NCBI RefSeq assembly: GCF_037975245.1
Contig: NC_092575.1
Location: 4,891,501 to 4,955,500, forward strand
Origin: Apostichopus japonicus
Taxonomy: Eukaryota > Echinodermata > Holothuroidea > Aspidochirotida > Stichopodidae
Direction: 5' to 3'
Length of the DNA: 64,000 nt
The notes beneath the pieces were generated by a model. That model saw only the letters and a program-made list of their open reading frames with translations. It was not told the origin of the DNA and ran no database searches. Positions 1-64,000 of this stretch are shown here, one piece after another; position 1 is the stretch's first letter, and every line of letters starts with the position of its first letter. Both the position numbers and the translations under genes were made by a program.

Positions 1-400
1 TTCACTTCAAATTTGTTAATTTCTTCCCAAATTTCTCTTCAAACTTTCCCATTTTTCTTAAAATTACAAATTTCTCTTCAAACTTTCCCATTTTTCTTAA
101 AATTACCGTCTTTTTTATCAAATTTACCAAATATTTCTTCAAACTTTTCATGTTCCTTAAATTTCCGAAATTTGACAAACAGAACTCTTACAGCCTCAAA
201 ACTGGTAGAAACCAAACATTCATCAAATAAACATTAAAAAACTTTACATTCAAAGGGAAAAGTTAAAGCAACACAACTTGTTTGCTTTAAAGTACCAAAC
301 GAAAATATAAACCAACCATATCCAGCAACTTATGCAAGAATTATTTGTTAACCAAAATAACATTTCCATAGCTCTTAACTTAATATGTAAGTCTCAAACT

Positions 401-920
401 GTTCCACAAAACAAGTTCGACAGCCAAATATACCACAATATGACAAAGAACTAAGCAAAACATTTCTTTAAAAGTTCAGCAAATTTCTAATTATTTAACT
501 ACAAAACGGAACATTAGCATACACAATAACGTAGCTAAATTCTATTACCATTGCCAACGTCAGAATGTGCATGAAGTTTTATGCATAGGGGATTACATGT
601 TAAAAAAAATGCATTTTCGATGCAAAAATACCTAAACCTAATACATAAACTGTACCGAGTTGGTATATGTTCCACAAAACAAGTTCGACAGCCAAATAGA
701 CCACAAAATGACAAAGAACTAAGCAAAACATTTCTTTAAAAGTTCAGCAAATTTCTAATTATTTAACTACAAAACGGAACATTAGCATACACAATAACGT
801 AGCTAAATTCTATTACCATTACCAGTTTTATGCATAGGGGATTTACACGTTAAAAAAATATGCATTTTCGATGCAAAAATACCTAAACCTAATACCTAAA
901 CTGTACCGAGTTGGTATATG
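401..920. repeat. Tandem duplication, ~268-bp unit, two copies
   Basis: The block starting gttccacaaaacaagttcga at 401 recurs at 669. Both copies continue through matching sequence to a shared end containing tgtaccgagttggtat. The second copy lacks about 18 bases near 823, so the copies have diverged by small indels. Confidence 0.85.
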
Positions 921-1062
921 ACCAACTCGGTACAGTACCGAGTTGGCATTTCTAAACTGTACCGAGTTGGTCATGACCAACTTGGTACTGTGCCGAGTTG
1001 GTATACCAACTCGGTACGTACCGAGTTGGTACATGTGCCGAGTTGGTTTTGTACTGAGTTGA
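898..1062. repeat. Palindrome cluster built from CCGAGTTGG words
   Basis: About ten copies of a 13-15-bp word around ACCGAGTTGGT lie in both orientations within 165 bases, and one more at the end of the first duplication unit near 655. Adjacent head-to-head copies form perfect or near-perfect palindromes that could extrude cruciforms. The function is unknown; it could be a transposon terminus or a satellite seed. Confidence 0.8.
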
Positions 1063-2827
1063 CTGACATTCGGTCTACCTACCTAGTCTACCTTTTTGTT
1101 TAAGTGCCATCCTACCCTCCAGTTTGCACAAAAATATGCAGATTAGCAACATTAGCCTAATTTTAGAAACAATTTGTGTCTTTGCCTCCTAGTCTTAGAA
1201 CTGCAATAATAGACCTACTGTACTGTAGTATATTATGTTTAGGCCTAGGCCCTAAGTAACATAACCACTGCGGAACACAATGGCAAGCATTTTATACAAT
1301 TTACTTCCAGCCATAAAAGGTGATTTTTTTCTCCACGCTCCTAATGCAGGCACAAACATATGTACAATGTTTTTTTCATCGCAATTTAGAACTTTGCCAG
1401 AAAATGTGCACAGAAAATCGAGGCCTAGGCCAAGCTTGTCAGACTCTATAGGCTACTGTTCATTAAAGTAACTTGTGCTATGTACTACTGCTACTGTAGT
1501 TCTGGATTAGTTGGTTAAGAAAATGAAACATGGATCCAACACAACAAGAAGAATTATGAGCTGTATGGAATTTTAACTGGAAATTAAGCACTTTTTCATA
1601 CTGTTGGGGTAAATTGATGGTATGTTGTTCATGGTGACTTTGTGTGTCCCATAACGTTGCTTAGCCGAGTGTATTAACGATACCAATAGAGAGAGAGAGA
1701 GAGAGGGTGCTTTTACACTAGACCCGGATCTGATCACCTGATCATATCAGGAGATCACATTACCAGTGAACCATAACATGCCTAGATCCAGGCGTATTTA
1801 CACTTAGCTCACATACTCTGATCCTCCCTGTGCACAGCGAGTGCTATTAGGCTAGTTGCAACTAGAGTACCAACTTAAGTGTCAACATGTCAACTTTCCA
1901 AAATTCCAGTTAACACAGTAATTCCGAACGCCTTTACAGTAAGTCTTCTAGAAATGTCCATGAACGGCGACACTGTGGGAGGGAGACTTTAATGCCAAAC
2001 AGCTTATTTTACTTGCAAGAAGAGGAATTAAAGAAGGAAAACTATTGCACTGTTATTTGGATATTGTAGGTTTGGTGCAACTTACGATGGTATTATTTGA
2101 TACGATTGTGTGCTGCACCCAATAACGCTCTGTACTACTAGGGCAATTGCAGCACTGTAGGTAGCTCACTATAGAATTTGAATTTGGAGGAGGTCATATG
2201 AAGTCAACAAACGCCAAACATTTACTTCACTCCCCTCTTACCTGTCTCTCTAAGCTAACCCACCTACCAACATAATATCGCAAGGGAAGCTTGGACAGAT
2301 TGCATTTTTGGTATGTAATTGTACCACATTGAGTACAAGAAGCCTCATGTTGTGGGCAGAGGTCAATGGTCATTTGAATTCACCAGAGGTCAAATTGTGA
2401 AACTATGTTTTACACAATTTATTTCAACAAGGACAGATGTCATATTTATTATATTGATGTATCAGTATCACATTTAGTACAAGTTTGCCTGTTGTTGAGG
2501 TCAATGGTCATTTCAGGACAGCATGTGACATTGTGAATTTATTGTTTGTTTCACTGTATAACTAAGATCAAGTTATTACTGTATGTTGTACACCCTCACT
2601 ATACATTACGCCAGTTACATGAAGAAAACTGCCTATGTAACATCATCGAAACCACAATTCTGGTTGAAATAGTGCCGTAAACTGTAAACCTTCAACTTTC
2701 AACTATTTCTTTAAAATTTCTGTCTTGCTTTCCTCAGAAATAATTCCTAAAGAAAAGAACCTAATATTCCAGAGGAACCTAATATTGATACCACAAGGAG
2801 CTCTGTAGTGGAGTTGTCACTGTTTCG

Positions 2828-5800
2828 ATGTCAACGGCGGCTATAGTGGTACCATTATGTCTGGTCGGAGGTTACAGTGTAATCTCTGCTGTCCTGTTCA
2901 AGTTTCCTCACTTCCTGCACAAGAAAAAGAAAAATGGAGTCCAGGCATCCTTAATCGCTCATAGGGGTGGTAAGATTATTGTCGTCAATTTCTCTAAATT
3001 TCATCGATATATGTAAATACTCAATTGTTAATTGTAGTCGTGAGTGTCTTCCTAATATGTGTTTCACATTCTACCCCTGGGAATACCCACCCCCATCCTA
3101 TCACCCCTTCTAAGACATCACTCTCTTATTGTGATATTTTTTGTTAACTAGTTTGCAAAAGTTTCTGAATGCGATGTTGACAATTTTGAAAAATTTGGTC
3201 GGTTGAATATTCTTGAAGTTTGTGTTTATCTGAAAAGTTGGTCAGGATTAAATCTTCTTGAATCTTGTTCTTTAATCTTCAATTTTGCATTCCCTCCACA
3301 GGCGCAGGTGAGAATCTAGAAAACACAATAACAGCATTTCAACAGTGAGTGACTCTTGACTGCAAATCATATATACGGGTTTAACTGTTTGTGTGTATGA
3401 CTGTATACATGTGTGAATTCATTAAAGGGTCATTGGTATCAGTCTCAAATGGTAGCAAGCCAAAAAAAGTGCTAAACTATCAAATTTATGTACAATCCAC
3501 GATGAAATTACCCTTCAAATCATTCTCAGAAATGGGGGGGGGAGTGGAAGGGGGGTGGGTGGCAATAAAAGTAATTGCTGAAGATTTTTCATGTCACATA
3601 CATGTTTCTAGTGCTGAACAAATTTGGCTACTTTGCAATCATTTTGCCATTTTCACTCAAACCATATCATATCCTCAGTGAGTCATTTTTTATGTTTTGG
3701 GGATTATCTCTATAATTTTTAAAAAAATTAAACCAAAAGGATTTTATTTATCATGGGTGGTAACATTACTGAAGGATTGGACAATGGGTTGCACTAGATG
3801 AGGTGTCTAGTTCTCTTATGTTGTTTATTCATAAAGATGAACTTTGGCATATAAATTTCTAATTTTATTTTGAACTATCTTTTCAAGTGTACTGATAATC
3901 TTTTTGAACCAATAAGAGATAATGTGTGCAGTAAAGCTGTCACCTTCTCATATTTTTGTTGTTTTGTGATTCCTTGCCGAAGGCTCAAGGAATCTATGCG
4001 ATGGTGATTGCGTGTGTGCGTGTGTGTGTGTATGTGACGCCCTTAGCTCGTAAACACGATAACTCAACAATGGCAGTTTGGATTGAAGTCATACTTGGTA
4101 GATATATGCACCATACTGAGTAGAAGAACCCTTGCTCATCTCATGAATAATAATGAGGTCACAGGGTCAAATGTAAAAATCTTCAAATGCTAATAATTCC
4201 GCAACCAACAATCATAATTTATTTATACTTGGTATTAATATATTGGCAGATAGCAGGTACATGGTGATATATTTTCAAGTTGGTATTATGCATATTTATA
4301 AGGGGGCGGGGCTTAACCTTGCTGATCAATTTAATCATCAATGACGAAAGCTTGGGATGATAATCTCAATTGGCAAGGAATCACAATAAGTCCATTAGCT
4401 TTCTCATTTTTCTTTCAGTGCCATCGACATCGGTATGGACATGCTGGAGATAGACTGTCAGCTCACCAAAGACAAACAAGTCGTCGTGTCCCACGACAAC
4501 AACGTAGTCAGGACAACCGGTGAAAAAGTGCTCATATCGGACACAAACTACGAGGTAGGCTAATTCATTGATGGATAGGAGTTAAAAATTCAGACCTGGA
4601 TCATGAGCAAAGATTCTTATGAATGTGTGTTTCTGGTTTGGTGGGGTGTGAATTTGTGGAGAGGCAAGGGGAGAGGAGGGACAAGGGGAGGGGGAAAGGG
4701 GGAGAAAGAAGAAGGAGAAATGGAAAGAGGAGGGCAGAGGGGGGGGGGAGGCCAAGGGGGAGGGAAGGAAGGTGATCCATTGCAAAAATTTCTGTTTCTG
4801 TCCGTTGTTGTCCCTATCCGGTTTGATTGAGCCAAAAAGGTTATGCAGCCGTGAGTTTTGTGATTGAGGTGAAAATTTTTCTATGTTTAATGATTAATTT
4901 GAACTTTTGAAGAACAATTGGTGAAAAGTTATTATGTACCTCATTTAGAGATTGCAGACTTGGGGCGGGCCGGGGGGTGGGGGCAGTAGAGGGACAGGCA
5001 GTGAGGGGGACGTGGGAGGGATGATCCATATCACACCATACAGTTAGTCATTGTCCCAGTAACAGACAAATGGACGAAATAAGCCACGACAGTTACGTTG
5101 GATGTATGTATTCTAGTGTTAGACTGTGAACAAAAAAAATTTCTGAAAATTGTTGTTGTAAATAACCTTTCGGATAATAGCATATGTGGATTTTCCATTC
5201 CTACAAACTATTTGTCACTAACAGAACTTAAATTGATACCTTTTAAGTATATTTCCTGCATAATTTTTTACACTCATATCTTTCATTCTTGTGTTTTTAG
5301 GATCTTCCATGCATTCAGAAAGGTTTAAAGGTTACCTTTTGTAAAGGTTAGTACAATATAAAAATACTACTATTGTTGCTCAGACTATCTCATCCTGGTT
5401 AATCATTCCTTTGTAAGGTTTAGTTCTCACATTTCCAATCAGGTATAAAGTGTCACATCAGGCTGTATCTATCAACTCCTGTACGTAGTTCTATGAAAGA
5501 CGTCTGAATTTATTAACCGATGAATTGACAATGGATTCTATTATTCTAATATTCTAACCTACTATTTGTTATCTAATATTTGTTCATAAATATTGTCATA
5601 CTGGACAGTAATCTGTACACTACCACTGTACACTACCAAGTTTGAACTTTGACCCTTCATAAGTACTGGTTGCTGATTACCAATTTTTACCATAGTGATT
5701 TGAAAAAATATTTTCGATCTTGCAAACAAATTGTCAGTAATCTTTTGATATATATGTAAATGTACACTGCTACAAAACATCACAGGTCAGTCAAAGAATT

Positions 5801-8800
5801 GGCTGTCAGGACTTGAGTATAACAATGGATTAGTTTTATTTATGAAAGGTTTGGTTTGAATTTGAGAATGTTGCATTTGGGATTCAGTAACTTTGAAGAT
5901 ACTAGCAGCCACTACAGACACCACATGGGGCTTGAAACAGTGGAAGGGAACAATTTCTAAAAGTTTTTCAGTCCAATCTGACTATTGGCCTTTTCAGTGA
6001 TTTGATCTAACATTTTCCCCGAGCCTTTCTCACAATATTCCCTTCCTGAGAAGCTTGATAGCATCACGACCAACTTGCAAACCATCGTCAAAGTCGTTAA
6101 ATGAAGAGTTTCACCGATTTAATTTGGTATCGTCCTTCTTGTGGTGAATATACTTAGTAGCTTGTACTGTCAACTGATTTTTGCTCACATTGAATATTCA
6201 TGTAGATAAATGGTGTCACAGCGACTCGGAGGATTGCCAGATACCACTCCTGAAGAAGGTCTTTGAAACATTTCCCAACGTAGCGATCAACCTGGATATA
6301 AAGGAACACAATGCTGAGCTCATTGAAGAGGTAATTTTTAGCTCATACCAGCATGCTGGTGTGAGCTATTGTTACAGTGCGGCGTCTATCACTCTATCAT
6401 TCTATCACTCTATCACTCTATCATTCTATCACTCTATCCGTCAACAATTGGTAAAACCGCTCTCACTCACACAGTGTTTAATGGAATTTCATGAAACTTG
6501 GACACAAGCACCATTGGGTATAGGGCCATCAGAGATGGTCCGAAATTTGGGGTCAAAGGTCACCTGTGGGCCGTAATGGGCCATTTTGTGGAAATACGCA
6601 AAATGCTTCTTCTCCTACAGATTCCATGGTACAATGTTGAGGGTTTGTCACGATAGTACTATGGTAGTTTTACCTTCAGGGTGTTCATGAATTTTAGATC
6701 AAAGATCAACTAGGGGTCTTTTGTGGCACGGGCCGCGGCCCTATATTTTCAAATTGCTCCTGTTCGTACAGTGTATGGCCAATTATAATGAAACTTGGTC
6801 ACAATGTTCCTCGGGATGAGAGTTACGAGGGGTGTTCGGAAAATTGAGGTCAAATGTCATTTAGGGGGTCATCAGGGGTCATTCTTTGTAATATTTTCAA
6901 TTATCTCAATCTCCTCAAGATTTTGATGGATCATATTCAAAGTTCAACTGATGATTGTTGGATTGTGTATGAATAAGGTGATGCCTGAAAATTTTTGGTC
7001 AAAAGTTAATTAATTACAATTAATCCCCATTGTTTAAAAAAATCTAAGCCTTCACTTTTTGCCAAAGCTCCTTTAATTTGTCTCCCACCCTCTGCAGTGT
7101 TTGTTTACATTTGTGGTTAAGCTCTGCAGAGGCTGTTAGTGGAATTAAAGCAGGACTGGGAGTTGTTATTAACTGTTGAACTGTAAGCATGAGAGCCCTA
7201 TAGCCAATCAGCACTTGCCGATTCTTAGAAGTCTTTGAGCCTGAGGTATGTAGGCAGCTTGTGAAGTTGTATAGGGAGTGCTTGTGAAGTTATTTCTGCT
7301 CAGGTAGAGGGGAGAAAGTTTAATAGGGTAGGTCAGTGGTATTGTCTGAGAGAGTGGGTAAAATAGGATTTAAAGGGGAAAATAGGAATTATAGCCAGTG
7401 GTGTGGCCAGGGTTCTTCTAACGGAGGGGGGGGGGGGTATCCCTCATGGGCCCAAAATTGGTTTTGTGGGCCATACATTTTTAAGCTTGAAAAGGTATGA
7501 GCTTCTGCACCATTGGTGCTCTAGTTGGCATCTATCAAAGTTCTAAAAAATGAGGACCCAAGTCTGTTTTCCGTTTTGAGAATGGATTTATTCTCAGCAG
7601 AAATTTAAAAGAGCACATGCTACACTGCAATTTGAGTGCACAATGGGACATATCTCCTCCCCCTACTCACTCCCCCACCATCCCCAAACCTCTCTGTTAC
7701 ATCTCCCACATTTTGCAATCTTCTCCCACCTCTCTTAACTAGGTGATTTCAGGCTGATATGAAAGTTTGTGTATTAACTTTTGTAGAAAGATTTTTTATA
7801 AGTGGCATGCAGATGCGTCTTATTGAATAGAAAAACTCAATTGCTTTTGGTAGAGGTCAAAGGTCATCTGGGTCACCAGCAGTCAAACTCTGGAGAATAA
7901 TGGTAGAATCAGGACATAGATATTATAATAGCTGTTTCTGGTGAATAAGCAGAAGTCTATTGCAATGAAGTAATAGAAACTTCAATGCATTTTTGAATTC
8001 TGTTTTTTTTTCTCCGTAGGTTTTAGAGATAATTAAGAAATATGACAGAGAAGAGATCACAGTGGTTGGAAACGTTAAAGAAAGCGTTACGGCTGCGGTG
8101 CGAAAAAAGGTAAAATCATACGATATTAATATTACAAGGCATTATTTCTAATAAATGTTTTCGTGGTAATACACTCCCCTAGCTCACTTCTTCCCACTGC
8201 AAAAACTCACTTGTGACATTTCAACTGTAAGCAACCAATAAACTATATAGTATACCCCAAAAGGTCCTTGAAACTCATTTTATCTCAGTCTGGTCGTTGA
8301 ATACATTGAGTGGACACTTCACTATGTAATTCCTAAAATTTGATCTAAATTCAAACTATTTTGGATCTCTGACGTGAGATAACCAGTCTCATATCCTGTG
8401 ACTCCATCGTTGCGTTACTCCAAATGGAAGCAAGGATCTTCACGTATTGTATGGTATATCAGGTTGTTTGGATGATAATCCTGCCCGCATGGAAATCGAG
8501 ACTTTGAATGTTCAGGGCTCTGACCTGGATAGATGTAGGGAGTGAGAACTAGCCATCCAAGGTACACAGATCTGCAACATTGCTGGTGAGGGGTTTGCAA
8601 ATATGTATTACAGAAATGCAGGTGGCTAGTTTGTTCGCCTGATCTTGATGCATTTGGCTAACAGTTCTCCCAGAGGTCATAAAAAAATACTCCTGGAGCT
8701 TATATAACATTTCTTGTCGAGTTTGATAAATCTTTGCATTTATAAAGGGTCTTGGGGATGGAATTTGTCAGAAAAAATGGATGCAATAGTTAAAGGCATC

Positions 8801-10683
8801 TGGAAATCATGTAAGTGGGAAGTCCAGGGCAGACTCTTAGTTTGATTCATTGTAATTCTCTTAAAAGTCCTACAGACATCTAGTCAATTAAGCCCCATAT
8901 TCAGTGCATTTGTTGTGTACATTTGGAAACCCAATGAATATGTGCAAACTACGACATGGAATGTTGCGCTCATCAAAATGTCTTATTCTAGCCCTTAATA
9001 AGTTAACCCCTCATTTACAAGCCCACATAAATCATTTGAATTATGTGATGTTCCTCTTTTCAAAGAAGAAATATAAAATATTTCCCAAAAAATTGCCTTA
9101 GGCCCACAAACGTGTGTTCAGTGTCCTTGAAAGGAAGGTTGTAGAAACAAAGGGATGACATAACAGAAAATTAGGCAGTCACTCCCTGTACATCATCAAT
9201 GTGCATAATTAGCTAATGTTTATTCATAAGTGCATGACTTTGGTGGATTTTGATGAGCTATTCTCATGATTTCTAATGCCTATTAGAGTGATTAGGACAA
9301 CATTGTTCACAGGTATCTGTAGACCTTTTTTTAAGTTAAGTCATATATTTAAATCGATCTAAATTGAGGGATAACCTCAACAAATCTTCTGTAGAATTAA
9401 GGGTTCTCTTTTATTCTCTCTGTATTGCAGGCCCCGAACATCCCGACCATTTTCAGTAGTACTGGTATACTAAAACTCATCCTGTGTTGCTACACCGGCC
9501 TTTTACCATTCGTTCCTCTCAAAGATTCGTTTCTGGAAATTCCAGTCGGCTCTGTGTTTCGGAAAGTATTGTGAGTGTTAATTTGCCATGTACCAATCAA
9601 CATCAATTCAAAGAGTTAGTTACAAATTACCATCAATCATGATTAATCTAAGGTGACCATATTTTGTCCAGAAAAATTGAGGCATGATATTGATGTTGAG
9701 CCATCGTCCCTTCAAGGGTTAGGACCTACCCTACACTGTATGTTTAAACAGGGGGGGACAACAGAGGGGTGACACACGATTCCACAGTGTTTGCAGTCCT
9801 GGTCAAATACCCAAGTTTATAACACCTTACCATGAAACAAGTCCAATAATACAACATGGTGTTTTTCAAGTCAATTACTGGATATCTGTGAACTGTGAAT
9901 TCAATTCACGTTTGCAGTTGTAAAACTAGTTGTAAAATTACCTCTACTAACCGGATGCCAGACAGGTAAATTATTTAGGGACCGTTTTGACAATTCAGCA
10001 AATTTTCATTTAGGGTGGGGGACCACTGGACCCCCCACCCAAAGCATCCCCCTCCTTTCATAAGATACTTCATTTATATCTGGCCCTCCCAACCAAGTGA
10101 TTTCTTAGTCTGATGTACGTTTTCTACCCAGAAATTTCTAATGGTTTCACTAGTGGTTTTCATCTGCAGGTACTGTGTGTCTTTTTTTCTCTTCCAGTGG
10201 TGATGCGGGACCCTGGTATCTTCACTTATTGCTGAGGATTTATGACGGATTGCTTATTCGGAAATTTCTCTTTAGACATTTACAAAGGAGAGGTATCAAG
10301 GTGAGCATTATACTTTACACATTAATATGGAACCGTTTTGAAACAAAGAACTTTCCATCCTCTGCTCGTTAGCTTTATCCTGTTATCTGGGGTGCATCGT
10401 TCTACAACACCTATACATTTTGTTAACATTGTACTGAGCAAATTTTAATCCCCTCCACCTTTCTGTGGGATTGTGAATAAGTGTTTCCTCATGATAAATG
10501 TATGCCAAAATGTGGTTTTCTTTTAACATGTTTCTGCAGGTTTATCTTTGGGTTTTGAATGATGAGGAGGAGTGGAGACTTGCCCATAAGCTGGAGGTAG
10601 ATGGAGTCATGACAGACTATCCAACCTCGTTGAAAGAGTTTGTCGAAGAAGCGGATTGCAAGTACCCTCCTAAGCGCAATTGA
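2828..10683 (+). CDS. GDPD1: Glycerophosphodiester phosphodiesterase domain protein (GDPD1-like)
   Basis: Nine exons: 2828-2969, 3302-3344, 4419-4554, 5301-5346, 6206-6330, 8020-8109, 9431-9570, 10198-10300, 10540-10683. They join without frame breaks into 322 aa; the human family members are about 314-318 aa. Family knowledge: membrane GDPD1/GDPD3/GDPD4-type enzymes cleave lysophospholipids and N-acylethanolamine lysophospholipids (lysophospholipase D activity). Visible: an N-terminal membrane segment (residues ~4-25), a short lysine-rich stretch (32-35), then the GDPD fold starting HRGGAGENLENT, with the catalytic or metal-binding candidates H45, E72, D74 and H87 all present (MLEID and VVVSHD motifs). 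A second hydrophobic stretch (TGLLPFVPL) and the conserved end VYLWVLN and GVMTDYPT follow. All introns are GT-AG. The start is the only ATG ahead of the membrane segment. It could be the orthologue of GDPD1 or of the GDPD1/GDPD3 ancestor. The gene is convergent with PIGS. Confidence 0.93.
3955..4340. repeat. Probable interspersed repeat in GDPD1 intron 2
   Basis: A short inverted pair (gattccttgccgaaggctcaaggaatc) opens a ~380-base stretch containing a GT run. Its text style (paired tests of 'tgaccttaa' and 'cttggt') resembles diverged interspersed elements seen elsewhere in the introns, such as 6330-7000. No coding remnant is visible. A single window cannot prove copy number. Confidence 0.35.
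4660..4775 (+). repeat. Polypurine G-rich tract in GDPD1 intron 3
   Basis: More than 100 bases of almost pure purine on the sense strand with many runs of three to ten G, capable of forming a G-quadruplex or triplex. A second G-rich patch lies at about 4962-5022. Both are in the intron between exons 3 and 4. Confidence 0.8.
6340..6440. repeat. 28-bp palindrome followed by ATCACTCT microsatellite
   Basis: Positions 6340-6367 form an imperfect palindrome, arms AGCTCATACCAGC and GCTGGTGTGAGCT. An array of atcactct/atcattct units follows (6386-6437), starting 10 bases after GDPD1 exon 5 ends. The sequence beyond it (to about 7000) looks like a diverged interspersed repeat with no coding capacity. 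Confidence 0.65.
7385..7515. repeat. Probable transposon fragment
   Basis: A segment with 'gtggtgtggccagggttcttc', a 13-base G run and 'gtgggcc' resembles eroded interspersed elements. Similar G-run pieces occur at about 9745-9775 and 10010-10060. No boundaries or target duplication can be fixed. Confidence 0.25.
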
Positions 10684-11395
10684 CTTACATATATGCAGAT
10701 TACCATATTCAAGTCTTCCCCTGTCAAACGGGGGAATTCCAGAGGTGCAATATTGGTAAAATTATTATTTTTCGGTCCCGGGTTCTTTGTTTCAATGTTT
10801 GAATAATCATGCCTGTGTGAAATTTTACGAGATATTTTACGAGAATTTAAATGTTTTTCTATGAGTAAAAACTCATCAAGCACAAGTTATGTTTATCAAA
10901 ACAGTCTATGGTATGTATAGGAACTTTTACTCTTAATATGCTAGATTTGTAAAAAACCAAAGATGTTCTAACCAATGCATTAGTTCAGAAACAGGTCAGT
11001 GTAACTTTTATCAGTACATTTCTAAGTAAAGCCTAATGTAAAGAATGTGTGGTACCACATTGATATACTTGTTTTTAGCAATATAGATAGAAAAAAAGAT
11101 AGAAAAAAAACGACAAAGTTTGCAGTACTGTTGAACCTTCTATATATATATTCTTTGACATCATCTCTTTGTTATCTGCAGTTGTTTCTTATGTGAAATG
11201 TAGGACGTTTTCTGAACACAATCACTTCTGACAATATTCATCAGAACTGGCATATTTATTTTGTACTTAAAAACTGGTTAGAAATACAAATACAAATGCA
11301 AAAGGAATTGGTGAATATGCATTTCTTCCTTAGACAGGCTTTCCCTGTCACACGACCCAGCTTCACGGCTGATGTATTTCCCGACATGATGTATA

Positions 11396-11885
11396 GCATG
11401 ATGTATATAGCATCATATCATGATCATAACACAGCATGATGTATATCATGATGTACATCCTGACATATCACAGCATGATGTATCATATCACAGCATCATA
11501 TCATAGCATGATGTATATAGCATCATATCATGATCATAACACAGCATGATGTATATCATGATGTACATCCTGACATATCACAGCATGATGTATCATATCA
11601 CAGCATCATATCATAGCATGATGTATATAGCATCATATCATGATCATAACACAGCATGATGTATATCATGATGTACATCCTGACATATCACAGCATGATG
11701 TATATAGCATCATATTACAGCATCATAGCATGATGTATATAGCATCATATCACAGCATCATATCATTATCATAACACAGCATGATGTATATCATGATGTA
11801 CATCCTGACATATCACAGCATGATTTATATAGCATCATATCACAGCATCATAGCATGTGTGATATTATAACATGATGTATATATC
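11396..11885. repeat. Minisatellite, ~110-bp higher-order unit
   Basis: The unit starting gcatgatgtatatagcatcat recurs at 396, 506 and 616 within the 11-kb block, then decays. It is itself built from shorter catgatgtat/catcatat words, so it is a hierarchical array. It lies about 700 bp downstream of the GDPD1 stop codon. Confidence 0.85.
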
Positions 11886-12149
11886 CTGACTTCCTCTGTA
11901 CTGCAGTGTCGTCGTCCTCCTTCAATGTTTCCCTCAAAACCCCAAGTCAGGCTTTTTTCCTGGCCTCCTCTGCATCTAATGTATGTATTTTAGATCCTCC
12001 TGCAATCAGGAACTCGTGAAAGAGCCATCATTGGCTTAATCAAAGACGCAAGCTGACCGAAGTCAGTCTCTTAGATTCATATTTAACGTCCATGATTATG
12101 AATTGTCAATCGTCAACAAAACTGTAACTGCACGACATACATTAATCTT

Positions 12150-12215
12150 GGAGTGACTCGAACTCGGGACCTTATGATTGAAAGGCACAGGCGTTAACCA
12201 CTGAGCTAACACTCC
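12150..12215 (-). repeat. tRNA-like sequence, probable SINE head or degenerate tRNA
   Basis: On the minus strand the 66 bases begin GGAGTGT and end TCACTCC, giving a six-pair acceptor stem. There is an A-box-like TTAGCTCAGTGGTTAACG and a B-box-like GGTCCCGAGTTCGAGTC. The anticodon arm is irregular (CCTT, 8-base loop, AAGG) and no anticodon can be assigned, so a functional tRNA is unlikely. Confidence 0.6.
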
Positions 12216-12343
12216 TTAGTGAGATCAGTGGGAGATAAACAGTGAGAGATAAACATGCTTTAAATGTTACAGAACATCTGTGCTGTGTCTTGTAGCAACT
12301 TGCGGACCGACTCACTATAAACTCCAATGACACTGACTGGCCT

Positions 12344-15300
12344 TCAGCTTTGCTTCTCCTTCCTCTTGGCCTTTAACCATTTCACAGCTTTGAAAAGAGA
12401 CAATACCACTGGAATGCCAACAGGTAGGAATAATGGTATATAGATGGCAAATCTGTAAAAAAGAATAGGAACATCATATCAGATTTCAAATAAAAATATA
12501 AAATTGTTCCTTTTTAAAAAATTAAACTTTATATTATTTTGATTTAAAAAAAAAAAATTTCTTTCTCAATATTTGACGAACCTTCCAGCCGTTTTCTGAT
12601 TTAATTCAATGAGGCCAATAACCTTTGCACTTTAAAAATCCTGAAATCCTCTACTTAATATGCAGCAGTCACTTTACAAAATTTAAGATTTAATTTCTGC
12701 CTCTTTTTTTTTTTTTGTGTGCAGTATGCTTGGTAGATTTGCTTAACTTGCCAGATTGGTGAACAAAATCTGAAAGATTTTTCTTGAAAGGAAAAGTTCT
12801 CTTACTTTTGATCTTCAGGAAAATAAAGCAACTCCAGCAAAGAGGGGTGAAAGAAGGCCTTCTCTGCTGATATGATTCCCTTCTTAGAGAAGTGAAAAGC
12901 CTTGGAAAGTTCACCTTCGGCTAGGTAGTCATGGGCCTTATGAAGGCAATTTGCCGAACTGTAAACCTGAGAAATATAAATTAGACTGAAAAATAAATGA
13001 CCAACATCAATATACATTGGGGGGTCAATAATCATAATAATAATAAAGATATAATAATAATGATATCATCATAATAATAATGATATAATAATAATGATAT
13101 CATCATAATAATAATGATATAATAATCATGATATCATCATAATAATAATGATATAATAATAATGATATCATCATAATAATAATGATATAATAATAATGAT
13201 ATCATCATAATAATAATGATATAATAATAATGATATCATAATAATAATGATATAATGATATCATCATAATAATAAAGATATAATAATAATGATATCATCA
13301 TAATAATAATGATATAATAATCATGATATGACCAATGGATGAACGACCAACAATGAACAATGAATGACCAACATCAATAATTTGGGGGTCAATAATAATA
13401 ATGATATAATAATAATAATGATATCATAATAATAATAATAATGATGATATAATAATAATCATGATATAATAATCATGATATAACAATAATAATAATCATC
13501 AGTTATTTTTTATTTATTATTAAACAAAATACAATTTGTCAGTTCATCCATCAAGTAATTTTTAATATCTACGTTAGCACACACATCATAACTGAAGCCC
13601 CTTTAGGTCAGCTTTTTGAAGAGTACATTGCAAATTCAACATCTCCCGTTCATTGCGTACTGTGACCTACCTCAGCAGCGATGTCGTCATTTATCACCAT
13701 GTTGTTTATCTTCTCCAGTAGTTTCGACAAAGAAAACAAGGTGCTGGTAGCTGTCGCTATATTCTCTACCGCCCTCTTCCTAAGCAATGCTTGCAACTCC
13801 TAATATATTAAAAGGAAAAGATGTAACAATAAACTGTATATACTGATAGCGGTCACAAATCCAGAACAAAAGTGGTACAGTGTCTGAACCTTCTCGAGGA
13901 AATGATACCCGTACAGAGAACAAGGAGTCCACTTTGAGTAGTAATAAAACTACAATAGTCAGTTTATCCAAAAACAAAAGCAAAATGACCCTGAATAGCG
14001 TCCATTGATTGGCTAGCCATCGTAACTGCTTGAAGTCACATCAAAGTAAAAATCGTGTAATTTTCCCGATACTTTCACTTCTTAACGAACATTTATCATA
14101 TTTTGCCAACTTATCTACCGCTACCACGTGCAGGATTTGAAACCAGCGCCTCGAATGGGAAGACCAGCAATTCTGTTCCCACTTTATTTTTTTAGTTACT
14201 ACTGTAGTACTCTTAGTTTGCAGATGACTTATCATCAGGGATAGGTTTGCCAATGAACCACTCTGTAGCTAGCTAAACCATTATAAATCAACTGAAAACT
14301 GGCATGGCACTCCACGGTTTTTACCCTTACCCACTCGGTTAAAGCCGTCTGACCGGGCAAGGCAAAATGTACGTCTTCATTTGATTTCTGAAAACCAAAA
14401 GGAAAAGAAACGAGTGCATTGCAAGCATACAGTACATGTCATACAGTACATGTTAAGAGATCAAAGTAAACTGACAACAGTCTTTGCACTGGAGTACCTT
14501 CATAACTGCACATTATCAAACCCCCCCCCTCCCCCTCCTCAGGTCATATTTTCCCCTCGGTACACCACAATATTGACTTCCTCTTCTACTTGTTCATATA
14601 TCATGAAACATTCAACTTTTTGAAAAAAATAAAAACATTTTCAACATTTGAACCTGTTCACTTCACAGAATTAGAGGCCTGACCTAATTTGCATTTACAA
14701 TTTGGGAGGAACAATTACTATTGTCATCAAATGATTAGAATTAAAATATCTCAACTGCTCCTTCTGTGATATAAACATACTTCAACACTTGAATCCTGCC
14801 AGTAGTGCTGAAAGTAAAGGGGGCTTGATACTTAGACCCTTTCCGGACTGCCTTTCAACCTACAGTGGAGCAGACCTTAAAATATACCTATGTGGGCTCA
14901 GTTAAATTTATAAGAGTAAAGGGACCTGATACTTTGACCGTTCCAGGAATGCCTCTCAACCGAAAGTTGATCAACTTGAAAAACCTGACATTTCTCCTTA
15001 GACAAAAAGTACTAATACTGTTGTAGCCTCCTGAGACCGCTGTACTGAACAGAGTACATAACTTTAATTGCTGTCTTTGACAACCACAATGGGATAAAAA
15101 TTATATGCATGAGGGGCGATGGCTGAGACCAGAAAAGTCTTTTTTCCCTCGTATTTAAAGAAGTTTCCTGGAAAGGTTTGTTGTTCCCTTTACTATTTAA
15201 ACTTATAGTTTCATTTTTACCTGGTTTGGTACACCAATGAGAAGCCTAAGCTGTGATAGGTACACCTCCATAGCAGACTTCATGTCAACCTGGTACTCTG

Positions 15301-18300
15301 AAGGTAAGGTGCTGTTCTCCTCCTCAGGGGGTGCCGGATTCTGGACTTGGACCCCGCCCCACCTCGGACTGAAGAAGGCATTGGTGCTAACTATTTGATC
15401 TGTGAACGAGACGAGGAATTTGAAATTCAATTGAGCTATGTGTATATAGTTGTCAAATTTTACCAAAACACCTGAGTCCATTGAAACCCTATCACAATAT
15501 ATATATAGCAGTGCAGGCAAGTGTGTAAGGAATGCAATGCACTTTTCGACTCCGTGAATCGATCACTCCATTAAATATTTTTGAATTCCTCAATTTTCTG
15601 ACATTTTCATGAATTTCAGTCTTCAGGGTGAAAGAAAATTTGATCTGAATGTTACGAGTGGTTTCTACCTTGGTTTGAGCCTTTTTGTCTTGACTGAAAA
15701 TTCAATCCCTAAATGCTGATAAAATAGGAAAAATATTTCAAGAATTCATAAAACAATAGACTATCCTTTAGTTTTAGACATGATCACAACATATCCTAAA
15801 TCCATAGCTAGACTTTTAACAAAATGTATTTTTTCTCGACAATTTATCGTCGAAGCCTTTCAAGACATTTACCTTCTTTGTCATGTATGTAGAGAGGCCT
15901 GTACTTAATAGAAGGAATGAACACAAGGAAATTCAGGGTTGGATACATGGAAACGTCCGATCCTGACAAAAGAAAATAGTGAAATTGCTTCTTGGTATGT
16001 GAACGATAATATATAGCATTCACAAAATTTCTCAAAAAAAAAAATCAATCTATTTTTCATCACAAAAAACGATCTAGCTGCTTAGAATTTATCGGCACAA
16101 TTGATGCTGTCAGGTAGGCCTATTATCCCCATTAATTATATCAACTGTACTGTATTGACATTATGTTTTTGTGAATACAGATTAAGTACACACACCTATC
16201 GCTTGAAAGTCCTCGGAATCAAAGGTTTGAAATCAACAGCAGGTCGTTGGTTAGGTGCGGCACAGTCAATTTTTCTCTCCTTACTTATATCTGGCCCATT
16301 CATTCAAAAAGGTTGCCCACTCCTGCTCTAGGGAAACGCAACTTCACACCATGGTAGTGTATGCTCTACTGATCTATTTACTCCTCTTGCATCTTCACAA
16401 TCAGTAGACCAGGAATGTGTGACTACACATCCCTGGATGTAAGCTCATTACTTAGTATAGGCTTATACAGATTACACTTAGCATTACCATTAACATATAG
16501 TAAGAATATCTTAAGGATTTCAAAAGGATAGGATTTACTGTACAAAGAATACTTAATAATATCTATTACAGGCTTACTTAGGCTTACCTTAAGATTACTT
16601 ACAGTGTTATTCCAAGAAGTGATCCCTACAAAATTGAGCACAAAATATTGGCTGTGAAACAGTTCAACTCGTAACCTCAGAATTCTAAGCCCATATTCTC
16701 TTCCAAACTAAAGCTTAGTCAAATGCTGAAAATTACTAAACATTGCAGTTGAAATTCAAACCTTTTGATAAAACATTTGAATCCTTTTCTTGTCACAAAT
16801 CTATTCTGCTGAAAACTTTGCAAGTTTTACAGTGTTCTTGCCGGTCCTCTAAACTTACCGATCTTAGTCTCCACTGGATTGATGAGCAGAGGTAACGTCG
16901 ATGCCGAGAGGTAGAAGTAAGCCTTATCTTTATTCCTCTTTGGATTTAGAGGCAGCTGGGAGTAGTGGAGGACCTGTGAGCTGACGGTGAACTCGGCAAA
17001 CGTCTTCAATCTATCTAAGAACGGCTGCAAGTAATCTGTCAAAATATTGAAACGAGATCCAAAACTCTTAAGGAGTTTGATGGTCACATCATTGGTCTTT
17101 ATTACTGTCTGTAAAATTTGAATAAATGCAAATGACCTTTGGGGGCAGGCGTGTAGGGGCGGGCGACCGCCCCTTTCCCCCTTGAGCATATTTTAATTTT
17201 TTTTTATAATATCGCTAGTAATTTCAAAATAGAAAATGCTTAGATGCAAATTACAAGGCCTGGGAAGTGTCATTTCCAGCGATCTGGGAGGCATTTTCGG
17301 CCAAAATTTTCTTGCGGGCTTCGGGCCAACCCATGGTGGCGCTACGCTTAGATAGTTTGCCTACAGGCTTCTCCCCTCCCTTGGCAAATTCCTCACTACG
17401 CGCCTGACTGGGGCAATTAGATAACATACCTGATGTCACCATATTTATCACAGATAGGCTTAACAAATGAAAGGACACACTTCCTTTCCATATGTTCACA
17501 AAGAACATTTCCTATGAATATTAATCCTGGAGACTGCTACTGCTCAAACAAGATGAAGAAAATGGTGCACTTTTTGCCAGACTGTTTATCTGTTGCAGTT
17601 TTCCAAGGATATAGTTTGAGTCATGAAGTATTAACTTTTATCTTCTTACAATAGATGTTTAATACAGTGTTTAATTCTGCTTTCTATCTCGTGTTGTTGT
17701 CATGTCAATATAATATGGTAGAAGTTGAGCAGTCACTAACAGCACACCCAATCAAGCATACTGTTCTTAAGAATAGAGGGCAGCAATCCTAAATAACAAC
17801 TACTTGTAATAATCAAAGGTAATATATGTCATAATACAACAAGTAATACCTGTCAAGAATCTGCGAACTAGCATGCCTGCCGACAGCATGTACATATGAT
17901 GGTTTCTATAAGTTGACAGAATGGTCATTCTAGCATAAGTAATTGCTATATCGATGACATTTACAAGAAGGAAAAAAGAAAAGCAGTTACCATGTATCGC
18001 CTGTTCAATATTCCACCTGGCAATAATTTCACTGGGGTCGGAGTTCATGAGGGTGAAAGAGAGTTCATATCCTGGAGTAGACTGGACAGCTCTCATCATG
18101 GCTGGATCAGCCTGAAGAAACAAAAACAGAGGAAAGACTAAAGATCTGTGTTTAAAGCTTTGTCGTGTTTTAAATCTTGGCAGTCTAAATATTCCTGTTT
18201 CGAAGCATTTGCTCGCAGATGCACCTGAACAACATTATGAACTAACATGGAACACAACTGGCTGCACTATAGTACCAAACAAGGGTGGAGGGAAGTACAA

Positions 18301-21300
18301 GAATGTTCGTGATCAAAGTAAGATGCATCATGATTGCTTTGAAAACAATTCTTAAAAGTCAAATTAATCAGCTTAAAAATTGGTATTATTGATTTTGCTG
18401 AGAATATGCATGAATAATTTCTCATGATTGATTTGGAATATCTTTGCCAGCAGGAAATAGAATAAACTATATTTGGACACTAGCCTAGACTAGTTATTTG
18501 ACACACGTTACCTTCTTAAGCTTTGCACCTGCAGATGTGACATGCACAGTAGCCAAAGATTCTTCACCCAGAATAAACTATATTTGGATACCAGCCAACG
18601 ATTCACAGTGTAGTTAATGCATCTCTCATGGTCTCTGAAATAGTTGTTTGGCACAATTTACCTTCTTAAGCTTTACACCTCTCGATGTGACATGGACACT
18701 AGCCAAAGATTCTTCACCCAGTATTTTCTTTTTCAAAACGACAGCAATATCCTCCAATCGTTGCTTCGGGGACACACCAGACTTTTCTGCAATACATTAA
18801 TAGAAGTGTATATCTCTGTCATAAGTTCCAGAATAAACTTTATGCTTTTTCTGCATTGAATGATCTACTTCTGCATATCAAGGAATCAATTGATAGAAGT
18901 GCTCTTCGAGACAGCCGCTCCAGACAATTTCTCTAGATGTATGGTAAACTTGCTGCATTTTGCAATAGGTTGAAAACTGAGTTTTAGTTCTCCATTCAAG
19001 ACTAGAGTTCACATTACTCTGGGACTTAGAAATTTAAAGTCTTAAATAACTTGTCCAGGAAATCTTGGGACATGATATTGAGCCCCCCGCTCCCCCCCCC
19101 CCGGCCCAAAAATGCCTCCCATGTTCACATCAAGGTATTGTTGTCAATGTTTACTATAATAAACTGCTACTTAATCTTGGATGAAACAGATCTTTCTTTG
19201 CACAGAAAATTAATAAGTGTAATAGGAAAAAACTGCTTTATGATTAAATCCTGTTATATTGCTTAGAAGTGGTTTTACTATGTAAGCCTAGTTATGTAAT
19301 CACATGGTATAGAAATGTATCAGTTATGGATACATGAGATCCCCGCAGCTTAATACTGTGCTCTAGACTGACTTGTCTCGATACAATACTTCATCTGTTA
19401 CACTCATATCAGATGTATTAGTGTCTGCCTGTTACTGACTCTATGTTTGAATCTGTTTGTATCTTGTTTATATCTGTTTGTATCTGGCATGGGTTATATT
19501 ACGGTACACTATACATTACACAAAATAGTAATGAAATGCAAGTCACTATCTTATGTAAAAAAAAATAATACAGATCCTTAAAATGATTTTTATCTGCTTA
19601 CCAGCTAGAGCATATATTGCATTATGCCTGCCGACATAAATATCACCATGACTACCACTCCACGATGATTCCATTATCAGAAAGACCTGAGGATCGCTGG
19701 ACGGTTGACCATTAAACAGTCCCAAACCTTCATCTCGATCTAGGGATGGAAACCAAATATTAATGGCAATCATGTCAGCTTCATGTCATTTACATACGCG
19801 TAAGAAACAGGTTCTGAGGAAAACTTGAAATGAATGGCAGGAATGTTTCCTTGGTGCAGTTCAGTGCTGGAGTAGGTTGGTGCAGGTGCTGGAGCAAAAC
19901 CTCCTGAAGAGAACTTAAACAAGCTTGATTTAAAGCACTGTTTGATGTCCATAGCTGTGAGTTTTTTCCCCAATAAAACAGCAGCTTGTGAATATATAAG
20001 CTGCTTGCACAGCAATTTATGGAGCAACCAATTGAATTGCAGGAAGCCACATGCTAAATATGAGAGGCAATAAAGTTTCCTATCTGGGGATATCATGCTA
20101 ATAAGGATTTCAAATTTTGACCTGTAGTGACCTTAATTGAATTGTGACCTACATACAGTACCATACAATATGAGCTCCTTTGAATTTCAGGTTCTGGAGA
20201 TATAGCATTGTTGAGAGTTTCACATTTTGCCCTCTGAAGACCCCAAATGACCTCTGACCTCAACCCAAATCCATAGGGTTCATGCACTCAATATGGGGAA
20301 GCAAAATGCCACATATGAGAACTGTAGATGCCACCTAACTTGAGATACCATGTTTACAAGCTAGGGCATCACATACACACACACACAAACTTGACTGCAT
20401 ATGTCATTTGCCTGCCTACAGCAAGTAACCAAAAATGTCTCTAATGGTTTTTTTTATTTTGCTTTTGAGATCACTGAGGATGTGCATATGCTTATTAAAA
20501 GTGATAAAGTGTCCTTATTTAAAATTCCTTTATATAGACAGATACAGTTTTTACATAAATAGAGCAAAGGGAAGAAACTACTAGAACTATTACTGAACTC
20601 ATTATGGATCTGCAGCTTTTAAAATCACATCCTAAGATATAAAATCTGCATCAAAATGTTAATCGATAAGAAACCAACCTTCAAAGTTTTCTTGTGAATT
20701 TAATACATCCATTTCCTTTTGTGAGCAGCTCCTTGCAGAAACTCTGTACTTCATCTTGAAATAAGCTGCTGTAGAAGAATCTGAAAAATAAATAAAATGA
20801 AAACAATTTAAAAACAGTTTCTTTCTCAATTAAGTCTTTTGGGCTTTCCTGTTTAGAAGTTTAAGTTTGTGGTAATTTTGTCAGTTGTGCATGCATGAGA
20901 CAAAGATCCTCCTAAAGTTTTAGGAATTAGCTGCAGAGGTTTCTTTAATACATAACATGATTAGGACATTGCCAAAAAAAAAAGACTTTTTCCTAATTTT
21001 AAAAATGAAAATTCTTTTAAGAATGTCTAAATAACATTAAAAAAAAAATGTCAATAGCATTCTCAACTGCTACAGAAAATATAACAAAGTTTTGTAAAAA
21101 ATGTCAAAAAAATATAACACTGAAACAAAACGAAAGGTACAATATGGGTAATATATAATGGAAAACAATTATGACGATAAAAAGGTACTGGATTTGTGCA
21201 GCCTTAGAAATCCAAGGGGAGTTCCATTTAAAGCCATACTTTTTTCAAACTACAAAATATTGTTGGAAAAGTTTTACATCATTTTACGATCAGAGAAATA

Positions 21301-23387
21301 CCTCAAAGGTGTCTAATGGTTTGCGAACTGTCCTACAGATACCCAACGTATGCAACAGTGCTCTCAAAACAAACACCACAGTCAAACTTACCTCTATTTA
21401 AAAATTCTTCAAAGAGTTTGCCTGTCACTTTCAATTGCTGAGGTGGGAACTCCTGATTACATGTCACCAGAATGACTGGAATGCTACATATTAGCTACAG
21501 GAGAGAAGCATGGGAAACATGAGAGAATTAAAAATATGTAAAGACAAAGAAAAAGGGAATTTATTGTAGCAGGAATGAGCCTGGGGTAAAACACAAATCA
21601 TGGAACTTTGCAAAAATTGCGGTATAGGCTCCAATTTGCATATGCTACAGTTTGTTAGGATAATATTTTTTTGTCCCCGAGGTAGAGAAGAAATCACAGA
21701 TATTCCACGAGTTCGCGGAAAAAGCTCATGCCTGTTGTACTCATGGCTGAGTTTTTATGAGTTTTCATCTGGTTTGGCTAACTGTCTTAGAGAGCTAATA
21801 CTATCCTTGAAGTTGGCTGGAGAAGTTTATTGACTTACTGTAGTCTGTAAACACTAATCAGTTGTACCTCCCAGTATATTGCAAGGATAACCAACTTTGC
21901 AGACAAATTTCAGATATTAAACTTTAAAAAAAAGTCTTATGGATTGTCCAAGGGACAACCACCTGGGGAAAAAAACTAGTACTGTTTTTTTTCTTTTTTC
22001 AGTGTGGAGTTTATGAATGACAGGTGTGAATCTTAAACATGTTTGTTATAATGTAGTCCATAAGCAATTAGTCATAAAAGAAGTCTGTGGTGAGATATGT
22101 GAAACTCTGTGGATTGCCCTCTTGTTAAAAGTTCAAATACCAGTGACCATTTTTTGAGACTTTAGCATATTTGAGGATAATACTAAAGAAGATCTGTAAA
22201 AGAGTCCCATTTCCCGGGAACCATTTTTCTTTCATGCACAGTCAGCATGTTTCTTCTTCTAGTAAAAAAAAAAAAAAAAAAGAGTAAAAAACAGAGAAAA
22301 AGTGAGCTGTCTTACATCTTTGTGAGCTAGTGCATGGATGTCATTGTGCGGTAACTTGGCTCTGTAGGTTGTAGTCGTCTTCCACCAGAGAGGCAGCCCG
22401 AGCAAGATGAAGAACAGACCAATGGCGAGAGCAGTCACCATATGAAGACCATCTGTATTAAAATATATAGTATTATGGGGATATCCTGGTAGTTCCAGTC
22501 AAGGATTGTGAAGATATTTTATTCAGTATGTTTCTTTTTTTTACCTACATTCTAGCATTGAAAAAGCAATAAAGTTTTGCCTTTTTGATTTTTAAGAAAG
22601 AACTTTTATTTTCACTCGTGAGAAGTAGGGTCAGACTTATTTAAATACATTTGTTGGACAGGCCTCTCAGATAGGCTAGGGAATTTCCTCTAAGTTATTT
22701 CTTGAAGTTGCCCACCCAGCAAATCAAATCGCTGAATTCAGCAGTTCCAAAGCCATATTCCTATTGAGTTTTCACTTTTTAACATGTTTTTTTTCAAATG
22801 TCCACATTGGCCTAGGCCTATATCACAATAAGATAGGACTAATACTAGTCAAAGGGCGTTACAAGTTTGTCCAACATAAAACAGCAGTACCAATTATAAA
22901 CATAGAAAATTATCATCGCCCAAAATAACCACTGCTCAATGCCAGTCAGAATTATTAGTATACATTTGTTACCTTTTTACTTTAGGCAGAACTTACTTGC
23001 GCCTAGCTTCACTCTTTACTTTAGCTTAAGGTCTGGATATCTAGCCTATATTTCTTCCTGATTTGATAAAAAGAATTCAATGTTTTGCTTTTCTTGTGAT
23101 TATGCATCATCTATCTCATCAAGTCAACTGTAGGCCTAAGCAAAGTATTGCAAAGGATGAAGTAGACTACAGTATGCTACGTAGGCTAGGCCTACTGTAC
23201 ACTACACTCTACAGTAGCCCATTTCATGTTGAAAGTTTCGCAGAACTGGTCTCTACCAATGCTAACGCTTACAAGATTAGAAAACACTAAACAACTCTAT
23301 GTCATACGCCCAAAAGTGACAGCTGGTCGAAGACAATGTCCACACAGGTTTACCTTCATGACTGGGTTCATTTTTTCTCTTTACCAT
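12344..23387 (-). CDS. PIGS: GPI transamidase component PIG-S
   Basis: Fourteen exons in transcript order: 23387-23354, 22452-22316, 21494-21392, 20780-20679, 19739-19602, 18786-18662, 18111-17991, 17035-16859, 15962-15873, 15399-15221, 14387-14331, 13799-13671, 12966-12806, 12452-12344. They sum to 1662 bases, 553 aa; human PIG-S is 555 aa. PIG-S is a subunit of the ER GPI-transamidase complex, which attaches preformed GPI anchors to proteins. Visible: an N-terminal membrane segment (about residues 16-35, ending [10 protein letters not shown], a family signature), a long luminal domain with [32 protein letters not shown] and [11 protein letters not shown] blocks, and a C-terminal membrane segment (about 520-541). 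The last five residues, KEKQS, fit a KxKxx ER retrieval signal. The start is an ATG whose exon splices in phase to the membrane-segment exon. The gene is complete; all introns are GT-AG. Confidence 0.96.
13029..13500. repeat. ATAATAATGATATCATC microsatellite array in PIGS
   Basis: About 470 bases of aataat/gatatcatcat units with interruptions (a duplicated gaccaac...gggggtcaataat flank at about 13000-13030 and 13360-13400). It lies in the PIGS intron between the exons at 12806-12966 and 13671-13799. Confidence 0.9.
16190..16327 (-). mobile_element. hAT-like transposon remnant
   Basis: On the minus strand the end reads CAGGAGTGGGCAACCTTTTT and then a GGGCCAGAT block. This strongly resembles the terminal inverted repeats of hAT-family elements (CAGxGGTGGGCAAxC type). 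Only one end is convincing, no transposase is visible, and the other boundary is uncertain. It is intronic in PIGS. Confidence 0.4.
17105..17420. repeat. CpG-richer interspersed repeat fragments in PIGS intron
   Basis: Two patches (gggggcaggcgtgtaggggcgggcgaccgcccc near 17135-17170, and about 17265-17415) stand out from their AT-rich surroundings by GC and CpG content and end in motifs such as ctacgcgcctgactgggg. They look like transposon pieces, but no coding or terminal signal is clear. Confidence 0.3.
18461..18572 (-). pseudogene. Partial tandem copy of a PIGS exon (donor end)
   Basis: Positions 18512-18571 duplicate the last 60 bases of the PIGS exon at 18662-18786 with its GT donor. Both copies are flanked by the same aataaactatatttgga segment, giving a ~150-bp offset. 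The copy keeps an open frame ([20 protein letters not shown]) but has no acceptor in the right phase, so it looks like an intronic decoy and not an alternative exon. Confidence 0.8.
20100..20400. repeat. Probable interspersed repeat in PIGS intron
   Basis: Repeating phrases of the type tttgacctgtagtgacctt, ttgtgacctacat, gacctctgacctcaaccc and a CA run end this block. The style is that of noncoding interspersed elements; no coding remnant or boundary is visible. Confidence 0.25.
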
Positions 23388-24916
23388 GGTGTTGATTGAG
23401 TGTTCCAGAATCCGAACAAAAGAACGGTTTAACTTACAAGTTACAGCTTGGTGTAAATTGTAATAGAACCCATTGGGGAAACTTAAATGATGTAGAAAGC
23501 TTTTTAAATAGCCCCCTCATTATCGTAAGTTGGCTTTACAGTTGCTCAATTAGAAAAAACAATGCATTTGAGACGAGCGTTCAAGTATAGCTCAAGCACG
23601 CGCGCAGAAGTTCGACAAGAGGGGGGACCAAGGGAGGACAGCTCAGAACCAAATACTTTCTGATAAATATGGAATAAAGAGAAAATGTATGACCTCAAAA
23701 AAGGGTCCTGTCCTGACATAAATGTCTCAAGCCAGAACTGGCTCTCATCACACCCACAAAGGCCCTCTCCACCCACCAAACATATTAACCCAAACACCAA
23801 CATAGAGAAAATCATTAAGATTAAGTACATATATATGTATATAGTAATATATTTCTTTCCCAAGCATACACATTTCAACTTTCGGTTGTCGCCGGGACAC
23901 TTTAAGACAGTGCGCAGAAACATAATCAGGACAAAAGAATGAAATGACCATGCCCCCTGCTGTCCCATTTCTTGCTTTAAAAAAATGCCACCATAGGCTT
24001 ATGCCAAAAGCATAATCATTGTTAAATTCTACTTTAAAATGTGGTATCGTTCACTGCCAGTGCTGGCTTATAGATTAAGCACTTTTAATGTTATTGAGAT
24101 TTTCTGATATCAGCCGAGGGCCAATGGCTGTAATATCTGATGAATAGATTAACATTACAATACCAAGATAACACTGTGCCCACTCAGATGGGATCCATGC
24201 TGTTTAATAGTCAACTGTCTTGTAGAAACAGAGACTGTAAATCAATGTACCATATGAACCAATGTATCTAATCTCCATTTCTACAACTTATTTCAATCAT
24301 GCTTCAAGGATATCTATTGGTTTCATATCTATATATTTTAATTGCCAAAAGTGAGAAGACATCATAGAAATGAGAATCTACCTGCTTCATGAACCATCAA
24401 TGCTGGTATTTTACATAAGATGATATACTTTAATCATTGCATGATAGAAAAAAATTGACAAAATTTTGATAGTATCATGATAAGGGGGAGGGGGGGGGGG
24501 GAGTGGGAGGCCATATCTCAGGTCTTCTGTAGAATGGGTAATGCCTGATTGACGTTATAAAGTCAACGGAAAACAAGATGGCCTGCAGTCTGGCACCTTT
24601 TACTCAAATCATAGCACCCCTCTACCGCCCTCTAATAGCTAGTGGTGCCATCATGTCTAAATGAATTTCCTTTGAAAGTAATATTCAATTTGATTATAAA
24701 TTGATTAAGACCTTCAAACTCAACCTCAGAGAAAATGTTTCCCAATACATTACCAATTAGGCCTGATGACATAACCAATGAAACATCAAATATCTTAGAG
24801 ACAAATGATTTATTCACACTGCTCTGGCAATTTGAGGTCTAATATTTTTTGGCTTCACCGCTAAAACCAGAAATGGAAAACACAATCATTTTATTAAATG
24901 CTGGCAAAGATGGCAG
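23388..24916. other. Intergenic region between PIGS start and DEPDC5 stop
   Basis: About 1.5 kb containing the PIGS promoter and the DEPDC5 3' UTR, since both genes are on the minus strand. I see no further gene. A G-only patch lies at 24483-24505, and an AT-type microsatellite near 23828-23846. A small CG-containing stretch (ctcaagcacgcgcgcagaag, about 23590) is the only CpG-dense spot. Confidence 0.6.
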
Positions 24917-27362
24917 CTAAACTTGGTCCTCTGCTTCTTCATCCTCATTTTCTCCCTCCATCTCAGAGATTGTCGTCATCTCTTCGTCTTCTGCCTCCTC
25001 TTCTTCTTCCATTGACTCCGTCATAATATCATGAAGAGAATCCTCCAACCGGCAATCCTCGTTGGCACAAAATCGGACAAAGTCGGCGAACAACGAATCG
25101 TAAAGTCTTTCGTCTCCGGCCGCTTGAAGCTTCCACCTCTTATTCAGAAGGAAGTTTCTTATCCAATGAAAGCCAACTTGGTTAGCACCGTTGGAATTTG
25201 ATTTTTCAGCCTCAGAGAACATGAGTGTGTCATTATCAGATGCAGGTAAGTGACTGGCTGATGTAGGCACGTGACTGACTCCTGCAGGTATGTGACTGGC
25301 TGATGCAGGCATGTCAATGTCAGTTGCAGGCGAATGTGTCCGTTTACAGACGCACTTGCTTTGTGTCACTAGTTTGGAATTTGAAGACTGCCCTCTATTG
25401 CCAAGAGTCACAAATGCATGACCAGTCACATGAATATACTGAGTACTGAGGTCGCTCTCCCTCAGGTAGGAGCTGTGCCGACAAGTGACGGGAACACATC
25501 CGATGGTTCGATTCGGGATGAATCCAAATCTAGATGTCGAATGAAAACCAAAAACATTGGTGGCTTAGTAAATATTATACAAGAGACTCATCAAGTTTTC
25601 ACAAAACGTACTGGTCGAAGCAGATTCACAGAATTTAAAATTCGATTTGCATATTGAGGATCAAACAAGTTCAAGCAGAGCAGGGATTAATTTTAAAGCT
25701 GTATGCTGCCTTTGCTAGACAACTTGAACAACGAATGTGCACAGGATTTCAAAGGTGTGGGTGAGGGGGGGGGGAGGGTGAGATTTTAAATTTCCCACGA
25801 TTGATTTATGTAGGGGAATGAACCTTTATGGAAGTGCTGGAAGCAATTCAAGGATTTTTTTAAAGGAGGAGAGTGGCCCTGGGGTCACTGAAGCCTAAGC
25901 TCCTATATAAAAGCACAAAATTAAAAGTTTAAATGTCAAGTAGTTTATTCTGAGGAGGATATATTTCTATGGTCTATCATTAGCTCTCAATGCAAGGTTG
26001 TGCTAATAGATACTTGGTGTATGCCTGTGTAAGCTGAGGCTGAAAAAGTCTCCAGACTAAAACATTTCCCCCCACCAGACAATGCGAGCCACTGAATCTG
26101 GCTATACATGAATTATACATGTAAACTGATATAATAAATTGGATACCTCTCCTCAAGAGATCTATAATTGGTTACAATCATTAAGTGTACACCTAATGAG
26201 TGAGTTAAACATTCATCCAATAGTTAAAACATTTGTCTTTCATGATTATTTATGATCATTCATGATTATTCATGTATTCATGATCATTCATGATTATTCA
26301 TAAGTCATAATTTTTCATGACAATTCATGATTATTCATGAATGTTTTACAGTTTGCATATATTATCAAGCCAAATTTTTAGGTTGCTTGGTGTAACTTTG
26401 GTGTACTGAAGTTACAGACTATGTCTCCAATAGCTTACTGCTTTATACTAAAGTATGGTAAAACACCAAAGTATGGCCAATACACAACAAAATTGAGCTT
26501 TTCAAAAATGAACAGTAATTTTTTAAAACAACTTTTTCATTAATGTCTCTTTAACCGACCTGAATAAAATTGCTTTCTGGATCCTAATTATCTCCTCTGG
26601 ATCGTTGATCCACGATGGAATCGTGACTGGGATGTACAGTGGCTGCTTCAACGGATCGCGGATATCTTCCAGTGATCCGAACGGATCGATACTGGCTGGG
26701 ACTAGATGCAAACCGAACGGAAAGACTCTTCTTGCCCAATTCAGGACCTAAGTGCAAAATAATAAATAAAGCAAAATAAATATACAGAACCTAATATTGT
26801 AGACCATGGACACCACTTTTTGATGAATAAGCTCAAGGAATTGTCCACAATTGAAATATTCATTTTTCTCCTTGCCCAATTCAGGACCTAAGTGCAAAAT
26901 AATAAAATTAAAATAAAATAAATAAACAGAACCTAATATTGTAAACAATGGACACCACTTTTGATGAATAAGCTCCAGGAATTGTCCACAATTGAAAATA
27001 TTCACTTTCTATATAATTGAAAAGAGATAAATTAGAGGACAATTTTTGGAGGGACACTTTAAAGAGCTAACCATTCAGGGAGCGTACATGTTGCAGCCAG
27101 TGTCTAGTGAGCAGTAAAAATCATAAATAAGAAATAACAGTAGGTTGTTTAATATTAAATCTAGGATAACTTTGTATGATTTCCAAACCCAATGTTTCCC
27201 TTGTTATATGATCCCACTGAGTACTTTCAAAAGTCACTTTCCTAAAACAATTTTTTTGACTGCCATATCAGGTAAATAGTGCCAAAAAAGTCGCAAACCT
27301 GGCAGTGCAACAGACACTATCATCACGATATGACCTCTATCTTCAACACTATCACCACTATC

Positions 27363-27446
<84 letters not shown>

Positions 27447-30400
27447 TTATATGATCGAATTCATCAGGCCCTTTTGCAGTACATATTAAGCAGTTGGTTA
27501 ACAGCTTTTAATTTTCTCTCTTTTCATTTACATTTTCATACATAAATTGACCTGACGGAAAACTTTCAAATTTGATAGACACATTTGATCATCTTAAAGA
27601 TCTTTACCATTTCATTTAAGGCTAACGGTGTAGATGTCACCCACTGGAGCTCCACCTCGAATGCCTCGTCAGGGTCATAGATCTCATGAAATCCTAGCTG
27701 GCACTTCCAGAACCGTTTGTTGTAAGATGAACTCCCGACTTCAAACTCCATATGTTTGTACATTGGGTGTTTCTCTGCAGGAGAGACGACCAGGTTAGTA
27801 CCATATATCTCATGGAGCTACAGAGTGGAATCACTATCATTTACACTAATGCAAAAAAAAAAAAACCTAACCTAACCACCTAGCCTACCCCAGGTTAGCT
27901 CCATATCTCATGGGGCTACAGAGTGGAATCACTATCATTTACACTAATGCAAAAAAAAAAAAACCTAACCACCTAGCCTACCCCAGGTTAATACCATATC
28001 TCATGGAGCTACAGAGTGGAATCACTATCATTTACACTAATGCAAAAAAAAAAAAAACCTAACCACCTAGCCTACCCCAGGTCAATACCATATCTCATGG
28101 AGCTACAGAGTGGAATCACTATCATTTACACTAGTGCCAAAAAAAAAACAACAAAAAAAACCTAAAGACCTAGCCTACCCCAGGTTAGTACCATATCTCA
28201 TGGAGCTACAGAGTGGAATCACTACCATTTACACTTGTGCAAAAAAAAACCCTAATGACCTAGCCTATCCCATCACACAAAATAATTTATTCTTAGAGGG
28301 TGGTGATACCCAGTATCATCAGAAAGCATTTTCATATGTTAAGGAGTGGAACGAGTTATCAAAGGAGTGTAAGAATGTCAACTCCTTGAAAACCTTCAAA
28401 CATTTTATCCAGGACTTTATAACTAATTTCTTATGATTTTTCATTTGGTTGATTGTTTCATGTTGTATGTTATGCCATTGTCACATTTTTATGTATGTTT
28501 TTTTTGTCTATTTTATGGTTTGCATTTGTATTCTATATCACTTTTATTCTACTTGCAAATTTATATTCCAGGGCCTCCGGCTAACGGAGCATACCTTTCA
28601 ATGTTAAATAAATAAATATATAAACATCACAGCACATTCCCCCTCACCAAACATCAATTTTACCCACTTTTCTGTTGCCTAATAACACAAAATTAATAAT
28701 CTCTTACTCCTTTAGTTCCTACATAAGCAATCAATAAGTTTCTTTCCAACAATTAACATACTTGACTAAAAAATTACAAATTTGCTACTATTAACGCCCC
28801 CCTCTCGCCCACCCCTTTTCCTTCCTATGCAAATATCCAACTGGTTGCATCAAATACATTTTTTCTGTTCTTTAAGTCATTTTACCTTCCTTCTTTGTGG
28901 TACTTTTCACAGGAGGTACACAAGCTGCCTCAAACATCTGATCCAAGACTTCACCCATTGCTGATGGGGTGCTCTTCACTTTCCCTATTTAACAAGAAGA
29001 AGAAAATGCAGAGAGGTATCGAATGATTTGAAATTATAAATACATTTGTAAAAAAAAATTGTATGTCCACATATGCAGAAGATATGTAATAAACATGAAG
29101 TAGAAAATGTATGTATATTATGTATAATGTATATTCTGAGAAATATATTACATGTGTGATACGTATGTGTATACGTGTGAAAAATATGTATGTATGTACT
29201 GCATGTGTGTATGTATGTATTTCAATGTATGGGGATATAATTTTCACAAGTTTCTCCACAATTTCAACAAATTTGAGAAGTTGCTTTGAGAAGTTATGAT
29301 TCTTGTTAACAAATCTGAAATTGTAATTAATCTTTTAAGTTGAAGACCCACAAAACAGACAAAAAAGTAGAACAAAAACAATGAAAGAAAGACCCCCTCC
29401 CCCCTAAAAAAGAAATTGATAAGGAATTTTTCAACAATGGGAAAAGACAAATGCTAATACCTGTAGTTATATCAATAGGTGTAATGTGGTACCAGTAGTA
29501 ACCATACAGGAACTCAGAGGTGGATTCCTTGGATTTAAAAACTGGTTGAATGTGCTTCTCTTGAAGTAATATCTGCAGATAAGTGAAAGAAATATATACA
29601 TATATATATAAATATAGTCAAGAAAAGAATGGGTGAAACAATGGGTCACCCTTTTCAATTTGTATCAGTCAAGCTGAACTTTACAGAAATGAAACCCGAG
29701 AGTTATGTTTTCTGTATTGATCTTGTTAATATTCAACAGAATTTGATATTTAAAAATATGATGAATCTATGCCAATTTTTGTATTTCAAAGCATGACACA
29801 AGAGTAAACAAACTTGAAATTTTGGTATTTATTTTTGCATGTTGTTATAGATGCTATTTACACATGCTAACATAGAAGAGATTGTGCTTGAATATTTAAT
29901 GGTTAACTATATTTAATTAATTATTACAATATTCATTTTCTGTAATTTTAGTGGATCAAAACCAAACCAAATTGGTAAAGAAAACCGGAGAGAAAGTAGA
30001 AGCTATCCTCTAGTTATGGCAGTGTTGTAATGAGCTACGAATAGAGTCACTAGATTTCAAAAGGTTTGTCAATTTTTTACCCTGTAGAAATAATACACTG
30101 ACTTGAGTCGATTAGTCAACTTTAGTCACCAAGATCACTAGCAATGACTCGACTCGATATAAAATGTAGTGACTCATTACATTACATGACTAGTTACATC
30201 TCTGCCAAGTGGCACCATTACATCACACACAACTTTTTGCTTTTAGGTTATAGAGGGATGAGATATCAGCTCACTTGTAATATACTCATGGCTTCAATGA
30301 AGGTCAGGTTTGTGTCAATGTTCTCTTGAATCCACTGCACGGCATCGTAAGAGATGAAGGTATGGGCAGGGAAGTTCTTCTGATCGGAAGTTATCATAGC

Positions 30401-33400
30401 TAATCCAGAATTTCTGACGAAAAAGAATCAAATACCAAATAAGTATGGTTCTTTGATTGAGAGTACAGTTTCAGCAGAGGAGTGGTTTATAGCCAAACAT
30501 AATTCAGACATTTATATGTACGGAGATAGCTTATGCAGGCCATAAAATGTTTTTTATTCTGTGCTTGTCTTAGAAAATCAAGACACCAAAATTTGAGAGA
30601 GGTTGATTTTAAGCCTACAGTTTTCAAAAAAATGTATTTTATTCTGTGCTTTAGGTTGTTAGCTTTCTTTGTTCATCATTGTCTTAGATTGCTAAGACAC
30701 CAAAATTTCAGGGAAGTTGATTTTAAGCCTATGTTACAAATATTATGTACAGAGAAATCTTGTACACTTTATGCAGGTGCCAGAATGTATTTTAGTTTAG
30801 TCTGTGCCAGAGGTTGCTATTGGTTCTTTCTCTATCCTTGTCATAGATTGCCAGGACAACAAAGTTTGAGAGAGGTTGACTTTAAGCCTACCATACATAA
30901 ATGTTTTGAGGAAAGCTTGTACAAAGTATGTAGGCTAGAGAATATATATATAATATATAATATTGCATATTATTTTCATCTGTGCCTGAGGTTTTAGGAC
31001 TTTTTTTCCCCCATCCTTGTCATAATATACTGCAGGGTTGTATTTCACAATTTCAAAAGGCCAATAAACCAGCAAAATTGGACTTCTAAGCACCATTTCA
31101 ATATCTACAGTGTTTCACCATAACTTGCGCAGTGACTTCCACTTATTTCCACACCGGATCATATCAGAGGATACCTTTCAATGATACAACTGAGCAAAAC
31201 GATTGTCCAACTGCTCTCTTTGTGGAAGCACATTGGAAACATTTAAAATGATCTAACAATTAACCATCGACATCCTTTCAATATTCAACACTTACTCGTT
31301 CGCCATCGCCATGGCAATTGAGTAAGGCGGTGAAACTTTTGTTAACTTCTCCAGAGTCGTTGTTTGATGGCTGCTTGGGTTGCCTTGACTTTCATCTTTG
31401 GGGCTGAAGGAAACGTTGCTTAAAACTGTCTGAATGGTCGACAGAGAAGGACTCTGGGAAGGCTGAGTATTCATCGGCATAGCTGCACCGCTGGGCCGAG
31501 ATATCTTACGGCTAGCCACAGGTGTTTCATTTGCTATTTTCTGCAAGAAAACAGGATTATAGAAAGGGTAGAAAGTAACGGCTAGAAAAGTGTTCAAACA
31601 TTTGTCATATAGAAATTTAAAACACTGTTTGAATAGTCTTATCATAAGAGACATTAAAACCTGTTCTCTCAAGTTACCAGATATTCTGATATTTTCTGCA
31701 AGAAAGCAAGGTTTTAGGAAATGTAGAAAGTGAGTGGTAGAAAAGTGTTCAAACATTTGTCATATAGAAATTTATAAACACTGTTAAAAAGTCTTATCAT
31801 AAGAGACTTTAAAACCTGTTCTCTCAAGTTACTAGAGCAATGTCTCAACCAATTCTTTGAGGTTTTCCCTTTTAATCCAAAAGTTGCAATTTATTTGATA
31901 GTTAACCTCCATATAGATACCAATAAAAACTTTAAATCTTGTCTAAGTTTATATGTGAAGAATGCTGGAGAATATTGAAAACAATTATTGCTGTTAGTTC
32001 ACATTGCATTTCTACACCAATAAAATGACCCTTTAAAATCACTGAAGTTTATCATTTACGTGGGCTTGACTTCTTTAATCTAAACACAAAGAACATTTAG
32101 GTCAGTTTTCTCAGATCAAACCCAAAACTCAATCCGAAAATGATGCAATACAAGTTTGTCAAGGTAAACTGGTGCTGAGTGTCACACAAGGGTGGTCTGT
32201 GGATCATCCTAAAACTAAGAAATACCAGGTTTTGGTTGAGCCAGAATTTATGAAACGACAGACTACTGTAAATGTTTTGGGTGAGGTCATTGTAAATTTA
32301 GCCTTAAAGGAGCAGTCCAGACATTTTGTCATCATATTTCATAGACGAGTTATCTTGAAAACGAGAAATTCTATAGGGACAGGTCTATCACTCAAATTCT
32401 TCCTTTCTTCTTAAAATACGACATATCAAGAATAAACTCCTACCGAAAGTCATCTTTTTAATGATATCATATATATAATATCCGAACAAAGTCAGAGAAT
32501 TACCTCGGATAATCTTATATAAAATAGCAACTATAAAAAAAAAAAAATTACCTGATGTTTCACTTGTGCCCTTTTCTTGTTAAGAGTCTCAGCAAATTTG
32601 AAAAATCCAGACAACAGTTGTTTCTTGGTCGCATCATCTCTCGGTTGAAACACGTCGAGTCGACCGGCAAACTCTTCTTCCTGGAGTTTCTTGACCGTCG
32701 AGGCGCAAGACGGCAGAAGAAGGTACCTACTGCTCCAAAATTTCAGTTTCTATGCCAACAGTGGATAAGGATTCTCCATGTTAGAATTTATCAATTAAAA
32801 AATAAAATCTTCACCAAATTAGCCTACTGCTTTTGGGAGGTAGCCCTTTGGTGGTGGGGGGAGGAGAAGGGAGGGAAGGGGGTGGGTTGAGGAAGAGCAG
32901 TGACATAAAATTTTGATAGAAAAAACCGAGGCTCCGTGAAATTGATTGGTGAGAGGAACTTGACTTATATAGATGATGTTCTGCAAAAATCAAAATGTTG
33001 TTATTATGAATTAGATGATGCAATTATTAATGACAGGTTTATTTAATTAAATGCTTTGGCAAGTCTGCACTAAAAACCATAGCTTACTTCACCATACTCA
33101 GACTTGGAAATAATTAACTATTTTTAAAGTCGAGTTTAGTCACTGCCAGTAATTTTGTACTATCTCTACGGGGGGGTGGGAGGAGGAGGGGGGAGGGAGG
33201 ATTTCAAAAACTTCTTCCAGTCACTTCACTTTTGGAATTTAACGACGCCAGCCGTGACTAGACTTTATTCAATGCTGCACACTTACATTACTGCAGTCTA
33301 ACATTATAAGAAAGCAACTGAGGATCTTAGCACGTTCATCTTTAAGACTTTATTTATTTTGCATTCCAAACTTCTAGATCTGAGAGTAATAGACAAATGT

Positions 33401-36400
33401 TCAAACAGAAACTCAGGAACACTAAGATGCATAAGAAACTGTCATTCATATGCATAACACCCCTTAATTTAAGTTTAAATATTGGACAAATGTCAAATGT
33501 CCATTGTAAAAATAATAATAATAATACTTTAATAATGCTGATGAGCTTTAGTTCCTATTCCATGAACACCTGACTTAACGCATTAAAGACAGAAATCTGA
33601 AACAAAAAAATTAGACCACTTCTTAATTTCAATAATTCTGCCATTCATATGCAACCCTCACCAAACCCCAGTGTTATTGGTTTGTTGTTTTTTCTAAAAA
33701 TAAATTACCTCAATAAACTCAAAGTCTTCCTCCCTTGATTGCAGACATTCCCTGCAGATATAATTATCTCTGTAGTTCCAGTCGTCCTCGAGAGGTTTAT
33801 GGTGGACTCTGGTGTGAGCCAGGTCGTATCCGGACATACCGACGGCCAGGAGATTGTAGTGGTAGGACATCCTCGCCTTTAGACCAGGCTCAGTATGCCT
33901 TGACCACGAAAAAAAAAAAAAAATATCTGAAGATCGTTAGGTGAAACGTCAGGCCAACTTACTTTTACACATTCTCCTACACAGGCTCTCTAGTGAATAA
34001 GCAGTTTGCTAACAGTTTAATTTAATTTGAATTTTTATTTTGAGGTGAAATTAAGCAATAAAGGAAATGACCCTCCCACTTCCCCCTCAAAAACAAACAA
34101 AGCAAGATGACTAATTTAATGCTGTTATCTTTTAAATATTAAATTGACACATCACCAAAGCATATTCTTATCTGTTTTACAGGTTGAGACATATCCTCCA
34201 CACTTTAACTGAACAAAAATGGTTGTAACAGCACAATCATGTATGTATGTGCTGTTTACATCTTTTGGTTTGTTTTCAAATGATACTGAAAATCACATAA
34301 ATGTATGCTATTGTGATGTGTAGCTTTGTATTTTTCAGGCTATCTATGATTAATATAGAAAAACAATTTGAACTAGGTGGGGTAGGGGTGACAAAAAGCT
34401 GTTTTGTAATACACAAACAACATGCTTATAATTATCAAACTGATATAACACCTACTATCCCACCCCCTAAAAAGGAATCGGAACTTTCCCAAGCAAACCT
34501 ATACAGATGATTCTTTTTTGTTGTTGCAAACTGCTGATTATTGTCGAGCTAGATTGACCTAATAAGATAAGAAAACAACCATATCATTCATGATTGAATC
34601 CTGACAATTTTCTTTCCACCTGTGAACTGCTTTAATATAAAAATGCCTCTTACTTCAATGTTCTCATCTTATTATACGACCTGCTGCGTAGAATTTATTG
34701 TATTCCATTTTTACTTACTTCACAGAAACGCTTCTTTAAAGATGTGAGCGATAATCGCGTCCGACAGGGCCGACTGAATAAATCTCTAGGAAACATTAAT
34801 CACTACATGACTTGGCAATAAACAGAGGGGTGCACCCAGTTTTTAATTTCCTCTTTACCAACTTAACATCCGGAAACTAAAAACTGAATCCAGTTAAAAA
34901 AGTGATCACATCGCATATTGCTGCAAAATATTAGCAAAGATGTTACGTAGAGTTGCAAAAGAACCAACAAAGTTGGAATAACACTCCTCCAGATTTTACC
35001 TACTGATGTATCTGACTACCGTGATGTTTCTGAGCTCTTCGTTTAAGGTCAGTTTGTGGAAGGTTGTTCCGCAGCTCATGACAAATTCATTCTGTAAGAC
35101 AGAAGATATGAAATACAAAGTAAACTTTTAACCAAACATTGATGAATAACTTAGTAAAATCCTTTGCAATGAAAAACAAGGAATCCCGCCAGTATCGTAA
35201 GCTGACCATTGATAAATTCTCTTTTTCATAAAACAAAATAGCTGCTCAGAAAATTTGACATGATAAGATATAATCTGAGTCACATCATTATGAAAATTCT
35301 TTATGAAACAGAAAAGCATAAGGAATGTTTCTGAAACATTGCCAACCTCAATAAGTACCTCTTACTGATAACAATATGACAGTTACCTATTGAAATTGTT
35401 TAAAAAGTTATAAAAATCCAATTCTTTTTTAAAACAATTTTGGTAAACCACAATAATTCACATTCCAAATTGTTTTGCAGTTGCTTGAATTGAAAGAAGT
35501 TGACTCCCCCCTCAAATGAGGTATCTCACCGTAGGGAGAATGTATCATGATGAAAAAAAAGGAAAAACTAGATCTTAACAATATCTGCTTGACGTTGTCA
35601 AGACTTGCTCTTTGAAACATGTGAGAATATTAGAAATTTCCCAAGAAAGGAACTGTGGGGTTGTAAGTAGTTCTAAGTATTGGAAATATAATGACTTTGT
35701 CACAGCAAAACTATTTTTGTTCCATTCTCCACTTCTGACAGAGTCAAACATGTTCTACACCTTAAGTGTTCTTTCAGACTCATTTTAAGTTTGTTTTCAA
35801 TTCTCATCATTTCTTGTCATGTATAACCAGATGGAAGAAGACTATCAGAAGACAAACAGCTATAAGATAAATCGATTCAGTTTTAACTAATCGGTAGTTA
35901 ACGAAGCAGGTTGAACATTCTAACCATTTTCTGATTCTCATCACAAGCGTTCCAGTTTATATCTAAGAAATGTTTAAAGGCCAATTTGGCTTTTCTTTTC
36001 TTCCCAAAATAGGTACTATTGACTGGAGGTTAACCCTGACAGTTCATGACAGTATTGGCTTCAGTCTATACCTTAATGAGCTAAGTATAGGCTAGGCTAG
36101 ATAACTCTGCTAAAATAGTGTGGTAGGTCTATAGGAAAAGGTTTATGACACAAAAGATTCTCAAGATCTCTTGGCATCTGTTTTGACATGGCTTCATCAA
36201 ACTAACGTAATGGTTTCTCTTCCAGTCTTTCTGTCAAAAAAACAAAATTAAACAGCAAAAAACTGCCCCACTTAGCTGTCACCTTAGATTCGTCGGTCAC
36301 CAACGGAAGATTACTACTCCCTCTTTGACCGAGGCTGTTCAGTTCCCTCTCAGGTATGATCACAAGTTGAAAATCCTGTGGTCCCAAACAGAGAAGGAAA

Positions 36401-39400
36401 AAATTGGAATGAACGTTAACATTTTCCAGCCAAAGGAGGAACAATTCAGAGTTTAATACAGATTAGACCTCACCCACTCTCCACTAAAGTCATTCCACTC
36501 CTCCCCCCTCCCCCCCCCTCCACCTTCTGACAGCAAATATGGAGATAAAATGGCATATATATAACACTGTGCAAGGAAATCACTCAGGAGTTAATATGCA
36601 AATTCTGTGAGAAATAGAGTGACAATAGAACCACTGATTACAACCTCTCTGAGTATTGTTGGAACTTGTTTATACCTAAACCGACTATTTTGCTCCCAAG
36701 AGAGGAACACCCAAGTGTTCTACTCTTCTCTTCTGGAACCTCCCCCCCTATCCCCCCTCCCCAACTCACCCTACCCACTTGGGAAGATCCCTGTTAGACA
36801 CAAGACAGAAATGGAATTACATTAGTATCCTTTTAGATAAACGTAACATATGACCGAGCTGAGGTCGGGTGAGTCACGAGAGATTCGATTCTACCTGAAT
36901 GAGCCTCTGGAAGATCAGTTCGTTGATGATTTCTTGGAGTATATTTCTCTCGGATGAGGAATTTTCTTCCCTTGGGATGTCCATGGTGTAAGGAGATTCA
37001 AAATATTCCGACTGCAGGCTGGTATTATCGGGAAAGAAATCCGTGGTAACCGGGAAACAGGCCGTCGCTGTCAGGGACTTCCAATCCACACCTATGTATA
37101 TTTGTATATATATATATATATTTAAATATGAATATCATTATTACTAAATTATTAGTTTTGTGAAATGACAGATTACGCCTAGAAGCTGTGCTAGTACTGA
37201 AAATTTTAAACGGGGATGTGATCTTTAAATCCGGGGACTGTAACCAGAAACCCGGGAATGCCTCCCCACCCTACCTTACTCGACTTTCATAGGCATTACA
37301 CAGTCAATAAATTAATCGGAGGTTCAAGTTTTTTCGAAATAAATGTCTGATGGATAAAGAAGCAATTTAATGAATCCCATCACTGACACCAGTCAGCCAA
37401 CTGTACACCATTTTTGCATCCTTTGTTAGAGTATGTAAGGAAGAAACTCTCTCAAAGGGACACAAAAACCTCTATCATTTTATCTTTTATTTACCTTACA
37501 AGTTCAGTCTGGTTAGCCCTCGCTGGTTTGAACACTGAAAAAACCCCGCCCTTTTTCAGATATCGCGTGATCTATAAAGTAAACAAAACTGTCTTCCTTT
37601 ATCTTACTCCTCAAGCTCTTTGGTGAAAGTTTATTCCTGCTGCAGCTGCTTCATTAGCTGATATAAGGAAGACAGATTTGGTTACCTCGTAGATCACGCG
37701 ATACCCGGAACATCTCAGTTTTTTCTGTGTATAAACCAAGCAAGGGCTAACCAGGTTGAAATCGTCATTTACATCCAGCAAGCATGAACCTTGGAAATAT
37801 TTTGCCTTCAATGGAACAAATAAACCATTAAGAACTTACCGGTTTGTAGGAAAGGGGACCAGGCTTGTTCCCCTGTGATACCCCAAGCACACCCTACTCT
37901 TCGTTTGCTCTCAGAGACAAAAGGAGTTAATAGACTGGACTCTAAATATGAAAATAACAGCAAATATGAAGCATAGTCAGAAATTAAAGGATTTATCCAG
38001 AGACATACATTAAAGAGAAAAGTATTTTCATACTGCTTTGTAAAAATCTCAATATCTTGCAACTTTCCGATGGGATTTTATGTCGTTTGAAACTAATGAT
38101 AAATTTGAGAGCTGCAACTTTCCAAGATGAATGCGACCTATTGGGGGTTGGTGATAACAGCAAATGTTTTTGTTTGTTGATTCCATCTGAAACATCATGC
38201 TTGACTGCATTCAAAGCTATCTATCACGCAGAATACAATTCACAAACTTTCAAATGAATACTTTTCGCCAAGGATCTAGTTTAGGGCCGTTACTTTTTAT
38301 CATTTATGTCAATGATTGACATTGCGTATCAGAGAAATGTGTTTATCACTGGTCATAACGTTATTGTATTGAAAGACACAATTTGCATATGCAAATAGTG
38401 GTTGAAGTTGTTCTTTTTTTTAAATCATCAAATTACGGCAATTACCAGATAATCGGATCTTTACAGACCAGAAGAACACCCTTCAGGTATTGATAAAGAA
38501 CATTGCACTGGGAACTTGAGCGATTTTAATGAGAATTGGCACATGTTTTGTTAGTCAAACTTAAGTACCTTCTTACCATTCTCCTGCAGGCTATCCAGGC
38601 TTAGATTCTGTGGACTGGAGCCACTGGAAGAACTATCCAGGTTTCCTTCACCGCTTTCAGAGTCAGAGGTCACATACAAGGATCCTGATATCTGATGGTG
38701 TGTTTGTACTACCTCTCCCATTGGACCTGCCAAAGAAACCTTTGGAATATGAGAATAGTACTTGTATGATCACATGGAAGCTGTATTGCGAGTTAAGCTT
38801 GCTTGCCCAAGGCTGATGAGAGGGGCATCAGAGGGACTGCACCCTGGGGACCTAGTCTAAATTGGGGGGAAATTGGGGGGAAAATATGGAGGAAACCAGG
38901 AGAAAGATGGGATGACATATAATAGGTTCTCATTTAATAATTTACTTGAAGGGAAACTCTGTTGGGTGAAGACAGAATTGAAGGAAACTGTACTTTCAAA
39001 AAATCAGATTTTCTTTGGCTTTTTGTATCGTGTGGACATGAATAAACATTTGGTGATATTTTGTGAATGCATCTTGCAACAGCAGAGCAAAATGATGTCA
39101 TTGTGGAATTTGATCTGGATACGTTTGTTTTGTTCTTTCAGTTTAATATTTTAATCTTTTATCCACTAAAGAAAGTAAATATTTTGCCAAACAAGATGCA
39201 AGTCGTTTCCCATGAAGTGATAGTTAAGTTTCCATGGTTACCACGTGGAAAAGCATGCGTCCATCTTCTCCGGTCTGCGGTGAGCTTAACTTTCAGAGTA
39301 CTCGGAGAGAAGGGATTGTTGATCAAGGATTCCAGTTTCTTGTTCGTGTCCTGCGGGATTTGAAATATCTTTCGGTCGTACTCTCTGTAAATCTCATCTT

Positions 39401-42400
39401 CGTCAACGTCTTTAGATCCTGTCTGCTGTTGATACTGGATCACCGGGTGGGGGGTCTTCAGACGGGGTAAGCTAGGAGGGTCTTCTCCACCATCTGGCAC
39501 CTAGAGAGAGCAAAGAATAATAATTATATTAATATTGAGTATTTATGAAGCGAAGACATATCCACAGATAACAGTGCTTAAGGCGCAACAATATTACCGT
39601 GGTCAGCAATAACCTGTCAAACATAGAGACAATCCTTCCACATGGCAGCAGCTAAACAGTGCCCAACTGACAGTTTATCTCACAGGTCCCCATTTACACA
39701 CCTGGGTGAAGAGAGGCAATGGAGATAAAATGCCTTGCCCAAGGACACATAGTAATGATCTGGCCAGGAATGGAACCTGCAAGTCCACTGCCTTAACCAC
39801 TTCACCAAATTGCTCTCACACAGACTTTGTTGCTAAAATGAAAATGTATTGAGTAAAACAATGTAACAGTGTCATAAATTTTTGAATTGCAAACATTAAT
39901 GAGTGCTTGCCAGAGGAATAACAAGACACCTTAAGGTTCAGTCAAATCCTGTAGTTGTCAGTAATTTCACTCGGAGTCAATTTTCCTTCCAAACAGATAA
40001 AATTGATATTCACTCATGTTCTATGAATATTCATAATTATTAATATACATGAATTAAAATGTATCAATATCATTTGCATATATTTATTAGGTACTCTCTA
40101 GTTTCCTGAAAGTTTGAAAAAATACAGACTAATCAACACAGTAGATAAATGTTGTATCATCATACGATATTTTCTTCTTCTTTCACTTCCTTTCTTTCAC
40201 ATATTTTGTGACCGCTTATTTCGAGATAATGTCACTGGTTGATTTATCGGTTAAAAAGCTATATACCAGCTAATGACACAATCGTTTTAACGGTACATTT
40301 TTTTGTCTGGCTGTATTACTTACAACTTTGACCAACTCATAATTGAATGCAGCCACAAAATATTAACAAGTTCATACTTGTTTACATCAAAACAGAGAAA
40401 ATTCTGTGTCCCACAAAGTGTTTAGATTAATTTCCAAACCGTCCACTTAACAAAGTCGGAAAATTTCCAAGGACCGGTTCTTTCCTAAAATATCAAGTAC
40501 AGTATCACATGATTGTGGCAAAAATTCACGCAGAAATGGCAGCTTCGGTCATAAGTTAGTTACGTAATATTCATCCTTGGTAGGGGTTTTACATCTTCCA
40601 AACACTCTATTTTCGTAACAGTGATTGCTTCCCAATGATGGTACTATACTCCTGCTTTCCTTTTTTTTCTCTGTATTGTTTTGGCTCTTATGGAAACTCT
40701 TCCATCTAAATTTCATCATTCCCGATGCAAATTTTATAAACTCAAAGTAGCAGATTACAATTGACATCAGTTTAACATCTCTAAAGGTCTTTTCCATTAA
40801 CAGTCAGGAATAGGAACATCAGATGATAGAAAGTGCACCAGCTATGCAACTTTAGTACCGTAATTATCGTAGGTAATAGCCAACATTTGTTCATGACATG
40901 ATTTCTGTTATTTGGTAAAAGTGATTTCTTCATCAGAGGTACCGTGATTGTGTTTTTTACATTTTTTCTCCCTTCTCTGAATTGCAAAATTATGTCACCC
41001 ATTTCCATTTGCTACCAACCTGCCTCTCGGGGACTCTCATACGGGGGATGAATGATGTCTTGGAGGAGGCCAGCATCCTACGTTGGCTCGGTGAGAAGTA
41101 GAAGCTGTAGTTTAACCAGTGGACGATGCTGTACTTCACTGTGTAAGACACATCCTTGCCGATAGCATCGTGGAACTACAAGAGAATTTTTAGAAATCTT
41201 TCACATTTTCCTGTACAGTGTTTAGCCACTGAAGAAGATCCTGCTTGGATCGAAACGTCAGGCCAACTTACTTTTACACAGAGTGTTAAAGCTATAACAG
41301 AACAAGCTTATCTTGACTAGTAAATGTGTCCATCGCAGTGACTTGCATGTAAGCTCAACTAGGGTGATTCAATAGCTACTTTCACAGCTAAGTAGGAAAA
41401 TGGCAATTTGATGGTACCGATTAGCCTATCCAGTACCACACAAACTTATATTGGTGTACATATCCCTGTCATCTGTAAAAATGTAACAAAACCATGCTAA
41501 CTCTTTACAAAAGAAATAAGTAATTAATAAAAAAGTTACTACAGGGTTCTAGCACCATTTCCACCTGATATGAGCAGTTTCATTGTAAATGACACACACT
41601 ATTAACATTAATTTAAATATATCATCCACACGATGAAAATATGCAGAAAAACAATTCACAAGAAAAAAAATATATGAAAAAGAAATACTCTATGGCATTG
41701 GGATAAAGTATACCTGGTACAATTTTGATTTTCATCTCTAATTATATATAGCATGATCTACGAAGTGAGCTCATCATCTCTTCATTGCTGCATCAATAAA
41801 CACTACCAAGAAAAGGTTACACAACAGGTAGGAGATAAAATCAACAGTTTATGCAAGACCCTTTATGAATCCATTTGATAAACACACACAAGAACTTCCT
41901 TAACTAAACCCTCCTATACAGTGTTTCAATAGCGAGTCTATACATATTTTCTGAGGTCCTTCCCTACTCAAATTTGAGCTTACCATTGAGTGTATTCAGG
42001 GTACTTACCATGATGAGAGGGACAGCGTGGGGTGGCTGCTCTGCCAAACAGACGATGTCACTACCGATTCCTGATGCAGATCGGGAAAGAAGAGAAGGAA
42101 TGAATCCCCATAGAGGGTGTTTTATCTGTCATTAGCACGCAAAGATCGTCGCACACTTTCTGTGGTTTTATGACAAGAGTTTTCTGTGAAATTACTTGCG
42201 ATTTGTACAAGTATACAGTAACACTTGACTTCTACAGAATCTTTAACCATGCATAAAGATGAGGGCGCTGCGGGCGTTGCTTCGACTTACCGTAGTCTAT
42301 GATTCTCTGTTTTGTGAGGTCGGTCAACGTCCTATCTGCTTCAAAGACCCCTGCCCCCGGCGTTATCACGATCACGAGCTGGCCGGTCCGATCGAAATTA

Positions 42401-45400
42401 CGATTGATGTAATGGTTGTCGAAGACTACGGACGAAGAGAGTGATTTCGAGGGAATCGATTGACTTGATAAAAATTTGCTTTTGTAGTTCTTTATAATTT
42501 CTGATTTATACAAAATTAGAAAAAATCATTGATAGGACCTCGACTTGTCCCAAAGAAAAACATATGTGTGATTTAAGTGTACCATCTCCATTTGCCTCCT
42601 TTTCTTCAAGTCCAAATTCATGACCTCAATATATTGGTATCTCTATGTATAAAATTAGATTAATATGCATTAATTCCATGTGCTGATGTGCATACTGGCT
42701 GGAAGCAGGTTTTATGGAGATTGTGGTAGTTTTCCATCTTCCCTTTGGAGTCAGCAAGTCTTTCTAGGTAATATAAACAATGCCTTTTCTTAGAGAATTA
42801 AGGTTTGAAAAGGAACAATTTTTTTTGTATGAGATGGCTTCATCAATATGTTTTCTAAATTACTTGCATCCTTTGGGAATGTTTCATACAGTGGTAAGTA
42901 TCAATTCACTCTGTGAGACACTATCACGCCAACATGAAGCTATCCTATTTTTGCAATGCAACTAAATGTTGTTGATGAGTCCTTGAAGAAAAGTTTTAAA
43001 CTTTCTGACAATTCTGTGGAAACCACTCACCATTCATGGACATATTTATAGCCTCCAGCACGTTACCCTGAGAAGCCTTGGAAGTGATTCCTTTGGGCAT
43101 GCCTGGTACTATAAAAAAAAAAATGGAAAAAGACAAAATTGTAAAAAAAAGAAGAAAAAAAAACATAGGATCTTAAAATATTTGGTATCAACTCCTCATT
43201 AACTTCTTGAAAAATTAGCAGAAACATCCTTTTTGATGACAAAAACAATATATATGTTCAATGTTATACCTTTATTTATATGCTGTTGGATGTCCTTTTC
43301 GTATCTTTGAACAACTTTCTTCACTGTCGTTAAGAAAGGCCTCCAGTCGTCGGATCGAACATTTTGTGCCACAACTCTGAAGGTATATCCAAAGGGTATC
43401 TTTAGAAGTTTTCTTTTCAATGATGTCATATTTCATACACTTTGCAAAAGGAAAACAATTCAATTTGAGATATATCTTTAGAGGATTCCTAAACTTTAAA
43501 ACCACAAGAAAATAACATTTTGCAGACGTTTTTAGTGTATAACATACCCAAATTTAATAAGGGGGTGGAAAAATTTTCATATAGTTTTCTGCAAAAGGAA
43601 ACATGTCTGAAGAGAAACTTGCAGTTTTTTTCATCACTGACATCTTGTCAGATTTTTGAATGAATTGGACAAAATCTAGCATTCACTGAGTAAAATGAAC
43701 AGCACAAATAATTTCCAGATTAAAAGAAGTAACAAAAATCCACCCAAGTCATAACTAACATCCAACAATCAGTTAAGACCGGGTATTAAAATAACTAAAT
43801 TGCAGCATAAATAATAAGTAAATAAAAAGTAAGTCACAGCATGTGCAACTGCTTGAAACAGACTTAAATCGGTACTAAGAACTGCAATGCAGTTTTAATG
43901 TTCTTGTTTTTCCTGATCACTTTCTCGATACTATAAAGATGCTTAGTGTTTATACCTGTAGAAGTCTTCATAAACCTGTCCTGCATAATCAACATGCATT
44001 CTACTGCGAGCAGCCTCGGGAATCTCATCTGTGATAGAAAACAAGACAAAACACTTCATCCTTCTTTTACCAATAATTTTGACCAACAAACCTTATCACT
44101 CCAGCAGACATAAAATGTATTTGTGTTGCAGCATCGTATTTGTTTTAATGCAGTGTTGGAAGGGCAATTGAGTGATAGAGGAAAAGGGTTGCAAACTAGA
44201 CAAAAATTATGCTTCAGTTGGTCACAATAGAGGGCGACAATCAAGAGATATCTCTAATGTATCGTAAGTCCATGTTAATTCAATCAAACTGCGACACAAC
44301 TTTGACTGTATTCGCATCAAACTTTTTATGATATCTTAATTCATTGACTTGTGACAATTTTGCACTTTACTGTATTATATAAATATAGATATTTCAATAT
44401 TGCAATATTTATATTTTGTTATCTTTCTTATAAATTGCTATACATGCGGATTCATGAAATCACTCACTCAGACACTGACTGACTGACTGACTGACTCACT
44501 CACTGACTCGCTTAACTGACTGACTGACTCACTCACTGACTGAGCCACCCACCCACCCATCACTTACTTAACTCACTCACTCAGTTAACTGCACTTCATC
44601 ATATAAAGTTGCACTGAAAAATGCAGTAAATTATGTTTATTCATATCAAGATATTTAGTCTTCGCATTCCTATTAATTTCCTCCAGTTTGCTCTGAGATT
44701 TAATTCTGATTGATAGACGAAACTCACTCAGTGAATTAACTTCGTAGTAAGTTCTTGAAAACAGAACAATAGTAACCTCGTGGCAGATGTTCTTTTCAGT
44801 CCACTTCTGGAAAAGTTCAGTCAAAAATCCATTCACAGCTTTTTCCATGTACAGATCACCTAAGGAGCAACATAAAAAACAAAACATGTAAAACAGCAAT
44901 ATGAACACTATATCAATATGGAAATGAAAATCTCTTTTACTTTGTAGAGTATCCAAATATATGAATGTCCTTCTGCAACACCATCTACTATTACTTCAAA
45001 TTCCAATACCAGAAAGAAAAGAAGAAAAAAAAAAACTGGGCAAGCATAGAGTTAAGAACCAATTAGCTCATGTCCAAGAAAAAAGGCTTTGGAAAATTCT
45101 CCTTCTGAAAATCACTATCATCATAATAAACAAACAAAAGATACTGTCTGACTCAATTAGGCTCATAATTCGATAATTTTTTAGGAAATTATTAGGAGAT
45201 AAGCTCCTCTCTGAATCCTACAGGAAAGCTTTAAAAATGTTCCTTTTTAACTTGGATATCTAGTATGCTTCGCATCTGATCATACTTGTGGTTAAGTGAT
45301 TGTATTCCCCTGTTATGACTTAAGTTTTCCCTATTACTAGGTACCCACAGATTTATCTGAATTTAAAATGCTTGAAACCGTTTCAGTTGCTATTGCAGCA

Positions 45401-48400
45401 AGTTGGTAAGTTCACAAATTCATTACGTTCAAATGCAAAGTGCCCCCCCCCCCAAAAAAAAATCTTTTGTACTATTTGCAAGTCTTCAATATTTTTCAGG
45501 CTAAGAGCAAATAGGCTAGACAGCCCAAAAATGGTCAATACAGTACTGCTTACCCACAAAATTGTAGACTAGATAAATCCAGAAATTGCACCCAAAAGTT
45601 ACTTTTTGAATATTTGAGCTAAACTTTTGGTGCAGTAGTCCCTGGTGACTTTCAAACTTACCACAAGTATCAAATTCCCACATCTCTGAGCTCATTTGAA
45701 TATTTATAGTCACCAGTGCTGTCGAGGACCTAAATGAGACCCATGTGTCACTGTTGACGACACCACACGTGACCTTTGTGCCCCCAGACCAAAGGTCAAG
45801 GACTTGGGCCCGTATTCCAAGAAACTTCAAATTCTGGTGAAAGTGAAGGCTACTGTTCATCTACGAAAGGGAAAAGAAAATAAGAAATGGTGTTAAAAGT
45901 AAGAAGAAGATAATTCGTCTGTGAAGCAACTTTATGTCTATACACAGTAATTCCTGTTTAGTTACATTTAGTTCAAATAAAAAGAAGACTCATCTTTTCT
46001 CCTGACACACTGATATTTGGTGAGGTTGAAGAGGGTTGGGGGAGGGGGACGGACAGGGACAGTGGAGAAGCAGCAGTGGGGTAACAAATTACCGCATATA
46101 ATGTGCATGTCATGCCGCAAAGTTTGAGTGACATGAGATGTTTTATCACGAACGTAACCAGTTTATTCACATTAAAATTGAAGAAAATTATTCTGTTTGC
46201 AGAAAAGCAAGTAAACTGTGCATGAATGCAGAGGAAAATGAAACACTTTAGACAGTTTTTTTTTCTCTGTGATTTCATGTCCTGCTTCAAACACTCATAC
46301 TAACAGTATGAGTATTGTGAATATCCCTTTTTCTATTATATAAAATTTACCATTTGTTCATACTGTATGAGTGCTGTGAAGCATGATATGGGAGGACAGT
46401 ATAGAGTGGTATTAGCATGAGCATCGGATAAAGGTTAGGAAGTGTTTATACTGTCAGTATAAGTGCTGTGAAGCATGATATGAGAGGACAGTATAGAGTA
46501 GTATTAGTGTTACTATTATTAGTACAACTGGCTGAAATAAGGGCAAGAGTTATGAATATTCAATGCTGTCTTTCTGGAGAAGAAAAACACCTTTTATCTC
46601 ATTCATGATGCAATGCAAATTGTAAAATTGGTCAGAAAAAGCAATCATGGGTACCAAACAAGATGCAGTTAGTTTCTACAAACATTGTTTTTAAAGTGCA
46701 CAATCTTCATCAGAATAATAATGTCACTATGACTAAATGAATGATATATAAAATATATGCAACCAAAAGGTGCTTTTAAGACAAACCAGTTTAGCTCTGA
46801 GATTCCACATGTCACTTCTGCTTATATATTGTTCCTTGAAGACTACCTCGACAAGATCCAGGGCCACCTCCCCAGGATCCACCTTTTCGACACATACCGG
46901 TTTGTAGGCTCTCAGTTTAAAGAGACCAGCGATACCCTGCTCTATGCTTATCACATCTACAGCAGGAAAAAAAGAAGTTATCTACTACTTATATACCTTG
47001 CTCTATGTTTATCACATCTACAGCAGGGAAAATTAGAGTTATCTACTACTTATATACCCTGCTCAATGCTTATCACATCTACAGCAGGAAAAACAAGTTA
47101 TCTATATACTTTGCACTATGCTTATAACATCTACAGCAGGAAAAAAACGAAGTTATCAACGACTTATATACCCAGCTCTATGCTTATCACATCTACAGCA
47201 GGAAAACAAAGTTTAGATCTACTACTTATATACCCAGCTCTATGCTTATCACATCTACAGCAGGAAAACAAAGTTTAGATCTACTACTTATATACCCTGC
47301 TCTATGCTTATCACATCTACAGCAGGAAAACAAAGTTTAGATATACTACTTATATACCCTGCTCTATGCTTATCACATGTACAGCAGGAAAACAAAGTTT
47401 AGATCTACTACTTATATACCCTGCTCTATGCTGATCACATCTACAGCATGAAAAGAAAAACAGATATCTACTACTTATATACCCTGCTCTATGCTTATCA
47501 CATGTACAGCAGGAAAACAAAGTTTAGATCTACTACTTATATACCCTGCTCAATGCTTATCACACCTGCACAGCAGGAAAAACAAGTTATCTATATACTC
47601 TGCACTATGCTTATAACATCTACAGCAGGAAAAAAACGAAGTTATCAACGACTTATATACCCAGCTCTATGCTTATCACATCTACAGCAGGAAAACAAAG
47701 TTTAGATCTACTACTTATATACCCTGCTCTATGCTTATCACATCTACAGCAGGAAAACAAAGTTTAGATATACTACTTATATACCCTGCTCTATGCTTAT
47801 CACATGTACAGCAGGAAAACAAAGTTTAGATCTACTACTTATATACCCTGCTCTATGCTGATCACATCTACAGCATGAAAAGAAAAACAGATATCTACTA
47901 CTTATATACCCTGCTCTATGCTCATCACATCCACAGCAGGAAAAACACAGTTATCTACTACTTATACCCTGCTCTATGCTTATCACATCTACAGCAGAAA
48001 AAAAAAAACGAAGTTATCTACTACTACCCTGCTCTATGCTTATCACATCTACAGCGGGGGGGGGAACAGTTATCTACTTTCATACCATGTTATAAATAAA
48101 GTTCCCATTTCACTATGTAATTAGTTTCTGAATGATATGCTTTGACACAAAGTTGTTATGCTCTTCAAATCTGAATTAATTGCTTCCAAGACAATGTCCA
48201 AGTGACATTGTTACCATTAAGTAAATGCCTTGTAAACATATAATGTGGAAGAAACTATGAAATGTACTTCACTGAAGCAGATGGGGAAGGGGGTCAGATA
48301 AAAGGGTGGGGAATTCTCTGAGTATGGTAATAAAAGATAAAATAATGACTCTTAGTTGTGATTCAAAGGAAACAATCATTTTGGTATATTTAATATCTTG

Positions 48401-50992
48401 CTATCAAAATAATAAACACAAATAATATTATTTTGTCAAAAGGAGATGAGATACTTCACTGATCAAAATGGAAATGAACGTGATTCCAAAAGTTGTATTT
48501 AGTTTTGATTATATCTCACATTAGCAATATTGTTTTCAAAGTTGAGATTGAGAATGAGATGACAAAATCAGTTTTGCTTAATCGAGTGACTGACGTTACT
48601 GTTTTCTGGTTTGTTTTGCAACCTCCTCTAGGGTATTCAGATTTTGGCATAGTTTCAATTCTTTTGGAGCTTCCACATCAAGGAAGGTATCTACAGTAAA
48701 GGCTCTGGACTCCTTTATTCAGTAGACACAATTATAATAACTGTGACAGAATGTCCATGACAATTTTAATCTTACCTCTCTGTTGCAAACTGGTCTTGAA
48801 AGACTTCACTTGAACGAGTAGATGACTGTAAAAAAAAGTCAAACATTTTATGGTGAGAAGAGGCAGACTTGAACTTGTAAAGTTTCATCTTTTTGCAAGG
48901 GAGAGGTGGTTAGGAGGAGACAGATTCTTCCTGAAACTAAAACCTGTTACAAGAGAAAGCCTAAGACAGAAAATTTCCAAATATAAAAAACAAAATTCCC
49001 TTACTCAGATAAGACTTGTTCAAGTATTCCATCTCCAATAATGTGTCTCACAATATTCATGTAGCAAAGATCATTTACCAATATATATCAAAATATATAT
49101 GTCACCAAAAGTAGCACTTGTAAGTGAATCTACTCTTTTGATATTGAGGCAAATATGAATGTTTAATATGATAAATTAATTCAACGCATTTGTATTTTAT
49201 AACAGCACACCAAGGTAATATTTCAAAACATAGTTTGTGATTATCAATTCACAAAGCGAAGAGAAAGGTAAAGAGACAAATGATTTGTATCAGTTTTATC
49301 TATCCCGTATATTTGGCTCTAAATAATCAAGGTTATGATTTAATTATGCATGGTTCTGCATACACTGCACTGCATAAAATGGATCGAACAGTTTTGGCAA
49401 GCTATCAGTGTATACAACCATGGTAATGAAATATCATAATTGCTATCAATTCTCAAACTGCAGTTCCAGGCACACACTGCTTTCTAAAGGTGTGAGCAAT
49501 TGATTATAGATATCGACAATCTAAAACTCTCACTTTAAACCAAACAACCTACTGGAAATATCTTGTTCCCATTATAAGTTTAAATTCAAACACAGCATGA
49601 CACTAACAAAGTGCAATGGGTAGAATACTTGGGGAAAACATATTAAGATCAGATGAACAAAACACAACAAACAAATTTATTACTTGCAGGAGGTGAGCTG
49701 GAACTCACCTATCATTTGCATCTGGATGGTATATTTCAAGAATATCTCCTATCGCAATATCAGGAAATTCCTTTTGATCAATCACAACATCATCCTCTGT
49801 GAAAGAATGTCAAGTTTAAGATGGCAGTCAAATTTGAAGTTATATAAGATATATAAATCAGCCTTTAAAAATAAACGATTTATGACTCAAATTTGTTGAC
49901 CAATTAGACAAAGCCCAAGTTTCACCTAAAAATTCCTTTAACATACATTAGGTGGTAGCCTACTTTACTGTTTGTCCCACATGTAGAGCATTACAAATAT
50001 CAAAGAGGAAAAAGATAGTCACAATTGTATTTATGGCACAACAATTAGCTTAATGTACCCTACTTTATTTTGGGAATCATGTAGTGAGTTTCAACTCCTG
50101 ACTCTTGAATAGATTATTTCATTTCTACAGATCTATTAACTCTACCAGTTTTCGTGGGAGTCTGCCAGTTTTTCAGCCAATCTCCCAGCCTCCGGGTTTC
50201 ATGCTTAAATCTCCCAGTTTCATCCCATGTGTCATGTCCCAAGTACTCACTGAAAGTACGCCAAAAATAAATTCCCAAGTTGCAGAAAGTTTGGTGTGAA
50301 GTAGACTCAATTACTACAATATCAATGAAAGTGTAAGCGTGGCAGTGTAGTAATACCCAGCAGTAAATTGTTGTGAGCTCAGTGTCTACATACTGCAATT
50401 TCGACAGCTCAGTAACTACAATAATAGTACGGTTGACAGGTGTTCAGTGTAACACCAATTGTAGGTTTTCATAGCGAGATATATATCATTGTTTGTCACT
50501 GACACGTATCAAACGTACATAGTAGAACGACCTGTTTCTAGTTTTATAATTTATACATTGCTGTAAAATTTCAGTTGCAAAATGCTTAACTCCTTATTTT
50601 TGCATTAAAATAATGCTAAATCTCCCTATATATTTTTGTGACAAACAGGCTGGCAGGTCTGTTTCTCTGAGGTCCTGTCCATTACCAGAATGAGGTTATT
50701 ACTGCAACTTGCAAGTTCACAACACTTGAAAACTTATAAATAGACTGAGCAGCCTGTCAAGTAGTTCATGTACAAGCAAAGAATATGCTGCTATTGTACT
50801 TCATATACTGACTTAATCTAAATTAATGCATTACTCAAGCTAGGACTATATCATAGTTCATACTGGCAGTCATTATCATTTCGCGAAAGTGGTACTGACA
50901 CAATATAGAACTTGTTTTCGAACAACGTTCAACCACTGAATTGTCTCACCACTAAAGCCATTGCTGTGAATCAAAAGTTTGAAGTTCTTCAT
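24917..50992 (-). CDS. DEPDC5: DEPDC5, GATOR1 complex subunit
   Basis: Twenty-seven exons in transcript order: 50992-50950, 49796-49709, 48825-48776, 46956-46787, 45860-45662, 44859-44728, 44028-43956, 43376-43270, 43108-43031, 42425-42291, 42070-42009, 41175-41020, 39500-39242, 38726-38577, 37941-37840, 37091-36895, 36375-36283, 35091-35000, 33898-33709, 32749-32552, 31540-31296, 30413-30275, 29572-29461, 28984-28886, 27774-27608, 26747-26560, 25529-24917. They total 4137 bases, 1378 aa (human 1603). With NPRL2 and NPRL3, DEPDC5 forms GATOR1, the GAP for RagA/B that inhibits mTORC1 when amino acids are low. Visible: the IML1-type N-terminal half ([35 protein letters not shown]), a VDWKSLT block, a DEP domain (about residues 940-1020: [23 protein letters not shown]) and the C-terminal QYIHVTG and [13 protein letters not shown] blocks. 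The linker regions are shorter than in human, and an acidic tail follows residue ~1350. Exon 4 uses a weak donor, CTG|GTTTGT. Confidence 0.96.
26238..26345. repeat. TCATGATTAT minisatellite in DEPDC5
   Basis: Tandem copies of catgattattcat/catgatcattcat fill about 105 bases of the last DEPDC5 intron (between the exons at 25529 and 26560). Units are palindromic around TCATGA. Confidence 0.8.
26731..27005 (-). repeat. Tandem duplication including the DEPDC5 exon-26 acceptor
   Basis: The segment around the exon-26 acceptor (cttgcccaattcaggacctaagtgc and its flank, from about 26731) recurs 140 bases upstream in transcript terms (26871-26905). The copy keeps the GCACTTAG acceptor and at least 17 bases of the exon start identical. 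Use of the copied acceptor would run into an early stop at the real exon junction because 140 is not a multiple of three. Confidence 0.88.
27368..27444. repeat. (TA)n microsatellite
   Basis: A perfect 77-base TA run in the DEPDC5 intron between the exons at 26747 and 27608. Confidence 0.98.
27793..28270. repeat. Tandem repeat, five copies of a 93-103-bp unit
   Basis: Units start near 27793, 27894, 27985, 28080 and 28184, each reading gttagtaccatatctcatggagctacagagtggaatcactatcatttacac, then an A-run and ctagcctaccccag. The unit length varies with the A-run. The array abuts a LINE fragment on its right side. Confidence 0.92.
28266..28622 (+). mobile_element. 3' end of a non-LTR retrotransposon (CR1/L2-like)
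   Basis: The plus strand encodes a fragment with [20 protein letters not shown] and a following FKHFIQDFI before a stop at 28434-28436. The W-N-x-L ... S-L-x-x-F-K pattern is typical of the C terminus of CR1/L2-clade reverse transcriptases. A ~180-bp 3' UTR ends in short aaataaata-type repeats. The element is 5'-truncated, as expected, and is antisense to DEPDC5. Confidence 0.7.
30531..30960. repeat. Diverged tandem repeat, three copies of ~110-160 bp
   Basis: Three blocks share gacaccaaaatttgagagaggttgattttaagcct (near 30590, 30690 and 30855) with the same flanking words. A long open frame on the plus strand here follows the repeat and is not a gene. It is intronic in DEPDC5, between the exons at 30413 and 31296. 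Confidence 0.8.
31541..31845 (-). repeat. Tandem duplication (155 bp) including the DEPDC5 exon-21 acceptor
   Basis: Two copies of a 155-bp unit begin at about 31536 and 31691. Each contains the polypyrimidine tract and the TTCTTGCAG acceptor followed by AAAATA, the first bases of exon 21. The internal sequence (gtgttcaaacatttgtcatatagaaattta) is nearly identical between copies. Confidence 0.88.
33165..33205. repeat. G-rich tract
   Basis: A run of G3-G7 blocks (acgggggggtgggaggaggag and following) that could form a G-quadruplex on the plus strand. It lies in the DEPDC5 intron between exons 19 and 20. Confidence 0.7.
33927..33988 (+). repeat. Repeat tail with hammerhead-like core, copy 1
   Basis: CTGAAGATCGTTAGGTGAAACGTCAGGCC is followed by aacttacttttacaca, shared with a second copy at 41229-41280. 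The CTGAAGA ... GAAA spacing resembles the two conserved strands of a hammerhead ribozyme core, but helix II is poor here. It lies just upstream of the DEPDC5 exon-19 acceptor in transcript sense and is probably a retroelement tail. Confidence 0.5.
39560..39826 (-). mobile_element. tRNA-derived SINE
   Basis: Read on the minus strand it starts with a tRNA-like head (GAGAGCAATTTGGTGAAGTGG, TTAAGGCAGTGGACTTGCAGG) and continues into a body with gtgtccttgggcaaggcattttatc and cacccaggtgtgtaaatgggg. That composition is typical of deuterostome tRNA-SINEs. The left boundary is uncertain. It lies in the DEPDC5 intron between exons 12 and 13. Confidence 0.6.
41229..41280 (+). repeat. Repeat tail with hammerhead-like core, copy 2
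   Basis: CTGAAGA, one extra A, then a perfect 5-bp hairpin (GATCC TGCTT GGATC), then GAAACGTCAGGCC and aacttacttttacaca. The GAAACGTCAGGCC tail is identical to the copy at 33927. Helices I and III of a ribozyme are not evident, so self-cleavage is unproven. Intronic, antisense to DEPDC5. Confidence 0.55.
44463..44590. repeat. ACTG/ACTC microsatellite
   Basis: Imperfect tetranucleotide array of gactgactgactg and cactcactcac with a ccacccaccc patch. It lies in the DEPDC5 intron between exons 6 and 7. Confidence 0.9.
46355..46510. repeat. Direct repeat, ~60 bp, two copies
   Basis: The block gtgctgtgaagcatgatatgrgaggacagtatagagtrgtattag occurs at about 46370 and 46460. Both copies are preceded by catactgt-type words. 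It is in DEPDC5 intron 4. Confidence 0.8.
46929..48062 (-). repeat. Satellite derived from the DEPDC5 exon-4 splice acceptor (~62-bp unit, ~19 copies)
   Basis: Each unit on the minus strand contains TTTTCCTGCTGTAG (acceptor-like) followed by ATGTGATAAGCATAGAGCAG, then GGTATATAAGTAG. The unit adjoining exon 4 is the functional acceptor (exon starts at 46956), and its first ~25 exon bases match every repeat. I count 18 further copies; about 13 keep the AG, the rest have AC, GG or an inserted base. A block of about seven units is itself duplicated (offsets of 427 and 487 bases). It fills most of the left part of DEPDC5 intron 3. Confidence 0.93.
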
Positions 50993-51160
50993 TTTATCAC
51001 TTGAGGGCATCTTGGAAATGAATCTGGCTACCCCATGTCAACATCAATTCTGTAGAACTAAGTTGGATGTTAAAGACCGTCGAAATCCCTTCGCTAGTCC
51101 TTTTACTCATCGACCTTAAGATGACCTGGAAGCCGAGGGATAGCTCCACAGTACGAAAAC

Positions 51161-51166
51161 GTACCA
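51161..51166. repeat. Target-site duplication, left copy (GTACCA)
   Basis: GTACCA immediately precedes the element terminus TATGGAACGCC and recurs at 54281-54286 immediately after the opposite terminus. Confidence 0.85.
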
Positions 51167-51677
51167 TATGGAACGCCAAAAGGACCACAGGTGGCGCTAC
51201 TACTCTAAACAGGTGGCGCTACTACTCTAAACAGGAGGTGCTACTACCCAAAACAGGAGGTGCTACTACCCTAAACAGGGGGTGCTACTACTCCTAGTAG
51301 GAGGTGCTACTATACTCTAAACAGGAGGTGCTACTACTCCTAAGTGACGATCCTACTGTAAAAAGGAGGCGCTACTACTCTAAATAGGCGATACTGCTAC
51401 TACTACAGGCGGCGATGCTACTGTAAATTAGTGGCGCTACTACCCTAAACGGAAGGTGCTACTACCCTGTAACCAAGGCGTGTTTCCAAGGCGTGTTTCC
51501 AAAACAATATGCACACGGGGTCAACGAAGGTCACTCTTCAGTTTTCCTACATATAAATGTCTGTACAGATTGAGAGTATCAACGGTTACTACCATATGAA
51601 ACGTTAGTTTCGATATTAACTTGTGGGCAAATTCAAACAGTTTACAAGAAAAAGAATCCATATTATAATTACAAAGA

Positions 51678-51844
51678 ATGTCGTTCAACGTGGACGAGAA
51701 GATACGCGAATACGTAGAGATGGGTTTTAAAAATCAACAAATGGCTGAAATGTTGGACATAAGACTGTAACAACGACTAAGAGGAGACGTCGCCATTTGC
51801 ACCTACGAAAGAAAGATTTGAATGCCGAACTTAGTGGTCATTGA
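51678..51844 (+). pseudogene. Broken transposase N-terminus (HTH-like)
   Basis: A 30-residue frame (MSFNVDEKIREYVEMGFKNQ...) is followed, after a one-frame shift near 51767, by VTTTKRRRRHLHLRKKDLNA and a stop at 51842-51844. The pattern of an amphipathic 'EKIREYVEMGFKNQQMAEML' helix pair and then 'TxKRRRRxLxLRKK' resembles the N-terminal DNA-binding region of integrase-core transposase-like proteins. No catalytic DDE region follows. Confidence 0.5.
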
Positions 51845-53879
51845 TATTTTATTTCAAAGCAGCATTTTGCGTTTTTCCTCAATTGTAACTCAAACAGGCT
51901 CAGGACAGTTAATTCTAGATATTATATGTTAAATAACCGTGTAGTAAGAATCAACCAATTGTACAATCACATCTAGTAATATATTAATCGCATATCTCAT
52001 AGTTCAACTATCAGAGTTGTGCAAAAATGCATCGTTTTCAATCCAAAGAGGCAAAGGTTTCCCGATTGATCGAACGAAATATGTTCTATCATGTATCTTA
52101 ATGATGGGGCGGGGCTGTGTTCGGAAGAATACACTAGTAACTAATGTCAAAATAAATGGGCCGGACGCTTCGATCCTAGCATGATCTTTCAGAGGCTGGA
52201 TCACAAGTGCATTATGTATTTATATTATTTTACAATAGTAACTAATTATTCTTTATTACGTATTAATAAGAAGGTATGTTCTCTCCTTGGTTCGCCCTCT
52301 TCAAATTATTATCAGAAAGTGAATAATGACTATTTCGGCGTAGAATACCATTTAAGGGCTGACCAATGGCGTATGAAAGGAGAGGGGGCAGGGGACCATA
52401 CCTCCATGGTCTGTCCGAAGGGTAACGTTTTAGTCGTCGGGGTGGGGGGGGGGGGAGGATTTGGGGAAACCGTGAAAACAAACAACAACTTTTGAATTTT
52501 GTTTCTTGAAAATTTAAAGTTTTAACAAACACAACCGTGTGTATATATAAACCTAATTATTTACCTAATTTGATTTAGGCTGAACATACATTTGAAGCCT
52601 TAACTGTGTAAAATTCTTCCGAGAGCACTCCGCAGAAAAATATACATTCATGAAACCCATAGTCACAGCCCGTCTTCATTTTAAGGTCTATATGCCTCAA
52701 CAAATCATTCGGGGAGAACGATTGGAATTTAGTCCCCACCTTTGGAATTATGTGTCCTAGACTGGGGCGAGGGTAGGCTATAACGTTTCTTGAAGTTTAA
52801 TGCCAGAGTTACCATGATTACAATTTACCTAACCCATACAATCTTGTAGGGTAGACTGTGTTTGAGGAACGTAATAAACTTGGCGTGGTGAAACCAATGA
52901 GCTGTTACTTGCAGAGCTCCCTGTCCAAACAGGATGAGAGTATAGATACACTAAATGAGACAATACAAAACTTTTAAGTATGACAGTCTTTCATATACTT
53001 ATTTTAGTTAATGGCTCATGCACATAATTAAACCTGAAACAAGAGTCACGGAGTAAAGAACCCCCATCCCCAACACAAAATAAATCATACTAATGTTTAC
53101 ATGGTGATACACCTTTTCCTTACGGACATGTTTGCAACCGCGCCACAATGAGTAACAATAATGGGTTGACAGAAAAACTTTATTTTTACCAAGGAATTGA
53201 TGCGTAACTCATTGCATGGTTCTACCATGGAAGTCTGATCAATACTTCCACGGTTCAACCGATGACAGGTTTCTTTGAATAATAATAACAACTACATCGA
53301 GGTCACCGAGCAATCAATTTGGTATATGCTGTCACATAGAGATGACACTAACCTTCCCCGTCGCAAACCCGTTCGTCCCTAAAAACACATTAACTACTTG
53401 GTGGGTCTATTTGTGGCCGATTAACTCCTCGAGGCTATCACATGGAAACTTTTATCAATTTGTCAAAGCAGAGAGAGAGAGACACACGATATGCCAACAG
53501 TAAAAAACTTTAGAAACCAGGATTATTACTCAGTATATGCACTTCGAACATTTCCATATTTTTTACACAGTCAGTATAAGGATAGCTTGCTTTTTCAAGT
53601 TGCAATTGATTACCCTCCCCTTCACCTTCTTTTTTTTTTAAATTGGTATATTCCAGCTGATATTCCTTAAAGATCAGTGCATATAAATTATTATTCGCTT
53701 TCATGTCAATAAATGTATATCAGCGACAGAAACTTCACTCTGCAGTTTCTTTCTATATTTAAAGGAGTTTAACCGCTGATCGCCCTCGCGAGAGGTTCCT
53801 GTGGGAATAATAGCTTTGTTAAGAATAATGTGGTTTGATTACGCAATAACCACGCGTGGCGTGGAGATTGACCTTCATG

Positions 53880-54280
53880 ATGACCCCTTTATGCATATTT
53901 TTTTGGAAACAGGCCTTGGAAACACGCCTTGGATACAGGGTAGTAGCGTCTCCAATTTGGAGTAGTAGCACCTTCCGTTTAGGGTAGTAGCGCCACTAAT
54001 TTACAGTAGCATCGCCGCCTGTAGTAGTAGCAGCATCGCCTATTTAGAGTAGTAGCGCCTCCTTTTTACAGTAGCATCGTCACTTAGGAGTAGTAGCATC
54101 TCCTGTTTAGAGTAGTAGCATCTCCTGTTTAGAGTAGTAGCACCTCCTGTTTAGAGTAGTAGCACCTCCTAATAGGAGTAGTAGCACCTCCTGTTTAGGG
54201 TAGTAGCACCTCCTGTTTAGGGTAGTAGCACCTCCTGTTTAGAGTAGTAGCGCCACCTGTAGTCCTTTTGGCGTTCCATA
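53880..54280 (-). repeat. Right terminal inverted repeat array
   Basis: The reverse complement matches the left end (51167-51515) unit by unit, including the TAGGCGATGCTGCTACTAC and TAAATTAGTGGCGCTACTAC variants. It carries a few more units than the left arm. Confidence 0.85.
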
Positions 54281-54286
54281 GTACCA

Positions 54287-55905
54287 ACCATAGAAATAAT
54301 CAATTTCTATGGTACCAACCAAGGAGGGTCATGTGACGAGCCCCCAGGTGCTACTTACATACTTTTTGACCCGTTGTCAGTTCGACGAGATAAGCGTTCG
54401 GTAGAAAACAGCACGCCAGTATGACGGGCATTAACGGTCAAGTTGAGAATTATTACTAATGTTTGGATAATAACATTGTTTAGATTTACTTTCCGTCTCA
54501 TGAAAAGCTTGATCTGTAATTACCTTGACTACTTTTTGAACATGAGGAGCCCTATGTTGCTAAGGAGCGACGAAACCTTGTTGTCTGCTTATGGGTCTAT
54601 GTATATTTTTGTACAGTCCTGACAAGCTGTATGTGTTCAAGCTTGATTTTTGGAAAGAAAATACTCAAAATGACAGCTTTGCAGTGGAAATTGTGGTAAA
54701 CATTGGGAAAATGTACCACTTTGCTAGATCACACGCTTTATGTAGCTTCACCAGGAATGTGTTAGCTATGAGATCAGGATATTAGTTGTTGTAAAAGATA
54801 CATTCAAAGAGCACTATAAGAGTTGAGTACTACAAGGTTGCATGTTACATGACCCTCCATTGGTGAGAAAAGTGAAAAATGCAAACAAAACACATACAAG
54901 ATGAAAGCTACAGCATTTGTTTATTCATTTATTTCTTTGTACTTTCTACAAGTTGAAATGGCTTAAGAAAAGCCCAAGCCGATGCCAGCTTGGTTAACTT
55001 CACCAGGTATTTACTAACAACTATCATCGGAAACGATTCTATTCATCAATATAAAAACCATGTTGACCCCCCCCCCCCACAACCCCCAAATATAGGGACA
55101 GAGGGAGATTAACATATTTGAGATGGCATGCGAGCTCATTAATTTTAGGTGCTTTGTAAAGTAGTACTTGCACTTTTCTGTATCACCCAAAAAAAAAAAG
55201 AAAAAAAAAAGAAAAGCAAAAGAGAAATGCAATATTTAAAAAATTAACAGAATGGTGGCACCTACGAATAAATTGAAATTAGTTAACATATTGCTCAATG
55301 ATCATCAATTTCATATTTTGTTATATCATTAAACCTCATAATTTAGTGAGGACTTTTCAGTTAATTTAATGCATTTGGATGCTTTACTCTACTGTGTACA
55401 ACTTTGTGCACAATGCATACAGTGACATTTGAATACCATTTCCAATTTGCATCACCTGGACAGAGTTGAAGATCATCATTCAGGAGAATTTATCAAAGTT
55501 TATGTGCCTAAAGCAAAAACCGATGGCTACCTTTAGACATCATGTTAACCACTTGAATATGGTTCTACCATTGGAATGTGCAACAGTCCTACTGCATATA
55601 GCTTCTAGTACACATCACAAAGAGAGAAAAAAAGAAAGAAAGATGCTCTCTGCTGTTGTTCATTTCAAAAATGACTTTTCACTGATGAAAATTTACACAT
55701 GGTTTAAAGTCCATTACAGTAAGTAAATGGCCACTTCTGGTATGAAAAATTCTGCTACTTTACATTGGCCATATCTGTTCACCTTGGTGTTCATCCTTTA
55801 AAGTCAATGATGTTCCAACCAAAGGAAACTATCTCCCAGGTTTGGCGAGTATGGATTCACCACTTAGCAGTGACACTTTTATTACACCGTCCTCAAGAAT
55901 TGTGT
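54287..55905. other. Intergenic region between transposon and POLR2J 3' end
   Basis: No gene is supportable. Just after the transposon there is a short inverted repeat (ccatagaaat...atttctatgg, 54288-54310) and a GGTCATGTGACGAG E-box-like site near 54328. This stretch was probably contiguous with the DEPDC5 upstream region before insertion. The POLR2J 3' UTR lies at the right end. Confidence 0.5.
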
Positions 55906-57655
55906 TCAATCGAAGCCTTCCTGCTTTTCTCGAATAGCCACCTGGAAGAGAAACATGGAACGACAGAGAAAAAAACTTGTTATACATGTTAAAGCCAGGA
56001 GATGGTTGAGCCAAAACGGAACAATATATGCGGTAGAAAGTACAAAATTTAAACTGAGAGGTTTACTGTCAAAACACACTACTTTTTCCAATTAAACAAA
56101 TAAGATACAATAAACTACAAATTGCTCCTTGGAAAAAAGTGCCAGTGACCATAAAGTAGGCTTTTTATGTTTTTCATATTTTGTCCCAAACGGTTCAGAA
56201 GTTCCTATTTCTGGATATATAAGATCTCGCAGCAAATGACTACAAATGGAAGATCTATTACCACTAGTGCAGAAGTATACATGTTTTATTTTCTTCTGTT
56301 GGTTTCATTGACATAGGTGATACTTTGAAATGGATAGCACAATTCCAACTCAAAGTGGAAATCAATGGTGGTCACTTACTTTGAATCTCTCCTCCAGCAG
56401 TGAAACTTCTGAGATCAAATCAGTGATTGCACTGGTAAGAGCTTCTTGCGGACTGTAGTCAGCGGTCGTCTGAACTCGCAGTAAAAATTTGTTTTCTAAC
56501 GGATGTGGCTGTCTGTACCCAGCAAAGAGAACCTTTGGGTCTTTTAACAATTGTCTGGATGAGGAGAGCAATATTTGGTGTGAATGATAAAAAATGAAAT
56601 ATTTATTTGGTCTTGTATAGCACAGTACAATGTGATATGGTTCACAAATGCAAACATAGCATTATATGACATTGTACTTATTGTCCACGGAATCTTAAAT
56701 ATTGTAATATTTTACTTAGAAAAAGTCCATAAATTGAAAACTGCAATGTATTTTAATACTTAAATAACACAACTTGTGGAAGGAAAAGCTTTAAAAATTC
56801 TTCAGAACTGCTATACAATTTGGTTATTGCATATTACTAAGCACAAAATGTGTTTATGAAAACTTCAGTCTTTTTAGGTATCTAGAGTTGTTTTTAATAT
56901 AACCATTGCAAAAGGGATACAAAAATCCCAAACGTTCTTACGCTCTCAGCATGTTTCCCAAGGTATGGTCTTCCTTTTGAACATGGAATATAACTGCATT
57001 AGGAACTTTTGTGTCTTTCTCTATGGTAATTCTGAAAAACAAGAGAAAATATTCTGCATTTGACGAGTCAAGTAAGGAATGTGATATTGATACTTTCGAG
57101 AAAATAAGCAGCGCCTTGCTTCATTGCTACAGCGGTTAGGTGAACAATATGCCACGGTTTTTGTATTTGCTACAGCTTGAAATAGATAGCCACAGGTCAC
57201 ATCATTAACGATGTAATCAGGCCCAAACTTGGTTACATGAATTTTATGTTATAACTTAGGCCTATATGATCTAGTGTGCACCATACCAGCAATTGGCAAA
57301 ATAGAAACCAGGGTGTGACAGATACATATAGTTAAAGCCTACCTTTGAAGATATTTGATATGTTATAATTAGAGAACACATTGGTTAATGCGTCAACATT
57401 TGTCATTCAGAGAGCACCAAACGCGCAAAATGTTAGGCTAGTCATTTGTAACCATCTCATGCGACCATTCGCTAAACTAGTCAATACACTTTTGAATGTG
57501 ACTAACATTTAACAACGTAAATAGTTTTGGACTTAGGTCTGATATTCCGAACATCAAATCAACTCATTTCTGCATCCCTATATATTTAAGATAATTACTC
57601 ACTTCTTTTCTCCATCAAAGAGGATGAAAGACTCAAAAGTTGGAGGAGCATTCAT
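55906..57655 (-). CDS. POLR2J: RNA polymerase II subunit RPB11
   Basis: Four exons: 57655-57603, 57031-56942, 56554-56380, 55941-55906, giving 117 aa, the same length as human RPB11. RPB11 pairs with RPB3 in the assembly platform of RNA polymerase II, equivalent to a bacterial alpha subunit. Visible: [18 protein letters not shown] start, the EDHTLGN signature of the alpha/RPB11 dimerisation fold, [28 protein letters not shown] and the [11 protein letters not shown] end. All introns are GT-AG with consistent phases. The gene is complete and near-certain. It is divergent from the zinc-finger gene, with 2.8 kb between start codons. Confidence 0.98.
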
Positions 57656-58667
57656 GTTTCTTTTGGAGTCCTGATTTCGTTTTCAGTTCGCCTATGCATG
57701 TGCGATGACTATGGACCGCCAAAAGAGAAATAAATTATTGTTGCTGCATGAGAATTGAATGTACCAGCAACGCATAAGAATTGAGAACGTGAGCAGCAAT
57801 CAAGATTAATGCACCAATCGTACACTCAGAAATGATGCTAGAACAAGAACTTGTTCCCAACGAGGAACCCGAAGTGAGAAGAACAGAATATGAACCGACA
57901 GCTGGTTTTAAGTTATTCTCATCACAAAATTTGCTACGTGTACATGTATATGGGCAATAACCAGGTGCGGATCCAGGAATTTAAGAAAGTAGGGGTGTAC
58001 GTGAGCCTGAGGTCGTCGAAGCAGGCTCCAATGGGCACTGGGTCTGTGGTCCTCCCCCAGAGAATATTTAAAAAAAAAATAACTTGAAAAGTTGAAATGG
58101 TGCATTCTGAAGCATAATTAGAGTCAATTAGGTCTAAAATTAGATCTACCTGCAAGATTGTGTTTGGTTGCCAGAAGAAAAGGGGGGAAAACTTATGGGG
58201 GGGGGGGGTTACTCAACTCATAGATCAGCGCCTGTTAACGATTCCATTCGGTACAAACAAGGACGTATATATAATTGTGATATTAATCGTTTGTTTGCTA
58301 AATTCACATGTCTCCATCAATATCATTTTAATTTGACACAAAAATCATAACTACATTCAAGTGTCCTGGACAAGCTTTGAACGCAATGTAAGCATGCTAT
58401 TTGAAGTCGTATGTTATGTTTCGTCTCTGTGCTATAGACTACTGATGCATACCATGGGCAGCTCTACCCATTTTTATCCCCTGAACCATAAATATTGCTT
58501 AATTAGTAGTGTCGGCTCCTCTGTTTCTGGAAGTAACTTGGAAATACATAACACACCAGGAATGTCACATCTTTGATTGAAACTACTTGTAATTTTTAGT
58601 TAAGCTCGAAAGGAAATCGAGGGATATTCGGAATGCCCGCACTTCCAATGTTACACATATAACCATA

Positions 58668-58714
<47 letters not shown>

Positions 58715-60486
58715 AACATTGGCTGTTTTACTTCCAATCACTTACCTAATTCAATTATTGTATCTCACTCGAGATCCAGCCTTTCTCTAAATGCAGCACA
58801 GTTGTTTAACAGTTTTTCCGTTATTCCTATATATATATATATATATAGATATAGATATTGTTATATATCTGCATCCTAGTCTGAACATTCTGTAAATTTA
58901 TTTTTGCAACTCAATGTCGCTTTCTTTACGTTTTTTCTACTAATTTCTAGGAGCACAATTCAGTCCGAAATTGTTAAAGGGTGTGAATTAAGACTCGCAC
59001 AAAAAGAAACGTCTAATGCCGCCCTGTGGAAAAGTTGACTTTCCGTTGCTAGCAAGTGAAGTTTTATTCTTATCTCTACAAAATGCAGACATGAGTGAAA
59101 CGTGATACCTTGTTACCTTTTATCTAGACCTGAGATGTCCATCGGTGGTGTCTAACACTTCTGTTACACCTCAGTCGAAACTAGGTCAGATTACCGGCAT
59201 GAGACGTTTCTTTGTGTGCGAGTCTTCACACCCTTTAATTAAGGCACCTTACGATGTATTCGTACATGCTTATGAAGAAGATCCCAAAATGAGTTTCCTA
59301 CCCCTCCCCCCTCCTCCGGGGGAATTCCGCATCTTCACCTTTTGATAGCTTTTCTTACCCAACTATGAGAGCAAATCGGCATGGGTTATATATTATATAA
59401 CTCATATTCGCGAAGTACAGCAGGAAAAATAATGCCGTACACTGCGTTCAAGCAAATTAATTACCGGTGCTTCCCGCGTCCCTTAGTATAGTACTGTACC
59501 TTCGGTTGTTCCAAAGAAGTTTACCTGGAGGGTTGTCTATGCAGAAATTTCTGTGGTTATGTTAGCAAATGTTGTTTACATATCCACAGGCCTTTTGAAT
59601 CTCTCTGCAAGCAGGTAACTTTGTGAACTTAATCAGTTGACAAAGGACTCAACACTGTTTCGTATTGATGCTTGGCTGAACTAAGTTAGTACTACTGCGT
59701 AGGCCTAGTACTATAGTACTAGTTTAATGCCGGTGACCAAGGCCTAGGCTACTACTGTAGTACTAGTAGTACCAGTAGTAGTAGTTCTACTACATGATAA
59801 TAAAGCTGACAGGATAACCTGTATGTCTTAAACATTTCACAACTTCCTGGCTTCTTGCTGTGGTATTATTGATATTTTACAATGCTCTCTTTAACGTTTT
59901 CCAATTCTACAGACAGTCATTCATTTTACCTAAAGGTGAATGTAAATTAGTGATGTTCAGTTGTGGAATATCACATTTGTATGGAAAACTTATTGTAAAA
60001 TACCCACACAGGTAAATCAAGCAAATGTTTAGTAGTGTCGTCACCAACACACTGTACAGTTGAGGGGTACAGCTTCTGCCTGTATGATATTTTCATAAAA
60101 TTGCATTCCTCCCATCACTACTGTACATGATGAATGTTAATGTAAACCTGATTTTTCATCTCAGTTCATTACATGGAATCATGTTTTCTGGTTCTAGTTT
60201 TAAACCCCAACAAGTTTTTGTACCCATTCTTGACAGTCGAGACGTTCCCTTTCCATACACTGTTAAGGAAGTCTTTAACTCGAATGTATTATTTCAGACA
60301 TTGAAGTTCAGAAAGTGCTAAGTACTGTGTATTGTGTACATACAGTATGTTGTATTATATTCTCTATATCCACTTGTTTGTATCTTACCCATATCCATTT
60401 AGGTCGAATCCCAGACTTGATAAGGCGGGGACGCAATCTTTCTCTCTCTCTCATTGAATTGTACTGATTCTGCTACTGCCCCAAAT
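57656..60486. other. Divergent intergenic region between POLR2J and the zinc-finger gene
   Basis: It should contain both promoters and 5' UTR sequence. Contents seen: a probable transposon fragment (gtgcggatccaggaatttaag and on, about 57962-58075), a ten-G run at 58198-58208, TA microsatellites, and a ctactactgtagtactagtagtacc simple repeat near 59748-59792. No additional gene is supportable. Confidence 0.55.
58665..58870. repeat. Two TA microsatellites
   Basis: TA runs at about 58665-58715 and 58828-58850 with short interruptions. Confidence 0.9.
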
Positions 60487-63400
60487 ATGGTAAGCTTCAA
60501 TTTAATTGATATTCTGGTTTATGATGTGCATCTAGACATCTCATTGTGAACACACTTGCCAAATTTTGTAAGAATTAAATTTTGCATTCAGCTTTGCGTA
60601 GACCACAGTAGCAGTGTCGGTTTCTTTCAGGAACCGAAATTTCAAATTTGACAAACGTTGTGCAATAGAGAGTCACACTTAAAAGAAGAAAAAAAAAATG
60701 GAAGATTTAAGTGGCTTCTTTTACGTTCTTTTCGCAGGGTGCATTTCAAATTGAAGTAAAGACTCTCAGCGGAAAGAAACCCATCGTATTTGCTTGGGAA
60801 AATCCGGTCAAGAAAATGATCCAATGTGTCCTTGTTTCGTGTCCATGTCAAGGGATCACTTTGCCAGCAACTCATGACATGAAAAAAGATCCGAACGGCG
60901 CCGTCGTGATGGACCAGAACATGGCATGTACCTTAGTCTCGGCTCTGGAGAAGGCCGAGCTGTTCACTTATTCCACGCTGGATCATGTGGAAAGTCTCAT
61001 GAACCACATCGATCCAAATGCCGAGGACAAGAGCTTGAAAACCAAAAAGAAGAAGAAACGGCACAAGAATAAACCGAGAAAGAAAACGAAGAGAGCGAAA
61101 AATCAGAACGGCATCATGCACAGCGGCCTGGAAATTGACAGTCTCAGCGGTCCAGAAGTTGACTCTGTCAATATACTAGAAGACACCCAGCATTTTGACG
61201 AACTCATGCAGGAAATGCTTCAAACCCCGGCATCAATAATAACCGTCGAGACATGCGTCGACGATGAGGACACTGCAGTCTCAGATCAGAGGGAAGACAA
61301 GAGCGACGGTACGGGTTCTATCCCAGACATCGACAACAGCCTGGAGATGGAGAGTGGAGCCAATCTGGAGGACAGTGTAAGTGTCATGTGTGACAGTATA
61401 CCAGACGACACAGAACAGATAGAGCAACCGGTGGAAGAGATTCTGGAAACGTCGTTAGAAACGGACCAATTGTCAATGACACCCACCTTTCAAAATATGA
61501 ACTCTTCCACCCAGCATGGCATAAGTAACAGTCCAGTAGATAACGAACAGATCGCAAGGGAAAGTTGCAGTGAGGTGACGGTTTCCAGAGAAAGTCAAAA
61601 TTTAGTCAATGTTCTGTCACTAGAAAGCGTTACCGTCATGTCAACGTCTGCAAACTCTGTCGTCGCTGATGACGAGGACGGGGGGCTGATGGAGACCATC
61701 AAAAGCCTCATCGAAGAATTTCCGGAAGACAAGTCCATGAATTCTCAAGACTCCCTAGGGGCAGATTGTGGCATGGAAGATTTTTATAAGCCCAAGGTCA
61801 AATTCATCAGACATCTCACGGAGGAGGAGCGTCAGAAGATGTTTAAATTCGGTACGGATAGAGAGAAGGAGAACCTGAAGAAACTGGAGGATGGAAGTAA
61901 AGCCTTCCTCTGTGACGTATGCGGGAAAGTGATATCGAAGCACGGTCGGAAAAACCACATGGCAACTCATGCCAGAGACGGGTTAGAGAGGAAACACGCT
62001 TGTGCAATTTGCGGTCTGGCCTTTTTCAAGAAGTCTTATTTGAGCAGCCACCTCAAAATCCACGACGCCAACAGGAGACTGCAATGCCGATACTGTCCGA
62101 AGAGTTACCGATCGGTCACGGGGAGGACCAACCACGAGCGACTCCACTTTGCCGTCTATCGGGAAGAATGCGAACAGTGCGGCAAACATTTTGTCGAGAG
62201 CAGAGGTTACAGAAATCACCTGGAGAAGATCCACGGTGTGAAATCCTCTGCGACGGGCAAAAGGGAAGAAGCGACGAAAAAGAATGCCGATGGTGTCAAG
62301 GCGAAGGCGCAGATATTCTGCAAGATTTGTCAAAAGTTCATCTATAAATCCAACCTCAAAACGCACATGGATGCCCACTCGGGCAAACTGTACACCTGTA
62401 ACATCTGTGGTAAGGTCATGGCGTCCTGTAGCAGGTATATCCACAGGAAACTCCACTCGTCGAAGTCCCGTCAAAAATGCTCCGTCTGTGGCAAAAACGT
62501 GCAAAACCTCACCGTCCATATGCGGACGCACACCGGCGAAAAGCCCATCAAATGCAGGTACAGTTTCAAGTTTGTCGAGACGGAGCTCTGTTTACGTCAA
62601 GTTATCATATAATCACTGCAGTGTTATACTAAGTACTGCAGCTTGTATCATATTATATCCACATTGGCTGATTTTTCACTTTGAGTTTTATAAGTAAATT
62701 GTCCTGTAAGTTATGATGCTGCAATGCAAATGCAATGTTAAGACAGTATAATACTGTTACTGTATGTCAGATGTCAAAGAAATATTTAATCTGTCGTAAT
62801 ACAGTCTATAGATCGAATAAATGGAAATTTTGTATGGCAGTTGTCGGGCAAGCGAAACTTTTATTGTTGCTATCTTGATACATAGGAATTGAATGCAAAA
62901 TTAACCAGGATTGCTTAGAATGAATATGTCCTTCTTTCATTCATAGTCAAAAATTGAAATTTTTCCTTGCACTTATAATTTTTAATTACTAAATTTGCAG
63001 TTTATTAACATAGGAGCCAGGATGCATAGAATGTGTTGCTCTTTCATGATCGGTCCAAAATAAACCTTCCTAAAGACTATCCTTGTATTAGCTTTTACTT
63101 TTATATATAGTTATTGAGAGATAAACTTATGTATGGGTTATCTTCCCACGACAGGTACTGTGACAAGAGGTTTGCAGTTCACGGCGGGCGTCAGATCCAC
63201 GAAATAAGTCACACTGGGGAACGGCCTTATAATTGCACCATTTGCGATAAATCCTGGAAGGACAGAAATTGCTATCGAACTCATATGACCAAAAACCACC
63301 CCGGAGAGTAAGTATATATAGTATAGTTTTGTTCCGTCTGTTAATAGAATGATACCTGTATGTACATAGCTTGTATGAAAGCCATACTGCCAAAGCAATA

Positions 63401-63876
63401 CATTATACTCAGAGGGAAACCTATCTGAGGCTGATAATTTTTCAATTTCACAAATATAACTATATTATATCGAATTTTAAAAGAGTTTCGATGATGCAAA
63501 GTTAGTTCGTGTGATATGGATGGGATCAAGTTATGATCATGGACATTGAGAGAAAAGATTTGAAACCCTAAAAGCAACAGGTCGCAGTGATGGTTTCATT
63601 CTTTATTATTGGTGGTATGAATTTACAGAGAAGACTCGAAAGTAATTTTTGGGTGGAAAAGTTCGGATATCAGTTGAAAACATGAGCGTTTCACAAGGTT
63701 TCTTAAGGCCCCACAGTATTTGCTTGTCAAAACTAGAAATGGTATTATCGTGTGACCACTGTCCTAGCATCTAGCATGTTCTTGTTAAGATTATGTGATA
63801 CTTATTGTGTTGGCTGCTTTGCAGTGAAGAATTTGAACCTGGATGGGTGAACCCCCTCCTCCCTCTATCGTTTTGA
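60487..63876 (+). CDS. C2H2 zinc-finger protein, nine fingers
   Basis: Four exons: 60487-60489, 60738-62557, 63155-63307, 63825-63876, about 675 aa. The start ATG is the last codon of exon 1 (ATG|GTAAGC) and joins in phase to MGAFQIEVKTL. The long frame in exon 2 has no upstream ATG of its own (it extends to a GTG) and is preceded by a strong acceptor, ttttcgcag. Visible order: an unrecognised ~100-residue N-terminal region, a basic lysine-rich nuclear-localisation-like block (about residues 102-122), an acidic serine-rich linker (to ~365), then nine C2H2 fingers. Fingers 8 and 9 come from exon 3, and finger 8 spans the intron (KC|RYCDKRF). Several fingers have C-to-H spacings of 11 or 9 in place of 12. 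The last exon is short, and its use is inferred from splice phase. The role is probably nucleic-acid binding; I cannot name an orthologue. Confidence 0.85.
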
Positions 63877-64000
63877 GGATGTGTAAAGGTTTGCTTCTCT
63901 GATTGAAACACATCTCAACCATGATAGTAAAGTATTTTTACTGCTCATTCTGGGTTTGTGTTACTTACATCGGGAACTCCTTACCTTCTGGACAAATTAC
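63877..64000. other. 3' flank of the zinc-finger gene
   Basis: Nothing recognisable; presumably 3' UTR or, if the short last exon is wrong, intron. Confidence 0.4.

Follow-up and report, generated by a model that had tools for sequence, protein, structure and literature searches.

The final ~1.1 kb of intron 3 of the DEPDC5 gene of the sea cucumber Apostichopus japonicus consists of 18 extra head-to-tail units on the minus strand, each of which repeats the end of the intron and the start of exon 4; the nineteenth copy is the real exon 4. This array is a large mirage, a known kind of boundary duplication, present here outside the cephalochordates in which it was described. Judged from its sequence, it is very probably a minisatellite that arose by duplication of the exon-4 acceptor, whose decoys would normally be ignored and which would form part of a frequent and neutral process of local duplication. 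All positions refer to the window, that is, the whole 64-kb stretch of DNA that was analysed.

Structure of the array

The exons and the repeat units are arranged as follows.

48776–48825, minus strand: DEPDC5 exon 3, ending in phase 1 (...LQQR G|) with the strong donor GAG|GTAAGA
46957–48095, minus strand: array of 18 decoy 3′ splice sites with exon start
48048, 47988, 47930, 47867, 47805, 47743, 47681, 47619, 47565, minus strand: exon-like starts of decoy units 1–9
47503, 47440, 47378, 47316, 47254, 47192, 47130, 47078, 47017, minus strand: exon-like starts of decoy units 10–18
46787–46956, minus strand: real DEPDC5 exon 4, 170 nt, whose opening 25 nt recur in the units; donor CTG|GTTTGT

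Tandem Repeats Finder reports the exon-4 array in two rows with scores of 1182 and 1671. The units are 52–63 bp long, with 62 bp in 10 of the 18 decoys, and all 18 precede position 46956 on the minus strand. The initial annotation, which had described ~18 decoys copied from the 3′ splice site of exon 4 in units of ~62 bp and an exon-3 donor at 48776, is borne out on these points. Each unit comprises a T-rich tract (C-rich in unit 1), CTGTAG or a variant of it, and ~25 bp of exon 4. The AG is intact in 14 decoys (13 TAG and, in unit 9, one CAG) rather than in about 13 as first counted, and is gone from units 3 (TGG), 5, 10 and 12 (TAC). The repeat unit spans the authentic boundary, joining the intron end, the AG and ~25 nt of coding exon 4, and every decoy (18/18) lies on the intron side, upstream of exon 4, many with intact splice signals (AG in 14/18). 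This is the arrangement seen in mirages.

Over 71 residues, the peptides of exons 3 and 4 match the human DEPDC5 of solved structures, and DEPDC5 matches in the genome were reported at this locus only. Since the copied 25 nt encode residues which align to the human protein, copying ran from the exon into the array. The array itself is confined to one locus: a 24-nt core searched with up to three mismatches gave 18 matches in 671.6 Mb, all at the exon-4 array (the real exon and 17 decoys), in a search that left out stretches read as N and common words. Unit 9 carries an indel and falls outside this count. The reversed core, used as a control, gave no match in 671.6 Mb (35 contigs), which speaks against chance, and no copy of the array was found elsewhere in the 671.6-Mb genome. 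A dispersed repeat or mobile element was rejected on the basis of this single locus in the genome search. A NAGNAG tandem acceptor was likewise rejected, the decoys being spaced by 52–63 nt and not by 3 nt.

Other boundary duplications in the window

Self-comparison of the 64-kb window yielded 14 local direct-repeat clusters, 7 of which were read by eye. Among them are the following.

26727–27008, minus strand: second DEPDC5 mirage, with ~140 bp duplicated over the acceptor of the exon that begins at 26747
31532–31836, minus strand: third DEPDC5 mirage, with 155 bp duplicated over the acceptor of the exon that begins at 31540
18491–18724, minus strand: mirage at a donor of the adjacent gene, PIG-S; the exon ends at 18662 and the decoy at 18512
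27790–28272, minus strand: intronic 94-bp DEPDC5 array, not counted as a mirage, which stops ~15 nt short of the likely acceptor 27774

The duplication at 26747 provides one decoy (start 26887) with 21 nt of exon, and the boundary concerned, EM|VLNW, falls at a gap-free point of the alignment to human DEPDC5. At 31540 there is also one decoy (start 31695), with only 9 nt of exon copied. The PIG-S duplication includes ~63 nt of exon together with the donor.

The array at 27790–28272 has four copies beside the exon-proximal one and repeats a branch-point-like TACTAAC stretch, exact in one of the four. Its candidacy as a fourth mirage of DEPDC5 was rejected, since the acceptor at 27774 has the higher score (8.5 vs 3.7) and a TACTAAC upstream. 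An AT-rich 34-bp array at 13027–13496 ends ~60 bp upstream of a predicted PIG-S exon.

Frequency at exon boundaries

Local tandem repeats straddle 11 of the 344 exon boundaries that we surveyed in the genome (3.2%, 95% CI 1.6–5.6). The kinesin and myosin set comprises 38 stretches (202,038 bp) with 124 exons, 244 placed boundaries and 38 repeat clusters, while the CCT set (PF00118) comprises 14 stretches (82,114 bp) with 51 exons, 100 placed boundaries and 20 repeat clusters. Exon-dense stretches were taken (77 of the 126 matches listed for kinesin, 47 of 70 for myosin and 51 of 57 for CCT), so that short-intron regions are favoured. The boundaries do not come from annotation but from homology matches refined with a generic splice score, and no position could be assigned to 4 of 248 in the kinesin and myosin set and to 2 of 102 in the CCT set. 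A frequency of 3–4% had been predicted in writing for the UCH set, ahead of the CCT data. PF00443 (UCH) was set aside as replicate family before any of its DNA was retrieved, with many of its matches being long single-frame copies or running across introns, and PF00118 was used.

Inspection by eye covered 14 of 38 and 8 of 20 clusters, namely those flagged by the script as a hit or near, plus L045 1027; L018 5402 and L042 1535–4133 are among the clusters outside it. The script flagged 9 and 4 straddlers in the two sets, and 8 and 3 were accepted under the rule that at least 8 nt of exon are copied. The donors of L008 and L050 were set by eye where the script had misplaced them, and the script's L050 acceptor was not used. 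The accepted cases are:

Acceptor straddlers: L008, L015, L033
Donor straddlers: L008, L018, L026, L039 (two), L045 (two), L050

They amount to 8 of 38 clusters for kinesin and myosin and 3 of 20 for CCT. Several arrays offer decoys identical to the real site: L018 has 7 decoy donors, of which 6 share every letter with the real donor over −3 to +6, and the two L045 arrays hold 7 and 10 identical decoy donors. The L008 donor case has a single decoy, which has lost the GT. In L015, L050 and the 31540 case of the window, only ~9–12 nt of exon lie within the copy.

Further candidates were left out of the count. One is L038 3540–4530, where the donor of a myosin gene adjoins an array of 53-bp period. 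This array holds another 18 donors of the type TAG|GTATGC, and 17 of these are identical to the real one over −3 to +6; with only ~8 nt of exon copied it is borderline. The exon copy of L045 1027 ends a few nucleotides before the boundary, L050 1677 has a copied donor with ~2 nt of exon, L022 was dropped at 71% identity, and L051 1995 was dropped as its array begins inside the intron. L016, L018 411, L018 6168, L037, L051 1–893 and L053 do not straddle a boundary.

Two other structures in CCT genes were noted. Within the donor array at L045 3684–4275, which has 10 identical GAG|GTATGT copies, TTTCAG directly precedes the exon copy in several units, which consequently look like 30-nt exons with both signals. 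At L042 1535–4133, a 705-bp stretch is repeated 1,178 bp away (93% identity) and the span covers two exons.

If these duplications were placed at random within their own stretches, 5.8 straddling clusters would be expected, compared with the 11 of 58 observed (P(≥11) = 0.026), and this approximately twofold excess rests partly on acceptance by eye. Boundaries are thus struck at random or at most about twice as often. The excess raises the question of whether exon boundaries are hot spots of tandem duplication, with nucleosomes, R-loops or recombination among the conceivable causes. We consider this rather unlikely. In its favour, the departure from randomness sharpens to P = 0.009 when the test is restricted to the 50 clusters whose periods do not exceed 300 bp, and kinesin and myosin alone give 8 cases vs 3.7 expected (P = 0.026). 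However, CCT alone gives 3 vs 2.1 (P = 0.35), and coverage shows no excess for kinesin and myosin, where clusters occupy 21,953 of 202,038 bp (10.9%) and 8 of 244 boundaries are straddled (3.3%). Moreover, exons outside the modelled domains are uncounted and the acceptance by eye may bias the count.

Splice-site strength and constraint

Splice profiles were derived from this genome, at first from 102 acceptors and 105 donors and later from 146 and 152; they were built from the survey's own placed boundaries (positive scores only), so that the percentiles below are partly circular. With the 146-acceptor profile, the real exon-4 acceptor lies at the 62nd percentile. Unit 2 (77th) and unit 9 (64th) score at least as high, the other AG-bearing units range from the 8th to the 45th, and the four decoys without AG are at zero. 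The initial claim that the array derives from the exon-4 3′ splice site is supported, and the array supplies 14 acceptor-like decoys. Noisy splicing, also proposed, may occur: because 14 of 18 decoys keep the AG and two score at least as well as the real site, some mis-splicing is plausible.

Such mis-splicing could in principle be put to use. Some transcripts would splice to decoys, meet a stop and be degraded, and the copy number would tune the level of DEPDC5 and mTORC1 activity. The 14 intact AGs, the two decoys that equal or exceed the real acceptor and the very weak donor of exon 4 speak for this scheme; CTG|GTTTGT, already described as weak in the initial annotation, lies at about the 1st percentile of donors sampled in the genome. 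Read-through from a decoy would also stop early, as had been anticipated for units whose donor is not used: the in-frame stop comes after 9 codons in units 3–18 and after 11 and 12 codons in units 1 and 2. We nonetheless hold a regulatory role to be improbable. The decoy signals bear no sign of preservation (AG changed at 4 of 36 positions), and the same architecture in unrelated genes points to a by-product rather than a device. The array had been presented as one special satellite in a key mTORC1 regulator. This does not stand: there are two more mirages in DEPDC5 and one in PIG-S, and ~3% of sampled boundaries are affected. Because similar copies are widespread at exon edges, the exon-4 array is better seen as a by-product of local duplication, one that poses a challenge to splicing, than as a special device.

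Compared with the real copy, the units differ at 19 of 450 positions in the exon part and 4 of 36 in the AG; for the tract the figure is 69 of 324, for the spacer 40 of 262. Changes in the exon part are distributed 2, 8 and 9 over codon positions 1, 2 and 3, numbers too small to demonstrate coding constraint. Among the copies themselves, differences amount to 7.9% in the exon part vs 19.6% in the T-tract and 20.2% in the spacer. Tests for selection within the array are weak, as the units are related through block duplication. The decoy AG does not look protected from mutation. The lower divergence of the exon copies is readable as constraint, but we think it more probably due to slippage and indels in the T-rich part.

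It had further been suggested that each unit could form a 21-nt in-frame exon (AG...GG|GTATAT) which would add a DVISIEQ-like heptad and thereby vary the length of the protein. On paper the phase-preserving cassette exists: every one of the 18 decoys has a GT 21 nt into its exon copy, although the sequence GTATAT, said to be present in every unit, occurs in only 16. Phase and length fit, no unit has a stop within the 21 nt, and a crude gene finder chose unit 9 as a 21-nt exon. In 17 of the 18 decoys, however, the cassette donor does not rise above the 12th percentile, unit 18 being the exception (36th–45th percentile across the two profile sets). Introns between adjacent cassettes would measure ~41 nt. 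In the kinesin and myosin set, by contrast, none of the 86 gaps that separate successive exon matches is shorter than 188 nt (median 929), and such gaps slightly exceed true intron lengths. Skipping one unit would give an intron of ~103 nt, against which the 188-nt gap argues less firmly and not outright. Together with an AG that is not spared, these features are not those of microexon cassettes, and coding heptads seem to us very improbable. Recursive splicing, which had also been put forward, finds no match in the sites either: 13 of the 14 AG-bearing units read TAG|ATG and not AG followed by GT as in a ratchet splice site, and unit 9 alone reads CAG|GTGTG.

Least credible of all is an assembly artefact or false duplication, given that the units differ by shared and private substitutions, that unrelated arrays are present elsewhere in the genome, and that the long accurate reads of what appears to be the source assembly (~64x HiFi, mean 14.7 kb, according to the portion of the assembly report consulted; PMC10344927) far exceed the 1.1-kb array.

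Proposed origin and mechanism

The duplication of an acceptor into a mirage minisatellite remains our preferred reading, and the flanks of the array offer a possible route for it.

48082–48086, minus strand: left-flank GGTAT, which may form a 5-bp microhomology with the right breakpoint, recognised by eye
46932–46936, minus strand: exon-4 GGTAT, where the founding duplication may have had its right breakpoint, recognised by eye
47131–47867, minus strand: probable recent block duplication within the array, units 4, 5, 6, 7 being identical to 11, 12, 13, 15

The left flank CATGGTATGAAAGTAGATAACT resembles a unit as far as GGTAT, and exon 4 has GGTAT at the unit end. This fits a founding tandem duplication between 5-bp repeats, a match seen by eye at one locus. 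A segment of ~60 bp across the exon-4 acceptor would have been tandemly duplicated, possibly between these two 5-mers, and further duplications of units and blocks would have led to 18 decoys. The identity of units 4–7 to units 11, 12, 13 and 15 (4 x 62 nt, compared by eye) suggests that the block was duplicated recently; the copy number is therefore probably still variable. Boundary duplications in general would arise mainly from a high rate of local tandem duplication of 40–240 bp.

After duplication of an acceptor, the copy joined to the exon body would stay working while the others are displaced upstream into the intron; donors would behave as the mirror image. Correct splicing is assumed here from the intact reading frame and by analogy with amphioxus. 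With several decoys matching the real site letter for letter, the correct choice cannot be a matter of site sequence alone. Exon definition with the nearest partner site would explain it: the spliceosome would pair sites across the exon and take whichever copy lies closest to the exon body. If a decoy were used but its weak donor were not, a premature stop and probably nonsense-mediated decay would follow.

Relation to known systems

Mirages were described in amphioxus, in Adh3 and in the globins BflGb6 and BflGb9, and the sections of that study which we consulted note duplication at either exon boundary (PMC3087553); troponin C is also named as a mirage gene (PMC3902484, consulted in part). 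According to the same amphioxus sections, mirages seem not to disturb regular splicing though many repeats hold AG or GT signals, and BflGb6 has 6 and 3 units of 150–160 bp in two haplotypes (PMC3087553). The DEPDC5 array shares with the amphioxus mirages the boundary-spanning units and the intron-side decoys, many with intact AG or GT, and the sea cucumber cases further share concerted turnover within a cluster and occurrence at either exon end. The differences concern the host, an echinoderm and not a cephalochordate, and the spread over several sampled genes. The size differs as well, with 18 extra copies of 52–63 bp in DEPDC5 vs the 3 and 6 longer units of BflGb6. For the amphioxus mirages splicing and haplotype differences were examined, whereas the DEPDC5 array is known from the sequence of one assembly. 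Among the matches listed in the open-licence literature, there was no report of an echinoderm mirage.

A related case is lancelet PGBD5, for which the sections available to us describe 60- and 108-bp repeats that overlap splice sites, with a triplication of the 108-bp unit; the authors infer accurate splicing (PMC3902484). PGBD5 resembles the DEPDC5 array in its imperfect tandem repeats including splice sites, which in PGBD5 are both 5′ and 3′.

Intron gain by tandem duplication also involves duplication across splice signals, but in DEPDC5 no new intron is evident and the array lies inside an existing one. A minisatellite of human IFI6 (from a 1995 study) reportedly supplies donor sites and is, like the DEPDC5 array, a minisatellite with repeated splice sites of its host gene. 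By the title of that study, IFI6 provides donor sites in a transcript, whereas the DEPDC5 array holds putative acceptors.

Significance

Mirages had previously been described in a handful of amphioxus genes, as far as the consulted sections indicate. The present analysis adds an echinoderm example, a first estimate of frequency and a natural test of the choice among identical sites. Their presence at ~3% of sampled echinoderm boundaries suggests that local duplication generally produces such arrays in some animal genomes. Mirages would represent raw material for alternative exons and new introns, as proposed by the amphioxus authors in the sections consulted (PMC3087553).

A bolder view would be that exon-edge arrays are pervasive and actively generated, that the spliceosome picks sites by position, and that array length adds heritable quantitative noise, for example to DEPDC5. 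We consider this unlikely as a whole. If true, thousands of exon edges (extrapolated from the sampled 3%) would carry decoys, some arrays having 10–18 of them, many letter-identical, and the choice would rest on position relative to the exon body (exon definition) and not on site sequence.

Additional observations

COX1 on the mitochondrial contig of the genome translates properly under the echinoderm code. In contig C29, positions 14745–31219 hold COX1-like pieces off the mitochondrial contig, perhaps a mitochondrial or nuclear-mitochondrial fragment. Within the window, two arrays of 22-bp units (51187–51465 and 53940–54260, ~2.5 kb apart) look like mutual reverse complements and, from consensus units compared by eye, resemble the subterminal repeats of a foldback-like or terminal-inverted-repeat element. 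A 633-residue open frame with C2H2 zinc fingers occupies 60711–62609 on the plus strand, and an RPB11-like gene lies between this frame and DEPDC5 (57031–56380, minus strand).
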